46,694 nt of DNA from an uncultured Prevotellaceae bacterium (lineage in GTDB: Bacteria > Bacteroidota > Bacteroidia > Bacteroidales > Bacteroidaceae): positions 1-46,694 of the forward strand of contig ONDA01000033.1 of NCBI GenBank assembly GCA_900316475.1. Reading direction: 5' to 3'. The notes under the pieces are model-generated. The model ran no database searches and was not told the DNA's origin. It worked only from the letters and a program-made list of their open reading frames with translations. A program made the position numbers and the translations under genes. How positions within the stretch are numbered: the stretch's first letter is position 1; every line of letters starts with the position of its first letter. Below, one piece after another: positions 1-46,694 of this stretch.

Positions 1-119
1 AGTTACTCATTTTCAGTGAGTTGAACAAACTTCGAAGCCTTTTTTATTCCTATTTTATGTTAAATTATGCAGGTGTGCCATCACTTGCGAAACTTTAGTT
101 AGGATTAAGTAGAAAAAAC

Positions 120-740
120 ATGAAGGTACTATTGATTAACGGAAGCCCGAAAGAGCATGGTAACACCTTTCAGGCGCTCAGCGAGGTGGCAAAGACGCTG
201 AACGCTGAGGGCATTGAGACGGAGATTATCAGCATCGGCAAACAGGCGGTTCAAGGTTGCATCGGCTGTGGATGGTGCGGCAGAACGGGTAAGTGTACAT
301 ACAACGACGACCTGTACTACAACATCTGGCGGACGGTGAAAGAAGGCATTGACGGGCTGGTGGTAGGCTCACCGGTATATTACGGCGGACCGAACGGCTC
401 ACTCTGTGCCCTGCTCGACCGCGTGTTCTACTCCTTGGGGCCGCAGTTGCAGTACAAGCCTGCCGCCAGCGTGGTGGTCTGCCGCCGTGGTGGGGCATCG
501 GCGGCTTTTGACCGCCTGAACAAGTACTTCACCATCATGAACATGCCGGTGGTGAGTTCACAGTACTGGAACATGGTGTATGGCCAGACTCCAGGGCAGA
601 TTAAGCAGGACGAGGAGGGCATGCAGACGATGCGCACATTGGGGCGCAACATGGCCTGGATGATTAAGAAGCTGAACATTGCCGAAGAGGGGCATCCTCA
701 GAGAGAGCAGCCCGTCTGGACAAATTTCATCAGGCAGTAG
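120..740 (+). CDS. NAD(P)H-dependent flavin reductase / iron-sulfur flavoprotein-like protein
   Basis: The 206-residue protein belongs to the flavodoxin-like NADPH-dependent FMN reductase family. It opens with the family phosphate-binding loop (LLINGSPKEHGNT, about residues 4-16) and has the second FMN-contact segment VVGSPVYYGGPNGS (about residues 81-94). A cysteine cluster, CIGCGWCGRTGKC (about residues 47-59), resembles that of iron-sulfur flavoproteins, though whether it carries a cluster is not visible from sequence. Members are cytoplasmic and pass electrons from NAD(P)H via FMN to quinones or other acceptors; the substrate here is unknown. The ATG at 120 is the first Met and leads straight into the first beta strand. 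The gene is monocistronic and converges on the permease gene, whose stop is 19 bp away. Confidence 0.85.
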   Translation: MKVLLINGSPKEHGNTFQALSEVAKTLNAEGIETEIISIGKQAVQGCIGCGWCGRTGKCTYNDDLYYNIWRTVKEGIDGLVVGSPVYYGGPNGSLCALLDRVFYSLGPQLQYKPAASVVVCRRGGASAAFDRLNKYFTIMNMPVVSSQYWNMVYGQTPGQIKQDEEGMQTMRTLGRNMAWMIKKLNIAEEGHPQREQPVWTNFIRQ

Positions 741-758
741 TAAGTAGGTGCGGCCGGC

Positions 759-2015
759 TCAACGCTCGCTGCTGCGCCCCTTGAAGGTATAGCCTATTCC
801 CTCGACGGCGGCACGAACGGCCTCTTCGTTGGCACTGCCCTTGACGGTGAGCGTGTTGGCCGAGGCACTGGCCTTGGCTTTCTCGACGCCGGCGACCTCC
901 TCGACGGCACGGACGACGGCTGCCTCGCAATGGCTGCAGTGCATATCCTCAACACGGTAGACGGTAACGTCAGGGTCTAAAGGCTTTTTGGCAGTAAACT
1001 TGCTAAATAGTTTCATCATAAGAGCAAATATTATTAATAATGTTAATACTGTGGCGCAAACGAGTTTGAACGGACTGGGCTGAGCAGACGTGCTCATGCA
1101 GCAGTCCCCGTGGGGAGCGACGAGCGAAGAGTGAAGAGCGAAGAGTGAGGAACCGGCGGCATTGAGCAGCAGGCCGAAGAGGACGGCGAAGCCCACGATG
1201 GTCATCAGGTAAACCAACGTGAAGCGGCGCCCCATGGCCTTATTCACCACGAGGATGGAGGCCAGGTTGACGGCGGGGCCGGCCATCAGCATCACCAGTG
1301 CCGCGCCGGGCGACAGTCCCTTCATCATCAGGGCTGCTGCCACGGGGATGCTACCCGTAGAACAGATATACATCGGAACGGCGACGACGAGTATGACCAA
1401 CATCTGCAACAGCGGCTGACTGCCGAACTGCAGAAAGAACTCGTCGGGCACGGCGACCTGAATCAAAGCGGCGACGACCAGTCCGACGAGCAGTCGCAGA
1501 CCGATGTCGCGGAGCATGTCATAGTAGGCGTACTTCAGCACGCGCCACAGCCTGTTGCCCCGCTCCACCTGACAGGAGGCTGCGGACTCGTCCTTGGCGT
1601 CGTCCTCGCTAACCAGCCGGTTTACGAGCAGGCCGCCACAGATGCCCGTGACGAGGGCCGCCACAGGACGGATGACGGCGAAGCCCAGTCCCATCAGCGA
1701 GAATGTGGCCAGGATGGAGTCGATGCCCGTCTGCGGCGTGGCGATGAGAAACGAGGCGATGGCTCCCTTCGAAGCCTTCTCGTTACGCAGTCCGATGGCC
1801 GTAGGAATGACGCCGCACGAGCACAGCGGCAGGGGCACGCCGAGCAGTGCCGCCCAAACGACGGACAACTTGTTGCTACGCGAGAGATAATTGGCATAGA
1901 ACCTCTGCGGCACAAAGACGTGCAGCACGCCCGCGATGAGGAATCCCAGCAGCAGGTAGGGAGCCATCTCGCAGACAACGTTCAGTAGGGATGTAGAGAA
2001 ACCTTGTATATCCAT
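759..2015 (-). CDS. SO_0444-type permease with C-terminal heavy-metal-associated domain (Cu/Zn efflux)
   Basis: This is a 418-residue multi-pass membrane protein of the ArsP/DUF318 permease family. The N-terminal half has the conserved LLGVPLPLCSCGVIP motif, with a Cys-x-Cys that probably handles the metal, followed by KGAIASFLIATPQTG. A second permease half carries YICSTGSIPVAAALM. A cytoplasmic loop of about 30 polar residues separates the halves. The C-terminal ~65 residues form a heavy-metal-associated (HMA) domain with the metal ligand motif MHCSHCE. The architecture matches the SO_0444 family of putative Cu/Zn exporters; the metal is inferred. I chose the ATG at 2015 (MDIQGF) because the TAnnTTTG promoter at 2025-2032 leaves almost no room for the upstream TTG start. 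The gene is divergent from the response regulator gene. Confidence 0.85.
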   Translation of the reverse strand: MDIQGFSTSLLNVVCEMAPYLLLGFLIAGVLHVFVPQRFYANYLSRSNKLSVVWAALLGVPLPLCSCGVIPTAIGLRNEKASKGAIASFLIATPQTGIDSILATFSLMGLGFAVIRPVAALVTGICGGLLVNRLVSEDDAKDESAASCQVERGNRLWRVLKYAYYDMLRDIGLRLLVGLVVAALIQVAVPDEFFLQFGSQPLLQMLVILVVAVPMYICSTGSIPVAAALMMKGLSPGAALVMLMAGPAVNLASILVVNKAMGRRFTLVYLMTIVGFAVLFGLLLNAAGSSLFALHSSLVAPHGDCCMSTSAQPSPFKLVCATVLTLLIIFALMMKLFSKFTAKKPLDPDVTVYRVEDMHCSHCEAAVVRAVEEVAGVEKAKASASANTLTVKGSANEEAVRAAVEGIGYTFKGRSSER

Positions 2016-2024
2016 TTTACTGTG

Positions 2025-2032
2025 CAAAGGTA
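2025..2032 (-). promoter_or_regulatory. -7 element TAccTTTG of the permease gene
   Basis: The minus strand reads TACCTTTG, matching the Bacteroidetes -7 consensus TAnnTTTG. The expected transcription start (about 2018) lies only a few bases before the ATG at 2015, so the mRNA is likely leaderless or nearly so. Confidence 0.65.
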
Positions 2033-2096
2033 CAAAAAAATACGAATTGCCACATTGTTTTATAGCGAAATCTTCTTAGTTCTCATAAATAATTGC

Positions 2097-2104
2097 TATA
2101 TTTG
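2097..2104 (+). promoter_or_regulatory. -7 element TAtaTTTG of the two-component operon
   Basis: TATATTTG lies 25 bp before the response regulator ATG at 2129 and fits the Bacteroidetes -7 consensus. A TTAG 17 bp upstream could act as the -33 element. No Pho-box-like TGTAAC repeats are seen here, so the operon does not look autoregulated through the box found upstream of the transporter. Confidence 0.65.
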
Positions 2105-2128
2105 CGCCCGAAAGAGTGCATACGGCTT

Positions 2129-2827
2129 ATGAGAATACTTATTGTTGATGACGAACAGGATATTTGCGAGATACTGCAATACAACCTGGAGACAGAAGGG
2201 TACGAGGTGGTGACGGCGAACTCGGCAGAAGAGGCGCTTGAGCTGCCGCTGCATGAGTTTTCGCTGATTCTGCTGGACGTCATGATGGGCGAGATGTCGG
2301 GCTTCCAGATGGCCCGGCGACTGAAGGACAGTCCGGCGACGGCACAGATTCCCATCATCTTCATCACGGCCCTCGACGGCGAGGACCATCTGGTGAAGGG
2401 ACTGAACATCGGTGCCGACGACTATATAGCCAAACCGCTGAGCATGAAGGAGGTGAAGGCCAGAGTCAGGGCGGTGCTCAGACGGACGACACAGGCCTCG
2501 TCGCAACAGGGAGGGACGTCCACAGCTGCTTCCGACAACAGAATAGGCTATGAAGGCATCGTGCTCGACCTGAACACGAAGACCGTCACGCTGGACGGCG
2601 AAGAGCTGATATGCACGAAACTGGAGTTCGAGCTGCTGTCGTTCTTCCTCCGGCATCCCGGCACGGTGTATTCGCGCGAGGACCTGCTGAAATACTGCTG
2701 GCCGCAGGACGTGCTGGTGCTCGACCGGACGGTCGACGTAAGCATCACCCGACTGCGCAAGAAGATAGGCCGCTACGGCAAACAGATTAAGACGCGTGTG
2801 GGCTATGGCTACTATTTTGAGAAGTAA
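2129..2827 (+). CDS. OmpR/PhoB-family response regulator
   Basis: The 232-residue DNA-binding response regulator has an N-terminal receiver domain (about residues 1-120) with the acidic pocket D7-D8, the phosphoacceptor Asp50 in LLDVMM, the conserved Thr in FITALDGE and the Lys in IAKPLS. A winged-helix Trans_reg_C domain follows (about 135-232), with EFELLSFFLRHPGTVYSRE and VDVSITRLRKKIG. The ATG at 2129 is chosen because an earlier Met at 2093 lies upstream of the promoter. The sensor kinase gene overlaps the 3' end by 23 bp. Pho-box-like sites near the adjacent Na/Pi transporter make a PhoB role likely; this is inference, and other OmpR-family functions remain possible. Confidence 0.92.
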   Translation: MRILIVDDEQDICEILQYNLETEGYEVVTANSAEEALELPLHEFSLILLDVMMGEMSGFQMARRLKDSPATAQIPIIFITALDGEDHLVKGLNIGADDYIAKPLSMKEVKARVRAVLRRTTQASSQQGGTSTAASDNRIGYEGIVLDLNTKTVTLDGEELICTKLEFELLSFFLRHPGTVYSREDLLKYCWPQDVLVLDRTVDVSITRLRKKIGRYGKQIKTRVGYGYYFEK

Positions 2828-4244
2828 GACGTTTCAGCGCAACCTGCTGCTCAGCATCGGCGGCGTGTTCCTGCTCTTTGCCGTCTGCTTCAGCGTCTAT
2901 CAGTACCAGCGCGAGAAGGAGTACAAGATTGACATCCTGCACTCGCGACTGCAGATGTATAACTACGAGATGGTACAGGCGCTGGGCGAGGACAGCCTGA
3001 CCGACGACCGGCTGTTCCGCGACTATGTGGCACGCCACAGCATGGAGGGGCTGCGTGTGTCGATCATCGACAGGAACGGGCGCGTCGTTCTCGACAGCTA
3101 CGAGCCACAAGCCGACTCGCTGGGCAACCACCTGCAGCGAACGGAAATCCAACAGGCTCTGCGCAACGGCAACGGCTACGACATCAAGCGTCTGTCGCAG
3201 TCGACCCACGAGACCTACTTCTATTCCGCCACACGCTTCGGCAATGTCGTCGTGCGTGCTGCCGTACCCTACTCTGCTGAGCTGACACGCTCGCTGCAGG
3301 CCGACAACACCTACATCTACTTTGCCGCCGTACTGACCTTGCTCCTGGGCGTGGTGCTCTACTACGTCACCCATCGCATCAGCCGCCATATCGGCTATCT
3401 GCGCGAGTTTGCCGTCAAGGCCGAAGAGGCCGAGGCACTCGACCACGAACTGGAGCGGCGCCTGCCCGACGACGAGCTGGGCGACATCAGCCACACCATC
3501 ATCATGCTCTACTGGAAACTGCGACACTCGGAGGAGGAGAAGGTGCGCATCAAGCGACAGCTCACGCAGAATGCCGCCCACGAGCTGAAGACACCCGCCG
3601 CCAGCATCCACGGCTACCTGGAGAGCATCCTCGACAATCCGGATATGCCGGAGGACAAGAAGAAGCACTTCCTGGAGCGCTGCTACGCCCAGAGCGAGCG
3701 CATGAGCAAACTGCTGCAGGACATGAGCGCCCTGACCAAACTCGACGAGATGGACGACCGCCATACGCGTGAGGACTACCATCAGGTGAACGTCCTGCAG
3801 GTCATTCAAAGCGTCCTCGACGACACCGCCCTGCAGCTCCACGACAAGGGCATCACCCCGTCGCTGCAGGTGCCCCGCCGCGTGGAAGTGCTCGGCAATG
3901 CCAGCCTGCTCTACAGCATCTTCCGCAACCTCATCGACAATGCCATTGCCTACGCCACGGGAGCCTCGCGCCTCAACATCATCTGCAAGGAGACGGAACA
4001 TGAAGGCCGCCATTTCTACGAGTTCCTGGTCAGCGACAACGGCCCTGGCGTAGAGCCGCAGCACCTCGACCGTCTCTTCGAGCGCTTCTACCGTATCGAC
4101 AAGGGCCGCAGTCGCAAACTGGGCGGCACGGGCCTCGGCCTCGCCATCGTGAAAAACGCAGTAGCCGCCCACGGGGGAACAGCCACCGCACAAGTAACGC
4201 CCGGCGGCGGACTCACCATCCACTTCACCCTCGCACGGTTCTAA
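2805..4244 (+). CDS. PhoR-like sensor histidine kinase
   Basis: This 479-residue membrane histidine kinase has a first transmembrane segment at residues 13-33, an extracytoplasmic sensor region to about 168, and a second transmembrane segment at about 170-188. A HAMP-like linker leads to the dimerization and phosphotransfer domain with His259 in AAHELKTPAASIHGY. The ATPase domain shows the N box (FRNLIDNAIAYA), G1 box (DNGPGV), F box (LFERFYRID) and G2 box (GGTGLGLAIV). The ATG at 2805 overlaps the regulator's 3' end by 23 bp, so translation is probably coupled; an in-frame GTG at 2796 is less likely. It should phosphorylate the upstream regulator. The periplasmic signal is not evident, but the phosphate transporter next door suggests Pi limitation. 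Confidence 0.92.
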   Translation: MATILRSKTFQRNLLLSIGGVFLLFAVCFSVYQYQREKEYKIDILHSRLQMYNYEMVQALGEDSLTDDRLFRDYVARHSMEGLRVSIIDRNGRVVLDSYEPQADSLGNHLQRTEIQQALRNGNGYDIKRLSQSTHETYFYSATRFGNVVVRAAVPYSAELTRSLQADNTYIYFAAVLTLLLGVVLYYVTHRISRHIGYLREFAVKAEEAEALDHELERRLPDDELGDISHTIIMLYWKLRHSEEEKVRIKRQLTQNAAHELKTPAASIHGYLESILDNPDMPEDKKKHFLERCYAQSERMSKLLQDMSALTKLDEMDDRHTREDYHQVNVLQVIQSVLDDTALQLHDKGITPSLQVPRRVEVLGNASLLYSIFRNLIDNAIAYATGASRLNIICKETEHEGRHFYEFLVSDNGPGVEPQHLDRLFERFYRIDKGRSRKLGGTGLGLAIVKNAVAAHGGTATAQVTPGGGLTIHFTLARF

Positions 4245-4271
4245 AGAAGCCTGTGTAACAGGCCGTCTTCT
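4245..4271 (+). terminator. Possible hairpin terminator after the sensor kinase gene
   Basis: GCCTGT at 4249-4254 and ACAGGC at 4258-4263 form a perfect 6-bp stem with a 3-nt loop. Outer arms AGAAG (4245-4249) and CTTCT (4267-4271) can extend it. There is no T-run, so termination is uncertain. The hairpin directly follows the stop codon and overlaps a TGTAACA word. Confidence 0.35.
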
Positions 4272-4298
4272 CTGTTACAATGCTGTTACAAACGGCGT

Positions 4299-4337
4299 TG
4301 TAACCTATCCTTCATACGATTGAAATGCTTTTGTAAC
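4299..4337 (+). promoter_or_regulatory. Pho-box-like direct repeats upstream of the 33-residue ORF
   Basis: Four hexamers at an exact 11-bp period start at 4299 (TGTAAC), 4310 (CTTCAT), 4321 (TGAAAT) and 4332 (TGTAAC). The outer two are perfect matches to the hexamer seen upstream of the Na/Pi transporter; the inner two are degenerate. The last hexamer ends exactly 10 nt before the -7 box at 4348, the same spacing as at the transporter promoter. Two further GTTACA words in the opposite orientation, again 11 bp apart, lie at 4274 and 4285. The 11-bp period is that of PhoB/PhoP boxes in other bacteria; binding here is inferred. Confidence 0.55.
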
Positions 4338-4347
4338 ATGCTCCGTT

Positions 4348-4355
4348 TATCTTTG
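4348..4355 (+). promoter_or_regulatory. -7 element TAtcTTTG for the 33-residue ORF
   Basis: TATCTTTG matches the Bacteroidetes -7 consensus and points toward the small ORF at 4390. There is no good -33 element at the usual distance; Pho-box-like repeats occupy that position instead, as expected for an activator-dependent promoter. Confidence 0.55.
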
Positions 4356-4389
4356 CAATGTCAATCACTAACGGTTGTCAAAATACAAT

Positions 4390-4491
4390 ATGGAGAAAGA
4401 AAAAGCAAAAAGAATTCAGAGAATCATCGGTTGGACGAGATACGTCATCCTGGTGCTGTTACTCGCAGTGGCCTTCACGGCGCTCTGTTAA
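4390..4491 (+). CDS. Putative 33-residue single-span membrane peptide
   Basis: An ATG at 4390 opens a 33-codon ORF encoding a basic N-terminal helix (MEKEKAKRIQRIIGWTR) followed by a hydrophobic segment (YVILVLLLAVAFTALC) long enough to span the membrane, then TAA. The composition, positive-inside then hydrophobic, is typical of bacterial small membrane proteins. A -7 box and Pho-box-like repeats precede it in the right orientation, and it sits between the two-component operon and the convergent Na/Pi transporter gene. Its stop (4489-4491) overlaps the transporter's stop (4488-4490) on the other strand. I recognise no family. It could be a regulator of the neighbouring transporter or kinase, or the remnant of a larger secreted protein; function is unknown. 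Confidence 0.5.
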   Translation: MEKEKAKRIQRIIGWTRYVILVLLLAVAFTALC

Positions 4492-6191
4492 CCCTGTCCG
4501 TTCCTCGGCCGGTCTTCATAGTCGTTGTTCAGACCCTTGCCAGCCTGCACCACGTTCATCACGTAGTCGCCGAGCTTCTCGCACTCTGAGATGAAGTCGA
4601 CGTAGAAGACGCCGAGCTGATAGCCGTAGAGCCCGGAGTTGACGTCGTGCAGGTTCTGGTTCTTCAGCTGTGTGCGGTAGTTGTTGATTTCATGCTCGAT
4701 GTTGTACGAGGTGGTCGGACGGGCAACGGGCGCAGCGATGCGCTTCTGCATCTCGGTGAGTGCGCCGTCAACGAGTCCGAGCATCGTCTGCATGTGCTGT
4801 ATCTGCTCAGGGGTGAAGGCGTCGTGGCAGTTCAGGCGGTGACGGTTCAGCGTGCGGCCGAGGTTGTACACCGAGTCGCCGATGCTCTCCAGTTCCGAAA
4901 TCTGGCGCAGCATCTTCTGAATCTGCGTCTTCGAGGCGTCCGACAGGCGGCCCTCGCTCACCTTGTTCAGGTAGGCGGCAATCTCCATCTCCATCGAGTC
5001 GGTAATGTTCTCGTACTTCTCAATACGCGAGAAAATCTTGTTGAAGGCCACCTCGTCGTCCGTCTGCATCAGGTCGGTGACGAAGCCGAACATTCTGTGG
5101 CAGCGGTCGGCAAAGTTCTGTATCTCCTTCTGTGCCTCGATGATGCTCAGTTCGGCTGTAGAGAGCAGACCGCCGGAGATGAACTTCAGGCGGTGGTCCT
5201 CGTCCTGTTCCTTCATCGGCAGCACGCGGCACACGAGCATCTCAATCTGATGGACGAAGCCGATGAGCAGCAGCGTGTTGATGATGTTGAAGGCGGTGTG
5301 GAAGGCCGACAGTTTGAAGAGGTCGTTGCCGCCACCCATCACGTTGTCGACGAACCAGCTGACAGCGTTGCAGGCCGGGTAGAACACGATGAGGAACACC
5401 ACGACACCGAAGACGTTGAAGAACATGTGGGCCAGGGCGGCACGGCGTGCCTGCGTGTTGGCTGTTAGCGAGGCCATGACGGCGGTGATAGTCGTACCGA
5501 TGTTCTGTCCCATGGCCAGTGCCGCCGCCTGTTCGAAGCCGAAGCCGGGGATGTTCATGCCGAAGAGCATCAGCGTGATGGCCATCGTGGCTGCCGACGC
5601 CTGCACAATCATCGTCACCAGTGCGCCCACGATGACGAACAGCAGGATGGTGAAGAACGAGTCCTGCGGCACGTGGGCCAGCATCCCCGCCACCATGTCG
5701 CCAATGTTCATCGCTGTGGCAGCCTCCTGCAGGAACGAAAGTCCCATAAACAGGAACGAGAAGCCGAATACGAACTCGCCGATGCTCTTACGATTGCCCT
5801 TGCCGCTGAAGATGAACGGCATGCCGATGGCGAGCAGGGGTATGGCAAAGGCAGCGATGTTCACCTTGAAACCTACGGCTGAGATAATCCACGCCGTCAC
5901 TGTCGTACCGATGTTGGCACCCATGATGACGCCGATGGACTGTGCCAGCGTCATCAGTCCGGCATTCACAAAACTCACCACCATCACCGTCGTGGCACTC
6001 GACGACTGGATGAGCGCCGTGATGAGCACGCCCGTCAGCACGCCCATCACACGGTTCTTGGTCATCGCCGCCAGAATACTGCGCAGACGGTCGCCCGCAA
6101 ACTTCTCCAAGCCCTCGGACATCGTCTTCATACCGAAGAGGAACAATGCCAGGGAACCTACGAGAGAAAAGATATTGATAATCAATTCCAT
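4488..6191 (-). CDS. Na+/Pi cotransporter family protein with C-terminal PhoU-like domain
   Basis: The 567-residue inner-membrane protein has the two inverted Na/Pi-cotransporter (PF02690-type) repeats. The first carries ALIQSSSATTVMVVSFV and GANIGTTVTAW; the second carries VQASAATMAITLMLF and GQNIGTTITAVMA. These QSSSATT and N-I-G-T-T motifs are the substrate and sodium site signatures of NptA/YjbB proteins. A cytoplasmic all-helical PhoU-like domain follows from about residue 345 to 540 (LSIIEAQKEIQNFADRCHRMF, then SELESIGDSVYNLGR). It should move inorganic phosphate coupled to sodium; direction is not clear, since YjbB of E. coli exports. The start ATG at 6191 lies 25 bp after a -7 box. 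Pho-box-like repeats upstream suggest induction on phosphate limitation, which favours import. Confidence 0.9.
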   Translation of the reverse strand: MELIINIFSLVGSLALFLFGMKTMSEGLEKFAGDRLRSILAAMTKNRVMGVLTGVLITALIQSSSATTVMVVSFVNAGLMTLAQSIGVIMGANIGTTVTAWIISAVGFKVNIAAFAIPLLAIGMPFIFSGKGNRKSIGEFVFGFSFLFMGLSFLQEAATAMNIGDMVAGMLAHVPQDSFFTILLFVIVGALVTMIVQASAATMAITLMLFGMNIPGFGFEQAAALAMGQNIGTTITAVMASLTANTQARRAALAHMFFNVFGVVVFLIVFYPACNAVSWFVDNVMGGGNDLFKLSAFHTAFNIINTLLLIGFVHQIEMLVCRVLPMKEQDEDHRLKFISGGLLSTAELSIIEAQKEIQNFADRCHRMFGFVTDLMQTDDEVAFNKIFSRIEKYENITDSMEMEIAAYLNKVSEGRLSDASKTQIQKMLRQISELESIGDSVYNLGRTLNRHRLNCHDAFTPEQIQHMQTMLGLVDGALTEMQKRIAAPVARPTTSYNIEHEINNYRTQLKNQNLHDVNSGLYGYQLGVFYVDFISECEKLGDYVMNVVQAGKGLNNDYEDRPRNGQG

Positions 6192-6215
6192 TGCCTTATC
6201 GTTATATTAGCGCGG

Positions 6216-6223
6216 CAAAGGTA
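6216..6223 (-). promoter_or_regulatory. -7 element TAccTTTG of the Na/Pi cotransporter gene
   Basis: The minus strand reads TACCTTTG 25 bp before the start codon at 6191. The -33 position is taken up by the Pho-box-like repeats rather than a TTTG element. Confidence 0.65.
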
Positions 6224-6233
6224 ATGGTATCTT

Positions 6234-6272
6234 GTTACGCGAGCGTTACACCGATGTTACAATCCTGTTACA
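6234..6272 (-). promoter_or_regulatory. Pho-box-like array: four GTTAC[A/G] hexamers at 11-bp period
   Basis: GTTACG at 6234, GTTACA at 6245, GTTACA at 6256 and GTTACA at 6267 sit at exactly 11-bp steps. In the direction of transcription they read TGTAAC three times, then CGTAAC. The nearest copy ends 10 nt from the -7 box, so a bound regulator would replace the -33 contact. Direct hexamers with 5-bp spacers are the known layout of PhoP/PhoB operators; the PhoB-like regulator at 2129-2827 is the obvious candidate ligand, by inference. Confidence 0.7.
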
Positions 6273-6378
6273 AAAAGCGGGCAAGCCACGCCTTGCCACA
6301 GAGGTACAACAGACGGTTCTTCTGTTACGTTCTGCCATAATGTCAGCATAAAGCGACAGAATGACAGACAAAAGCGCA

Positions 6379-6395
6379 TTGGCACGTAACTTGCA
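6379..6395 (+). promoter_or_regulatory. Sigma-54 (-24/-12) promoter of hsp20
   Basis: TTGGCACG at 6379-6386, four spacer bases and TTGCA at 6391-6395 match the sigma-54 consensus (TTGGCACG-N4-TTGCA) at every core position, with the GG and GC doublets 10 nt apart as required. The predicted start is near 6405, giving an ~85-nt leader. No TAnnTTTG box is present in this intergenic region in the plus orientation. A TGTCA/TGACA dyad (6341-6345 and 6362-6366) just upstream might bind an activator; that is speculative. Confidence 0.75.
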
Positions 6396-6476
6396 TTATC
6401 CTTAGTGAACGCCGAGGCTAAGGCTAAGGCGCAGAGAAAAGAAAACAAAAGTTTAACCATTTAAAACAATAGAATT

Positions 6477-6482
6477 AGGAGG
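6477..6482 (+). promoter_or_regulatory. Consensus Shine-Dalgarno AGGAGG before hsp20
   Basis: AGGAGG ends 8 nt before the ATG at 6491. Bacteroidetes genes usually lack a Shine-Dalgarno sequence, and most starts in this window have none, so this full match is unusual and fixes the start codon. Confidence 0.7.
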
Positions 6483-6490
6483 TAATAATT

Positions 6491-6916
6491 ATGCTACCAG
6501 TAATGTTTAAGAATAGTTGGTTTCCTACAGTATTTGACGAGTTTCTGAACAGCGACGTCACGCCGAGCACCTGCACAACGACAGCTCCGGCCGTTAATGT
6601 AAAGGAGGACGAGAAGGCTTATACAATGGAGGTAGCTGCTCCCGGCATCAAGAAAGAGTACTGCCGCGTGAGCCTCAACGAAGACGGCAATCTGTCGATA
6701 GCCATCGAGAACAAGATGGAGCACAAGGAGGAGGACAAGAAGCAGCACTACCTGCGCCGCGAGTTCTCGTACACGAACTACCAGCAGAGCTACTCGCTGC
6801 CCGAGGACGTGGTGAAGGACAAGATTTCGGCTCGCGTCGAGAACGGCATCCTGACCGTCACACTGCCGAAGCAGGAGAAGGAGGCAAAGGTATCGAAGAG
6901 CATCAAGATTTCTTAA
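6491..6916 (+). CDS. Hsp20/alpha-crystallin family small heat shock protein
   Basis: The 141-residue cytoplasmic chaperone has a short N-terminal arm (FKNSWFPTVFDEFLNSD). Its alpha-crystallin domain runs from about residue 37 to 130, starting at PAVNVKEDEKAYTMEVAAPG and including the conserved YxxxxLPxxV stretch (YSLPEDVVKDKISARVENG) and GILTVTLPK. A short C-terminal tail ends in SKSIKIS, with the I-x-I anchor that docks into neighbouring subunits. Small heat shock proteins hold unfolding clients as oligomers without ATP. Length is typical. It is monocistronic, with a canonical sigma-54 promoter and a strong ribosome binding site upstream and a strong terminator downstream, so expression is probably inducible and high. 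Confidence 0.93.
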   Translation: MLPVMFKNSWFPTVFDEFLNSDVTPSTCTTTAPAVNVKEDEKAYTMEVAAPGIKKEYCRVSLNEDGNLSIAIENKMEHKEEDKKQHYLRREFSYTNYQQSYSLPEDVVKDKISARVENGILTVTLPKQEKEAKVSKSIKIS

Positions 6917-6975
6917 CTCAAAAAGCCTGTCAAGGCACCGAAAACAGAAGAAATGTCACAACAAAACAAAAAATT

Positions 6976-7007
6976 TGGCAATCTCCTTGGAGATTGCCAT
7001 TTTTTTT
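6976..7007 (+). terminator. Rho-independent terminator after hsp20
   Basis: TGGCAATCTCC (6976-6986) pairs perfectly with GGAGATTGCCA (6989-6999) to form an 11-bp stem, followed by a run of T residues (7000-7007). The TTGG at the loop also lies exactly 19 nt before the gdhA -7 box, so the terminator and the next promoter share sequence. Confidence 0.88.
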
Positions 7008-7009
7008 CT

Positions 7010-7017
7010 TATATTTG
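7010..7017 (+). promoter_or_regulatory. -7 element TAtaTTTG of gdhA
   Basis: TATATTTG is preceded at 19 nt by TTGG (6987-6990), a full match to the Bacteroidetes promoter. The start codon lies 58 bp downstream. Confidence 0.72.
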
Positions 7018-7075
7018 CGGCATATTTAATAACATAATGTTATCTAACTAACAAATCCTTTAAAACCACTACACT

Positions 7076-8413
7076 ATGGAAGTAGAGAACATCATGCAAG
7101 CATTGGAGCGCAAACATCCGGGCGAGCTGGAATACCTGCAAGCCGTGCGCGAAGTCTTGGAAAGCATCAAGGACGTCTATAACCAGCATCCTGAGTTCGA
7201 GAAAGCGAAAATCGTTGAGCGCATCGTTGAGCCGGAACGCATCATCACGTTCCGCGTGCCCTGGGTCGACGACAAGGGCGAGGTACAAGTGAACCTCGGA
7301 TACCGTGTGCAGTTCAACTCGGCTATCGGCCCGTACAAGGGCGGCCTGCGTTTCCACGCCTCCGTCAACCTCTCGATACTAAAGTTCCTCGGCTTCGAGC
7401 AGACCTTCAAGAACGCGCTGACCACGCTGCCTATGGGCGGCGGCAAGGGCGGTTCGGACTTCTCGATTCGCGGCAAGAGCGACGGCGAGGTGATGCGCTT
7501 CTGCCAGGCGTTCATGACCGAGCTGTACCGCCACATCGGTCCTGACGAGGACGTGCCCGCCGGCGACATCGGCGTCGGTGCCCGCGAGATAGGCTACCTC
7601 TACGGCCAGTACAAGAAACTGACGCACCAGTTCCAAGGCGTGCTCACCGGCAAGGGCCGTGAGTGGGGCGGCAGCATCCTGCGCCCCGAGGCCACGGGCT
7701 ATGGTGCCCTGTACTTCGTCAACCAGATGCTGACGGAGCACGGCCTCGACATCAAGGGTAAGACGGTGGCTGTCTCCGGCTTCGGCAACGTGGCCTGGGG
7801 TGCCACCAAGAAAGCTACCGAACTGGGCGCCAAGGTCATCACCATCAGCGGTCCCGACGGCTATATCTACGACCCGGCAGGACTCGACGCCGAGAAGATT
7901 GACTACCTGCTGGAACTGCGCGCCTCGGGCAACGACATCTGCCAGCCCTACGCCGAAGAGTTCGACGGTGCCACCTTCTACGCCGGGAAGAAGCCGTGGG
8001 AGCAGAAAGCCGACATCTACCTGCCCTGTGCCACCCAGAACGAGCTGAACGGCGACGACGCCGACAAGATACTGGCTCACAAGCCGCTCTGCGTAGCCGA
8101 GGTGTCGAACATGGGCTGCACGGCAGAGGCTGCCGAGAAGTTCATTGCCGCCCACCAGCTCTTCGCACCGGGCAAGGCCGTCAATGCCGGCGGCGTGGCC
8201 ACCTCGGGTCTGGAGATGAGCCAGAACTCCATGCGTCTGTCGTGGACGGCGGAGGAGGTCGACCAGCGGCTGCACCAGATTATGGCCGGCATCCACGAGC
8301 AGTGCGTCAAGTACGGCAAGGAGACCGACGGCTACATCAACTACGTCAAGGGTGCCAACGTGGCAGGTTTCATGAAGGTGGCCAAGGCCATGATGGCTCA
8401 AGGAATCGTATGA
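7076..8413 (+). CDS. gdhA: NADP-specific glutamate dehydrogenase
   Basis: At 445 residues this is the usual size of hexameric bacterial GDH. The substrate-binding domain contains GPYKGGLRFHASVNLSILKF and the catalytic-lysine motif PMGGGKGGSDF (Lys near residue 124), then PAGDIGVGAREIGYLYGQYK. The Rossmann domain starts at GKTVAVSGFGNVAWGA, followed by ATQNELN and the late motif NAGGVATSGLEMSQNS. The enzyme aminates 2-oxoglutarate with NADPH to form glutamate and is a main ammonia assimilation route in Prevotella and relatives. NADP preference is inferred from the sub-family, not proven. The next gene starts within its stop codon (ATGA), so the two are translationally coupled. Confidence 0.97.
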   Translation: MEVENIMQALERKHPGELEYLQAVREVLESIKDVYNQHPEFEKAKIVERIVEPERIITFRVPWVDDKGEVQVNLGYRVQFNSAIGPYKGGLRFHASVNLSILKFLGFEQTFKNALTTLPMGGGKGGSDFSIRGKSDGEVMRFCQAFMTELYRHIGPDEDVPAGDIGVGAREIGYLYGQYKKLTHQFQGVLTGKGREWGGSILRPEATGYGALYFVNQMLTEHGLDIKGKTVAVSGFGNVAWGATKKATELGAKVITISGPDGYIYDPAGLDAEKIDYLLELRASGNDICQPYAEEFDGATFYAGKKPWEQKADIYLPCATQNELNGDDADKILAHKPLCVAEVSNMGCTAEAAEKFIAAHQLFAPGKAVNAGGVATSGLEMSQNSMRLSWTAEEVDQRLHQIMAGIHEQCVKYGKETDGYINYVKGANVAGFMKVAKAMMAQGIV

Positions 8414-8778
8414 CCTACAGACTGCTGACCGTCATAGTATTATCAGTCATTTTAGGCTTTTCCGTGCTGGCACAGAATATCCAGCGCGGAAAAGCCTCTT
8501 ACTATTCTAAGCGGTGGACAGGACGCCATGTCGCCAGTGGCGAGCGTCTGCATCACGACTCGATGACCTGTGCCCACCGCACCTACCCCTTTGGCACGCT
8601 GTTGCGTGTCACCAATCTGAGGAACGGTCTTCAGGTGGTGGTTCGTGTCAACGACCGCGGCCCCTTCGGACGCGGCCGTATCGTCGACCTGTCGTGGGGA
8701 GCCGCCAAGAAACTAAACATGTTGGGAGCAGGGATCGTTCCCTGCACGGTGGAGCGCCTCGACTCCATCGCCAAATAA
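8410..8778 (+). CDS. RlpA-like septal ring lytic transglycosylase (double-psi beta-barrel)
   Basis: This is a 122-residue secreted protein. A signal peptide (MTYRLLTVIVLSVILGFSVLAQ) precedes one double-psi beta-barrel domain covering the rest. Diagnostic segments are GKASYYSKRWTGRHVASGE, AHRTYPFGTLLRVTNL, VVVRVNDRGPFGRGR with the catalytic-type Asp, and VDLSWGAAKKLNML. RlpA proteins cleave peptide-free peptidoglycan at the division septum, usually recruited by a SPOR domain, which is absent here. The ATG at 8410 overlaps the gdhA stop by 4 bp. This start gives a complete signal peptide; the reading frame is open further upstream, but only as a shadow of gdhA. Coupling of a cell wall enzyme to gdhA has no obvious functional logic. 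Confidence 0.87.
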   Translation: MTYRLLTVIVLSVILGFSVLAQNIQRGKASYYSKRWTGRHVASGERLHHDSMTCAHRTYPFGTLLRVTNLRNGLQVVVRVNDRGPFGRGRIVDLSWGAAKKLNMLGAGIVPCTVERLDSIAK

Positions 8779-8784
8779 GCGATA

Positions 8785-9522
8785 TCAGCGCTTGAAGGTT
8801 GCAATACGCAGAAGCAGACTCTGCGACGACACCTCGCGGCCAGCCTGGAAGACAGACACCTTAATGACAGCCTCGCCATTGCGTAGACCGTGGTCGGCCT
8901 TGACCTGTGCCGTGTAGCGAATCACCTCGTTAGGATGGATGCACTCCACGAGAATATTCTCCGAGATATGGATGTGCTTGTTGCCCGTCATCTCGCGGAC
9001 GGAGGGCTGTACGCTGTAGATAGGCTTCGTCGACGTATTGCGGATTTCGAACACGATATGCGCTGACTCGTCGCGCTTCAGCTGACCGTCGTTCGTGGCA
9101 TCCACCAGCTGCACATGGCTGATTTCCAACGCCGCAGCATTGGCCACGTAGCCACGAGGCATCGCGCCGCCGTCCATCGTGATACGGTCGTCGCCACGTC
9201 CCTGAGGGTCGTAACCGCTATCGTCCTGCACCTGACGGGTATTGATGCCCGTACGCCCCTCGTAACGCCCGGCACGCTCCTGCCTGCGCTCTTCGGCAGC
9301 GCGGTCGGCAGCCGACCCGACGGCAGCACCGACAGCAGCACCACCGGCCAGTCCTATTAGTTTGCCAACCTCATGGCCGCGCCATCCGCCTGAGATGCCG
9401 CCCACAGCCGAGCCGATGATAGAACCGAACTGTGCGCCGGTATAGGCGCCAACTCCTGTGTATGTGCTACAACTGCTCATGACGAGCAGTACCGTTAGCG
9501 AAAGCAATAATGTCTTCTTCAT
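8785..9522 (-). CDS. Lipoprotein with glycine-zipper region
   Basis: The 245-residue protein has a lipoprotein signal peptide with lipobox VMSSC (Cys about 18). A glycine-zipper stretch follows (about residues 25-75), rich in small residues, with IIGSAVGGISGGWRG and IGLAGGAAVGAAVGSAAD, which could form a membrane-inserted hairpin as in YMGG/Gly-zipper proteins. An Arg/Glu-rich linker leads to a C-terminal domain from about 130 (AALEISHVQLVDATNDGQL) that looks like an all-beta, Ig-like fold. I recognise no specific family. It probably anchors in the outer membrane. The gene has its own promoter and converges on the RlpA-like gene with a 6-bp gap. Confidence 0.75.
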   Translation of the reverse strand: MKKTLLLSLTVLLVMSSCSTYTGVGAYTGAQFGSIIGSAVGGISGGWRGHEVGKLIGLAGGAAVGAAVGSAADRAAEERRQERAGRYEGRTGINTRQVQDDSGYDPQGRGDDRITMDGGAMPRGYVANAAALEISHVQLVDATNDGQLKRDESAHIVFEIRNTSTKPIYSVQPSVREMTGNKHIHISENILVECIHPNEVIRYTAQVKADHGLRNGEAVIKVSVFQAGREVSSQSLLLRIATFKR

Positions 9523-9550
9523 GTTTTCTTCATGTTAGCGTTTCACGGTG

Positions 9551-9558
9551 CAAAGATA
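9551..9558 (-). promoter_or_regulatory. -7 element TAtcTTTG of the glycine-zipper lipoprotein gene
   Basis: The minus strand shows TTTG, 19 nt, then TATCTTTG, a full match to the Bacteroidetes promoter, 29 bp before the start codon at 9522. Confidence 0.7.
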
Positions 9559-9613
9559 ATTGATTCCGTACATCTTTCAAATGGAATTTCCCTAAATCGG
9601 CATAGGAAATTCC

Positions 9614-12600
9614 CTACCGCACAATCTTAGGGAAACAGAAGCTGCGACGGCCAGTAGCCGTAAAGCCCCAACGGTCGGCAGCCTCCACCTCAACCGTATG
9701 GGCACCCTGACGGTAGGCCTCGGACAACTCCAGCGTCCACACCTGGTGCGACTCGCGATGGCGCAGCGGGTTCATGCGGTTATACGTCGTGGGGTATGCC
9801 TTGAGCAGGTTCATCTCACGGGTACGGGCCACGTTGGGGTCCACCATCTTCGTCTTCTGGCAGGCCAGCCACTCGCCACCGTCGATGCGGCAACGGACGG
9901 TGGTGCTGTCGCAACCGCCGTAGACGGTCATCATCAGCTGTCCGCCAGGCACGTCTTTCATATCGCGCAGATGGGTGTCGAGGGTATCGATGCCAGTGAC
10001 GTGGATAGTCATCTGGTGACGCACGTCACGGCCGATGGCCTTGCAGCGCAGCGAGTAACGGGTATCGTCGAAGTCGAGGACGAAATAGTTGCGCGGCGTG
10101 CCACACTGCTGCAGGGCTGACGGCACACCGTCGGCGTCTTTCTCGCCAACCCACCAGAAGCCACAGGAGGCACCAGCGCTCAACTCATGGACGCGGACGC
10201 CCTCGCCCTGGTGGAAGAAGCGTCCCACCTGGTGCATATGTCCCGTGACGGCGAGCACGTCGCCCCTACCCTCTAACAGCTTGAGCAGTTCGCCACGGTT
10301 GAGGGTGTGTGCCAGTGGGATGTGCATGCTGAGCACAATCAGGCGGTCATGGGGCACGTACTTCAGGTCTTGTTCGACGAAACGGAGCTGGCGGGCTGAC
10401 AGGCGGCCTCTATAGCCACGGGCACCGTCGCCATAGACGTTGTTCAGGATAATAAAATGTACGCGACCCTCGTTGAAGGCATACATATCGGCGCCAAAGA
10501 CTTCATTATAGGTACGCGTCTGCTGCCAGCGCACGGTGTCGATATCGCGGTCGTGATTGCCCAGCACGGTCCACGTCTGCTGCGGCAGTTGTTCCATCAG
10601 CGTGCGCAGGTCGCCGTAGAGTTTAAGGTTGTTGTTCACCAAGTCGCCGAGGAAGAGGTTGACAGAGGGCGTCGCCGCTCCTTCGTCGTCTAACAGTTCG
10701 GGCCATAGTGTGCGCGTGGCATAGTCCAGTTCCTGGTAGTTGCCCACCTGCACGTCGCCGATAGCATTCAGGTGGAAGCGGCGGTTCACCTTCTTCTTGA
10801 CCATGGCGAAGTCGGCATGGCCGGAGCGATAGCTGAAGTTAGCGTTCACCACCCTACTGCCCGACATGGTATAGTCGGCAGGCAGGATGGGCATGACGCT
10901 GGTGCCCTCGACGTAGGGCAGTTCGTAGCGTCCCTGACGGTCGGTACGTACTATCGTGTCGCCATTGCTGACGAGGATGTCCTTGATGCCGCGCTCGCCA
11001 GAATCCAGTTTGCCGTTCCGATTACGGTCGTCGAAGACCATGCCACTGACGGGAGCTGCCACTGGTGCGGCGGGAACGGCAGCGGCGGCGGTGTCGGCAG
11101 GCAGCAGTACGGCTTTTATCTGATAGGCATCACGCAGGGCGTAGCGGGCGTAGTCGGCAAGGTCCTTCATCGTCATGCTGTTGACGACATCGACATAGCG
11201 GTCGTTCCACGTCCAGTCCTCGTTGTTGTTATAGACAGAATTGCGGATGAACGATGTCCAGTACGACGTCTGCTGCAGCTGCAGGGCGTGCTCCTTGACA
11301 AGGTTCTGCCTGACGTCGGCCAGACTGGCCTCATAGCGCTCGGGGCGGTCGCACAGCTGCTGCACCTCGTCATAGACGGCAGCCACGAGCGTGTCGACGT
11401 CGGCAGGCTGACAGACAAAGGCAATAGTGCCGCGACTGAGGAATGAGGGATACTGCGTGGCGCCGATAGAAGCCGATACGGAGTAGACCTTGCCCATATC
11501 CTCGCGCAACCGCTTCAGCAGTGCTGTACGCAGGATGGCTTTCAGCGCATTGCCTTTCAGCTCCTGTTCGGCCAAGCTGCCCTGGGGCTCGTCTTGCTGA
11601 CAGACGAGCGTCACCATAGCCTTCGGCTGGTCGTAGGTACGCCGTATCAGTTCGGTGTTGCTGTGTGGTATCTGGCGCTGACCGGCTATCCACGTGGTAT
11701 CAGCCTGACCTGCAGGCAGTGCGCCGAGGTAGGTGCTGATATAGGGGCGCACGTCGGCCAAGTCGCAGTCGGACAGGATGACGAACGTATAGCCCGTGGC
11801 GGGTCCATAGAAGCGGTGCTGCAGCGGCAGGATGTCGTCCTGGCGCACAGCGGTGTTGATAATGCTGTCGGTCAGCTGCTGACTGGTATAGTTGCGTCCA
11901 CTCATCAGCCACCCCAGCTCGCGTGTGAAAACATCACGCGGTGTGTCTTTTCGGTTACGGTTGCCCTCACGCAGCTTGTCGAGCGTCATGCGGCAGACAG
12001 CCGTGTCGAGTCGCGGCTGTGTCCAGCGCAGCCACAACAGTTGGAACATCGTCTCGACGTCGGCCAGATGGGCCGAGGCGGCCACACCGGTACGCAGCTT
12101 GTCGACCAGCATACGGACGGAAGCGGTGTTGCCCGTCAGATAGTGACTCAGCGCCTCGCGGCTGAAGTCGCCCACCCCGCTCAGGCTGACGACGCTGGGG
12201 CCTACGACGGAGGTGAAGTAGCGGGTACTGTCGAGCCCGTACTGACCACCTTTACGGAAAGCCGATAGCGTCAGGTGGTCGTGCTCGGTATCGGAATGAC
12301 GGAAGATGACGCGGGCACCGTTGTCGAGCCGGATGTCGGTAGCGCCAATCTCGGGTATCGCCCGTTCGCTGACGATATGCTTCATCGTCGTCTTCAACTG
12401 CGTGAGCGCTTCGGGTATGTCCACCTGGTGCCAATAGCGCTCCACTGGCTGACGACGGGCTTCGTCGATGAGCATTGACAGGTCGGCTTCGTCAGACACT
12501 TCCTGCAGCACCTCTCTGCCGCCGCGCAGCAGATAGTGGCGTGGCCGCGTGTCGAAGGTTGACTGCAGGAGCTTCACAAGACAGACGGAGTCTATCTGCG

Positions 12601-13897
12601 GCAGGAAGCGCTTCACCAGCTGCAGCTCGTCCTTGCGAGAGATGAGGCGGTTGCCATCGTAGAAGTCGGCATAGACCTCGTTCATCAGCGTTGCCGACGA
12701 CACGTCGTTGCCCGCCGCAATTTTATTCTCCAGTTTGCTCTGCAGCGACTTCTTGGCGCGAGCTATCTCTGTCTGCGTGAAGCCATAGTTGTAAATCTGA
12801 GTATAAGCACTGATAAAGTCGCGTATGCCCTGCCGGATTTTGCCACGGGTGAGTTCCACCGAGGCGTCGGTAGCACCGGTGGCACCCAGGAACCGGCTGT
12901 ACTGGAGAGAGCCACGGGCATAGGCGGGGTCGTTAAACGACAGGGCATTGAAGCGCTGCTTGGCCAGACTGTTCAGCAGACTGCGCTCCAGATACTGGCG
13001 ATAGTCGTCGGCGGTCTGCACAGCAGCCGGCTGGGGCAGCAGCATCAGGATGTCAAAATCTACCTGCTCTGCTCCAGGGGTAATGGCTATGCGCGCCTCC
13101 TCGGTGGTGTACTCGGGGATAGCCACTGGCCCCATAGGACTCATTGGTCCCATAGGCCTCATTGCTCCAAACTTTTCGCGAATCATCCGCTCAACGCGCG
13201 CCACATTGACATCGCCCACCACGGCCACGGCCATCAGTTCCGGACGATACCACTGCTGGTAGTAGTCGCGGATGGTCTGCGGCGTAGCATGGCGGATAAT
13301 GGCGGTGTCGCCGATGGTGATACGGCGCGAGTAGAGCGAACCGTTGAGCAGTTCCATCACCAGCTTCATGGAGTTGTCGGTCTTCGTGCCGCCACGCGAC
13401 AGCCACTCCGACAGGATGACGCCACGCTCCTTCTCCACCTCCTCGGGGGCAATGGTCAGTCCGCTGGCCCAGTCGGCCAGGATGGTCAGTGTAGAGTCTA
13501 CAAGCTGCTCGTCGCTACAGGGCAACTGCAGCTTGTAGACGGTCTCGGTAAAAGAGGTATGAGCATTGAGATCCTTGCCGAACTTGGCACCCTTCGACTG
13601 CAAGAACCTGACGATGCCGTCGCCAGGGAAGTGGCGGGTGCCGTTGAAGGCCAGATGCTCGAGGAAATGAGCCAACCCTTGCTGGTTGTCACGCTCGTTG
13701 ACCGAACCGGCCTTGACGAACAGGCGGTAGACGGCCTCGCCACGCGGCGTCTGGTTGGGATAGATATAATAGGTCAGTCCGTTCTCCAACTGTCCTACGC
13801 GCAACTTAGGGTCGCGTGTCAGGGACTCGTCCGCCAAAGCTATGAGTGCTGTCAGACTCAGTGCAAGTGTAACGACGTTTCTCTTGATAATCCTCAT
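9614..13897 (-). CDS. M16 metalloprotease fused to a calcineurin-like phosphoesterase
   Basis: The single 1427-residue ORF starts with a signal peptide (MRIIKRNVVTLALSLTALIALA). Residues about 30-940 form a full two-half M16 (insulinase/PqqL-like) protease, with the inverted zinc motif HFLEH at 77-81 and the distal Glu in EKERGVILSEW; the C-terminal half lacks the motif, as usual. After an Ala/Pro linker (about 935-948) comes an SdrD/Cna-B-like beta domain (GMVFDDRNRNGKLDSGERG). A metallophosphoesterase follows, with GDVQ near 1046, GDLVNN, GNHDRD near 1117 and GHMH near 1222. A C-terminal beta domain of the family reaches 1425. Each half equals a normally separate secreted enzyme. The gene follows the SusCD locus and may process imported or surface peptides and phosphoesters. 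The fusion could be natural or the product of an in-frame deletion. Confidence 0.85.
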   Translation of the reverse strand: MRIIKRNVVTLALSLTALIALADESLTRDPKLRVGQLENGLTYYIYPNQTPRGEAVYRLFVKAGSVNERDNQQGLAHFLEHLAFNGTRHFPGDGIVRFLQSKGAKFGKDLNAHTSFTETVYKLQLPCSDEQLVDSTLTILADWASGLTIAPEEVEKERGVILSEWLSRGGTKTDNSMKLVMELLNGSLYSRRITIGDTAIIRHATPQTIRDYYQQWYRPELMAVAVVGDVNVARVERMIREKFGAMRPMGPMSPMGPVAIPEYTTEEARIAITPGAEQVDFDILMLLPQPAAVQTADDYRQYLERSLLNSLAKQRFNALSFNDPAYARGSLQYSRFLGATGATDASVELTRGKIRQGIRDFISAYTQIYNYGFTQTEIARAKKSLQSKLENKIAAGNDVSSATLMNEVYADFYDGNRLISRKDELQLVKRFLPQIDSVCLVKLLQSTFDTRPRHYLLRGGREVLQEVSDEADLSMLIDEARRQPVERYWHQVDIPEALTQLKTTMKHIVSERAIPEIGATDIRLDNGARVIFRHSDTEHDHLTLSAFRKGGQYGLDSTRYFTSVVGPSVVSLSGVGDFSREALSHYLTGNTASVRMLVDKLRTGVAASAHLADVETMFQLLWLRWTQPRLDTAVCRMTLDKLREGNRNRKDTPRDVFTRELGWLMSGRNYTSQQLTDSIINTAVRQDDILPLQHRFYGPATGYTFVILSDCDLADVRPYISTYLGALPAGQADTTWIAGQRQIPHSNTELIRRTYDQPKAMVTLVCQQDEPQGSLAEQELKGNALKAILRTALLKRLREDMGKVYSVSASIGATQYPSFLSRGTIAFVCQPADVDTLVAAVYDEVQQLCDRPERYEASLADVRQNLVKEHALQLQQTSYWTSFIRNSVYNNNEDWTWNDRYVDVVNSMTMKDLADYARYALRDAYQIKAVLLPADTAAAAVPAAPVAAPVSGMVFDDRNRNGKLDSGERGIKDILVSNGDTIVRTDRQGRYELPYVEGTSVMPILPADYTMSGSRVVNANFSYRSGHADFAMVKKKVNRRFHLNAIGDVQVGNYQELDYATRTLWPELLDDEGAATPSVNLFLGDLVNNNLKLYGDLRTLMEQLPQQTWTVLGNHDRDIDTVRWQQTRTYNEVFGADMYAFNEGRVHFIILNNVYGDGARGYRGRLSARQLRFVEQDLKYVPHDRLIVLSMHIPLAHTLNRGELLKLLEGRGDVLAVTGHMHQVGRFFHQGEGVRVHELSAGASCGFWWVGEKDADGVPSALQQCGTPRNYFVLDFDDTRYSLRCKAIGRDVRHQMTIHVTGIDTLDTHLRDMKDVPGGQLMMTVYGGCDSTTVRCRIDGGEWLACQKTKMVDPNVARTREMNLLKAYPTTYNRMNPLRHRESHQVWTLELSEAYRQGAHTVEVEAADRWGFTATGRRSFCFPKIVR

Positions 13898-13955
13898 TCC
13901 GTTCTATTCATTGTATATAATTCTCTCACAGCCGCACGTGATATAAGCTAACGGA

Positions 13956-14028
13956 AAAACAACCCGCGCCTCTCACACCTCTCACACCCATGTCAGGTGT
14001 GGGAGATGCGGGAGATGTGGGTTGTTTT
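13956..14028 (-). terminator. Long imperfect hairpin between the uptake locus and the M16 gene
   Basis: Arms at 13956-13988 and 13996-14028 (33 nt each, about 26 pairs, 7-nt loop) form a long stem. All mismatches are transitions, so many become G-U pairs in RNA. On the minus strand the stem is followed by T5, so it could terminate or stabilise the upstream lipoprotein transcript. Part of it recurs near 29051-29106, which suggests a dispersed repeat. Confidence 0.55.
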
Positions 14029-14062
14029 CGGCTTTCACTATACGCGCAGGCGAGGGGGTGTT

Positions 14063-15613
14063 TTACTGTTCTGCGTACTTGAAGATGTGAATATGGTTAG
14101 CTTCATCCGTATAGGTGATGTAACCTTCGCCAGTAGCTGTGAAAGCAATATTCACGTCGGAAGCACCATCTGCCAGCTGAACAGCACTCGACCACTGCTT
14201 GGTGTCGGGATCAAGATACATCACATAGAGCTTCTTCTGGTCCTTAAAATTATTGTACACAACGAAAGGTGTTCCGTCAGGAGCTATGGCCACGTCGAGT
14301 GAGAGGTGGCTCTCGATACCGCCGTCATGACCGATGGGCAATGTGTTGCCACCGACGACACTCCAAGTCTTGGTGGAAGCGTCATACTTCTTCAGACGCA
14401 CCTGATAGACCTTGTCGGTGTTGGGGGCATCGTCGCCCGTCCAGGCATAGATAGTTCCGTCAGAAGCGACTGTTGTTCCAAAGCTACCAATGGCTATACT
14501 GGTCTGCGTGGCACCTTCCTCTAAGAAATTGGTGGCCAACGACTCCCACTGACCATTCTCATACTTGAAGATATTGTGACCGTAATTCACGTCGTCTACC
14601 TTGCCACGATTAATGCTGATAAGGGTGGCAATCTTTCCATTATTCCCAACTTTTGCAGTGTACATACCCTGACCGGTAGTAAGCAGTGAAGACTCTCCGG
14701 ATGTCCATGCCGTACCATTCCAGGTAGCTACGCCAAGTGCACGCTGAGGGATATCTGCTGTCTTGCTATTGTTCTGCAAGCCTACGGCCAGCCCGTTCTC
14801 AAGAGCAGCAATACCCACATACTGAGCTTGTGTCTTGAAGAAGCCCTGTCCGCCGACATACTGCCAAGCTGAGCCGTCAAACTTCATGACAGAGAGGGCA
14901 CCTTTCAGCGACTCTGCATCCTGATCGCCGTATGCCACGTAGGGTGTGCCGTCGGGAGCAATATCAAAATCATAATGCGAACCGTTGACGGCTCCCGAGA
15001 AGCCTTCGGTTCCTACCTGCTGCCAACTGTTGCCGTCAAGTTTCAGAACAGACATCTTGTTGTTGTCATCCTTGCGAACCTTGAAGGCGATATACGGTTT
15101 GTTGTCAACGGGGTTGACAGCCATGCAAGCGTCAGAATACACCTCTGTTCCGTTGTAGACAGCGCCCTCCGTCCATGCCATATTGGTAGCCTTGGTGACG
15201 GTGACGGTATAAACCACGTTCTTCGTCTTGTCGGAGTTCGACACAGTGTAGTCGACAGGAGCGGTGAAGTCGTTCTTTGTCGTCTGGCTCACCTGAGCTG
15301 TCGTTCCTACGGCGATGGTGTTCTTGTCGTTGACAGTGAAACGGGCTACAAGAGCCGACTTGTCAATCACCGAAGGCATGGCAATAGCGATGTCGTAACG
15401 CGTGGCACCGGCCGTCAGTTGGGGGACAGTAGCCACATAGTCCTTCGACAGCACACCGGCATTGTCCTCCTGATAGAAACCGAAGGTCAGCATCTTGGCA
15501 TCCTCAGCGGGAGCGGGGCTGTCGTCATCACTGTCGCTACATGCAGCGAACGTAAATACGGCTGCAAAGAGAAGCGTAGCCGTCTTCATGAAATTTTTCC
15601 AATTCATAAGCAT
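14063..15613 (-). CDS. SusCD-associated lipoprotein with propeller-like repeats
   Basis: The 516-residue outer-membrane lipoprotein has a signal peptide ending in the lipobox TFAAC and an acidic export-type tail (SDSDDDSPAPAED), as seen on surface-exposed Bacteroidetes lipoproteins. Residues about 38-145 form a DUF5018-like beta domain. From about 150 onward, repeated blades recur with motifs such as NKPYIAFKV, DFDIAPDGTPYVAYGD, SVMKFDGSAWQYVG, TIYAWTG and DVAIAPDGTPFVVYNN, indicating a beta-propeller, probably for ligand binding. It is the last gene of the SusC-SusD-DUF4843 unit, the place where surface glycan- or ligand-binding proteins are usually encoded. The ligand is unknown. Two in-frame ATGs (15613 and 15607) are possible starts. 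Confidence 0.78.
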   Translation of the reverse strand: MLMNWKNFMKTATLLFAAVFTFAACSDSDDDSPAPAEDAKMLTFGFYQEDNAGVLSKDYVATVPQLTAGATRYDIAIAMPSVIDKSALVARFTVNDKNTIAVGTTAQVSQTTKNDFTAPVDYTVSNSDKTKNVVYTVTVTKATNMAWTEGAVYNGTEVYSDACMAVNPVDNKPYIAFKVRKDDNNKMSVLKLDGNSWQQVGTEGFSGAVNGSHYDFDIAPDGTPYVAYGDQDAESLKGALSVMKFDGSAWQYVGGQGFFKTQAQYVGIAALENGLAVGLQNNSKTADIPQRALGVATWNGTAWTSGESSLLTTGQGMYTAKVGNNGKIATLISINRGKVDDVNYGHNIFKYENGQWESLATNFLEEGATQTSIAIGSFGTTVASDGTIYAWTGDDAPNTDKVYQVRLKKYDASTKTWSVVGGNTLPIGHDGGIESHLSLDVAIAPDGTPFVVYNNFKDQKKLYVMYLDPDTKQWSSAVQLADGASDVNIAFTATGEGYITYTDEANHIHIFKYAEQ

Positions 15614-15637
15614 AAGTTTTGTTTTTATGGGTTAATA

Positions 15638-16102
15638 CTAATTATTCCGTTTCTCAATGAGTAGCTGACGCTGTTTCTGATCCGGTCCGGGATAGCCCAG
15701 ACAATAGCCTCTTGAGTTACCCGTCAGGCGGATGGTCAGCGTGTTGTCCTTCGACGGGTCGACACGATGCTCCATCCAGCGTATGCGGACAGGCATAGCG
15801 TAGATGCCGGGGAGGAACGACAGCGTTGTACCCTCTGTCACCACCTCATAGTCGACGCCGCTCTGCAAGCCGTCGCCGGCAAGAATCTCGAAATCGACAG
15901 TCACCACTTCCGTCTGCGGGGTGGAACTCAGGTAGACATTGTAGGTATTGACATTCTTGACGTCGCTCAGCACGACGGTGCTGGCCTCGCCCGTCTCCGT
16001 GGAAATCCTGACGAACGGCGTGTCGTACCACTCACCCTCCTGGTCGGCACAAGCCGAGAGGGTTATCATCAGCAGCATATAAAAGACTTTCTTCATACTC
16101 AT
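15638..16102 (-). CDS. DUF4843-like lipoprotein
   Basis: This is a 154-residue lipoprotein: a short signal peptide (MKKVFYMLLMITLSAC) precedes a compact beta domain with TVDFEILAGDGLQSGVDYEV, LPGIYAMPVRIRWMEH and DNTLTIRLTGNSRGY. This is the pattern of the DUF4843 family, a Calx-beta-like fold found almost only downstream of SusD genes in Bacteroidetes. Function is unknown; it probably sits on the outer membrane as an accessory of the SusCD transporter. It lies 15 bp after susD and 24 bp before the propeller lipoprotein gene, in one operon. The second ATG at 16096 is an equally good start. Confidence 0.78.
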   Translation of the reverse strand: MSMKKVFYMLLMITLSACADQEGEWYDTPFVRISTETGEASTVVLSDVKNVNTYNVYLSSTPQTEVVTVDFEILAGDGLQSGVDYEVVTEGTTLSFLPGIYAMPVRIRWMEHRVDPSKDNTLTIRLTGNSRGYCLGYPGPDQKQRQLLIEKRNN

Positions 16103-16117
16103 TCTTATAACTTGTGA

Positions 16118-17587
16118 TTACTCTTCTTCAGCATTTCCGCTTCCCGTCGTCCCGCTGTTCACGGTCGGATTGGGCTGCATACTGGTGTTAGCAAAGAGCT
16201 CGTCCTGCGGGATGGGCAGCACGAAGCGGTCGTTGGGATAGGTCATCACACGGGCGACGGACGTCGTGCCCTGTTCGCGGACAATGTCCTGCTTCCAGCG
16301 GGTCAGGTCGAAGAAGTTGTGACCCTCGAAGCACAGCTCCTTGACGCGCTCGCGACGGATAAGCTGCAACAGCTGGGCGTCGGTGGTGGCACTCATGACG
16401 GCATCGGCCTTCGCGGCACCGACGGCACGGGCAATGATGGCACGGATGTACTGGCGGGCGTCGGCATACTGGCCTAACTGACAGGCGGCCTCAGCGGCGG
16501 TGAGATACTCCTCGGAGAGGCGGAAGAGGAAGGGGTCGTCGCGCTTGGCCTCGCTGCCGGCCACGTTGGTGGCGGAATACTTGCGGCAGCGCTTCTGTCC
16601 GTTGGCATCGCGGAGCAGGCGCAGGCGCAGGTCGTCGGCATCGAAGAGCGACAGCAGGGTGTCGGCAGGCACACAGCTGTTCTCGTAGAACGTCTTCAGG
16701 TAGCCGTTCATCTTGTCGCCGGAGAGACGGAAGATGGCCTCGCCCTGACGGGTCAGGTCGTCGAACATGGCGAGATAGTCGTTGCCCTGGGCCAGCTGCT
16801 GCGAACCGATGGCCTGACGGGCATACTCCAAGGCTTTTGCCCAGTCTTCCATGTAAAGAGATACGCGCGCCTGCATACAGCGGACGGCCTGCAGCGAACC
16901 GTAATGGCAGTCGGCGGCAATGGCGTCGGTGAGCAGTGTGGCGGCGCGGTCGAGGTCGCCAAGCACGGCGGCATAGACCTCGCGGACGGAGGAGCGCGAC
17001 GGGGTGTCGTTGGCTCCGGGGGTGCGCAGCAGCACCGGCACGCCGAGATGACTGGCGTCGGCGCTGTAGTTATAGGGTTGGGCGTAGGCTCGGCACTGGT
17101 CGAAATGGCACATGGCACGGATGAGCAGGGCCTGACCGACGATGCGGTTGCAGTAGTCGCGCTGAGCGGGATAGGCGTCGGCCACATCGGGGCCGTACTC
17201 GATAATGTTGTTGGCATTGGCCTGAGCCACGTAAATCTTTCGCCAGATATAGCCGACGGCACCGGTCACCTGCGACTCGTCGCTGGTGAAATTGTACTGT
17301 GCCACCATGTCGCCACTGGTAGAGGCCGAGGGTAACGACACCATATTGCCGGCCACGTCGCCATACTTGGTGAACTCATTGTCGACGTAGGCGTACATCT
17401 TGTTATAGGTGCCCACGAGGCCGGCGTTGAGTCCCTGAGGGTCGCTGAGGAACGAGGGGATGGTGGCCTTGCCCTTCACGTCGACCTCAAGGAAGTCGGA
17501 GCAGGAGACCCCCACCCAACCTCCCCCTATTAAGGGGAGGAACATATAGATTACCGTCCGAAATATTTGCAATATCTTTTCTTTCAT
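16118..17587 (-). CDS. RagB/SusD family outer-membrane lipoprotein
   Basis: The 489-residue surface lipoprotein forms the lid of the SusC-type channel and binds ligand. Features include the SusD N-terminal start CSDFLEVDVKGKATIPSF, TPR-like helices (ALLIRAMCHFDQCRAYAQPYN) and the C-terminal family signature RRERVKELCFEGHNFFDLTRWK followed by LPIPQDEL and MQPNP. The signal peptide is unusual: LPLIGGGWVGVSC, including the lipobox, is encoded by a dispersed G-rich hairpin repeat (17505-17540). It pairs with the SusC gene 68 bp upstream. The substrate cannot be told; no glycosidase, sulfatase or polysaccharide lyase is nearby, and the adjacent M16 protease hints at peptides. Confidence 0.93.
   Translation of the reverse strand: MKEKILQIFRTVIYMFLPLIGGGWVGVSCSDFLEVDVKGKATIPSFLSDPQGLNAGLVGTYNKMYAYVDNEFTKYGDVAGNMVSLPSASTSGDMVAQYNFTSDESQVTGAVGYIWRKIYVAQANANNIIEYGPDVADAYPAQRDYCNRIVGQALLIRAMCHFDQCRAYAQPYNYSADASHLGVPVLLRTPGANDTPSRSSVREVYAAVLGDLDRAATLLTDAIAADCHYGSLQAVRCMQARVSLYMEDWAKALEYARQAIGSQQLAQGNDYLAMFDDLTRQGEAIFRLSGDKMNGYLKTFYENSCVPADTLLSLFDADDLRLRLLRDANGQKRCRKYSATNVAGSEAKRDDPFLFRLSEEYLTAAEAACQLGQYADARQYIRAIIARAVGAAKADAVMSATTDAQLLQLIRRERVKELCFEGHNFFDLTRWKQDIVREQGTTSVARVMTYPNDRFVLPIPQDELFANTSMQPNPTVNSGTTGSGNAEEE
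17505..17540 (-). repeat. G-rich hairpin repeat, copy inside susD signal peptide
   Basis: On the minus strand CCTCCCC-N7-GGGGAGG is followed by a tail TTGGGTGGGGGTCTC. A related unit occurs at 17623-17655 in the opposite orientation and a third, diverged, at 29186-29213. Here it lies in the coding region and specifies the end of the SusD signal peptide. Confidence 0.6.
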
Positions 17588-17622
17588 ATCCTTGTATTTG
17601 TTCTGTTTGCCTTGTAATTACT

Positions 17623-17655
17623 CCCCTCCCTCACAGGGAGGGGCTGGGGGTGGGT
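17623..17655 (+). repeat. G-rich hairpin repeat between susC and susD
   Basis: CCCCTCCC and GGGAGGGG form a perfect 8-bp stem with a 5-nt loop, followed by the tail CTGGGGGTGGGTC. The repeat abuts the susC stop codon (17656-17658) and lies in the susC-susD spacer, where a hairpin could alter the ratio of the two proteins. Confidence 0.6.
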
Positions 17656-20600
17656 CTAAAATCCAACAGTCACTGCCAACGATACCGACCGCTCGGCGGG
17701 ATAGCCGCTCATGCAGGTCTTGTAGGAGTTGTGGTCGCTGCTGGCATAGGGCGAGTAGGCAAAGAGATTGTTGCCGATGAGCGACACGACACACTGGTTA
17801 AGCCCCAGAGGCTTGATGAGGTCGCGCTCGAAGCGATAGCTGAGCACCACGTTCTGCAAGCGGATGAGGGTCTTGTTGTACAGGTAGCGCGTGGAGTTCA
17901 TCACCGAACTGGTGCTGACGCCCCAGATGGGCTTCGGACTGAGGGCGACGTCGCCGGGCTTCTGCCAGCGGTCGAGCTGCTCCACGGCCTGGTTCTGCGA
18001 CGAGGAGTAGAGACCGTCGGAGAACATGGAGCGGCCGAAGGAGGTGAAGGCATAGCCGCCAAACTGGTAGTTCAGCAGGAAGCGCAGGGAGAAACCCTTA
18101 TACGAGAGGGTGTTGGTCATGCCGCCGGTGACGTCGCTGTGGCTGTTGTCGCCGGCCACGCGGTTGTCGGCGGAATATTGCTTGGTGATGTTGCCCTCCT
18201 TGTCGTACCACATCGGCGAACCGTCGGCAGGGTCGACGCCGGCCCAGCGCACGAGGAACATCGTGCTGACGTCGTAGCCCTCGATATAGGAATAGGTGCC
18301 GAAGTTCTTCTGAATGCCGTTATAGAGCTTCAGCAGGACGTTGGTGTTGTGGGCCAGGTTCAGTTCGGTGGTCCAGCGGAAACCGTCTTCCTTCTGGCTG
18401 ACAATGTTCTTGGTGGTCAGCGTCAGGTCGAAGCCCCGGTTGCGCAGCTCACCGACGTTGCGGTAGACCTTGGTGTCGCCGGTGGTGCGGCTGACGTCGA
18501 GGTTGCTCAGCAGGTTCTTAGTATGGTGGTTGTACCAGTCGAAGTCGATGTCGAAGCGGTTGAGCAGCTCCAGACGGAAACCGAGGTTGGTCTTGTAGGT
18601 AGTCTCCCAGCTCAGCGTGTGGTTGGGGGTGCCGCTCTGCGTACCGCCGTTATTGCCGTTATAGGCGTAGCTCTCGCCATAGGAATAGAGGCCGAGGGCT
18701 TCCTGGGAACCGAGGCGGGAGTTGCCGTTGGCGCCGTAGCTGGCCTTCAGCTTCAGGACGGTAATCCAGGGTATCTTGAAGAACTTCTCGTTATGCACGT
18801 TCCACGACACGCCGACGGAGGCGAAGTCGGCCCAGCGCACGTCGCTGCCAAACTGTGAGTTGCCGTCGCGACGGGCGTTGAAGGTCAGGTAGTAGCGGTG
18901 GTCGAAGGAGTAGCTCACCTGCCCGAGGAACGACGCCTTGCGGGTGGTGCTGCTGTAGTTGGTGCCGTTGCGGCTGTCGGCGTAGGAGACGTCCTGGATA
19001 TAGTCGTTGATGAAGCCCGAACCGGTGGCACCGACGACGGTATAGTCGCGCGAACCGGCCTCGAAACCGGCCAGCACACCAATGGTATGCAGCCCGAAGG
19101 TGCGGTTGAAGTTCAGGCGGTGGATGGTGTTCCAGTTGCTGACGTGGGCCGACTGGCGGGTGCTGTAGCCCTCCTGACCGATGACGGAGGTGCCGCTCCA
19201 GTTCTTCTGCGACGAGTACATCTGCTCGAGGTTGCTCTGGAAGTCGACGCCGAACTGGCCGGTATACGACAGACCGGGCAGGATGTCGTACTTCAGCGAG
19301 AAGTTGGCGTTGACGTAGAGGGCCTTCTGCGTATTCTCGTTCTGCTCGCGCTCGGCAACGCTGTTGAAGAACTTGTAGTCCTTGAACACGGGGTTGCCGT
19401 CGGCATCGACGCCGCTGACCATGCGGTTGTAGAGGCGCAGTGTGCCGTCAGGGTTGTAAGGCGTGAAGATGGGCAGGTTCTCATAGAAATCGCGCCCCAT
19501 GTTGAACAGGTCGTTGGTGTTGTACGATGCTGAGAGGATGGTGTTCAGCTTCACCTTCTGGTGCAGCTGGAAGTCGAGGTTGGAGCGCATGGAGAAGCGC
19601 TGCTGCTTGTTGCCCTTGATGGTCGACTGGTTCTGGTAGTAGGCGCCGGAGAGGTAGTACTTCGCCTTGTCGGAACCGCCGTTCACGCCGACATTGCCCT
19701 GGAATGTAGAGCCGGTGTCGTAGTAGACGTCGAGCCAATCGGTGTCGGTGGTCGAAAACTGGTTCAGCGCATTGTCCTGATAGGGGAAGGCACGGGGGTC
19801 GAGACCGGCATTGGCATACGATTCGCGTGCCAGTTCCATGAACTGCTGGGCATTGAGCACCTTGGGAGCGGTGGAGCGGTCGATGTTGGCAATACCGTAT
19901 TCTACGTTGACACTGACGCTGGTCTTACCCTCACGGCCTTTCTTCGTGGTGACGAGCACAACGCCATTGCCGCCGTCGGCTCCGTAGATGGACGTGGCGG
20001 TAGCATCTTTCAGTACGGTGATGCTCTCAATATCGTCGGGATTGAGAAACGACAGCGGACTGATGGTGTAGTTCTGACCGGGCATCTGGTTGGTGGTGCC
20101 GCCGGTGAACATCGGCACGCCGTCGACAACCCACAGCGGCTCGCTGCTGGCCGACAGTGAACCCTCGCCACGCACACGGACGTTGAAACGGGGACGGGAG
20201 TTGTCGGGCGAGTCGCTGTTGATGTCAATCTTCACGCCGGGAACAAGACCGTCGAGCATCGTGTCGAGACGGCCTTTAGGCAGGTTCTCCAGTTCCTTGG
20301 AGCCTACCTGGTAGGCGGAACCGACAAGGTCGCTACGCTTCTGCATCGTACCGTAGGCTCCTACAATGACCACATCCTTGATGATGGCGGCATCATCCTG
20401 CATACGCACGGTCTGCTCGGCTGTCGAGGCGACGCGCTGCGTCAGCTTCTTCATGCCCACATAGCTGAAGGTGAGCGTGACGGGCAGACTGCCCTTGACG
20501 GTCAGCGTGTAGCGGCCGTCGAGGTCGGTGACGCACATATTCTTAGTGTCCTTCTGCTGCACGGTGACGCCAATGAGGGGGTCGCCCTGGGCGTCGACGA

Positions 20601-20718
20601 CAATGCCGCGCACCACAACGCCGTCGGCCCATGCCGGCAGCACCGACAGAACGGCGAAGAGCCACAGCATGGCGTACCTGGACACCACATAGTTAAAGAA
20701 TTTGGCTTCTTTCTTCAT
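17656..20718 (-). CDS. SusC/RagA family TonB-dependent outer-membrane transporter
   Basis: At 1020 residues this is typical SusC size. After the signal peptide comes a carboxypeptidase-regulatory-like domain (VVRGIVVDAQGDPLIGVTVQ). A plug domain follows, with the SusC signature (PLWVVDGVPMFTGG) and the hallmark DDIESITVLKDATATSIYGA. A C-terminal 22-strand beta-barrel ends in Phe (VTVGF). There is no N-terminal STN/secretin domain, so sigma/anti-sigma signalling through it is unlikely. It imports a ligand captured by the SusD lid using TonB energy. It is the first gene of the operon, with a strong promoter at 20743-20750. No regulator (ECF sigma, hybrid sensor or SusR) is adjacent. Confidence 0.95.
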   Translation of the reverse strand: MKKEAKFFNYVVSRYAMLWLFAVLSVLPAWADGVVVRGIVVDAQGDPLIGVTVQQKDTKNMCVTDLDGRYTLTVKGSLPVTLTFSYVGMKKLTQRVASTAEQTVRMQDDAAIIKDVVIVGAYGTMQKRSDLVGSAYQVGSKELENLPKGRLDTMLDGLVPGVKIDINSDSPDNSRPRFNVRVRGEGSLSASSEPLWVVDGVPMFTGGTTNQMPGQNYTISPLSFLNPDDIESITVLKDATATSIYGADGGNGVVLVTTKKGREGKTSVSVNVEYGIANIDRSTAPKVLNAQQFMELARESYANAGLDPRAFPYQDNALNQFSTTDTDWLDVYYDTGSTFQGNVGVNGGSDKAKYYLSGAYYQNQSTIKGNKQQRFSMRSNLDFQLHQKVKLNTILSASYNTNDLFNMGRDFYENLPIFTPYNPDGTLRLYNRMVSGVDADGNPVFKDYKFFNSVAEREQNENTQKALYVNANFSLKYDILPGLSYTGQFGVDFQSNLEQMYSSQKNWSGTSVIGQEGYSTRQSAHVSNWNTIHRLNFNRTFGLHTIGVLAGFEAGSRDYTVVGATGSGFINDYIQDVSYADSRNGTNYSSTTRKASFLGQVSYSFDHRYYLTFNARRDGNSQFGSDVRWADFASVGVSWNVHNEKFFKIPWITVLKLKASYGANGNSRLGSQEALGLYSYGESYAYNGNNGGTQSGTPNHTLSWETTYKTNLGFRLELLNRFDIDFDWYNHHTKNLLSNLDVSRTTGDTKVYRNVGELRNRGFDLTLTTKNIVSQKEDGFRWTTELNLAHNTNVLLKLYNGIQKNFGTYSYIEGYDVSTMFLVRWAGVDPADGSPMWYDKEGNITKQYSADNRVAGDNSHSDVTGGMTNTLSYKGFSLRFLLNYQFGGYAFTSFGRSMFSDGLYSSSQNQAVEQLDRWQKPGDVALSPKPIWGVSTSSVMNSTRYLYNKTLIRLQNVVLSYRFERDLIKPLGLNQCVVSLIGNNLFAYSPYASSDHNSYKTCMSGYPAERSVSLAVTVGF

Positions 20719-20742
20719 CTCGCTGGTTTACATTTACGCCTG

Positions 20743-20750
20743 CAAAAATA
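20743..20750 (-). promoter_or_regulatory. -7 element TAttTTTG of the SusC operon
   Basis: The minus strand has TTTG, 19 nt, then TATTTTTG, a full match to the Bacteroidetes promoter, 25 bp before the start codon. Confidence 0.72.
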
Positions 20751-20906
20751 CAAAGATTTCTGTAAACAGCAAAAAGATTCGCACATTAATTGGACGGAAA
20801 GTGGCAATTATCTCAGAGGCCGCGACGTTTTCACCTATAAGACTGTTAGTAATGTCAAAGATCGCTTTGTGTCCGTTCGGCTGTCGACTGATGGATGACG
20901 GATAGA

Positions 20907-20984
20907 CTGCTGACGCGCCAGGGAATTGCACCGGAGTTTGCAACCAGATGATGGTCGCACGTATTTTGGCAGACAGAGCAGCAG
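20907..20984 (-). repeat. ~80-bp dispersed repeat, copy A
   Basis: The reverse complement of this stretch matches 28912-28993 at about nine positions in ten; both begin CTGCTGCT and end GCGTCAGCAG. The CTGCTG/CAGCAG ends form short terminal inverted repeats. The two copies are in opposite orientation on either side of the C10 protease operon and RAYT. Confidence 0.75.
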
Positions 20985-21254
20985 CCGTTTCCGACGATAG
21001 GTTTGTGGTGCGCTTGAAGATGTAAGCGACAACCACGTGGTAGATGGTCGGAGTGCCGAATGGCGGTGCAAAGGTACGGAGAAAGACTGGACGGTGCAAG
21101 TGCCAGACGGGGGCTGACGGAATCCTAACTTGTCAAGTGGCTGACAACCAGCGCCGTATGTCCTTTCGCTTCTTTTATACAGTGTCCTGCGGCTTGCCCG
21201 CAAGGACTCGCTCTTCGCGTGCGTGCGCACGCTTCAGCCGAAATGACGAAAGTT

Positions 21255-21626
21255 GGTGACACCTCTTACACCAACCCTGATTATCAGACAGTTGCAGTGC
21301 CAGGTGGTCGCACCAATACCCGCACCAATACCCGCACCTGCAGTCGCACCAACCCCTTCCGCCAATGTTTCACGCCCAAAGCCAAAAACGTACAAGCCGC
21401 TCGTGAAAATTTCCCGGCCTCTCGTAAAAAAATATCGGCCGCTCGTAAATGTTTCACGGCCTCTCAGAAAAACGTCACGGCCTCTCGTAAAAATTTCACG
21501 CCGCGAAATTTTTCTGAGAGGCCGTGAGGTGGTGTGACCTCTGGTGCGAGCATTGGTGCGACTTACACCATGACAGAAGTATACTGTCATTCAGTCAGTT
21601 AAGTGTCAGGTGTAAGAGGTGTCACC
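21255..21626. mobile_element. 372-bp nested palindromic element with perfect 18-bp terminal inverted repeats
   Basis: GGTGACACCTCTTACACC (21255-21272) is the exact reverse complement of 21609-21626. Inside, a second inverted pair (21307-21326 with 21543-21562, 17 of 20 matching) and a third (21476-21498 with 21505-21527, 21 of 23) nest within the first. Five 21-bp tandem units fill 21396-21500. There is no transposase inside, so this resembles a MITE-like or structured repeat. A related copy begins at 46555. No target-site duplication is evident. Confidence 0.65.
21396..21500. repeat. Five 21-bp tandem repeats
   Basis: Units starting at 21396, 21417, 21438, 21459 and 21480 share the pattern GCC[T/G]CTCGTAAAAATTTCACG. 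Because 21 is a multiple of three, several reading frames show 7-residue repeats such as SRPLVKI, which can mislead gene callers. Confidence 0.8.
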
Positions 21627-21648
21627 TATATATATGTTTGTTATTATG

Positions 21649-21711
21649 CCAAAACATAAAGCATCCTATTTTAATAATTTATAACAGATCAGAGAACCGT
21701 CCCCCGATCTA
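21649..21711 (-). repeat. Extended REP copy (63 bp)
   Basis: Sixty of 63 positions match 28849-28911, the segment just upstream of the RAYT gene. The last part (21687-21709) is a REP hairpin: GATCAG, AGAACCGTCC and C-GATC. Direct repetition of the RAYT upstream segment suggests copying from that locus. Confidence 0.75.
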
Positions 21712-22078
21712 GATGACATCGACAGTTCTGTTGATATATCCTAACATATCAGAATATGAATATTCAAATTCGCAGACCTTGCGATAAACCCGTTTTTCGC
21801 ATTTAGGTGTAGGATAATTAGCGGATAATAAGCGGATAATTTCGCGCTAACTCCCTGATAATCAGTAGCGGGTGTAGGATAAGCGGATAATTTGATTTTT
21901 TAGCATATGTGTATGTCGCTGACCCATCTTCTGAATCACGGCAATGCAACTCAGCATCATCACCAAAGTCAACAATCTTCTCATAATATTTTATTTCTTC
22001 TTTTGTTAAATTTATCCTATATTTTTATGTCACTAGTGTGACATTTTCTTTATCATCAAAATTTTACCCAAGAAAAGT

Positions 22079-22101
22079 GATCAGAGAACCGTCACCTGAT
22101 C
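22079..22101. repeat. REP hairpin copy
   Basis: GATCAG at 22079-22084 and CTGATC at 22096-22101 bracket the AGAACCGTC core found in the other REPs. The CTAC/GTAG foot next to the RAYT-flanking copies is missing here. Confidence 0.7.
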
Positions 22102-22274
22102 ATTGTGATTCATTCAGATATTTCGAACGACTCATCCGAATAGTTTCCTTGGGGGTAAAGGGACTATCTCTTTGACTCATTCAGACTATTTGGATGACGC
22201 AAAGAGATTATCTCGATGAAGCAAAAGTGACTTGTTTCCCTGAAAAAATGACATCATTTAGGCTATTTTCGCCA

Positions 22275-22344
22275 TTTGCTGCCACGCTCCGGAACGCCTT
22301 TCTATAAAGCTCTTTCGGAAGATCCGTGGCAGCGTGGCAGCAAA
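22275..22344. repeat. 14-bp perfect inverted repeat with 42-bp spacer
   Basis: TTTGCTGCCACGCT (22275-22288) is the reverse complement of 22331-22344. An extra CGTGGCAGC overlaps the right arm. A-rich sequence follows. Function is not evident. Confidence 0.6.
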
Positions 22345-22408
22345 ATCACGAAAAAAAAATTTTTTTCAATTCACCGCTCGTGGCATCATTAATGGCACCT
22401 TATTCAGA

Positions 22409-22467
22409 AATAACCCAAGGTTATTGAACAATAAGCGTGCCTTATTTTGCAATAACCTTGGGTTATT
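22409..22467. repeat. Triple 17-bp palindrome with 4-bp spacers
   Basis: Three 17-bp palindromes, AATAACCCAAGGTTATT, AATAAGCGTGCCTTATT and AATAACCTTGGGTTATT, start at 22409, 22430 and 22451, exactly 21 bp apart. The outer two are exact reverse complements, so one long or three short hairpins can form. The array lies 77 bp downstream of the C10 protease stop codon and could act as terminator, mRNA stabiliser or protein-binding array. Confidence 0.65.
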
Positions 22468-22543
22468 TGGAATACTCTCTGAGTAATTTTATTTCCGTTC
22501 GGAGAAAAAATGTCGTTCGGAGAAAGCATGTCACCAAACAACA

Positions 22544-25500
22544 TCACTTCAATTTCGTAGAGTATTTCAGCGTGACGGTGCCGTCGGTGGTAATCTCCTT
22601 GGTAATGAGATTTTCAACAGCAACGGCCTGTTCTACAGGTGTCTTACCATCACCATACAGCAGGGGATCGATATCATAACCTGTCACCCTGCTCACCACA
22701 TCAGCAAGGAGAGCATAGGTACCTGTGCCCTTGTAAGTGACATCGTATTCCTTGCTGTCGACACTGGCACGGGTGATGGTGTACTCGCACTCTATCTGGT
22801 GCTGAATGGTGCCATTGAGCAGGAAACCTGTCAAAACAAGTTCATACAAATGTTTTTTCTGTGTGTTGAAATGCGACACAAACTGCTCTGGAGTTTGCTC
22901 GATGAAATCGTTGCTGACATTGATGGTGAACTTGCCTGTAGCAGTCAATCCATTGTAGGCAAACACGCCAGAGATGTCATCGCCAATCTTATAGTTGCCA
23001 GATTCATCGACTGTAATGAAGTTATGCTGGTTGAAGAAACGTTCTAACTCCTTTTGGAAACGCGCCTTCTTGTTCAGAGAATTATCCAAGGGAACAGATT
23101 CATCCCAGTACATGCCGTAGAAACCACCTTCATAAAACTGGTTATTTTCATAGCCTACTGACACTTCCCACTCTACTACTGCTGGGTCGTAAGCCAGTTC
23201 CAGATTTAGGTGGGGCGCCTCAACCTCCACACCGCCATCGGCCAAATCAACGTCACAGTGTACCTTGCCTTTAGCATGAGGAACTGTAAAGTCGTAGGTA
23301 GACTCCTCTTCGTCATCAGTGTTAAGCAGGGTGAGATTACACCTCATCTGGTTCTTGATCAGCGAATATGCTGAGAAATAGCCGATTTCGCCGCAACCCT
23401 TATCGTCGAGTACGCACTCCCACTTCTCCTTATCCTTTATGTATTCCGGCAAATCGGTGAATCGAACCTTCCACCCAGCGTATTTCGATTGCTTGCCTTC
23501 CTCCCATTCAGAGTCTTTCAGGAACACAGCCACAGCGGTGTTCATTACCGTCACGTAGTCCTTTTGTCTCTTATGATAATCCTTTGCGGCCTTGGTCTCC
23601 AACTTCTCCTTGATGGAACTGAACACTTCGGGGAGCACGCTGTTCATCAGTTCGGCATAGTAGTCATCGGAAATCTCCTTTCGTGTCTGTTCGTCAGGAT
23701 AGGGATAGGTGCTTCCGAAGAAAGGACGCTGCCCCACGGCATCCATGCAATAGGTAAACGCGTCGGTTGTCTCATCCCAGAAACGTTCGGTGTACATGTG
23801 TACGGCTTGTTCAATCAGCATCATCAGCCTGTCATGGGTCTTAGCTTTCTCAAAGGCGGGATAGAAATAGTCGAACCAGTCTCTGGGTGAGCGGTAGGCC
23901 AATCCTTTATAGACCGACTGATTACCTACGGCGCCCTGTCCTTCAGGCGTATAATAATAGCGATAGGCCTGATTCAGTTGGGCTTTCTTCAGTTCGTGCG
24001 CCGTCGTGCCCAACTTCTCGATTGCCACACCGATAAAGGCAGCCACACCCATCGAGGCCGACATGATACCAGTTCCGATGGCCGAGGCCATCTGCCCCGT
24101 GGCAAAGCCCAGAATGGTCTTCAGCGTGTTGGAGGCAACACCAATGTTGTCCCCTTGGATAGCATCTCCAATGACGTCGAGCACGGTGGAGGCAGTTCCC
24201 AGATAGCCCACCACGTTGACACACTCGCCCAGGAACTCCGACTCGAAGCCCAGGCCGCTGATGAGGTTATAGCCGCCGTCGATACCGATGGTCTGCCAGA
24301 AGCCAACGTCACTCTTCCATTTCATAATTGCCTGCTGCTCAGGTTCGTCAGACGATACGATATCGAACAGCGTTTCCAACGACTTATTGAGATTCTGGTA
24401 GTGGATGGCAAATTCATCATAAACGGACAGTATAGTTCCTCGGGTGCTGTCGTTCTTCACGGCAAACACACTATATAATGAAAGGTGATCGGTCAGGATG
24501 ACGGCAGCCTCCTTTTCTTTATCGTATTTGAAAAGAACAGGATCCCATTCATCTGTTTCCGTATTATAGTAGGCAGCCTGCACCTTCTCGTCGCTGTTGA
24601 GCTGTATGGGAATGGCTATTCTCGCCACACCACTCAGGTTATGTACCTCACCGGTGTCCGTGAGGAGGGCTACGTCTACCGCCTGTCCTCGTACGATGTC
24701 CTCAACCACTCTTGGCGTCAGCACCGAGTTACGGATACGCATCTGGGCCGGACCGTCGATGACAGTCTTTCCCAAGGTTACCTCACATTTCTGAGCCTTA
24801 ACGGTCAGCGTGGAGTCATTGATATCGAACACCTCACCATCCTCAAACACAAAGCCTGGCGTCCAAGTGATGCTGTCCACGTACATGATATTGGTCTTGA
24901 GGTTGTCCATGCCTGAACGCTTCACAACGAGTGAAGTCTGTCCGTCTGCTGCTTCGTCCATGCTGATGTTGGTGACATCCTTTACTGGCATACGCACATC
25001 CTGCAGGTCCTGACCGTTCTGATGCACCACCATGTAATACTCACGACCAATCAAGGGTGCAGGATCATATTCCTGGTCACCGACAATGTTGGGGAATTTG
25101 CGCCAGCCAGGGGCGGTGGCATACAGTTCCTCCGTGTCTTCGGGCACATGGAGAGTCGCCTCTGGTGAATTCTCGAAGATCTTATCGTTGAAAGTACTGT
25201 CTGTTATCACTGGCGGCACTACAGCTAGACAGGTCAAGTCGCTCAACGTCTCACAATTTTTGAATGCACCTTCCATTTCAACAACTGTAGCAGGAATCGT
25301 GACCGCATCATAGGAAGGCCCTTTCCCTCCTCTACTCGAAATGCAACCGGGTTCCATCCTGACCATTGTTTCTGCAAAAGGAAACATAGTAAAGCCGTCA
25401 GGTTCTCTTATGCCAATAGGCGACCTCTCACCACCCGTTAATACCAGACTCGTCTGGTTCTTGTTATAGATAAATACACCGCCTCCTGAGAAATAAGGAT

Positions 25501-27358
25501 TGTTTTCATCTACCTCAAATCCCTTTATATTATCACGACCAATAGAACTTACAGCCACCGCACCACTGAAGGCTTTTGGTGAGATATACCTGAGTGTCGG
25601 TGGAATCTTGAACCTGCTATTAGGCATTGTCGCTCCGAAGAATGCCTCATCATCAATCTTCTCAACTTTGGCAAAATAGGGTATTTCATTAAAATCATTA
25701 CGTGAGAAAATTGCACCAGAGAATGCACGCTTGCCTAAAGAGGTGATGCAGCCAAACCAGTCGCCAGGACCGGGGTGCGTAATGGCGAAGGCTTCTTCGC
25801 CCACTTCGAAGGCAGGACTCTTGCTCGTCACCTCGGTGAGATCACACATATAGAACGCCCGCTTGTCGATGCGCTTGATGTTCTTGCCGATGGTTAGCTT
25901 CTTTACCTTCGTATTCAGGAAAGCCTGAACAGGCACCACCTCCATCTTGTCGCTCAGCACGAGTTCGTCGATGTTAGTGTAGAAGAACGTGAAGGCGTCG
26001 ATGGACTCAATGTTGTCGCCCATCACCAGCTTACTGAAATGTCCCTTCTGGTAGAAGGCCGACTGACGGATATGAGTGACTCGGTACGTCTTGCCGTCGT
26101 CACCCGTTACGGTGGCAGGAATCTCAAGCACCACATCTTTTACATGATCTTTCGTATAGTTAAAGATATGAGCCTCGCCGTTCTTCATCAGCGCATAGTC
26201 GATGTCATCAATCACCTTGTGCACAGCATCGTAAGGACGGACATTCGTAAATATCTGGGCATCTTTATGATACATTCTAACGAGGGCACTCTTATAGAAT
26301 CCGTCACAATAGCCGCCCCAACCATAGTTGAAGTGGAAATAGTCATTCGATGTATAACCATCGACCACCAACGCATGCCCGTCACCCTCACCCATGGGAT
26401 AACCGCAATACAGAACAGGACGATTTTTGTCAAGTTCCGACTTGAGGGCGTTGACGAGCTCAGCTGCACTTGGGGCGCTTACGATTTCAATTCCTGGCTC
26501 ATAACTAAAATTCTTGACGAGCGGTTCACTCCAGAAAGAAGTGGGACTGCCATTGGGTTGCCCGTACGACGTGCCGAAAGCTTTGCCGATGTCTGCCATC
26601 AGTTTAGCAACGGCATCAGCCTGCGTTTGGTTGTAAGGAGTATTTTCTGCCCAAGTACCAATCTGATTTTTAGATTGTCCGTAGTTGTCGAGCATGTTGT
26701 CCCAGTCGTAGACGTGACCCGAGAAGTCAGCACCTTCAAAGTTGAATCCGTCCCAGAGTTTTCCTATCGACTCCTTCGGCCACTTCCAGTAGTTCATCAC
26801 CTGAGCGATAGCTGTCGGTACACATCCTGTAACGGTGCTTTCAGGACATTGATAATTATAGGGTGCTTCCTGACTCCACGTTGTCGTAAGTAATGGCCCT
26901 ACAATGATAGCGCCAATATAGCTGGGCCATTGCTGTGCTGCTCTCCGTGGAACTGCCAGCATCGGACTCTGACGCAACGAGTCAATAGCCTCCGTATAAA
27001 AAGTCAGCAGGTCCTTCAACTGTACAGGACAATCGTCGTAAGCAAACGAACCATGATCGCAATAGCCTAATATATTGTCGCCCGTACCGCTCTCGCCAGA
27101 CACGATGACAAAGCCCTGGTCATTGCCCAGATTGACAACATAAGCATTATCCTTGTCAGCTACCTTCGACTTCAGCGTATGAGCTAGCGTAGGTGTGACC
27201 TCAGCCATAGGCGCTCTGCGCTTCGACAGCTGTTGCGTTGCGGGATTCTTGGCAAACTTGCCAGCAATCTGCAAAGCCTGCTCGACATTGATGTCATCAG
27301 CCAACACACTGGTTGTCGCAAACAATGCGACTATGAGGAGCGAGAAAATCTTCTTCAT
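22544..27358 (-). CDS. C10 family (streptopain/interpain-like) cysteine protease with BspA-like LRRs
   Basis: The 1604-residue secreted protein has a signal peptide (1-20), then a Spi-like pro-region (about 21-135). The C10 papain-fold domain (about 140-370) carries Cys179 in TVTGCVPTAIAQVMNYW, His328 in DGHALVVDGY and FNYGWGGYCDGF. Leucine-rich BspA/LRR_5 repeats occupy about 380-760 (e.g. VLEIPATVTG, KLTIGKNIKRIDKRAFYMC, FKIPPTLRYISPKAFSGA). A further ~840 residues of unknown, mostly beta-rich and partly helical sequence follow, without a recognisable T9SS C-terminal domain. C10 enzymes degrade host proteins; interpain A of Prevotella intermedia is a well-known example. The start overlaps the upstream gene's stop (ATGA). 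The large C-terminal extension is unusual for the family. Confidence 0.9.
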   Translation of the reverse strand: MKKIFSLLIVALFATTSVLADDINVEQALQIAGKFAKNPATQQLSKRRAPMAEVTPTLAHTLKSKVADKDNAYVVNLGNDQGFVIVSGESGTGDNILGYCDHGSFAYDDCPVQLKDLLTFYTEAIDSLRQSPMLAVPRRAAQQWPSYIGAIIVGPLLTTTWSQEAPYNYQCPESTVTGCVPTAIAQVMNYWKWPKESIGKLWDGFNFEGADFSGHVYDWDNMLDNYGQSKNQIGTWAENTPYNQTQADAVAKLMADIGKAFGTSYGQPNGSPTSFWSEPLVKNFSYEPGIEIVSAPSAAELVNALKSELDKNRPVLYCGYPMGEGDGHALVVDGYTSNDYFHFNYGWGGYCDGFYKSALVRMYHKDAQIFTNVRPYDAVHKVIDDIDYALMKNGEAHIFNYTKDHVKDVVLEIPATVTGDDGKTYRVTHIRQSAFYQKGHFSKLVMGDNIESIDAFTFFYTNIDELVLSDKMEVVPVQAFLNTKVKKLTIGKNIKRIDKRAFYMCDLTEVTSKSPAFEVGEEAFAITHPGPGDWFGCITSLGKRAFSGAIFSRNDFNEIPYFAKVEKIDDEAFFGATMPNSRFKIPPTLRYISPKAFSGAVAVSSIGRDNIKGFEVDENNPYFSGGGVFIYNKNQTSLVLTGGERSPIGIREPDGFTMFPFAETMVRMEPGCISSRGGKGPSYDAVTIPATVVEMEGAFKNCETLSDLTCLAVVPPVITDSTFNDKIFENSPEATLHVPEDTEELYATAPGWRKFPNIVGDQEYDPAPLIGREYYMVVHQNGQDLQDVRMPVKDVTNISMDEAADGQTSLVVKRSGMDNLKTNIMYVDSITWTPGFVFEDGEVFDINDSTLTVKAQKCEVTLGKTVIDGPAQMRIRNSVLTPRVVEDIVRGQAVDVALLTDTGEVHNLSGVARIAIPIQLNSDEKVQAAYYNTETDEWDPVLFKYDKEKEAAVILTDHLSLYSVFAVKNDSTRGTILSVYDEFAIHYQNLNKSLETLFDIVSSDEPEQQAIMKWKSDVGFWQTIGIDGGYNLISGLGFESEFLGECVNVVGYLGTASTVLDVIGDAIQGDNIGVASNTLKTILGFATGQMASAIGTGIMSASMGVAAFIGVAIEKLGTTAHELKKAQLNQAYRYYYTPEGQGAVGNQSVYKGLAYRSPRDWFDYFYPAFEKAKTHDRLMMLIEQAVHMYTERFWDETTDAFTYCMDAVGQRPFFGSTYPYPDEQTRKEISDDYYAELMNSVLPEVFSSIKEKLETKAAKDYHKRQKDYVTVMNTAVAVFLKDSEWEEGKQSKYAGWKVRFTDLPEYIKDKEKWECVLDDKGCGEIGYFSAYSLIKNQMRCNLTLLNTDDEEESTYDFTVPHAKGKVHCDVDLADGGVEVEAPHLNLELAYDPAVVEWEVSVGYENNQFYEGGFYGMYWDESVPLDNSLNKKARFQKELERFFNQHNFITVDESGNYKIGDDISGVFAYNGLTATGKFTINVSNDFIEQTPEQFVSHFNTQKKHLYELVLTGFLLNGTIQHQIECEYTITRASVDSKEYDVTYKGTGTYALLADVVSRVTGYDIDPLLYGDGKTPVEQAVAVENLITKEITTDGTVTLKYSTKLK

Positions 27359-27843
27359 GACTTACGGAATTTAAAGGTGAAACGGGTGGTCTTGACGATA
27401 TAGAGCTGTTGCCCCAGATGTTGTAGTGGCAACGTGGCGCATCCCTCGCCGTCCAGCACGTATTGGCCGGCCTTCACGCCTTTGATGTCGTATATGTATA
27501 CGGTTGACCCTGGGTCTCCACCACTGATGACCAGCATGCCACCCTTGAAACGGAACTGGGCTTCGCGCTTCACTTCCTCGACATCGTTGATAATCTCGTC
27601 CGACACGTCGATGACTACCTTCTGCAGCATATAGATGGGATAATGTACCGATGTCTTGGTGGTTGTCAGCACCAAGTTGTTGCCTGAATAGGTCACAACG
27701 GGCTTTTCGAAAAAGGCAAACTTCGCTACCTGACCGTCCTTCTGATAGACAACGATAGCGTTCTCTGTGTCTGCCGTTGTAGCTGTATGCATGCTGACAA
27801 CAGATGCCAACAGAAACAATAGGAGTAGTATTCTCTGCTTCAT
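27355..27843 (-). CDS. Small secreted protein with T9SS-like C-terminal domain
   Basis: The 162-residue protein has a signal peptide (MKQRILLLLFLLASVVSMHTA). A Prevotella-type beta segment follows (VVYQKDGQVAKFAFFEKPVVTY, then LQKVVIDVSDEI). The C-terminal ~65 residues (GGMLVISGGDPGSTVYIYDI ... LYIVKTTRFTFKFRKS) resemble the type A sorting domain of type IX secretion: a D-x-x-G turn, then YIVK and a K-rich end. Its TGA overlaps the C10 protease ATG by 3 bases (ATGA), so the two are translationally coupled and probably act together. It might be a chaperone, inhibitor or anchor of the protease; none of these is shown. It has its own promoter. Confidence 0.75.
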   Translation of the reverse strand: MKQRILLLLFLLASVVSMHTATTADTENAIVVYQKDGQVAKFAFFEKPVVTYSGNNLVLTTTKTSVHYPIYMLQKVVIDVSDEIINDVEEVKREAQFRFKGGMLVISGGDPGSTVYIYDIKGVKAGQYVLDGEGCATLPLQHLGQQLYIVKTTRFTFKFRKS

Positions 27844-27878
27844 AAGCTTTAAAAAATAGGTTTTTAATGTTTATGTCG

Positions 27879-27886
27879 CAAAAATA
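27879..27886 (-). promoter_or_regulatory. -7 element TAttTTTG of the C10 protease operon
   Basis: The minus strand reads TATTTTTG 36 bp before the start codon at 27843 and fits the Bacteroidetes -7 consensus. Confidence 0.65.
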
Positions 27887-27982
27887 CGAACTATTTTCCT
27901 AACTACCAAAGAATTCTATAGAATAATGCACTACACGTCAAGGTTTGGGAGGTAAAAAGAAAAATTGGAAGAAACAACTCGC

Positions 27983-28008
27983 GTAGATCAGGGGACGGTT
28001 CTCTGATC
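27983..28008 (+). repeat. REP hairpin with GTAG foot, overlapping the RAYT 3' end
   Basis: GTAG (27983-27986) leads into a hairpin whose arms GATCAG (27986-27991) and CTGATC (28003-28008) pair; inner pairs include G-T wobbles. GTAG at the foot of a hairpin is the known signature of REPs recognised by RAYT enzymes. The last codons and stop of the RAYT gene lie within it. Confidence 0.78.
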
Positions 28009-28803
28009 TGTTACAACTCTTTGGATAATTCCATAGCTTATCCCTGTTATTCTGGCCAGTTGCCTGAATCCTGCTCCCTGTTCGCACACTTCTCTAATGA
28101 TTATATTCCTTTTGTTCTTGTCTACATTTTGCAACTCCATCATATTGCTAATCCCATATCGTGCTGACAGGAATTCCTTGATGGCACTATCTGGAACGGA
28201 ACGTGGCGGTTCGTCATCCATTTCAAGAATACTACCGTCATCATGCCCAGACTCACAAACGTAGTCGTACAATTCTTTCCAAGAAATACGGTTAAGCACA
28301 ATCGCAGTATTACATACGTCAATCAATCCCGTATACTTTTTCTCGTATTCATGCCAACTGCTCCAAACATAATCTTCTGTAGAAGCAGAAAGCCCAGCGT
28401 GAACAGGATTGAGGTGTATATATCGTAGGAGTGTCTTGAAGTACTTGATGTCATCTACAGGCTCACTCCGAAACCTATCTTGGAACAAATAACCATTTCG
28501 CTGATATTTCCTATTAAAGTAATAGGCGTAAGCAATGGTTATACGTTTCATGACTTCGCCTAATGTTTTCTGCTTTTCTTGCAGAAGAAGGTGAACGTGG
28601 TTGGGCATCAGACAATAAGCATAAATGCTACATAGTGCCGGTACCCTATAGCCACGCTCATCATAGGGCTCGATAACATTTGAAAGACATTGAAGAAACT
28701 TATTCCGATCCTCGTCGTCTTCAAAAATATCCTGCCTGTTAATGCCACGAAGCATCACATGATAGATGCCCGTGCCACTTGTCTTACGTGCTTGTCTGGG
28801 CAT
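27988..28803 (-). CDS. REP-associated tyrosine transposase (RAYT, Y1_Tnp family)
   Basis: The 271-residue protein opens with MPRQARKTSGTGIYHVMLRG, characteristic of the RAYT/TnpA-REP group. The HUH metal-binding motif is at residues 69-71 (YCLMPNHVHLLL). The catalytic tyrosine lies in the helix AYAYYFNRKYQRNGYLFQDR (Tyr92-95), and RYIHLNPVHAGL follows. The C-terminal ~70 residues include a helix-turn-helix-like GAGFRQLARITGISYGIIQR. Such single-copy enzymes nick REP hairpins on one strand and are thought to spread them. The ATG at 28803 is chosen over an upstream Met at 28857, because that one lies before the promoter. REPs in opposite orientation flank the gene, and its C-terminus (DQRTVP) is encoded by REP sequence. 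Confidence 0.92.
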   Translation of the reverse strand: MPRQARKTSGTGIYHVMLRGINRQDIFEDDEDRNKFLQCLSNVIEPYDERGYRVPALCSIYAYCLMPNHVHLLLQEKQKTLGEVMKRITIAYAYYFNRKYQRNGYLFQDRFRSEPVDDIKYFKTLLRYIHLNPVHAGLSASTEDYVWSSWHEYEKKYTGLIDVCNTAIVLNRISWKELYDYVCESGHDDGSILEMDDEPPRSVPDSAIKEFLSARYGISNMMELQNVDKNKRNIIIREVCEQGAGFRQLARITGISYGIIQRVVTDQRTVP

Positions 28804-28824
28804 AGAAATTGCAATTAATTGCCC

Positions 28825-28832
28825 CAAAGGTA
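28825..28832 (-). promoter_or_regulatory. -7 element TAccTTTG of the RAYT gene
   Basis: The minus strand reads TACCTTTG 21 bp before the ATG at 28803, with a TTTG 17 nt further upstream that falls in the 63-bp extended REP repeat. Confidence 0.6.
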
Positions 28833-28848
28833 AGAAATTTTCACAACA

Positions 28849-28912
28849 CCAAAGCATAAAGCATCCTATTTTAATTATTTATAACGGATCAGAGAACCGT
28901 CCCCCGATCTAC
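28849..28912 (-). repeat. Extended REP copy upstream of RAYT, GTAG foot on minus strand
   Basis: The segment matches 21649-21711 at 60 of 63 positions. Its REP hairpin spans 28887-28909, and the minus strand has GTAG at 28912-28909. It is inverted relative to the REP at 27983-28008, so the RAYT gene is framed by a REP pair. Confidence 0.78.
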
Positions 28913-28993
28913 TGCTGCTGTTCTGACTGCCAAAACACGGGCGACCATCATCTGGTTGCATACTCCGGGTGCAATTCCCTGGCGCGTCAGCAG
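28912..28993 (+). repeat. ~80-bp dispersed repeat, copy B
   Basis: CTGCTGCTGTTCTGACTGCC through GCGTCAGCAG matches the reverse complement of 20907-20984, with a few substitutions and small indels. It begins directly at the end of the REP. Confidence 0.75.
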
Positions 28994-28998
28994 CGTAT

Positions 28999-29024
28999 GA
29001 TCAGAAGAACCGACCCCGATGATC
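28999..29024. repeat. Degenerate REP-like hairpin
   Basis: GATCAG, AGAACCG, ACCCCGA and GATC follow in the order of the other REPs, with several changes. It is probably a decayed copy. Confidence 0.45.
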
Positions 29025-29185
29025 ACTGGCTTGTGGGGACAGAAAGCTTAGGGGCGACATGGGCGACATGGGTGGAATGTTTTCCGCTTTCACTACCCTA
29101 CGCGCGCGTACGCGATAAAACTCTTACGGCTCACCCGTGAGATATCAATGCCATTGAGCCATCCACGGACTTTTTCCCCTGCGCC

Positions 29186-29213
29186 CTTTTGGGGCTGGGG
29201 GTGGGGTCTGTGA
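29186..29213 (+). repeat. Diverged G-rich hairpin repeat
   Basis: CCCC at 29176-29179 and GGGG at about 29194 precede the tail CTGGGGGTGGGGTCT, which matches the repeat at 17641-17655. No gene overlaps it. Confidence 0.45.
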
Positions 29214-29320
29214 CATACAATCATACCAAGTTATTATTTAATGGTTACTAAATAATGCAAAAAGAGAATGTTGATTATAGAATTCCTATAATAGAATTTG
29301 TATAATTGAAAATTTATTTC

Positions 29321-29328
29321 TATTTTTG
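29321..29328 (+). promoter_or_regulatory. -7 element TAttTTTG of the ATPase gene
   Basis: TTTG, 20 nt, then TATTTTTG is a full Bacteroidetes promoter match 18 bp before the ATG at 29347. Confidence 0.72.
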
Positions 29329-29346
29329 CGCCAAAAACAGAGAATT

Positions 29347-30486
29347 ATGGAGAATCCTTTCTACATCACCGGTATCATACCAGAACCCTATTTCTGCGAC
29401 AGGGGGAAAGAAACGATGTGGTTTGTAAGCACGCTTGAAAACAAGGCGCATATCCTGCTAACATCGCCCCGAAGAATGGGCAAGACGCAGTTAATACGCC
29501 ATGTGTATGAGCAACCGGCTATTAAGAACAACTACTATACCTTTTATACGGATATTTATCCTACTACCAGCCTGCACGAATTAGTTTTGTTTCTTGGCAA
29601 GGAGATATACTCTGTACTGGTGCCCAAGGGGAAGGCGGTAATAGATAAGTTCCTGGCTGGCCTGCACTCCTTGGCAGGCTGTATAGGCTACGACCCGATG
29701 AGCGGTATGCCCACATTCGATATTAAACTTGGCGACATCCACACACCGGAGTTGACACTGGAGGAGATATTCCGTTATCTGGAGCAGGCTGACAAACCAT
29801 GCATCTTCGCCATCGATGAGTTTCAGCAAATAGCCCAATACCCGGAGAAAAACGTTGAGGCTTTGCTGCGGGCACATATACAGAAAATGAACAATTGCCT
29901 GTTTATCTATGCCGGCAGCAACCGTCATATCTTAGAAAACATGTTCAACTCGTCGGCTAAGCCTTTTTATAACAGTGCGGAGCAGATGTATCTGGACCGT
30001 ATACCGAAGGATGTCTATACGGCGTTTGCCAATGGGCAGTTCTTAAAAGCTGGCAGAAAGATTTTGCCTGAGGCTGTATCGCTGGCATACGACCTTTTTG
30101 AAGGTCATACCTACTATGTCCACAATGTGCTCCACAATGTTTTTGCCTATCAGAATCCTGACAAGGTCGTTGATGAGTCAGACATCAATAAGACACTGAA
30201 CGACATCTTGGAAGAGAAGGGCCGAACCTTTGCCTCGGTCATGAACCAACTCAATTATCAGCAGAAAGAAACGCTGATTGCCATTGCCAAGGAAGTTAAG
30301 ACAAGTAGTGTCACCTCTGTCGGCTTTGTGAAGAAACATGCGCTCAAATCGCCCAGCTCCGTACAGTACGCTATCGGTGCATTGCTGGATAAGCAACTTC
30401 TGACCTATCAGAATGAGGGACGCGCAAAGATTTATAGCGTTCCCGACCGATTCATGCAGATGTGGATTTGTAGGATATATGGGTGA
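29347..30486 (+). CDS. AAA-type ATP-binding protein (archaeal-type ATPase family)
   Basis: The 379-residue cytoplasmic protein has the N-terminal family signature NPFYITGIIPEPYFCDR. Walker A is TSPRRMGKTQLI (Lys46, Thr47), Walker B is CIFAIDEFQQI (Asp157), and a sensor-1-like region reads FIYAGSNRHILENMF. The C-terminal third, from about residue 285 (NYQQKETLIAIAKE), looks like a winged helix (SVTSVGFVKKHALKSPSSVQ). Proteins of this type are frequent orphans in Bacteroidetes genomes; function is unknown, with suggested links to nucleic acid binding or mobile-element biology. I chose the ATG at 29347, since the TTG at 29326 lies within the -7 box. It is monocistronic and sits between a repeat cluster and the ribosomal operon terminator. 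Confidence 0.83.
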   Translation: MENPFYITGIIPEPYFCDRGKETMWFVSTLENKAHILLTSPRRMGKTQLIRHVYEQPAIKNNYYTFYTDIYPTTSLHELVLFLGKEIYSVLVPKGKAVIDKFLAGLHSLAGCIGYDPMSGMPTFDIKLGDIHTPELTLEEIFRYLEQADKPCIFAIDEFQQIAQYPEKNVEALLRAHIQKMNNCLFIYAGSNRHILENMFNSSAKPFYNSAEQMYLDRIPKDVYTAFANGQFLKAGRKILPEAVSLAYDLFEGHTYYVHNVLHNVFAYQNPDKVVDESDINKTLNDILEEKGRTFASVMNQLNYQQKETLIAIAKEVKTSSVTSVGFVKKHALKSPSSVQYAIGALLDKQLLTYQNEGRAKIYSVPDRFMQMWICRIYG

Positions 30487-30590
30487 CTGCCCTACCACAG
30501 CCTTGATATATGCTTGTCTATAAACCGTTGATATGTAACTGCCAAAAAATGGCAAACAATCTACGCGACACACCTTGACAAAGAGAACAT

Positions 30591-30628
30591 AAAAAAAGTT
30601 CCTGTCGGCAGGTGCAGACAGGAACTTT
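30591..30628 (-). terminator. Rho-independent terminator of the ribosomal protein operon
   Basis: AAAGTTCCTGTC (30595-30606) and GACAGGAACTTT (30617-30628) form a perfect 12-bp stem with a 10-nt loop. On the minus strand it is followed by T7. It lies 19 bp after the rplQ stop. A weaker T-run in the other direction could also stop the convergent ATPase transcript. Confidence 0.9.
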
Positions 30629-30646
30629 GATATAGAAGGATAAATA

Positions 30647-31192
30647 TTACTCAGCCTTTGCCTCCTCAGCAGGAGCTTCTGCGGCAGCTTCAGCCTTTGC
30701 CTCCTCAGCAGGAGCTTCTGCGGCAGCTTCAGCCTTTGCCTCCTCAGCAACGGGAGCCTCGGCAGTTTCAGCCTTGGCACCACCACGGCGCGAACGGCGG
30801 GTCTTCTTCTTAGCCTCGCCCTTAGCCATTTCGGGATCGAAGTCGACAAGCTCGATGAAGCAGATCTGGGCAGCATCGCCCTGACGGAAACCGAGCTTGA
30901 TGATACGGGTGTAGCCACCGGGACGGTCGCCTACCTTCTCGGCAACAGTGCCGAAGAGTTCCTTAATGGCATCCTTGTTCTGCAGGTAGCTGAACACGAC
31001 GCGGCGAGAGTTGGTAGAGTCCTCCTTAGCCTTGGTGATAAGGGGCTCCACATACTTCTTGAGGGCCTTAGCCTTTGCGACGGTCGTAGTGATTCTTTTG
31101 TGCATAATCAGCGAGATAGCCATGTTAGCCAACATGGCACTGCGGTGAGATGCAGTACGACCGAGATGGTTGAATTTCTTATTATGTCTCAT
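30647..31192 (-). CDS. rplQ: 50S ribosomal protein L17
   Basis: The 181-residue L17 has the conserved core at residues 1-118 ([59 protein letters not shown]). It is followed by a basic stretch (KKTRRSRRG) and a long low-complexity Ala/Glu/Lys tail. The tail contains a 13-residue (39-bp) unit, [13 protein letters not shown], repeated in tandem at nearly identical DNA sequence, so its length may vary between strains. L17 binds near the exit tunnel of the large subunit. It is the last gene of the operon, after rpoA. Confidence 0.96.
30653..30752 (-). repeat. 39-bp tandem repeats in the rplQ tail
   Basis: The 39-bp unit beginning TCAGCCTTTGCCTCCTCAGC occurs twice in full and once in part, encoding the Ala/Glu/Lys repeats of the L17 tail. 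Confidence 0.8.
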
Positions 31193-31223
31193 TGTTCCTT
31201 TTTGCTTTTATTGGGCAAGTAGC

Positions 31224-32216
31224 TTATTCCTTGTCCAGTTTATACTTTGATATGTCGGTTCCAAACGACAGATTCAGACTCTCGAGCAAATCATCAAGCT
31301 CCGTGAGCGATTTCTTACCGAAGTTGCGGAACTTCAGGAGGTCGGTCTTGTTGTACTGTACGAGATCGCCGAGCGTCTCAACGTCGGCAGCCTTCAGACA
31401 GTTCAAGGCACGAACCGAGAGGTTCATGTCGGTGAGTTTAGTCTTCAGCAGCTGGCGCATGTGCAGTACCTCCTCATCAAACTCCTGGTTGGTCTCCGTC
31501 TCAGATGCCTCAAGGGTAATCTTCTCGTCAGAGAACAACATGAAGTGGTAGATAAGAATCTTGGCAGCCTCCTTCAGAGCGTCCTTCGGGTGGATGGAAC
31601 CGTCCGTGGTGACTTCCAGCACGAGCTTGTCGTAGTCGGTCTTCTGCTCGACACGATAAGGCTCAACGCTGTATTTCACGTTACGGATAGGTGTGTAAAT
31701 AGAGTCGATTGCTATCACGTTCACATCAGTGCAGAACTCGCGGTTCTCGTCGGCGGGGACGTAGCCGCGACCCTTGTTGATCGTGAGGTCAATCTGCATC
31801 GATGCCTTGGAATCTAAATGACAAATCACCAAATCGGGATTCAGCACCTCAAATCCAGTCAGATACTTGCCTATATCACCGGCTTTAAACTCGGTAGAAT
31901 TCTCGACAGTAATAGAGACTTTCTCGTTCTCGAATTCTTCCACAACTTGCTTGAACCTGACTTGCTTCAGGTTCAAGATAATGTTGGTTACATCTTCCTT
32001 AACACCAGGTACTGATGAGAACTCATGCTCAACACCCGCAATGCGAATCGTGTTGATAGCATAGCCCTCGAGCGATGAAAGAAGAATGCGGCGGAGAGCG
32101 TTGCCTACGGTAACACCGAAGCCAGGCTCCAAAGGACGAAATTCGAACTTGCCGAACTTGTCCGATGCTTCCAACATTACGACTTTATCAGGTTTTTGAA
32201 ATGCTAATATCGCCAT
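31224..32216 (-). CDS. rpoA: DNA-directed RNA polymerase subunit alpha
   Basis: At 330 residues this has standard length. The N-terminal domain contains the dimerization and assembly segment [20 protein letters not shown] and [15 protein letters not shown]. The C-terminal DNA- and activator-binding domain (about 255-325) has [21 protein letters not shown] and [20 protein letters not shown], with the helix-hairpin-helix. It scaffolds the RNA polymerase core. It is encoded between rpsD and rplQ as in most bacteria, with short spacers, and shares the operon's transcription. Confidence 0.98.
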
Positions 32217-32230
32217 TAATTTAATGATTT

Positions 32231-32839
32231 TTAGTTTTTAGAGTACAACTCAACGATTGACTGTTCCTTAATGTTCTCGGGGATGTCGGCACGCTCCGGC
32301 AGATGCAAGAACTTACCACCCTTAGAGTTCTCATCCCACTCGATCCAAGGATACTTGCTGTGGTTGAAACCGGCCAAAGCAGCCTCGATAACCTCGAGAG
32401 ACTTTGACTTCTCACGAACAGCAACGATCATTCCGGGCTTCACCTGGAAAGAAGGGATGTTCACCACCTTGCCATCGACAGTAATATGCTTGTGACCGAC
32501 GAGCTGACGTGCTGCAGCACGGGTAGGAGCAATACCAAGACGGAACACCACGTTGTCGAGTCGGCTCTCCAGAAGCTGGAGAAGCACCTCACCGGTGATA
32601 CCTTCGGCCTTAGCAGCCTTCTCAAACAAATTACGGAACTGGCGCTCAAGTACTCCGTATGTGTACTTAGCCTTTTGCTTCTCTGCCAGCATGACAGCAT
32701 ACTCCGACTGCTTGCGGCGGCGGTTATTGCCATGCTGTCCCGGGGGGAAGTTCCTGCGGGACAAAACTTTGTCGGCGCCGAAGATGGGTTCACCAAAACG
32801 GCGTGCAATTTTAGATTTCGGTCCAATATACTTTGCCAT
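32231..32839 (-). CDS. rpsD: 30S ribosomal protein S4
   Basis: The 202-residue primary 16S rRNA-binding protein starts [20 protein letters not shown]. It includes the basic [21 protein letters not shown] loop and the S4 RNA-binding domain ([40 protein letters not shown]). No zinc-binding cysteines are present. S4 nucleates small-subunit assembly and in several bacteria represses its own operon; no such target can be shown here. Spacing to rpoA is 14 bp. Confidence 0.98.
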
Positions 32840-32882
32840 AATACTAAATAAAATTTTCGATTTTCAGATTTTCGATTTCCAA

Positions 32883-33272
32883 TTATACGCGACGACGCTT
32901 CGGAGGACGGCAGCCATTGTGCGGCAGCGGCGTAACGTCGACGATCTCCATCACCTCGATACCGGCACCATGCACGGCACGGATGGCCGACTCACGACCG
33001 TTGCCGGGACCCTTGACGTAGGCCTTCACCTTGCGCAGGCCGAGGTCGAAAGCAACCTTGGCACAATCCTCGGCAGCCATCTGAGCGGCATACGGAGTGT
33101 TCTTCTTTGAGCCGCGGAAGCCCATCTTACCTGCTGACGACCAAGAGATTACCTGACCCTCGTCGTTAGCCAACGAAACGATAATGTTATTGAAAGAGCT
33201 ATGTACGTGGAGCTGACCGATAGCGTTCACTCTCACGTTCCTTTTCTTTGAAGTGACTGTTTTCTTTGCCAT
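32883..33272 (-). CDS. rpsK: 30S ribosomal protein S11
   Basis: The 129-residue platform protein of the small subunit has the conserved [58 protein letters not shown] and the C-terminal [18 protein letters not shown], the last being nearly invariant. It lies between rpsM and rpsD in the alpha-operon order. Confidence 0.98.
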
Positions 33273-33310
33273 AATTCTTAACCCTTAATTGTGAATTGAC
33301 TCATTGTGAA

Positions 33311-33691
33311 TTACTTCGTAGCCTTCTTCTTGTTAGCAACAGTCTTCTTCTTACCTTTACGGGTACGAGCATTGTTCTTCGTGCTCTGGCCGCGGACAGG
33401 AAGACCATGACGATGACGGACGCCACGATAGCAACCAATATCCATCAGTCGCTTGATATTCAACTGGATCTCGCTGCGGAGATCACCTTCTACTTTGAAT
33501 TCAGCGCCGATAATTTCACGGATCTTGGCTGCCTGGTCGTCACTCCACTCACTGACCTTCAGGTCGCGGCTGACACCTGCCTTATCCAATATCTTTGCTG
33601 AACTACTTCGACCGATACCATAGATATAGGTCAATGCGATTTCGCCACGCTTGTTCTGGGGCAAATCTACTCCAACAATTCTTATTGCCAT
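33311..33691 (-). CDS. rpsM: 30S ribosomal protein S13
   Basis: The 126-residue protein of the small-subunit head starts [20 protein letters not shown] at the ATG at 33691; an open frame reaches further upstream but does not match the family. Other motifs are [31 protein letters not shown] and [16 protein letters not shown]. It contacts tRNA and S19. Confidence 0.98.
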
Positions 33692-33704
33692 TATATTTAA
33701 CATT

Positions 33705-33821
33705 TTAACCCTGACGCATCTTGTACTTAGGGTTCTTCTTGTTGATAACGAACAGGCGTCCCTTGCGACGTACAATCTTGCAGTCGGGAGTACGCTTCTT
33801 CAATGATGCTCTTGTCTTCAT
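33705..33821 (-). CDS. rpmJ: 50S ribosomal protein L36
   Basis: This is a 38-codon gene between infA and rpsM. It translates as [20 protein letters not shown], then [18 protein letters not shown] and a stop. The family fold is clear ([17 protein letters not shown]), but of the four zinc ligands of the classical form only one Cys is seen, so this is the zinc-independent (C-minus) type common in Bacteroidetes. Confidence 0.93.
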
Positions 33822-33835
33822 ATCTTCTAAAATGT

Positions 33836-34054
33836 TTATTTGTATCTGAATACAATTCTACCTTTTGTCAAGTCGTAGGGGCTCATCTCCACCTTCACCT
33901 TGTCGCCAGGAAGGATACGGATGTAGTGCATACGCATCTTACCCGAGATGTGGGCTATAATCTGCACCCCATTTTCAAGTTCAACCCGGAACATGGCATT
34001 CGAGAGACTCTCGAGTATCGTTCCGTCCTGCTCAATAGCGGATTGTTTTGCCAT
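33836..34054 (-). CDS. infA: Translation initiation factor IF-1
   Basis: The 72-residue S1/OB-fold protein starts [20 protein letters not shown] and continues with [40 protein letters not shown] and [11 protein letters not shown]. It occupies the ribosomal A site during initiation. It is encoded between map and rpmJ, the standard order. Confidence 0.98.
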
Positions 34055-34060
34055 ACCTTA

Positions 34061-34861
34061 TTAATATAATACTCCTTCTACTTTCTCAGCTTCCTCGAAC
34101 GAGGACAAAATCTCAGCCTTACCCTTACGGATAGCAATGGTGTGCTCGAAGTGGGCGGCAGGCTGGCCGTCACGCGTACGCACCGACCATTTGTCCTGGT
34201 CCAGCCAGACGTCGCGCTTGCCCATCGTTATCATCGGCTCGATGGCGATGCACATACCAGCCTTCAACATGACACCGTTGCCACGGCGACCATAGTTGGG
34301 CACGGGCGGGTCTTCGTGCATCTCGCGGCCTATACCATGTCCGGTGAGTTCACGCACAATACCGTACTTCTGTTCCTCGCAGTGATCCTGCACCGCCGAA
34401 CTGACATCGCCAAGATGACGGCCGGCCTGAGCAGATTCGATACCGAGATAGAGCGCTTCTTTCGTCGTCTTCAGAAGCTTTTTCACCTCCTCCGACACTT
34501 CACCGACACAGAACGTGTAGGCCGAGTCGCCATTGAACCCGTTAAGAAGCGTGCCACAGTCAACGGAAATGATGTCACCATCTTTCAATACCGTCTGCTC
34601 GTTGGGAACACCATGAACAACGACGTCGTTGACCGAAGTACAGATGCTGGCGGGAAACGGCCCTCCGTATGGATTGGGGAAACCCATGAAAGTCGGGATA
34701 GCTCCGTGGTCGCGGATAAACTCGTCGGCCAACTTATCCAACTGGAGGGTCGTTACACCAGGCTTGATATGTTTAGCCAATTCGCCAAGGGTCTTACCAA
34801 CAAGTTGGTTTGCCTGGCGCATCAGCTCTATTTCATCCTCAGTCTTCAGGAATATCTTCAT
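34061..34861 (-). CDS. map: Type I methionine aminopeptidase
   Basis: The 266-residue enzyme removes the N-terminal Met from nascent proteins. The metal ligands sit in the usual motifs: VHGVPNEQTVLKDGDIISVD (Asp), NGDSAYTFCVG (Asp), ELTGHGIGREMHEDP (His), IAIEPMITMG (Glu) and AAHFEHTIAIRKG (Glu). Substrate His lies in FPNPYGGPFPASICTSVNDV downstream. The gene sits 6 bp after secY and 6 bp before infA. Confidence 0.97.
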   Translation of the reverse strand: MKIFLKTEDEIELMRQANQLVGKTLGELAKHIKPGVTTLQLDKLADEFIRDHGAIPTFMGFPNPYGGPFPASICTSVNDVVVHGVPNEQTVLKDGDIISVDCGTLLNGFNGDSAYTFCVGEVSEEVKKLLKTTKEALYLGIESAQAGRHLGDVSSAVQDHCEEQKYGIVRELTGHGIGREMHEDPPVPNYGRRGNGVMLKAGMCIAIEPMITMGKRDVWLDQDKWSVRTRDGQPAAHFEHTIAIRKGKAEILSSFEEAEKVEGVLY

Positions 34862-34867
34862 AGAAGA

Positions 34868-36208
34868 TTAGTAGGCAGCCATACCGCGACCATGAATACG
34901 ACCCGAACTGAGCAGGCCGTCATAGTGGCGCATTAACAGGTGACTCTCAATCTGGGCAAGCGTGTCGAGCACGACACCCACAAGAATCAGCAGTGACGTA
35001 CCGCCGAAGAACTGCGAGAAAGCATCCTGCACGTTCAGCAGGCTGGCGAGAGCCGGCATGACAGCGATGAAGGCAATGAACAGCGAACCGGGCAGTGTGA
35101 TACGCGACATCACCGTGTCGATGAAATCAGCAGTATCCTTACCGGGCTTTACTCCGGGAATGAAACCGTTGTTACGTTTCATGTCCTCAGCCATCTGTGT
35201 AGGATTCAGCGTGATAGCGGTGTAGAAGTACGTGAATGCGATGATCAGCAGGGCAAAGATGATGTTGTATGTCCAGCTGTGGTGATCAAGCATCGAGCGC
35301 ACAAACCAGCTGGCGTTCTCCGGAGCCGAATACTGGACGATAGCCAGAGGGATGAACATCAGTGCCTGAGCAAAGATGATAGGCATCACATTGGCAGCGA
35401 ACAGCTTCAGGGGGATATACTGGCGGGCACCACCGTAGGTCTTGTTACCCACGACACGCTTTGCATACTGTACGGGAATCTTGCGGACACCCTGTACCAG
35501 AACGATAGATGCACAAACAACGGCGTAGAGGATGATAATCTCGACGAGGAACATCACGAGGCCACCACCGGTAATAGCGGTGAAACGCGAGCTGACCTCC
35601 TGGATGAATGCCTGAGGCAGACGGGCGATGATACCAATCATAATGATCATCGAGATACCGTTTCCTATTCCTTTATCAGTAATGCGCTCACCGAGCCAGA
35701 GGATAAACATACTACCTGCAGCCAGGATGACAGTGGCGGGAATCATGAACACAGGCCAGCTAATGCCAGAGGCCAGCGCAGCACCCGACTGCATCTTCAG
35801 GTTGATAAGGTAGCTCGGTGCCTGGAACAGCAGGATAGCCACTGTCAGGTACCGAGTGTACATGCTAATCTTCTTGCGGCCGCTCTCGCCCTCACGCTGC
35901 ATCTTCTGGAAATAAGGCACAGCGACAGCGAGGAGCTGCATTACGATAGAAGCCGAGATGTAAGGCATAATACCAAGCGCGAAAATCGACGCATTGGAGA
36001 ATGCACCACCGGAGAACATATCAAGCAGTGCCAGAAGACCGCCAGCGGTCTGCTGCTGCAACTTATCCAGCATCACCGGATTGATACCAGGAAGCACCAC
36101 GAATGAGCCAAAACGGTAAATGGCTACAAAGAGGCATGTAATGAGGAGACGCTGACGCAGGTCCTCAATCTTCCAAATGTTCTTCAGTGTCTCTATAAAC
36201 TTCTTCAT
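34868..36208 (-). CDS. secY: Protein translocase subunit SecY
   Basis: This is a 446-residue, 10-transmembrane-segment channel of the Sec translocon. The first helix and plug region read LLITCLFVAIYRFGSFVVLP and GGLLALLDMFSGGAFSNASI; the family signatures are IMPYISASIVMQLL and LTVAILLFQAPSYLI. The C-terminal loops end in RIHGRGMAAY. It opens for secreted and membrane proteins with SecE and SecG. It is encoded between rplO and map. Confidence 0.98.
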   Translation of the reverse strand: MKKFIETLKNIWKIEDLRQRLLITCLFVAIYRFGSFVVLPGINPVMLDKLQQQTAGGLLALLDMFSGGAFSNASIFALGIMPYISASIVMQLLAVAVPYFQKMQREGESGRKKISMYTRYLTVAILLFQAPSYLINLKMQSGAALASGISWPVFMIPATVILAAGSMFILWLGERITDKGIGNGISMIIMIGIIARLPQAFIQEVSSRFTAITGGGLVMFLVEIIILYAVVCASIVLVQGVRKIPVQYAKRVVGNKTYGGARQYIPLKLFAANVMPIIFAQALMFIPLAIVQYSAPENASWFVRSMLDHHSWTYNIIFALLIIAFTYFYTAITLNPTQMAEDMKRNNGFIPGVKPGKDTADFIDTVMSRITLPGSLFIAFIAVMPALASLLNVQDAFSQFFGGTSLLILVGVVLDTLAQIESHLLMRHYDGLLSSGRIHGRGMAAY

Positions 36209-36214
36209 CTTTGT

Positions 36215-36661
36215 TTAGATTGTTGTTGCGTTACCACCTACTGCCTTGATAGCTTCCTCGGCAGTCTTTGAGAATGCGTTGGCTTCTACGTCAACCTTGG
36301 CCTTCAGCTCACCGTTGCCGAGAATCTTCACCAGCACCTTGCCGTTGGTCAGACCCGCAGCAACCAGCTCCTGGATGCCAATCTTCGTGAGGTTCTTCTC
36401 CTCAGCCAGCTTCTGAAGTGTCGACAGGTTCACAGCGAAGTACTCCTTATGGTTGATGTTCTTGAAGCCAGACTTCGGCACGCGGCGCTGCAGCGGCATC
36501 TGTCCACCCTCAAAACCAATCTTTCTCTTATAACCAGAGCGAGCCTTAGCACCCTTGTGACCACGGGTTGACGTACCACCCAGACCAGAACCAGGTCCGC
36601 GGCCGATACGACGACGTGAATGTGTAGAGCCTTCTGCAGGTTTCAAATTATTCAGTTTCAT
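36215..36661 (-). CDS. rplO: 50S ribosomal protein L15
   Basis: The 148-residue late-assembly protein of the large subunit starts MKLNNLKPAEGSTHSRRRIG. The glycine-rich GRGPGSGLGGTSTRGHKGAK, the GFEGGQMPLQRRVPKSGF signature and a C-terminal domain ending KAVGGNATTI are all typical. It is 6 bp from secY. Confidence 0.98.
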   Translation of the reverse strand: MKLNNLKPAEGSTHSRRRIGRGPGSGLGGTSTRGHKGAKARSGYKRKIGFEGGQMPLQRRVPKSGFKNINHKEYFAVNLSTLQKLAEEKNLTKIGIQELVAAGLTNGKVLVKILGNGELKAKVDVEANAFSKTAEEAIKAVGGNATTI

Positions 36662-36691
36662 AATCGAATCTCCTTAATTAATGTTTGTTTA

Positions 36692-36868
36692 TTACTCAAC
36701 AACGGTCACCAGGTGATGTACCTTGCGAATCATACCGCGGATAGAAGGATTGTCCTCAACTTCGACAACCTGCGAAATCTTGCGCAGGCCGAGAGCCTCG
36801 AGCGTGCGTTTCTGATCAACCGGATAACCGATCTTACTCTTTATCTGCTTAACCTTAATTGTTGCCAT
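36692..36868 (-). CDS. rpmD: 50S ribosomal protein L30
   Basis: A 58-codon gene fills the rpsE-rplO gap. It translates as [40 protein letters not shown] and [18 protein letters not shown]. The pattern of the first strand, the RTLxALGL helix and the RGMIxxVxHLV end identify L30. The ATG at 36868 is the only plausible start. Confidence 0.96.
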
Positions 36869-36882
36869 AATCTTACTCTCCT

Positions 36883-37395
36883 TTATCCATTGAACACTTT
36901 ATCCATACTGATGCTGCGAGTACCTGCAACGGTGTAGGCATCACGCATCTGGCTCAGGGCTACGATGGTAGCCTTCACCAGGTTGTGGGGGTTCGACGAA
37001 CCCTTAGACTTGGCGAGCACGTCCTTGATACCTACGCTCTCCAGAACGGCACGCATAGCACCACCGGCCACCAGACCGGTACCAGCAGCTGCCGGTTTGA
37101 GGAACACCTGTGCACCGCCGAAGCGAGCTTCCATCTCGTGGGGGATAGTACCCTTCAGCACGGGAACCTTTACTAAGTTCTTCTTGGCAGCCTCTACACC
37201 CTTGGCGATGGCGGCGGTAACTTCACCAGCCTTGCCCAAGCCCCAGCCAATCACGCCATTGCCGTCACCGACGACGACGATGGCTGCGAATGTAAAGGTG
37301 CGACCACCCTTGGTTACCTTCGTTACACGGTTGATGGCAACCAGTCTGTCTTTCAACTCTACGTCACTATTTACTTTTACGTTCTTCATTGCCAT
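36883..37395 (-). CDS. rpsE: 30S ribosomal protein S5
   Basis: The 170-residue protein has the dsRNA-binding-like N-terminal domain ([39 protein letters not shown]) and the C-terminal domain ([40 protein letters not shown]). It acts in decoding accuracy together with S4. Neighbours rplR and rpmD are in standard order. Confidence 0.98.
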
Positions 37396-37401
37396 AATCG
37401 T

Positions 37402-37746
37402 TTAGAAATTAAGTCCACCTTTACGTGCTGCATCAGCCAGTGACTTCACGCGGCCGTGGTACAGATAGCCGTTACGGTCGAAGACCACGGCGGTAACGCC
37501 GGCCTCCTGAGCCTTCTTGGCCACGAGTTCACCCACCTTGGCAGCCTGCTCAATCTTAGGCATAGCCTCCAGACCGAGAGAAGATGCAGATGCGAGGGTT
37601 TTACCTTCCAAGTCATTGATTACCTGAGCATAAATCTGCTTGTTTGAGCGGAAGACACTCAGACGGGGGCGCTCGGCAGTACCGAAGACGCTCTTACGAA
37701 TTCTGTATTTAATCTTAATTCGTCTTTCTACTTTCTTTGTTGTCAT
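37402..37746 (-). CDS. rplR: 50S ribosomal protein L18
   Basis: The 114-residue 5S rRNA-binding protein of the central protuberance includes [40 protein letters not shown], then [20 protein letters not shown] and AARKGGLNF at the end. Length and ends fit the family. Confidence 0.97.
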
Positions 37747-37785
37747 AATCTTTAATGTTTAATCTTTAATGTTTAATTTTCAAGA

Positions 37786-38355
37786 TTACTTTGCAGATGC
37801 CGACTTACCCGACTTACGACGGATAACCTCACCCTTGAACAAAATACCCTTTCCTTTATAAGGCTCAGGCATACGGAAAGAACGAATCTTGGCACAAATC
37901 ATACCAAGCAACTGCTTGTCGCAAGACTCCAGGATAATCTGGGGGTTCTGGTTACGCTCAGACTTCGTCTCCACCTTCACTTCCTTGGGAAGCTGGATGA
38001 AGATGGGGTGCGTATAACCGAGAGCGAACTCGATGATGTTGCCCTGGTTGCTGACACGGTAGCCAACACCGACGAGTTCCATCTCCTTCTTGTAGCCCTC
38101 GCTCACGCCGACTACCATATTGTTGACGAGTGCGCGGTACAGGCCGTGGAAAGCCTGCTTCTGCTTGATGTTCACAGCACTGTTCTCGTCAATCTCGAAT
38201 GTTACGTGGCCATCCTCAATCTTTACCTTGATAGAGGGGTCAACCTTCTGTGAAAGCTCACCCTTCGGGCCTTTTACATTAACGACGCCGTCTTTATCCT
38301 GAGCAACCGTAACGCCTGCAGGAATACTAATTGGCAATTTACCTATTCTTGACAT
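37786..38355 (-). CDS. rplF: 50S ribosomal protein L6
   Basis: The 189-residue protein starts MSRIGKLPISIPAGVTV at the ATG at 38355. A TTG at 38370 in frame is rejected because it would add residues not seen in the family; that stretch instead contains a GGAGGA ribosome binding site. Both L6 repeats are present, and the end has the family signature PEPYKGKGILFKGEVIRRK. It lies near the factor-binding site and the sarcin-ricin loop. Confidence 0.97.
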   Translation of the reverse strand: MSRIGKLPISIPAGVTVAQDKDGVVNVKGPKGELSQKVDPSIKVKIEDGHVTFEIDENSAVNIKQKQAFHGLYRALVNNMVVGVSEGYKKEMELVGVGYRVSNQGNIIEFALGYTHPIFIQLPKEVKVETKSERNQNPQIILESCDKQLLGMICAKIRSFRMPEPYKGKGILFKGEVIRRKSGKSASAK

Positions 38356-38370
38356 ATTCAGTTCCTCCAA

Positions 38371-38766
38371 TTAATATACATAGCAAAGCACCTCACCACC
38401 AATCTTCTGCTGTGCGGCCTCTTTGTCAGTCATTACACCTTTAGACGTGGATAAGATAGCGATACCCAGTCCGTTAATTACTCTCGGCATGTCCTTGTAG
38501 CCGGTGTACTTACGCAAACCGGGGGTTGACACGCGCTTTAAGAACTTGATGGCGTTCTCTTTGGTGGCAGGGTCATACTTCAAAGCCACCTTGATGGTAC
38601 CCTGAGGGCCATCCTCGATGAACTTGTAGTTCAGGATGTAACCCTTCTCGAAGAGGATCTTCGTAATTTCCTTCTTCAAGTTTGACGCAGGAATCTCTAC
38701 AACACGGTGATGAGCCATGATTGCATTTCTGAGTCTGGTCAAGAAATCTGCTATTGGATCTGTCAT
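38371..38766 (-). CDS. rpsH: 30S ribosomal protein S8
   Basis: The 131-residue 16S rRNA central-domain binder starts MTDPIADFLTRLRNAIMAHH and ends with LGIAILSTSKGVMTDKEAAQ and GGEVLCYVY. In E. coli, S8 is the feedback repressor of the spc operon; a binding site in this mRNA cannot be confirmed by eye. Confidence 0.98.
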   Translation of the reverse strand: MTDPIADFLTRLRNAIMAHHRVVEIPASNLKKEITKILFEKGYILNYKFIEDGPQGTIKVALKYDPATKENAIKFLKRVSTPGLRKYTGYKDMPRVINGLGIAILSTSKGVMTDKEAAQQKIGGEVLCYVY

Positions 38767-38837
38767 AAAAAAATTAAGTTTTAATTAATCGGGACTGCCC
38801 CGACAATATTAAACAATAAAATGAATTTCTTCGTTGT

Positions 38838-39155
38838 TTACCAGCTGGCCTTCTTCACTCCCGGAATCAGACCGCTTGATGCCATCTCACGGAACTGGAT
38901 ACGAGAGAGACCGAACTGGCGCATATATCCCTTGGGACGGCCCGTGATCTTGCAGCGGTTGTGCAGACGGATGGGGTTGGCGTTGCGGGGAATGCTCTGC
39001 AGCTTACGGGCAGCCTCATAGGCAGCCATAGCGCCCTCTTCCGTGTTCACATCGGCCGTAGCGATGATTTTCTTCAGGGCGGCACGCTTCTCAGCATAGC
39101 GGGCTACGAGCTTTGCGCGCTTCACCTCGCGGGCTTTCATTGATTCTTTTGCCAT
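38838..39155 (-). CDS. rpsN: 30S ribosomal protein S14
   Basis: The 105-residue, zinc-independent form of S14 lacks the CxxC pairs. It includes [20 protein letters not shown] and the C-terminal [20 protein letters not shown], then [20 protein letters not shown]. It is longer than the short zinc form and acts in the head of the small subunit. Confidence 0.97.
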
Positions 39156-39160
39156 GTCTC

Positions 39161-39715
39161 TTAATCTTTATTGTTCTTGAAAGGAAGACCGAAAGCCTTG
39201 AGCAGAGCAAAGCCCTCTTCGTCGGTCTGAGCCGTTGTCACGAAGGTGATGTTCATACCCTGGATGCGGTCCACTGAATCGATATTGATCTCGGGGAAGA
39301 TGATCTGCTCCTGGATACCCAGTGTGTAGTTACCACGTCCGTCGAACTTCGTCTCGATACCCTTGAAGTCGCGGATACGAGGCAGAGCGATGCGCACGAG
39401 ACGCTCCAGGAACTCATACATACGCTCACGGCGCAGTGTCACCATCACGCCGATGGGCATCTTCTTACGGACCTTGAAGTTGGCGATATCCTTCTTCGAG
39501 TAGGTAGCCACGGCCTTCTGACCGCAGATAGCCGAAATCTCGTTGATAGCCACCTCAATGATCTTCTTGTCCTGCGTAGCGTCACCCAGTCCCTGGTTGA
39601 CGACAATCTTCTTCAGGACGGGAATCTGCATTGCAGACGTATAGTTGAACTGCTTCTGCAGTGCGGGAGCAATCTTCTGCTTATACTCCTGCTTTAACTG
39701 TGCTGTATTTGCCAT
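39161..39715 (-). CDS. rplE: 50S ribosomal protein L5
   Basis: The 184-residue 5S rRNA-binding protein includes [40 protein letters not shown] and [20 protein letters not shown]. Its ATG overlaps the rplX stop by 1 bp (TAATG), implying translational coupling. Confidence 0.98.
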
Positions 39716-40032
39716 TACTTAATCTCCTCCCCTGACTTTTTGGCGATGCGGGTCACCTTCTTGCCTTCGCGCTTGATGGCGATGCGGGTAGCCTTACCGC
39801 TCTTCGGATCAATTAAACTCAAATTCGAAATATGGATAGGAGCCTCTACTTTCTCAAAGCCTCCCTGAGGATTCTTGGCACTGGGCTTCGTGCTCTTGTT
39901 GACGAAGTTCACTCCCTCAACGATGGCACGCTCCTTCTCTACCAAGACCTTCAGCACCTTGCCAGTCTTGCCCTTGTCCTCACCGGCCAGGACGATGACT
40001 GTGTCGTTTTTCTTAATATGTAACTTAGCCAT
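39715..40032 (-). CDS. rplX: 50S ribosomal protein L24
   Basis: The 105-residue early-assembly protein has the KOW motif at the N-terminus ([20 protein letters not shown]) followed by [20 protein letters not shown] and [20 protein letters not shown]. Its stop codon overlaps the rplE start by 1 bp. Confidence 0.97.
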
Positions 40033-40052
40033 TAGTTTTACTCTTTTTAATG

Positions 40053-40418
40053 TTAAAGAACCTCAGGTGCCAAAGATACGACTTTCATGTTCACGGCACG
40101 GAGCTCACGTGCTACGGGGCCGAAGATACGGCTTCCGCGGAGCTCGCCGGCGTTGTTCAGCAGTACGCAAGCATTGTCGTCGAAGCGGATGTACGAGCCA
40201 TCGGCACGACGGATCTCCTTCTTGGTACGAACAACCAAAGCCTTAGACACTGCACCCTTTTTCACATCGCTCGTCGGGATTGCGTTCTTGATAGCAACGA
40301 CAATCACGTCGCCAACGCTTGCATAGCGGCGGCGGGTACCACCGAGCACGCGGATGCACAGGCACTCGCGGGCACCGCTGTTGTCAGCTACTGTAAGTCT
40401 TGATTCTGTCTGTATCAT
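40053..40418 (-). CDS. rplN: 50S ribosomal protein L14
   Basis: The 121-residue interface protein starts [20 protein letters not shown] and ends [23 protein letters not shown]. The family signature [20 protein letters not shown] is intact. Only 2 bp separate it from the rpsQ stop. Confidence 0.98.
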
Positions 40419-40420
40419 AA

Positions 40421-40678
40421 TTACTTAGCTTTTTCTACGATTTGTACTAAACGCCATCTCTTGGTCTTAGAGAGGGGGCGGGTCTCCATAATGAGCACGG
40501 TATCACCAACCTGGCACTCATTCTTCTCGTCGTGTGCATGGTACTTTTTCGTCTTCTGGACGAACTTACCATAAATCGGGTGCTTCTCCTTGAACTTGGC
40601 AGCGATAACAATGGTTTTATCCATCTTGTTGCTAATCACGACACCCTGTCTTGTCTTTCTTAAATTTCTTGTTTCCAT
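40421..40678 (-). CDS. rpsQ: 30S ribosomal protein S17
   Basis: The 85-residue OB-fold protein has [20 protein letters not shown] at the start and the family signature [20 protein letters not shown] near the end. It binds 16S rRNA early in assembly. Confidence 0.98.
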
Positions 40679-40690
40679 AGTGGACCATTG

Positions 40691-40885
40691 TTATTTATTA
40701 AGTTCTCTCTCACGAAGTACAGTCTTCATGCGGGCGATATCACGACGGGCAGCCTTAATCAGAGAAGGGTTCTCAAGCGGAGAGACGGTGTGGTTAAACT
40801 TCATCTGCTCGTACTTGGCCACTTCGGCCTCGATGCGCTCGGCCAGTTCCTTGGTCTCGAGCTCTTTGATTTCGTTAGTCTTCAT
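40691..40885 (-). CDS. rpmC: 50S ribosomal protein L29
   Basis: The 64-residue two-helix protein at the exit tunnel includes MKTNEIKELETKELAERIEA, KYEQMKFNHTVSPLENPSLI and the family signature AARRDIARMKTVLRERELNK. The order rplP-rpmC-rpsQ is standard. Confidence 0.97.
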   Translation of the reverse strand: MKTNEIKELETKELAERIEAEVAKYEQMKFNHTVSPLENPSLIKAARRDIARMKTVLRERELNK

Positions 40886-40892
40886 ACTCTAA

Positions 40893-41321
40893 TTAAGCGT
40901 TTTTATCGTAATCACGTCTTACTACAAACTTAGTCTTCACGGGCAGCTTCTGGGCGCCGAGGCGCAGAGCCTCCTTGGCGACGTCGAAGGGTACACCCTC
41001 TACTTCGAAGAGGATACGACCCGGTGTGACGGGAGCGACCCATCCTGCGGGGTCACCCTTACCTTTACCCATTCGCACGTCAGCAGGCTTGCGAGTGATG
41101 GGTTTGTCCGGGAAGATGCGAATCCACACCTGACCTTCACGGTTCATGTATCGGTTGATGGCAACACGTGCTGCCTCAATCTGGCGGCTGTCAATCCACT
41201 TGGCGTCCAGCGTCTTGATGCCGAACGAGCCGAAAGCCAGCGTCGTACCGCGGTGGGCGTTGCCTTTGTTGCCACGTCCGTCCTGCGGCCTTCTATATCT
41301 TACTCTCTTAGGTTGTAACAT
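40893..41321 (-). CDS. rplP: 50S ribosomal protein L16
   Basis: The 142-residue protein near the A site starts [20 protein letters not shown]. Family signatures [20 protein letters not shown] and [20 protein letters not shown] are present, as is the basic C-terminus. Confidence 0.98.
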
Positions 41322-41335
41322 GATAGCTTCTACTT

Positions 41336-42073
41336 TTAACGATTATTATTCTTCTTACCACCGCGGAACTTACGGCCACCATTGTTACCGCCACCGTTAC
41401 CACGGCCGGCGTTCTTCTCCTGCGTGAAGTTCGGAGCCAGGTCAACCTTTCCGTAAACCTCACCGCGGCAGATCCAGACCTTGATACCCAGCAGGCCGAC
41501 CTTTGTCAGAGCCTCCGTGGGGCAGTAGTCGATGTCGGCGCGGAACGTGTGCAGCGGCGTACGTCCTTCCTTGAACATCTCGCTGCGTGCGATTTCAGCA
41601 CCGTTCAGACGACCCGAGATGAGCACCTTGATGCCCTCGGCACCGGCACGCATCGTGTTCTGGATAGCCATCTTGATAGCACGACGGTAAGCAATCTTGC
41701 CCTCCACCTGGCGAGCGATGTTGTTGGCAACGATTGTTGCGTCGAGTTCCGGACGCTTCACTTCAAAGATGTTAATCTGAATCTCCTTGTCGTAAAGCTT
41801 CTTCAGTTCTTCCTTCAGTTTGTCGACATCCTGTCCGCCCTTACCAATGACGATGCCCGGGCGAGCCGTGCAGATAGTAATGGTGACAAGCTTCAGTGTG
41901 CGCTCGATGACAATCTTCGAGACACTTGCCTTGGCCAGACGCTCGTTCAGATACTTACGGATTTTCTGGTCCTCGACCAGGTTGTCGCCGAAGTTCTTGC
42001 CTCCGAACCAATTAGAATCCCAACCTCTTACGATACCCAGACGGTTGCTTATTGGATTAACTTTCTGTCCCAT
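41336..42073 (-). CDS. rpsC: 30S ribosomal protein S3
   Basis: The 245-residue protein has the KH domain with [20 protein letters not shown], and the C-terminal domain with [20 protein letters not shown] and [16 protein letters not shown]. The last ~25 residues form a Gly/Asn/Lys/Arg-rich low-complexity tail ([19 protein letters not shown]) not present in E. coli S3. S3 forms part of the mRNA entry channel and helicase. Confidence 0.98.
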
Positions 42074-42078
42074 ACTTA

Positions 42079-42483
42079 TTATTTTTCATCATTAGTTTTA
42101 GCGTCAACAAACAGAGTCACGTGGTTCGAACGCTTACGGATACGATAGCCACGGCCCTGGGGTGCGGGTCTCATTCTCTTCATAGTGACACCCTCGTCAA
42201 CGAACACGCGGGTGATGAACAGCTCCCCGGCCTCAGCCTTGCGGTCATTCTTCTGTTCCCAGTTGTTGATGGCCGAGCGGAGGAGTTTCTCTACGTCAGC
42301 AGCGGCAGCCTTCTTCGAGAAACGAAGCACACCGAGTGCGCGGTCAACCTCCATGCCGCGAATCATGTCGACGACATAGCGCATCTTGCGCGGTGACGAG
42401 GGGCAGCCTTTCAGCTTGGCAAAATACTGTGTCTTAAGTGCTGCTTTTCTTTCTTCAGCCTTAATATGTTTTCTTGCTCCCAT
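42079..42483 (-). CDS. rplV: 50S ribosomal protein L22
   Basis: The 134-residue exit-tunnel protein includes [26 protein letters not shown]-like [20 protein letters not shown] and the beta-hairpin region [20 protein letters not shown]. Changes in that hairpin are known to give macrolide resistance in other species; no such change can be judged here. Confidence 0.97.
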
Positions 42484-42520
42484 TTTAATCTTTAATCTTT
42501 AATGTTTAATGTCCCTGGGA

Positions 42521-42787
42521 TTACTTCTTGTTGCCGGCGTGTCCACCGAAGCGGCGGGTAGGTGCGAACTCACCCAGCTTGTGGCCGACCATGTTCTCAG
42601 TAATGTAGACAGGGATAAATTTGTTACCGTTATGAACTGCAACAGTGTGTCCCACGAAGTCCGGGGAAATCATTGATGCTCTGGCCCATGTCTTGACGAC
42701 ATTCTTCTTACCGCTCTCATTCATGGCGAGAACCTTCTTCTCAAGCGATACGTTGATATACGGACCTTTCTTTAATGAACGACTCAT
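42521..42787 (-). CDS. rpsS: 30S ribosomal protein S19
   Basis: The 88-residue protein of the small-subunit head starts [20 protein letters not shown] and has the family signature [22 protein letters not shown]. It lies 23 bp after the rplB stop. Confidence 0.98.
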
Positions 42788-42810
42788 AATTTACTCTTGT
42801 GTTAACTTGT

Positions 42811-43575
42811 TTACTTCTTGTTAGCTCTTTCAATAATGTACTTGTTTGAAAGCTTCTTCGGTGCACGAGTCTTGAGGCCCTTAGCGTACAAGCCCTTGCG
42901 TGAACGCGGATGTCCACCAGACTGACGTCCTTCACCACCACCCATCGGGTGATCGTGCGGGTTCATGACAACACCACGGTTGTGCGGACGACGTCCCAAC
43001 CAGCGTGAGCGGCCAGCCTTACCAGACTGTTCCAGAGCGTGGTCGGAGTTGCCTACACTACCTACAGTAGCCTTACAAGCAGAGAGGACCTTGCGAGTCT
43101 CTCCCGAGGGGAGCTTGATAACACAGTAGTTACCCTCGCGCGAAGTCAACTGAGCGAAATTACCAGCCGAACGAACGAGCAGAGCGCCCTGACCGGGACG
43201 GAGTTCGATGTTGTGAATCACCGTACCCACAGGGATGTTGGCCAGGGGCAGGGCATTACCCACCTCGGGCACTGCCTCAGCTCCAGACATCAGCGTTGCG
43301 CCAACCTGCAGTCCATTAGGAGCAATAATATAACGTTTTTCACCATCAGCGTAGTAGAGCAGAGCGATGCGAGCCGAGCGGTTCGGATCGTACTCGATGG
43401 TCTTTACTACAGCTGGAACACCATCCTTCTCTCGCTTGAAGTCGATCAGACGATACTTCTTCTTGTGGCCGCCGCCGATGTAGCGGACAGTCATCTTACC
43501 GGTGTTGTTTCGACCGCCGGTAGAACGCTTACCGTAAACGAGAGACTTCTCTGGCACGGATGCAGTAATATCCTC
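42811..43575 (-). pseudogene. rplB: 50S ribosomal protein L2, 5' end missing
   Basis: The sequence encodes L2 from about residue 22 onward: [20 protein letters not shown], then the full body to the family signature [20 protein letters not shown] and [14 protein letters not shown]. The usual start (MAVRK... to about GTF) is absent. Going upstream, the L2 frame runs into L23 sequence at about 43576 and meets a TGA within a few codons. The only remaining start is a GTG at 43557 inside the conserved ASVPEKS segment, leaving 248 residues instead of about 274. L2 is essential for subunit joining and peptidyl transfer, so this is either an assembly or sequencing deletion, or a real lesion with another copy elsewhere. 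The rest of the gene is intact. Confidence 0.85.
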
Positions 43576-43891
43576 GGCCCTCCTTCAGAGTGACGATTGC
43601 CTTCTTGTAGGCGTTCTTCTGTCCCTTCACGAGACCAGACTTCGTATATCGGCTTGAGCGCTTGCCGGCATACTTGACCGTGTTCACTGCGAGCACAGTC
43701 ACATTGTACAGACCTTCAACCTCTTTCTTGATCTCAACCTTGTTAGCCTCGGGCTTGACGATGAATCCGACCTTCACTTCGGCCTTCTTCGTACGCTCCT
43801 CACCCTTCACCTTATAGGTACGCTCAACTGAAGACTTGTCTGTAATCTTGGTCATCTTCTCAGTGACCAGCGGCTTAATGATAAATCCCAT
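43529..43891 (-). pseudogene. rplW: 50S ribosomal protein L23, 3' end missing and read into rplB
   Basis: Residues 1-105 are a normal Bacteroidetes L23 (MGFIIKPLVTEKMTKITDKS, then VNTVKYAGKRSSRYTKSGLV and [10 protein letters not shown]). After LKEG, where the family usually has a short end such as a -TIDF-x-SNI type strand, the frame continues for 15 unrelated residues ([15 protein letters not shown]) that are rplB codons read in the wrong frame. The natural 3' end, the stop, the spacer and the rplB start are therefore missing. L23 surrounds the exit tunnel and docks trigger factor and SRP. See the rplB entry for interpretation. Confidence 0.82.
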
Positions 43892-43927
43892 AGTTATTTA
43901 CTATTTGACTATTTACTATTTAATAAT

Positions 43928-44554
43928 TTATCCCAGAACACCGTCGATAGTCTTCAGCGAGTTCTCAGTGATGACCAGCACGTCAGCGTCGAGCACCTTG
44001 TAGGTGTTCACGTTCTGAGCCTCGATCACGTCTGCGCGCTGCAGGTTACGAGCCGACAGATACACATTCTTGTTCGTCTCAGGCGTCACGAAGAGCATCT
44101 TCTTGCCGTCGACCTTCAGGTTCTTGGCGATAGCCAGCAGTTCCTTCGTCTTCGGAGCATCCAGATTGAAGTCCTCGACGACGACGATGGCATTCTCCTG
44201 AGCCTTGTAGCTCAGAGCCGACTTACGAGCCAGCTGCTTCACCTTCTTGTTCAGCTTGAAGCCGTAGTCGCGGGGCTTCGGACCGAAGACGCGGCCACCA
44301 CCGATGAGCAGGGGCGAGTTGATGTCGCCGTGACGTGCGCCGCCGCCGCCCTTCTGGCGACCGAGCTTGCGGGTAGAGCCGCTTATTTCGCTGCGCTCCT
44401 TCGACTTGGCAGTGCCCTGGCGCTGGTTGGCCATATACTGCTTGACGTCGAGGTAAATGACGTGGTCATTAGGTTCAATTCCGAAGATAGCCTCGTTGAG
44501 AGCCACCTTGCGGCCGGTCTCCTGACCTTTGATATTCAATACACTAACTTCCAT
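43928..44554 (-). CDS. rplD: 50S ribosomal protein L4
   Basis: The 208-residue protein includes [20 protein letters not shown], the extended loop [20 protein letters not shown] reaching the exit tunnel, and [20 protein letters not shown]. In E. coli, L4 represses the S10 operon through its leader; the leader here (45174-45354) is a candidate but unproven. It lies 4 bp after the rplC stop. Confidence 0.98.
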
Positions 44555-44558
44555 GTTC

Positions 44559-45173
44559 TTACTTATTCACAATTACGGTTGAACCATTACATCCGGCGCA
44601 GCTTCCCTTCACGAGAATCAAGTTGTGCTCCGGAATTACCTTTAACACTCTGAGGTTCTGAGTCGTGACACGGTCGCAACCCATGTGGCCACCCATTCTC
44701 ATTCCCTTGAACACCTTAGCGGGATATGAGCAGGCGCCGATAGAACCCGGCTTGCGGGCGCGGTCGTCCTGACCGTGAGTGCTCTGGCCGACGCCGCCGA
44801 AACCGTGGCGCTTCATAACACCCTGAAAACCCTTACCCTTAGAGGTACCTACCACGTCGACGAACTCTGCGTCGTCGAAGATGTCCACCGTCACGGTGTC
44901 ACCGAGGTTTAACTCCTCGTCGAACTTGAACTCGGCCAAGTGGGCCTTAGGCGTCGTGTTTGCCTTCTTGAAGATACCCATCATCGCTTTGGTGGTGTTC
45001 TTCTCCTTCTTCTCACCGAAGGCGAGCTGAACGGCCTTGTAACCGTCCTTCTCAACAGACTTTACCTGTGTCACAACGCAAGGACCAGCTTCGATAACAG
45101 TGCACGGCACGTTCTTGCCGTCGGCACTGAAAACGGATGTCATTCCGATTTTTCTTCCTAATAATCCTGGCAT
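44559..45173 (-). CDS. rplC: 50S ribosomal protein L3
   Basis: The 204-residue early-assembly protein starts [20 protein letters not shown] and has the family signature [20 protein letters not shown] with [19 protein letters not shown]. It is the first gene of this operon. rpsJ (S10), which normally precedes it, is not found in the 1.5 kb upstream. Confidence 0.98.
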
Positions 45174-45354
45174 TTCAGTTTTAAATTGTTTAATGTTTAA
45201 TTGTATAAATGTTATTCGTTTTTTGCCTTGTCATCGTAGCGCTTCGGCCTATATACACACGAAAAGAAGAAACAGCCCACCGCCCTCTTTCGAAAGCTAA
45301 ACTGCTCTTTTTCAGTGTATTGTTAGCTATTTGCCAGCGCAATAATCACTTTAG
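45174..45354 (-). promoter_or_regulatory. Long 5' leader of the ribosomal operon
   Basis: From the predicted start near 45354 to the rplC ATG at 45173 lie about 180 nt without an ORF. The leader contains several short complementary stretches and is AT-rich near the start codon. A leader this long before ribosomal genes often hosts feedback regulation by a ribosomal protein; no defined fold could be drawn by eye. Confidence 0.4.
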
Positions 45355-45360
45355 CGGCTG

Positions 45361-45368
45361 CAAAGGTA
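45361..45368 (-). promoter_or_regulatory. -7 element TAccTTTG of the ribosomal operon
   Basis: The minus strand has TTGC, 19 nt, then TACCTTTG, a full Bacteroidetes promoter match about 190 bp before rplC. It appears to be the main promoter for the 29-gene operon. Confidence 0.72.
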
Positions 45369-45451
45369 CACATTATTATTGAAATACGCAACCCCTATTC
45401 CATCTTTCTTTGTAATATTTAATCTTTTTTAATACAACAGCCTGCCCTCAA

Positions 45452-45512
45452 CTTTGCTTACGGTAAACCCGAGGTTCCCTTACTGGGAATCCCGGGTTTA
45501 CCGTAAGCAAAG
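45452..45512. repeat. 61-nt giant hairpin upstream of the ribosomal promoter
   Basis: Arms 45452-45470 and 45494-45512 are perfectly complementary over 19 bp. The stem continues inward by nine more positions, with one mismatch and one wobble, to a 5-nt loop (45480-45484). It stands alone between the toxin terminator and the rplC promoter. It could be a bidirectional terminator or a small palindromic repeat. Confidence 0.65.
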
Positions 45513-45557
45513 GTCAAGTCTCCAAACGCCTACAACGCGAAAAGCTGGTCCGCCCAG

Positions 45558-45591
45558 GAAACCACCAAGAAAAAGGACAAAAAAATCTCCG
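45558..45591 (+). repeat. 34-bp direct repeat, copy 1 (toxin side)
   Basis: GAAACCACCAAGAAAAAGG, one variable base, then CAAAAAAATCTCCG. It matches 46330-46363 at 33 of 34 positions. This copy forms half of the toxin gene terminator. Confidence 0.8.
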
Positions 45592-45615
45592 TTGCACTAA
45601 CTGCTGCGGAGATTT
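45577..45615 (-). terminator. Rho-independent terminator of the toxin-antitoxin operon
   Basis: On the minus strand AAATCTCCG and CGGAGATTT (plus coordinates 45607-45615 and 45583-45591) pair over 9 bp and are followed by a T7 tract. It begins 3 bp after the toxin stop codon. Confidence 0.8.
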
Positions 45616-45617
45616 TA

Positions 45618-45938
45618 TTACAGGATTCTTCGTTTCAGAGTTTCCGGGTTCATTCGAGTGTCCCAGAGATCCCTAATGTAAACGGTATCGGATTTAGGGG
45701 CATAATAGTAGACCAACTTGAAACGACGCATAATATGACAACTCCGATATTGGTGTCGCTTTCCTGCTAACAATGGCTCCAAGGTATAGGAAATCGGATG
45801 TTTTTGCAGTCTGTCATAGATGACAGATGCTTCTGTCAGCCATTTTGTAGCAGTCTTTTGGCCATATTCGACCTTCGCATTTTCCACATAGTTGTTGAAA
45901 AGGCGCCAAGCCTGTTTTCTCCATTTCACTACAGCCAT
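45618..45938 (-). CDS. RelE/ParE-family type II toxin
   Basis: The 106-residue protein has the RelE/ParE fold pattern: WRKQAWRLFNNYVENAKVEY at the N-terminal helices, then TATKWLTEASVIYDRLQKHP, LLAGKRHQYRSCHIMRRFKL and VYYYAPKSDTVYIRDLWDTR, with the usual late basic residues and terminal Arg. Such toxins cleave ribosome-bound mRNA (RelE) or poison gyrase (ParE); which applies is not clear. The ATG overlaps the antitoxin ORF by 10 bp, so both are translated together. Confidence 0.83.
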   Translation of the reverse strand: MAVVKWRKQAWRLFNNYVENAKVEYGQKTATKWLTEASVIYDRLQKHPISYTLEPLLAGKRHQYRSCHIMRRFKLVYYYAPKSDTVYIRDLWDTRMNPETLKRRIL

Positions 45939-46249
45939 GGATGTTCCTTTCTCATTGCGGCCCAGAAATCATCAACCTGAATCCACTTCTCAGGATCTTC
46001 AATGCCTGCATCAACCTCGTCCATGTCGGCCTCTATCTCGGCCACCCGCTGCTCGAACACCTCCGAATCGTCGGTGTAGAATCCGAATGTTCCCAGAGGA
46101 ATACGATCTATCTTCTCTGCCTCTTCGTCCACATAAGTGATGCCAGAATGGCCAAACTCCCGTGTGGCGTAAGTAACAGCAGGCTCAGCAGCCGTTATAC
46201 AGCCAAAGTCGTCCTCTTCTTCCATTACCGGATATCTCTTTTCTTCCAT
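45929..46249 (-). CDS. Antitoxin of the RelE/ParE module
   Basis: The 106-residue, strongly acidic protein (many Asp/Glu; ends WAAMRKEHPWL) lies immediately upstream of the toxin and overlaps it. The N-terminal half (ITAAEPAVTYATREFGHSGI) does not show a clear HTH or ribbon-helix-helix domain. The acidic C-terminal half (EIEADMDEVDAGIEDPEKW) could wrap the basic toxin. Assignment rests on gene order, overlap and charge. A promoter lies 61 bp upstream. Confidence 0.72.
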   Translation of the reverse strand: MEEKRYPVMEEEDDFGCITAAEPAVTYATREFGHSGITYVDEEAEKIDRIPLGTFGFYTDDSEVFEQRVAEIEADMDEVDAGIEDPEKWIQVDDFWAAMRKEHPWL

Positions 46250-46309
46250 ATTTACAATATTTTATATAAGCCCGCCCACCGCCCACGAATGGGCTATCAA
46301 GCGATGGCG

Positions 46310-46317
46310 CAAAGATA
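46310..46317 (-). promoter_or_regulatory. -7 element TAtcTTTG of the toxin-antitoxin operon
   Basis: The minus strand has TTGG, 19 nt, then TATCTTTG. The TTGG lies within the 34-bp direct repeat copy 2 (46330-46363), so the repeat supplies the -33 element. Confidence 0.72.
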
Positions 46318-46329
46318 GCAATTTATTTT

Positions 46330-46363
46330 GAAACCACCAAGAAAAAGGGCAAAAAAATCTCCG
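46330..46363 (+). repeat. 34-bp direct repeat, copy 2 (antitoxin side)
   Basis: It matches 45558-45591 at 33 of 34 positions. The two copies frame the toxin-antitoxin module; this one carries the -33 element of its promoter. Confidence 0.8.
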
Positions 46364-46554
46364 AAGCGCAGGGCTTTTTCATTGACCTCTTTCATTTGAC
46401 CGTTTATTTGTCGTACGCGAGTTCATGGCGTCACGAAGGTGTTGCTGTTGTAACTTTTAATGCCATAGCCACCCTCTTCCCTTGTCTCCGCCTTCGGATT
46501 CTGTTTTTCAGGGCATGGCAAAGCGGCCCAAGTCATTACAGCCGAAATGGCGAA

Positions 46555-46694
46555 AGTTGGTGACACCCAGCACACCTGATACTGATTATCAGGCTGTTGC
46601 GGCGGCGGATGGTAGCACCAGTGGTAGCACCAATGCCCACACCAGCACTGACACCTGAACCGGAAAAACGTCACGGCCGCTGAGAAAAATCTCA
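46555..46694 (+). mobile_element. Second copy of the nested palindrome family, cut by the window end
   Basis: CGAAAGTTGGTGACACC, then ACACC, TGATTATCAG and GTTGC follow in the same order as at 21248-21296. GGTAGCACCA-type repeats and ACGTCACGGCCGCTGAGAAA come next, as in the first copy. The far end is outside the window. Confidence 0.6.

Follow-up and report, generated by a model that had tools for sequence, protein, structure and literature searches.

Local errors in metagenome-assembled genomes have been described as broken genes, gaps despite overlapping sequence and contig ends at non-unique sequence (Chen et al. 2020, PMC7111523). The same study suspects them to be a prominent problem of IDBA-UD and notes that Ns are inserted despite overlap. 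Assembly graphs are known to branch, and assemblies to go wrong, where several genomes share sequence (Abramova et al. 2024, PMC11479545). The rplW-rplB locus analysed here resembles the first system in all three respects, except that several species are damaged at one and the same protein-coding spot, as seen in their assemblies. With the second it has in common the shared k-mers, the fragments, the misassemblies and, as we assume, the branched graphs; that work concerns resistance genes and draws a parallel to rRNA genes, whereas in our case the affected sequence is the 5′ end of the rplB gene of a single genus. A third described system comprises the ribosomal-protein leader RNAs (Eckert and Weinberg 2020, PMC7247131). 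Like these leaders, a candidate RNA hairpin at our locus covaries and is associated with ribosomal protein genes. An L2 leader candidate (rplB, rpsS, rplV, rpsC) is listed there for Alphaproteobacteria, and part of Table 1 gives L13 and S4 leaders and no L2 leader for Bacteroidia; in contrast to a leader, the present hairpin lies inside the coding sequence.

The window, that is the whole stretch of DNA analysed, is one complete contig of 46,694 bases (G000:C33) from a genome of 83 contigs and 3.29 Mb that is 91.45% complete. It carries a ribosomal operon on the minus strand, in which the usual ribosomal genes from rplC to rplQ flank the lesion on both sides. Translation of the ORFs and comparison with the nearest relative (locus L106, genome G368) delimited the lesion within 42811–43891 of the minus strand. 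Codons 1–105 of rplW (L23; MGFIIKP...LKEG) are native and occupy 43577–43891, and its last approx. ten codons and the stop codon are absent. The fused ORF continues through 43529–43576 with an out-of-frame tail and a stop codon, both read from rplB DNA. The rplB (L2) remnant extends from CDS base 63 to the stop codon (42811–43576); its reading frame is regained at 43575 with E22 and ends at 42811, and the start codon and residues 1–21 are gone. At the junction (43576–43577) rplB CDS base 63 follows directly on rplW codon 105 in a blunt join. Compared to L106, exactly 100 bp are missing, consisting of ten rplW codons plus stop, a 5-bp spacer and rplB CDS 1–62. Not a single base is common to both sides of the join, i.e. 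there is no microhomology, which also holds for some genuine deletions. These data bear out the sequence-only reading in its description of the lesion, which had L23 normal up to LKEG and then out of frame, L2 present from about residue 22 and some 100–150 bp missing.

Profile searches reflected the same losses. With the GTG-initiated ORF as query, the rplB remnant scored 370 bits against NCBIfam TIGR01171 rplB_bact (cut-off 174.5) over profile positions 28–274 of 275 only, and a full-length match to bacterial L2 was not obtained. The L23 profile NF004363 gave 85.1 bits at a cut-off of 81, with a match that stops at position 88 of 96; one other protein in this search, a fragment from L045, was too short to be informative. 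A locus search of 60 genomes, the window's own included, found matches in 42, namely in 41 congeners and the own genome. The rplB-side alignment started exactly at query position 325 in 38 of the 41 congeners, and wherever the rplW-side alignment ended at 324 the gap comprised 98–101 bases. Recurrence of an alignment break at one position across congeners exceeds chance.

Very probably, judging from the comparisons presented here, the join is a local assembly error and the living genome lacks the deletion. L2 and L23 are both held to be essential. Two genes that need to work are broken here, and their remnants show few amino-acid changes: compared to L106, the rplB remnant differs by 49 synonymous and four nonsynonymous codons, the rplW remnant by 14 synonymous and three nonsynonymous ones. 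Both remnants look functional; had the lineage carried a defective L2 start for a long time, more amino-acid changes would have been expected. If the 100-bp deletion were real, the cell would have to start L2 at an internal GTG, 27 residues short at the N-terminus, and make an L23 that ends in foreign sequence. We regard such a deletion as very improbable, even though the junction sequence is clean and free of Ns, most of the length of both ORFs stays open and L106 is the closest relative on either flank. Apart from the presumably essential nature of both products and the few amino-acid changes, it is opposed by the blunt junction, which shows neither microhomology nor a flanking repeat, and by the lack of a spare gene copy in the assembled genome. 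The exact junction was likewise absent from viral contigs, a weak test that was expected to be uninformative. A pattern scan of genome contigs, covering only deletions that leave 5–35 bases between two motifs and possibly excluding records of the own genome, returned ten stretches; only that of the rumen genome RUG12354 came from the rplW-rplB region, with a different junction, and the other nine belonged to other proteins.

Translation of a truncated L2 also appears unlikely from the start site. The sequence-only reading had proposed a GTG start behind an AGGAGG made by the junction. That AGGAGG is not a product of the join and was rejected as a junction-created start site: it represents lysine-glutamate-glycine codons of native L23, is present in the intact loci L007 and L106 and stands 21 nt upstream of the GTG. 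As Bacteroidia ribosomes reportedly do not recognise Shine-Dalgarno sequences (PMC9976891), this distant motif does not provide a suitable ribosome-binding context.

A chimera of two species at the junction was considered and rejected. Among 149 loci, L106 was the closest relative on both sides, followed by L005, which ranked second for the flanks or third on rplW alone. Since both flanks share the same best relative, the contig was not stitched here from two distant species.

The sequence-only reading had also allowed for another copy in the cell and had suggested a search of the rest of the genome. This search, run on the assembled genome (91.45% complete), yielded one PF00181 (rplB) and one PF00276 (rplW) match, both broken and both located at the lesion. 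A 121-base query spanning the junction in intact L007 found the missing segment nowhere else in the genome, the best match (E 1.2) being the remnant itself. A spare copy of rplB or rplW within the assembled contigs was thus rejected. Across the order, PF00181 is single in 116 of 117 other genomes with a match, with three in G503. One might still place an intact pair in the unassembled part of the genome and take the window contig for a broken extra copy, given a completeness of 91.45% in 83 contigs. This we consider practically negligible, because the lesion sits among the usual ribosomal genes from rplC to rplQ, no copy occurs in other contigs and PF00181 is almost always single in the order.

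Further support for an assembly error came from the same spot in other assemblies. The congener set comprised 149 loci from 146 genomes, 29 from the 60-genome search and 120 with a match to a 20-mer anchor, ATTACTGCATCCGTGCCAGA (R at one place in the search; window 43550–43569, minus strand). The 120 loci were picked by hand among the matches listed, and all 149 carry the 20-mer. Of 398 genomes searched in the genus, 226 contain it. Genome totals of the 60-genome search, the 20-mer search, the PF00181 survey of the order and the survey that includes G566 contain the window's own genome. Deletions at the spot, with different endpoints, were present in three of the 149 loci: L003 (G050, RUG12354), L008 (G034) and L148 (G317). 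Three loci contained N gaps, of 67 N in L088 and 33 N in L092, both at most 90 bases from the anchor, and of 2 N in L082 at a distance of 625 bases. A lesion screen flagged seven loci, i.e. the three deletions, the N gap of L088, the contig end of L150, and L051 and L072, which harbor only point variants and have open frames. Thirteen contig ends fell within the fetched stretches, 11 of which lay at most 165 bases from the anchor (P = 2.5e-6 compared to uniform placement). In the 60-genome search, contigs of G037, G047 and G033 also ended near or inside rplB. Where the contig measured 1 Mb or more, both genes were intact (24/24 loci, none affected), a comparison that is partly circular as any contig ending at the spot is short.

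Protein checks of rplW and rplB were passed in 279 of 298 cases. The 19 failures derived from L003, L008, L148, L043, L133, L141, L082 and L088 and from the contig-end loci L081, L087, L097, L102, L103, L105, L110, L119, L138 and L150. Several of these errors are located away from the spot, namely a tandem repeat in L133, a frame break in L043, an internal stop in rplB of L141 and the N gap of L082, so that congener genomes err beyond the hot spot as well. In L133 (G388), approx. 11 codons at about rplB codons 128–138 are tandemly repeated with a change of frame, resembling an unmerged contig overlap.

The deletion might instead belong to a minority strain or to dead cells, with the assembler picking that path. 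Contigs are consensus paths, and other species carry different lesions at the spot, as a strain mixture would allow. A minority allele, however, seldom beats the majority path, independent deletions at one spot would be needed in several species, and the N gaps and contig ends require no deletion allele at all. We give the strain mixture just as little credence as a real deletion. In principle, the place could also be a real mutational hot spot. The observation that sits least comfortably with an artefact comes from another genus: G566 (L225) carries a frame-breaking deletion of approx. 22 bp in the rplB stretch that forms the candidate hairpin described below (approx. 1440–1470, gene sense). 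Its genome is 99% complete in 30 contigs, and the neighbouring rplD, rplW, rpsS and rplV read normally. Damage to this stretch outside the genus speaks for a real deletion. The option raised in the sequence-only reading that the assembly had lost a segment is strongly supported: congeners show further lesions as well as contig ends at the spot, both remnants have few amino-acid changes, and the 24 loci on long contigs are intact, the latter comparison being partly circular. Its description of the lesion stood as well; a spare copy gained no support from the assembled contigs, a truncated L2 is unlikely and the AGGAGG is not made by the junction.

The spot coincides with DNA that is shared to an unusual extent. 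Among 134 intact loci one 31-mer is common to 113 and one 55-mer to 69, and in approx. 400 sampled pairs a 55-mer was shared by 36% within this 170-bp stretch and by 7% over the remaining approx. 1330 bp; all 134 loci had been preselected for the 20-mer, which raises the sharing. Conservation extends to silent sites. In 18 loci of equal length, drawn from the 27 intact ones of the 60-genome search, unchanging residues with four or six codons used an invariant codon in 8 of 10 cases in rplB codons 15–34 and in 4 of 9 cases in codons 2–14. The corresponding counts in later rplB blocks were 1/13, 3/17, 4/23, 3/29 and 3/42. Strong conservation across intact congeners is also visible by eye in the DFYSNI-coding DNA with which rplW ends. 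The conserved block may reach across the intergenic spacer.

The locus is likely hard to assemble because of this near-identical DNA across species (one 31-mer in 113 of 134 loci), and shared k-mers, contig ends and N gaps in other genomes mark it as a difficult one. Such an error could have arisen as follows. The end of rplW and the first approx. 35 codons of rplB are near-identical in DNA across many species of the genus. In a community sample the shared stretch would form a branched node of the assembly graph, at which contigs stop or get badly patched; the rplW flank leading in and the rplB flank leading out would then have been joined bluntly, with loss of the intervening 100 bp. As the junction contains neither a shared k-mer nor microhomology, the simplest mis-traversal of a de Bruijn graph fails as an explanation, and we assume a faulty gap or scaffold join. 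We infer that the window genome is a metagenome assembly, that its reads would hold the missing 100 bp and that an assembler step lies behind the join. The RUG genomes, to which RUG12354 belongs, were assembled with idba_ud and MEGAHIT (k 27–87) from 150-base reads (PMC6785717).

Some further features of the window and the genome were observed. The rpsJ gene is not found upstream of rplC in the window (45174–46694) but on contig C71 (G000:C71:2321-2605, L227), where a gene that by eye looks HAD-like lies beyond it. In G045, in G024 and in G368, the nearest relative, rplC directly follows rpsJ. Homology to G368 ends just past rpsJ on C71 and resumes approx. 44 bases later upstream of rplC in the window, therefore an insertion, a rearrangement or a misassembly is located between the two genes. 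Two small overlapping ORFs upstream of rplC (45618–45938 and 45929–46249) have by eye the look of a ParE/RelE-type toxin-antitoxin pair; neither gave a Pfam match at E≤0.001. The G+C content is 0.52–0.60 in the first 20 kb and 0.44–0.53 thereafter, with a boundary near 20000–22000. Finally, rplQ (L17; 30647–31192) encodes a long, repetitive C-terminal tail rich in alanine, glutamate and lysine.

The missing segment contains one arm of a putative RNA hairpin. Analysis with RNAalifold and covariation tests pointed to an 8-bp helix in which rplB CDS 53–60 pairs with CDS 81–88, corresponding to codons 18–20 and 27–30. The 5′ arm is absent from the window, and the 3′ arm survives at 43551–43558 of the minus strand. 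Two alignments were built from rows chosen without the 20-mer. Alignment A2 consisted of 24 rows of the family, five of them from the same genus, and A1 of 35 rows, namely A2 plus 11 rows from other families of the order. Rows were dropped if they were duplicate 60-mers or, as in 16 order rows, had no histidine at codon 15; L225 was omitted for its own deletion. The row filter excluded 19 loci, some of which were regained later. In A2, 98.4% of the cells were paired and 19 were changed on both sides, values that none of 500 shuffles reached for either measure. In A1, 88.9% were paired with 30 double-changed cells, again matched by none of 500 shuffles; related sequences may, as a caveat to all shuffle counts, beat shuffles without any structure. 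Slides by +3 or −3 columns keep the codon phase and served as control against codon bias. They reduced pairing to 37.5–40.6% with no double-changed cell in A2, and to 35.4–39.6% with seven or one such cells in A1. Weaker measures were less distinctive: further pair types were as numerous in 129 and 72 of 500 shuffles, and pairs with a double change in 17 and one of 500.

The changes themselves are compensatory. The pairs that vary among the family rows (54/87, 57/84 and 60/81) all link third codon positions, with exchanges from C-G to U-A and with G-C, U-A, C-G and A-U at the loop-closing pair. Pair 58/83 is G-C instead of A-U in L173, L178, L179 and L186, which entails alanine for threonine at residue 20 and alanine for valine at residue 28; L187 is an exception. 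Neighbouring families show paired amino-acid changes, T20 occurring with V28 and A20 with A28. Within the genus, each position of the helix is paired in 130 or 131 of 131 distinct sequences, a set largely picked by a 20-mer that covers the 3′ arm, so that conservation of this arm is partly by construction. The stem was predicted by RNAalifold for the sets of the genus, the family and nearby families; none was predicted in 13 more distant rows of the order, and no structure on the mixed alignment A1. Four single-sequence folds gave z-scores from −0.83 to −3.71, the L106 stretch lacking part of the hairpin, and folding energy alone is weak evidence for it. A search of window positions 30000–46694, which hold one hairpin arm only, and of four intact loci against Rfam returned only sub-threshold miRNA matches (E≤1), none of them related to rplB. 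A second small hairpin (CC.GG ... CC.GG) is possible at about rplB CDS 22–36, e.g. in L012, L016 and L022, and its arms seem to co-vary by eye and partly in RNAalifold.

Compared to ribosomal-protein leaders, the element shows compensatory changes in a helix (A2 and A1), lies in translated sequence and matched no known Rfam family. On the basis of the alignments, we see about an even chance that it is an undescribed cis-acting RNA hairpin in rplB codons 18–30 of Bacteroidaceae and nearby families, kept by compensatory changes and maybe involved in control of the S10 operon. That it acts as a feedback or translation-control site of this operon is a guess. Neither an rplB element in Bacteroidales nor an assembly hot spot at this place was described in the literature that our search returned, although this does not prove that such reports are lacking. 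As a candidate regulator, the hairpin may perhaps be a better lead than the lesion.

The rplW-rplB join as such is in all likelihood not a biological feature, and the claim of a cell living with a truncated essential L2 is removed. In its place stands a specific and recurrent failure: several assembled genomes of the genus have the start of rplB cut off, interrupted by a gap or shortened. Phylogenies and completeness estimates make use of rplB as one of the single-copy markers, and wrong rplB starts or missing genes could bias such uses. At the same time, DNA that is near-identical including its silent sites points to a testable candidate RNA element within rplB.
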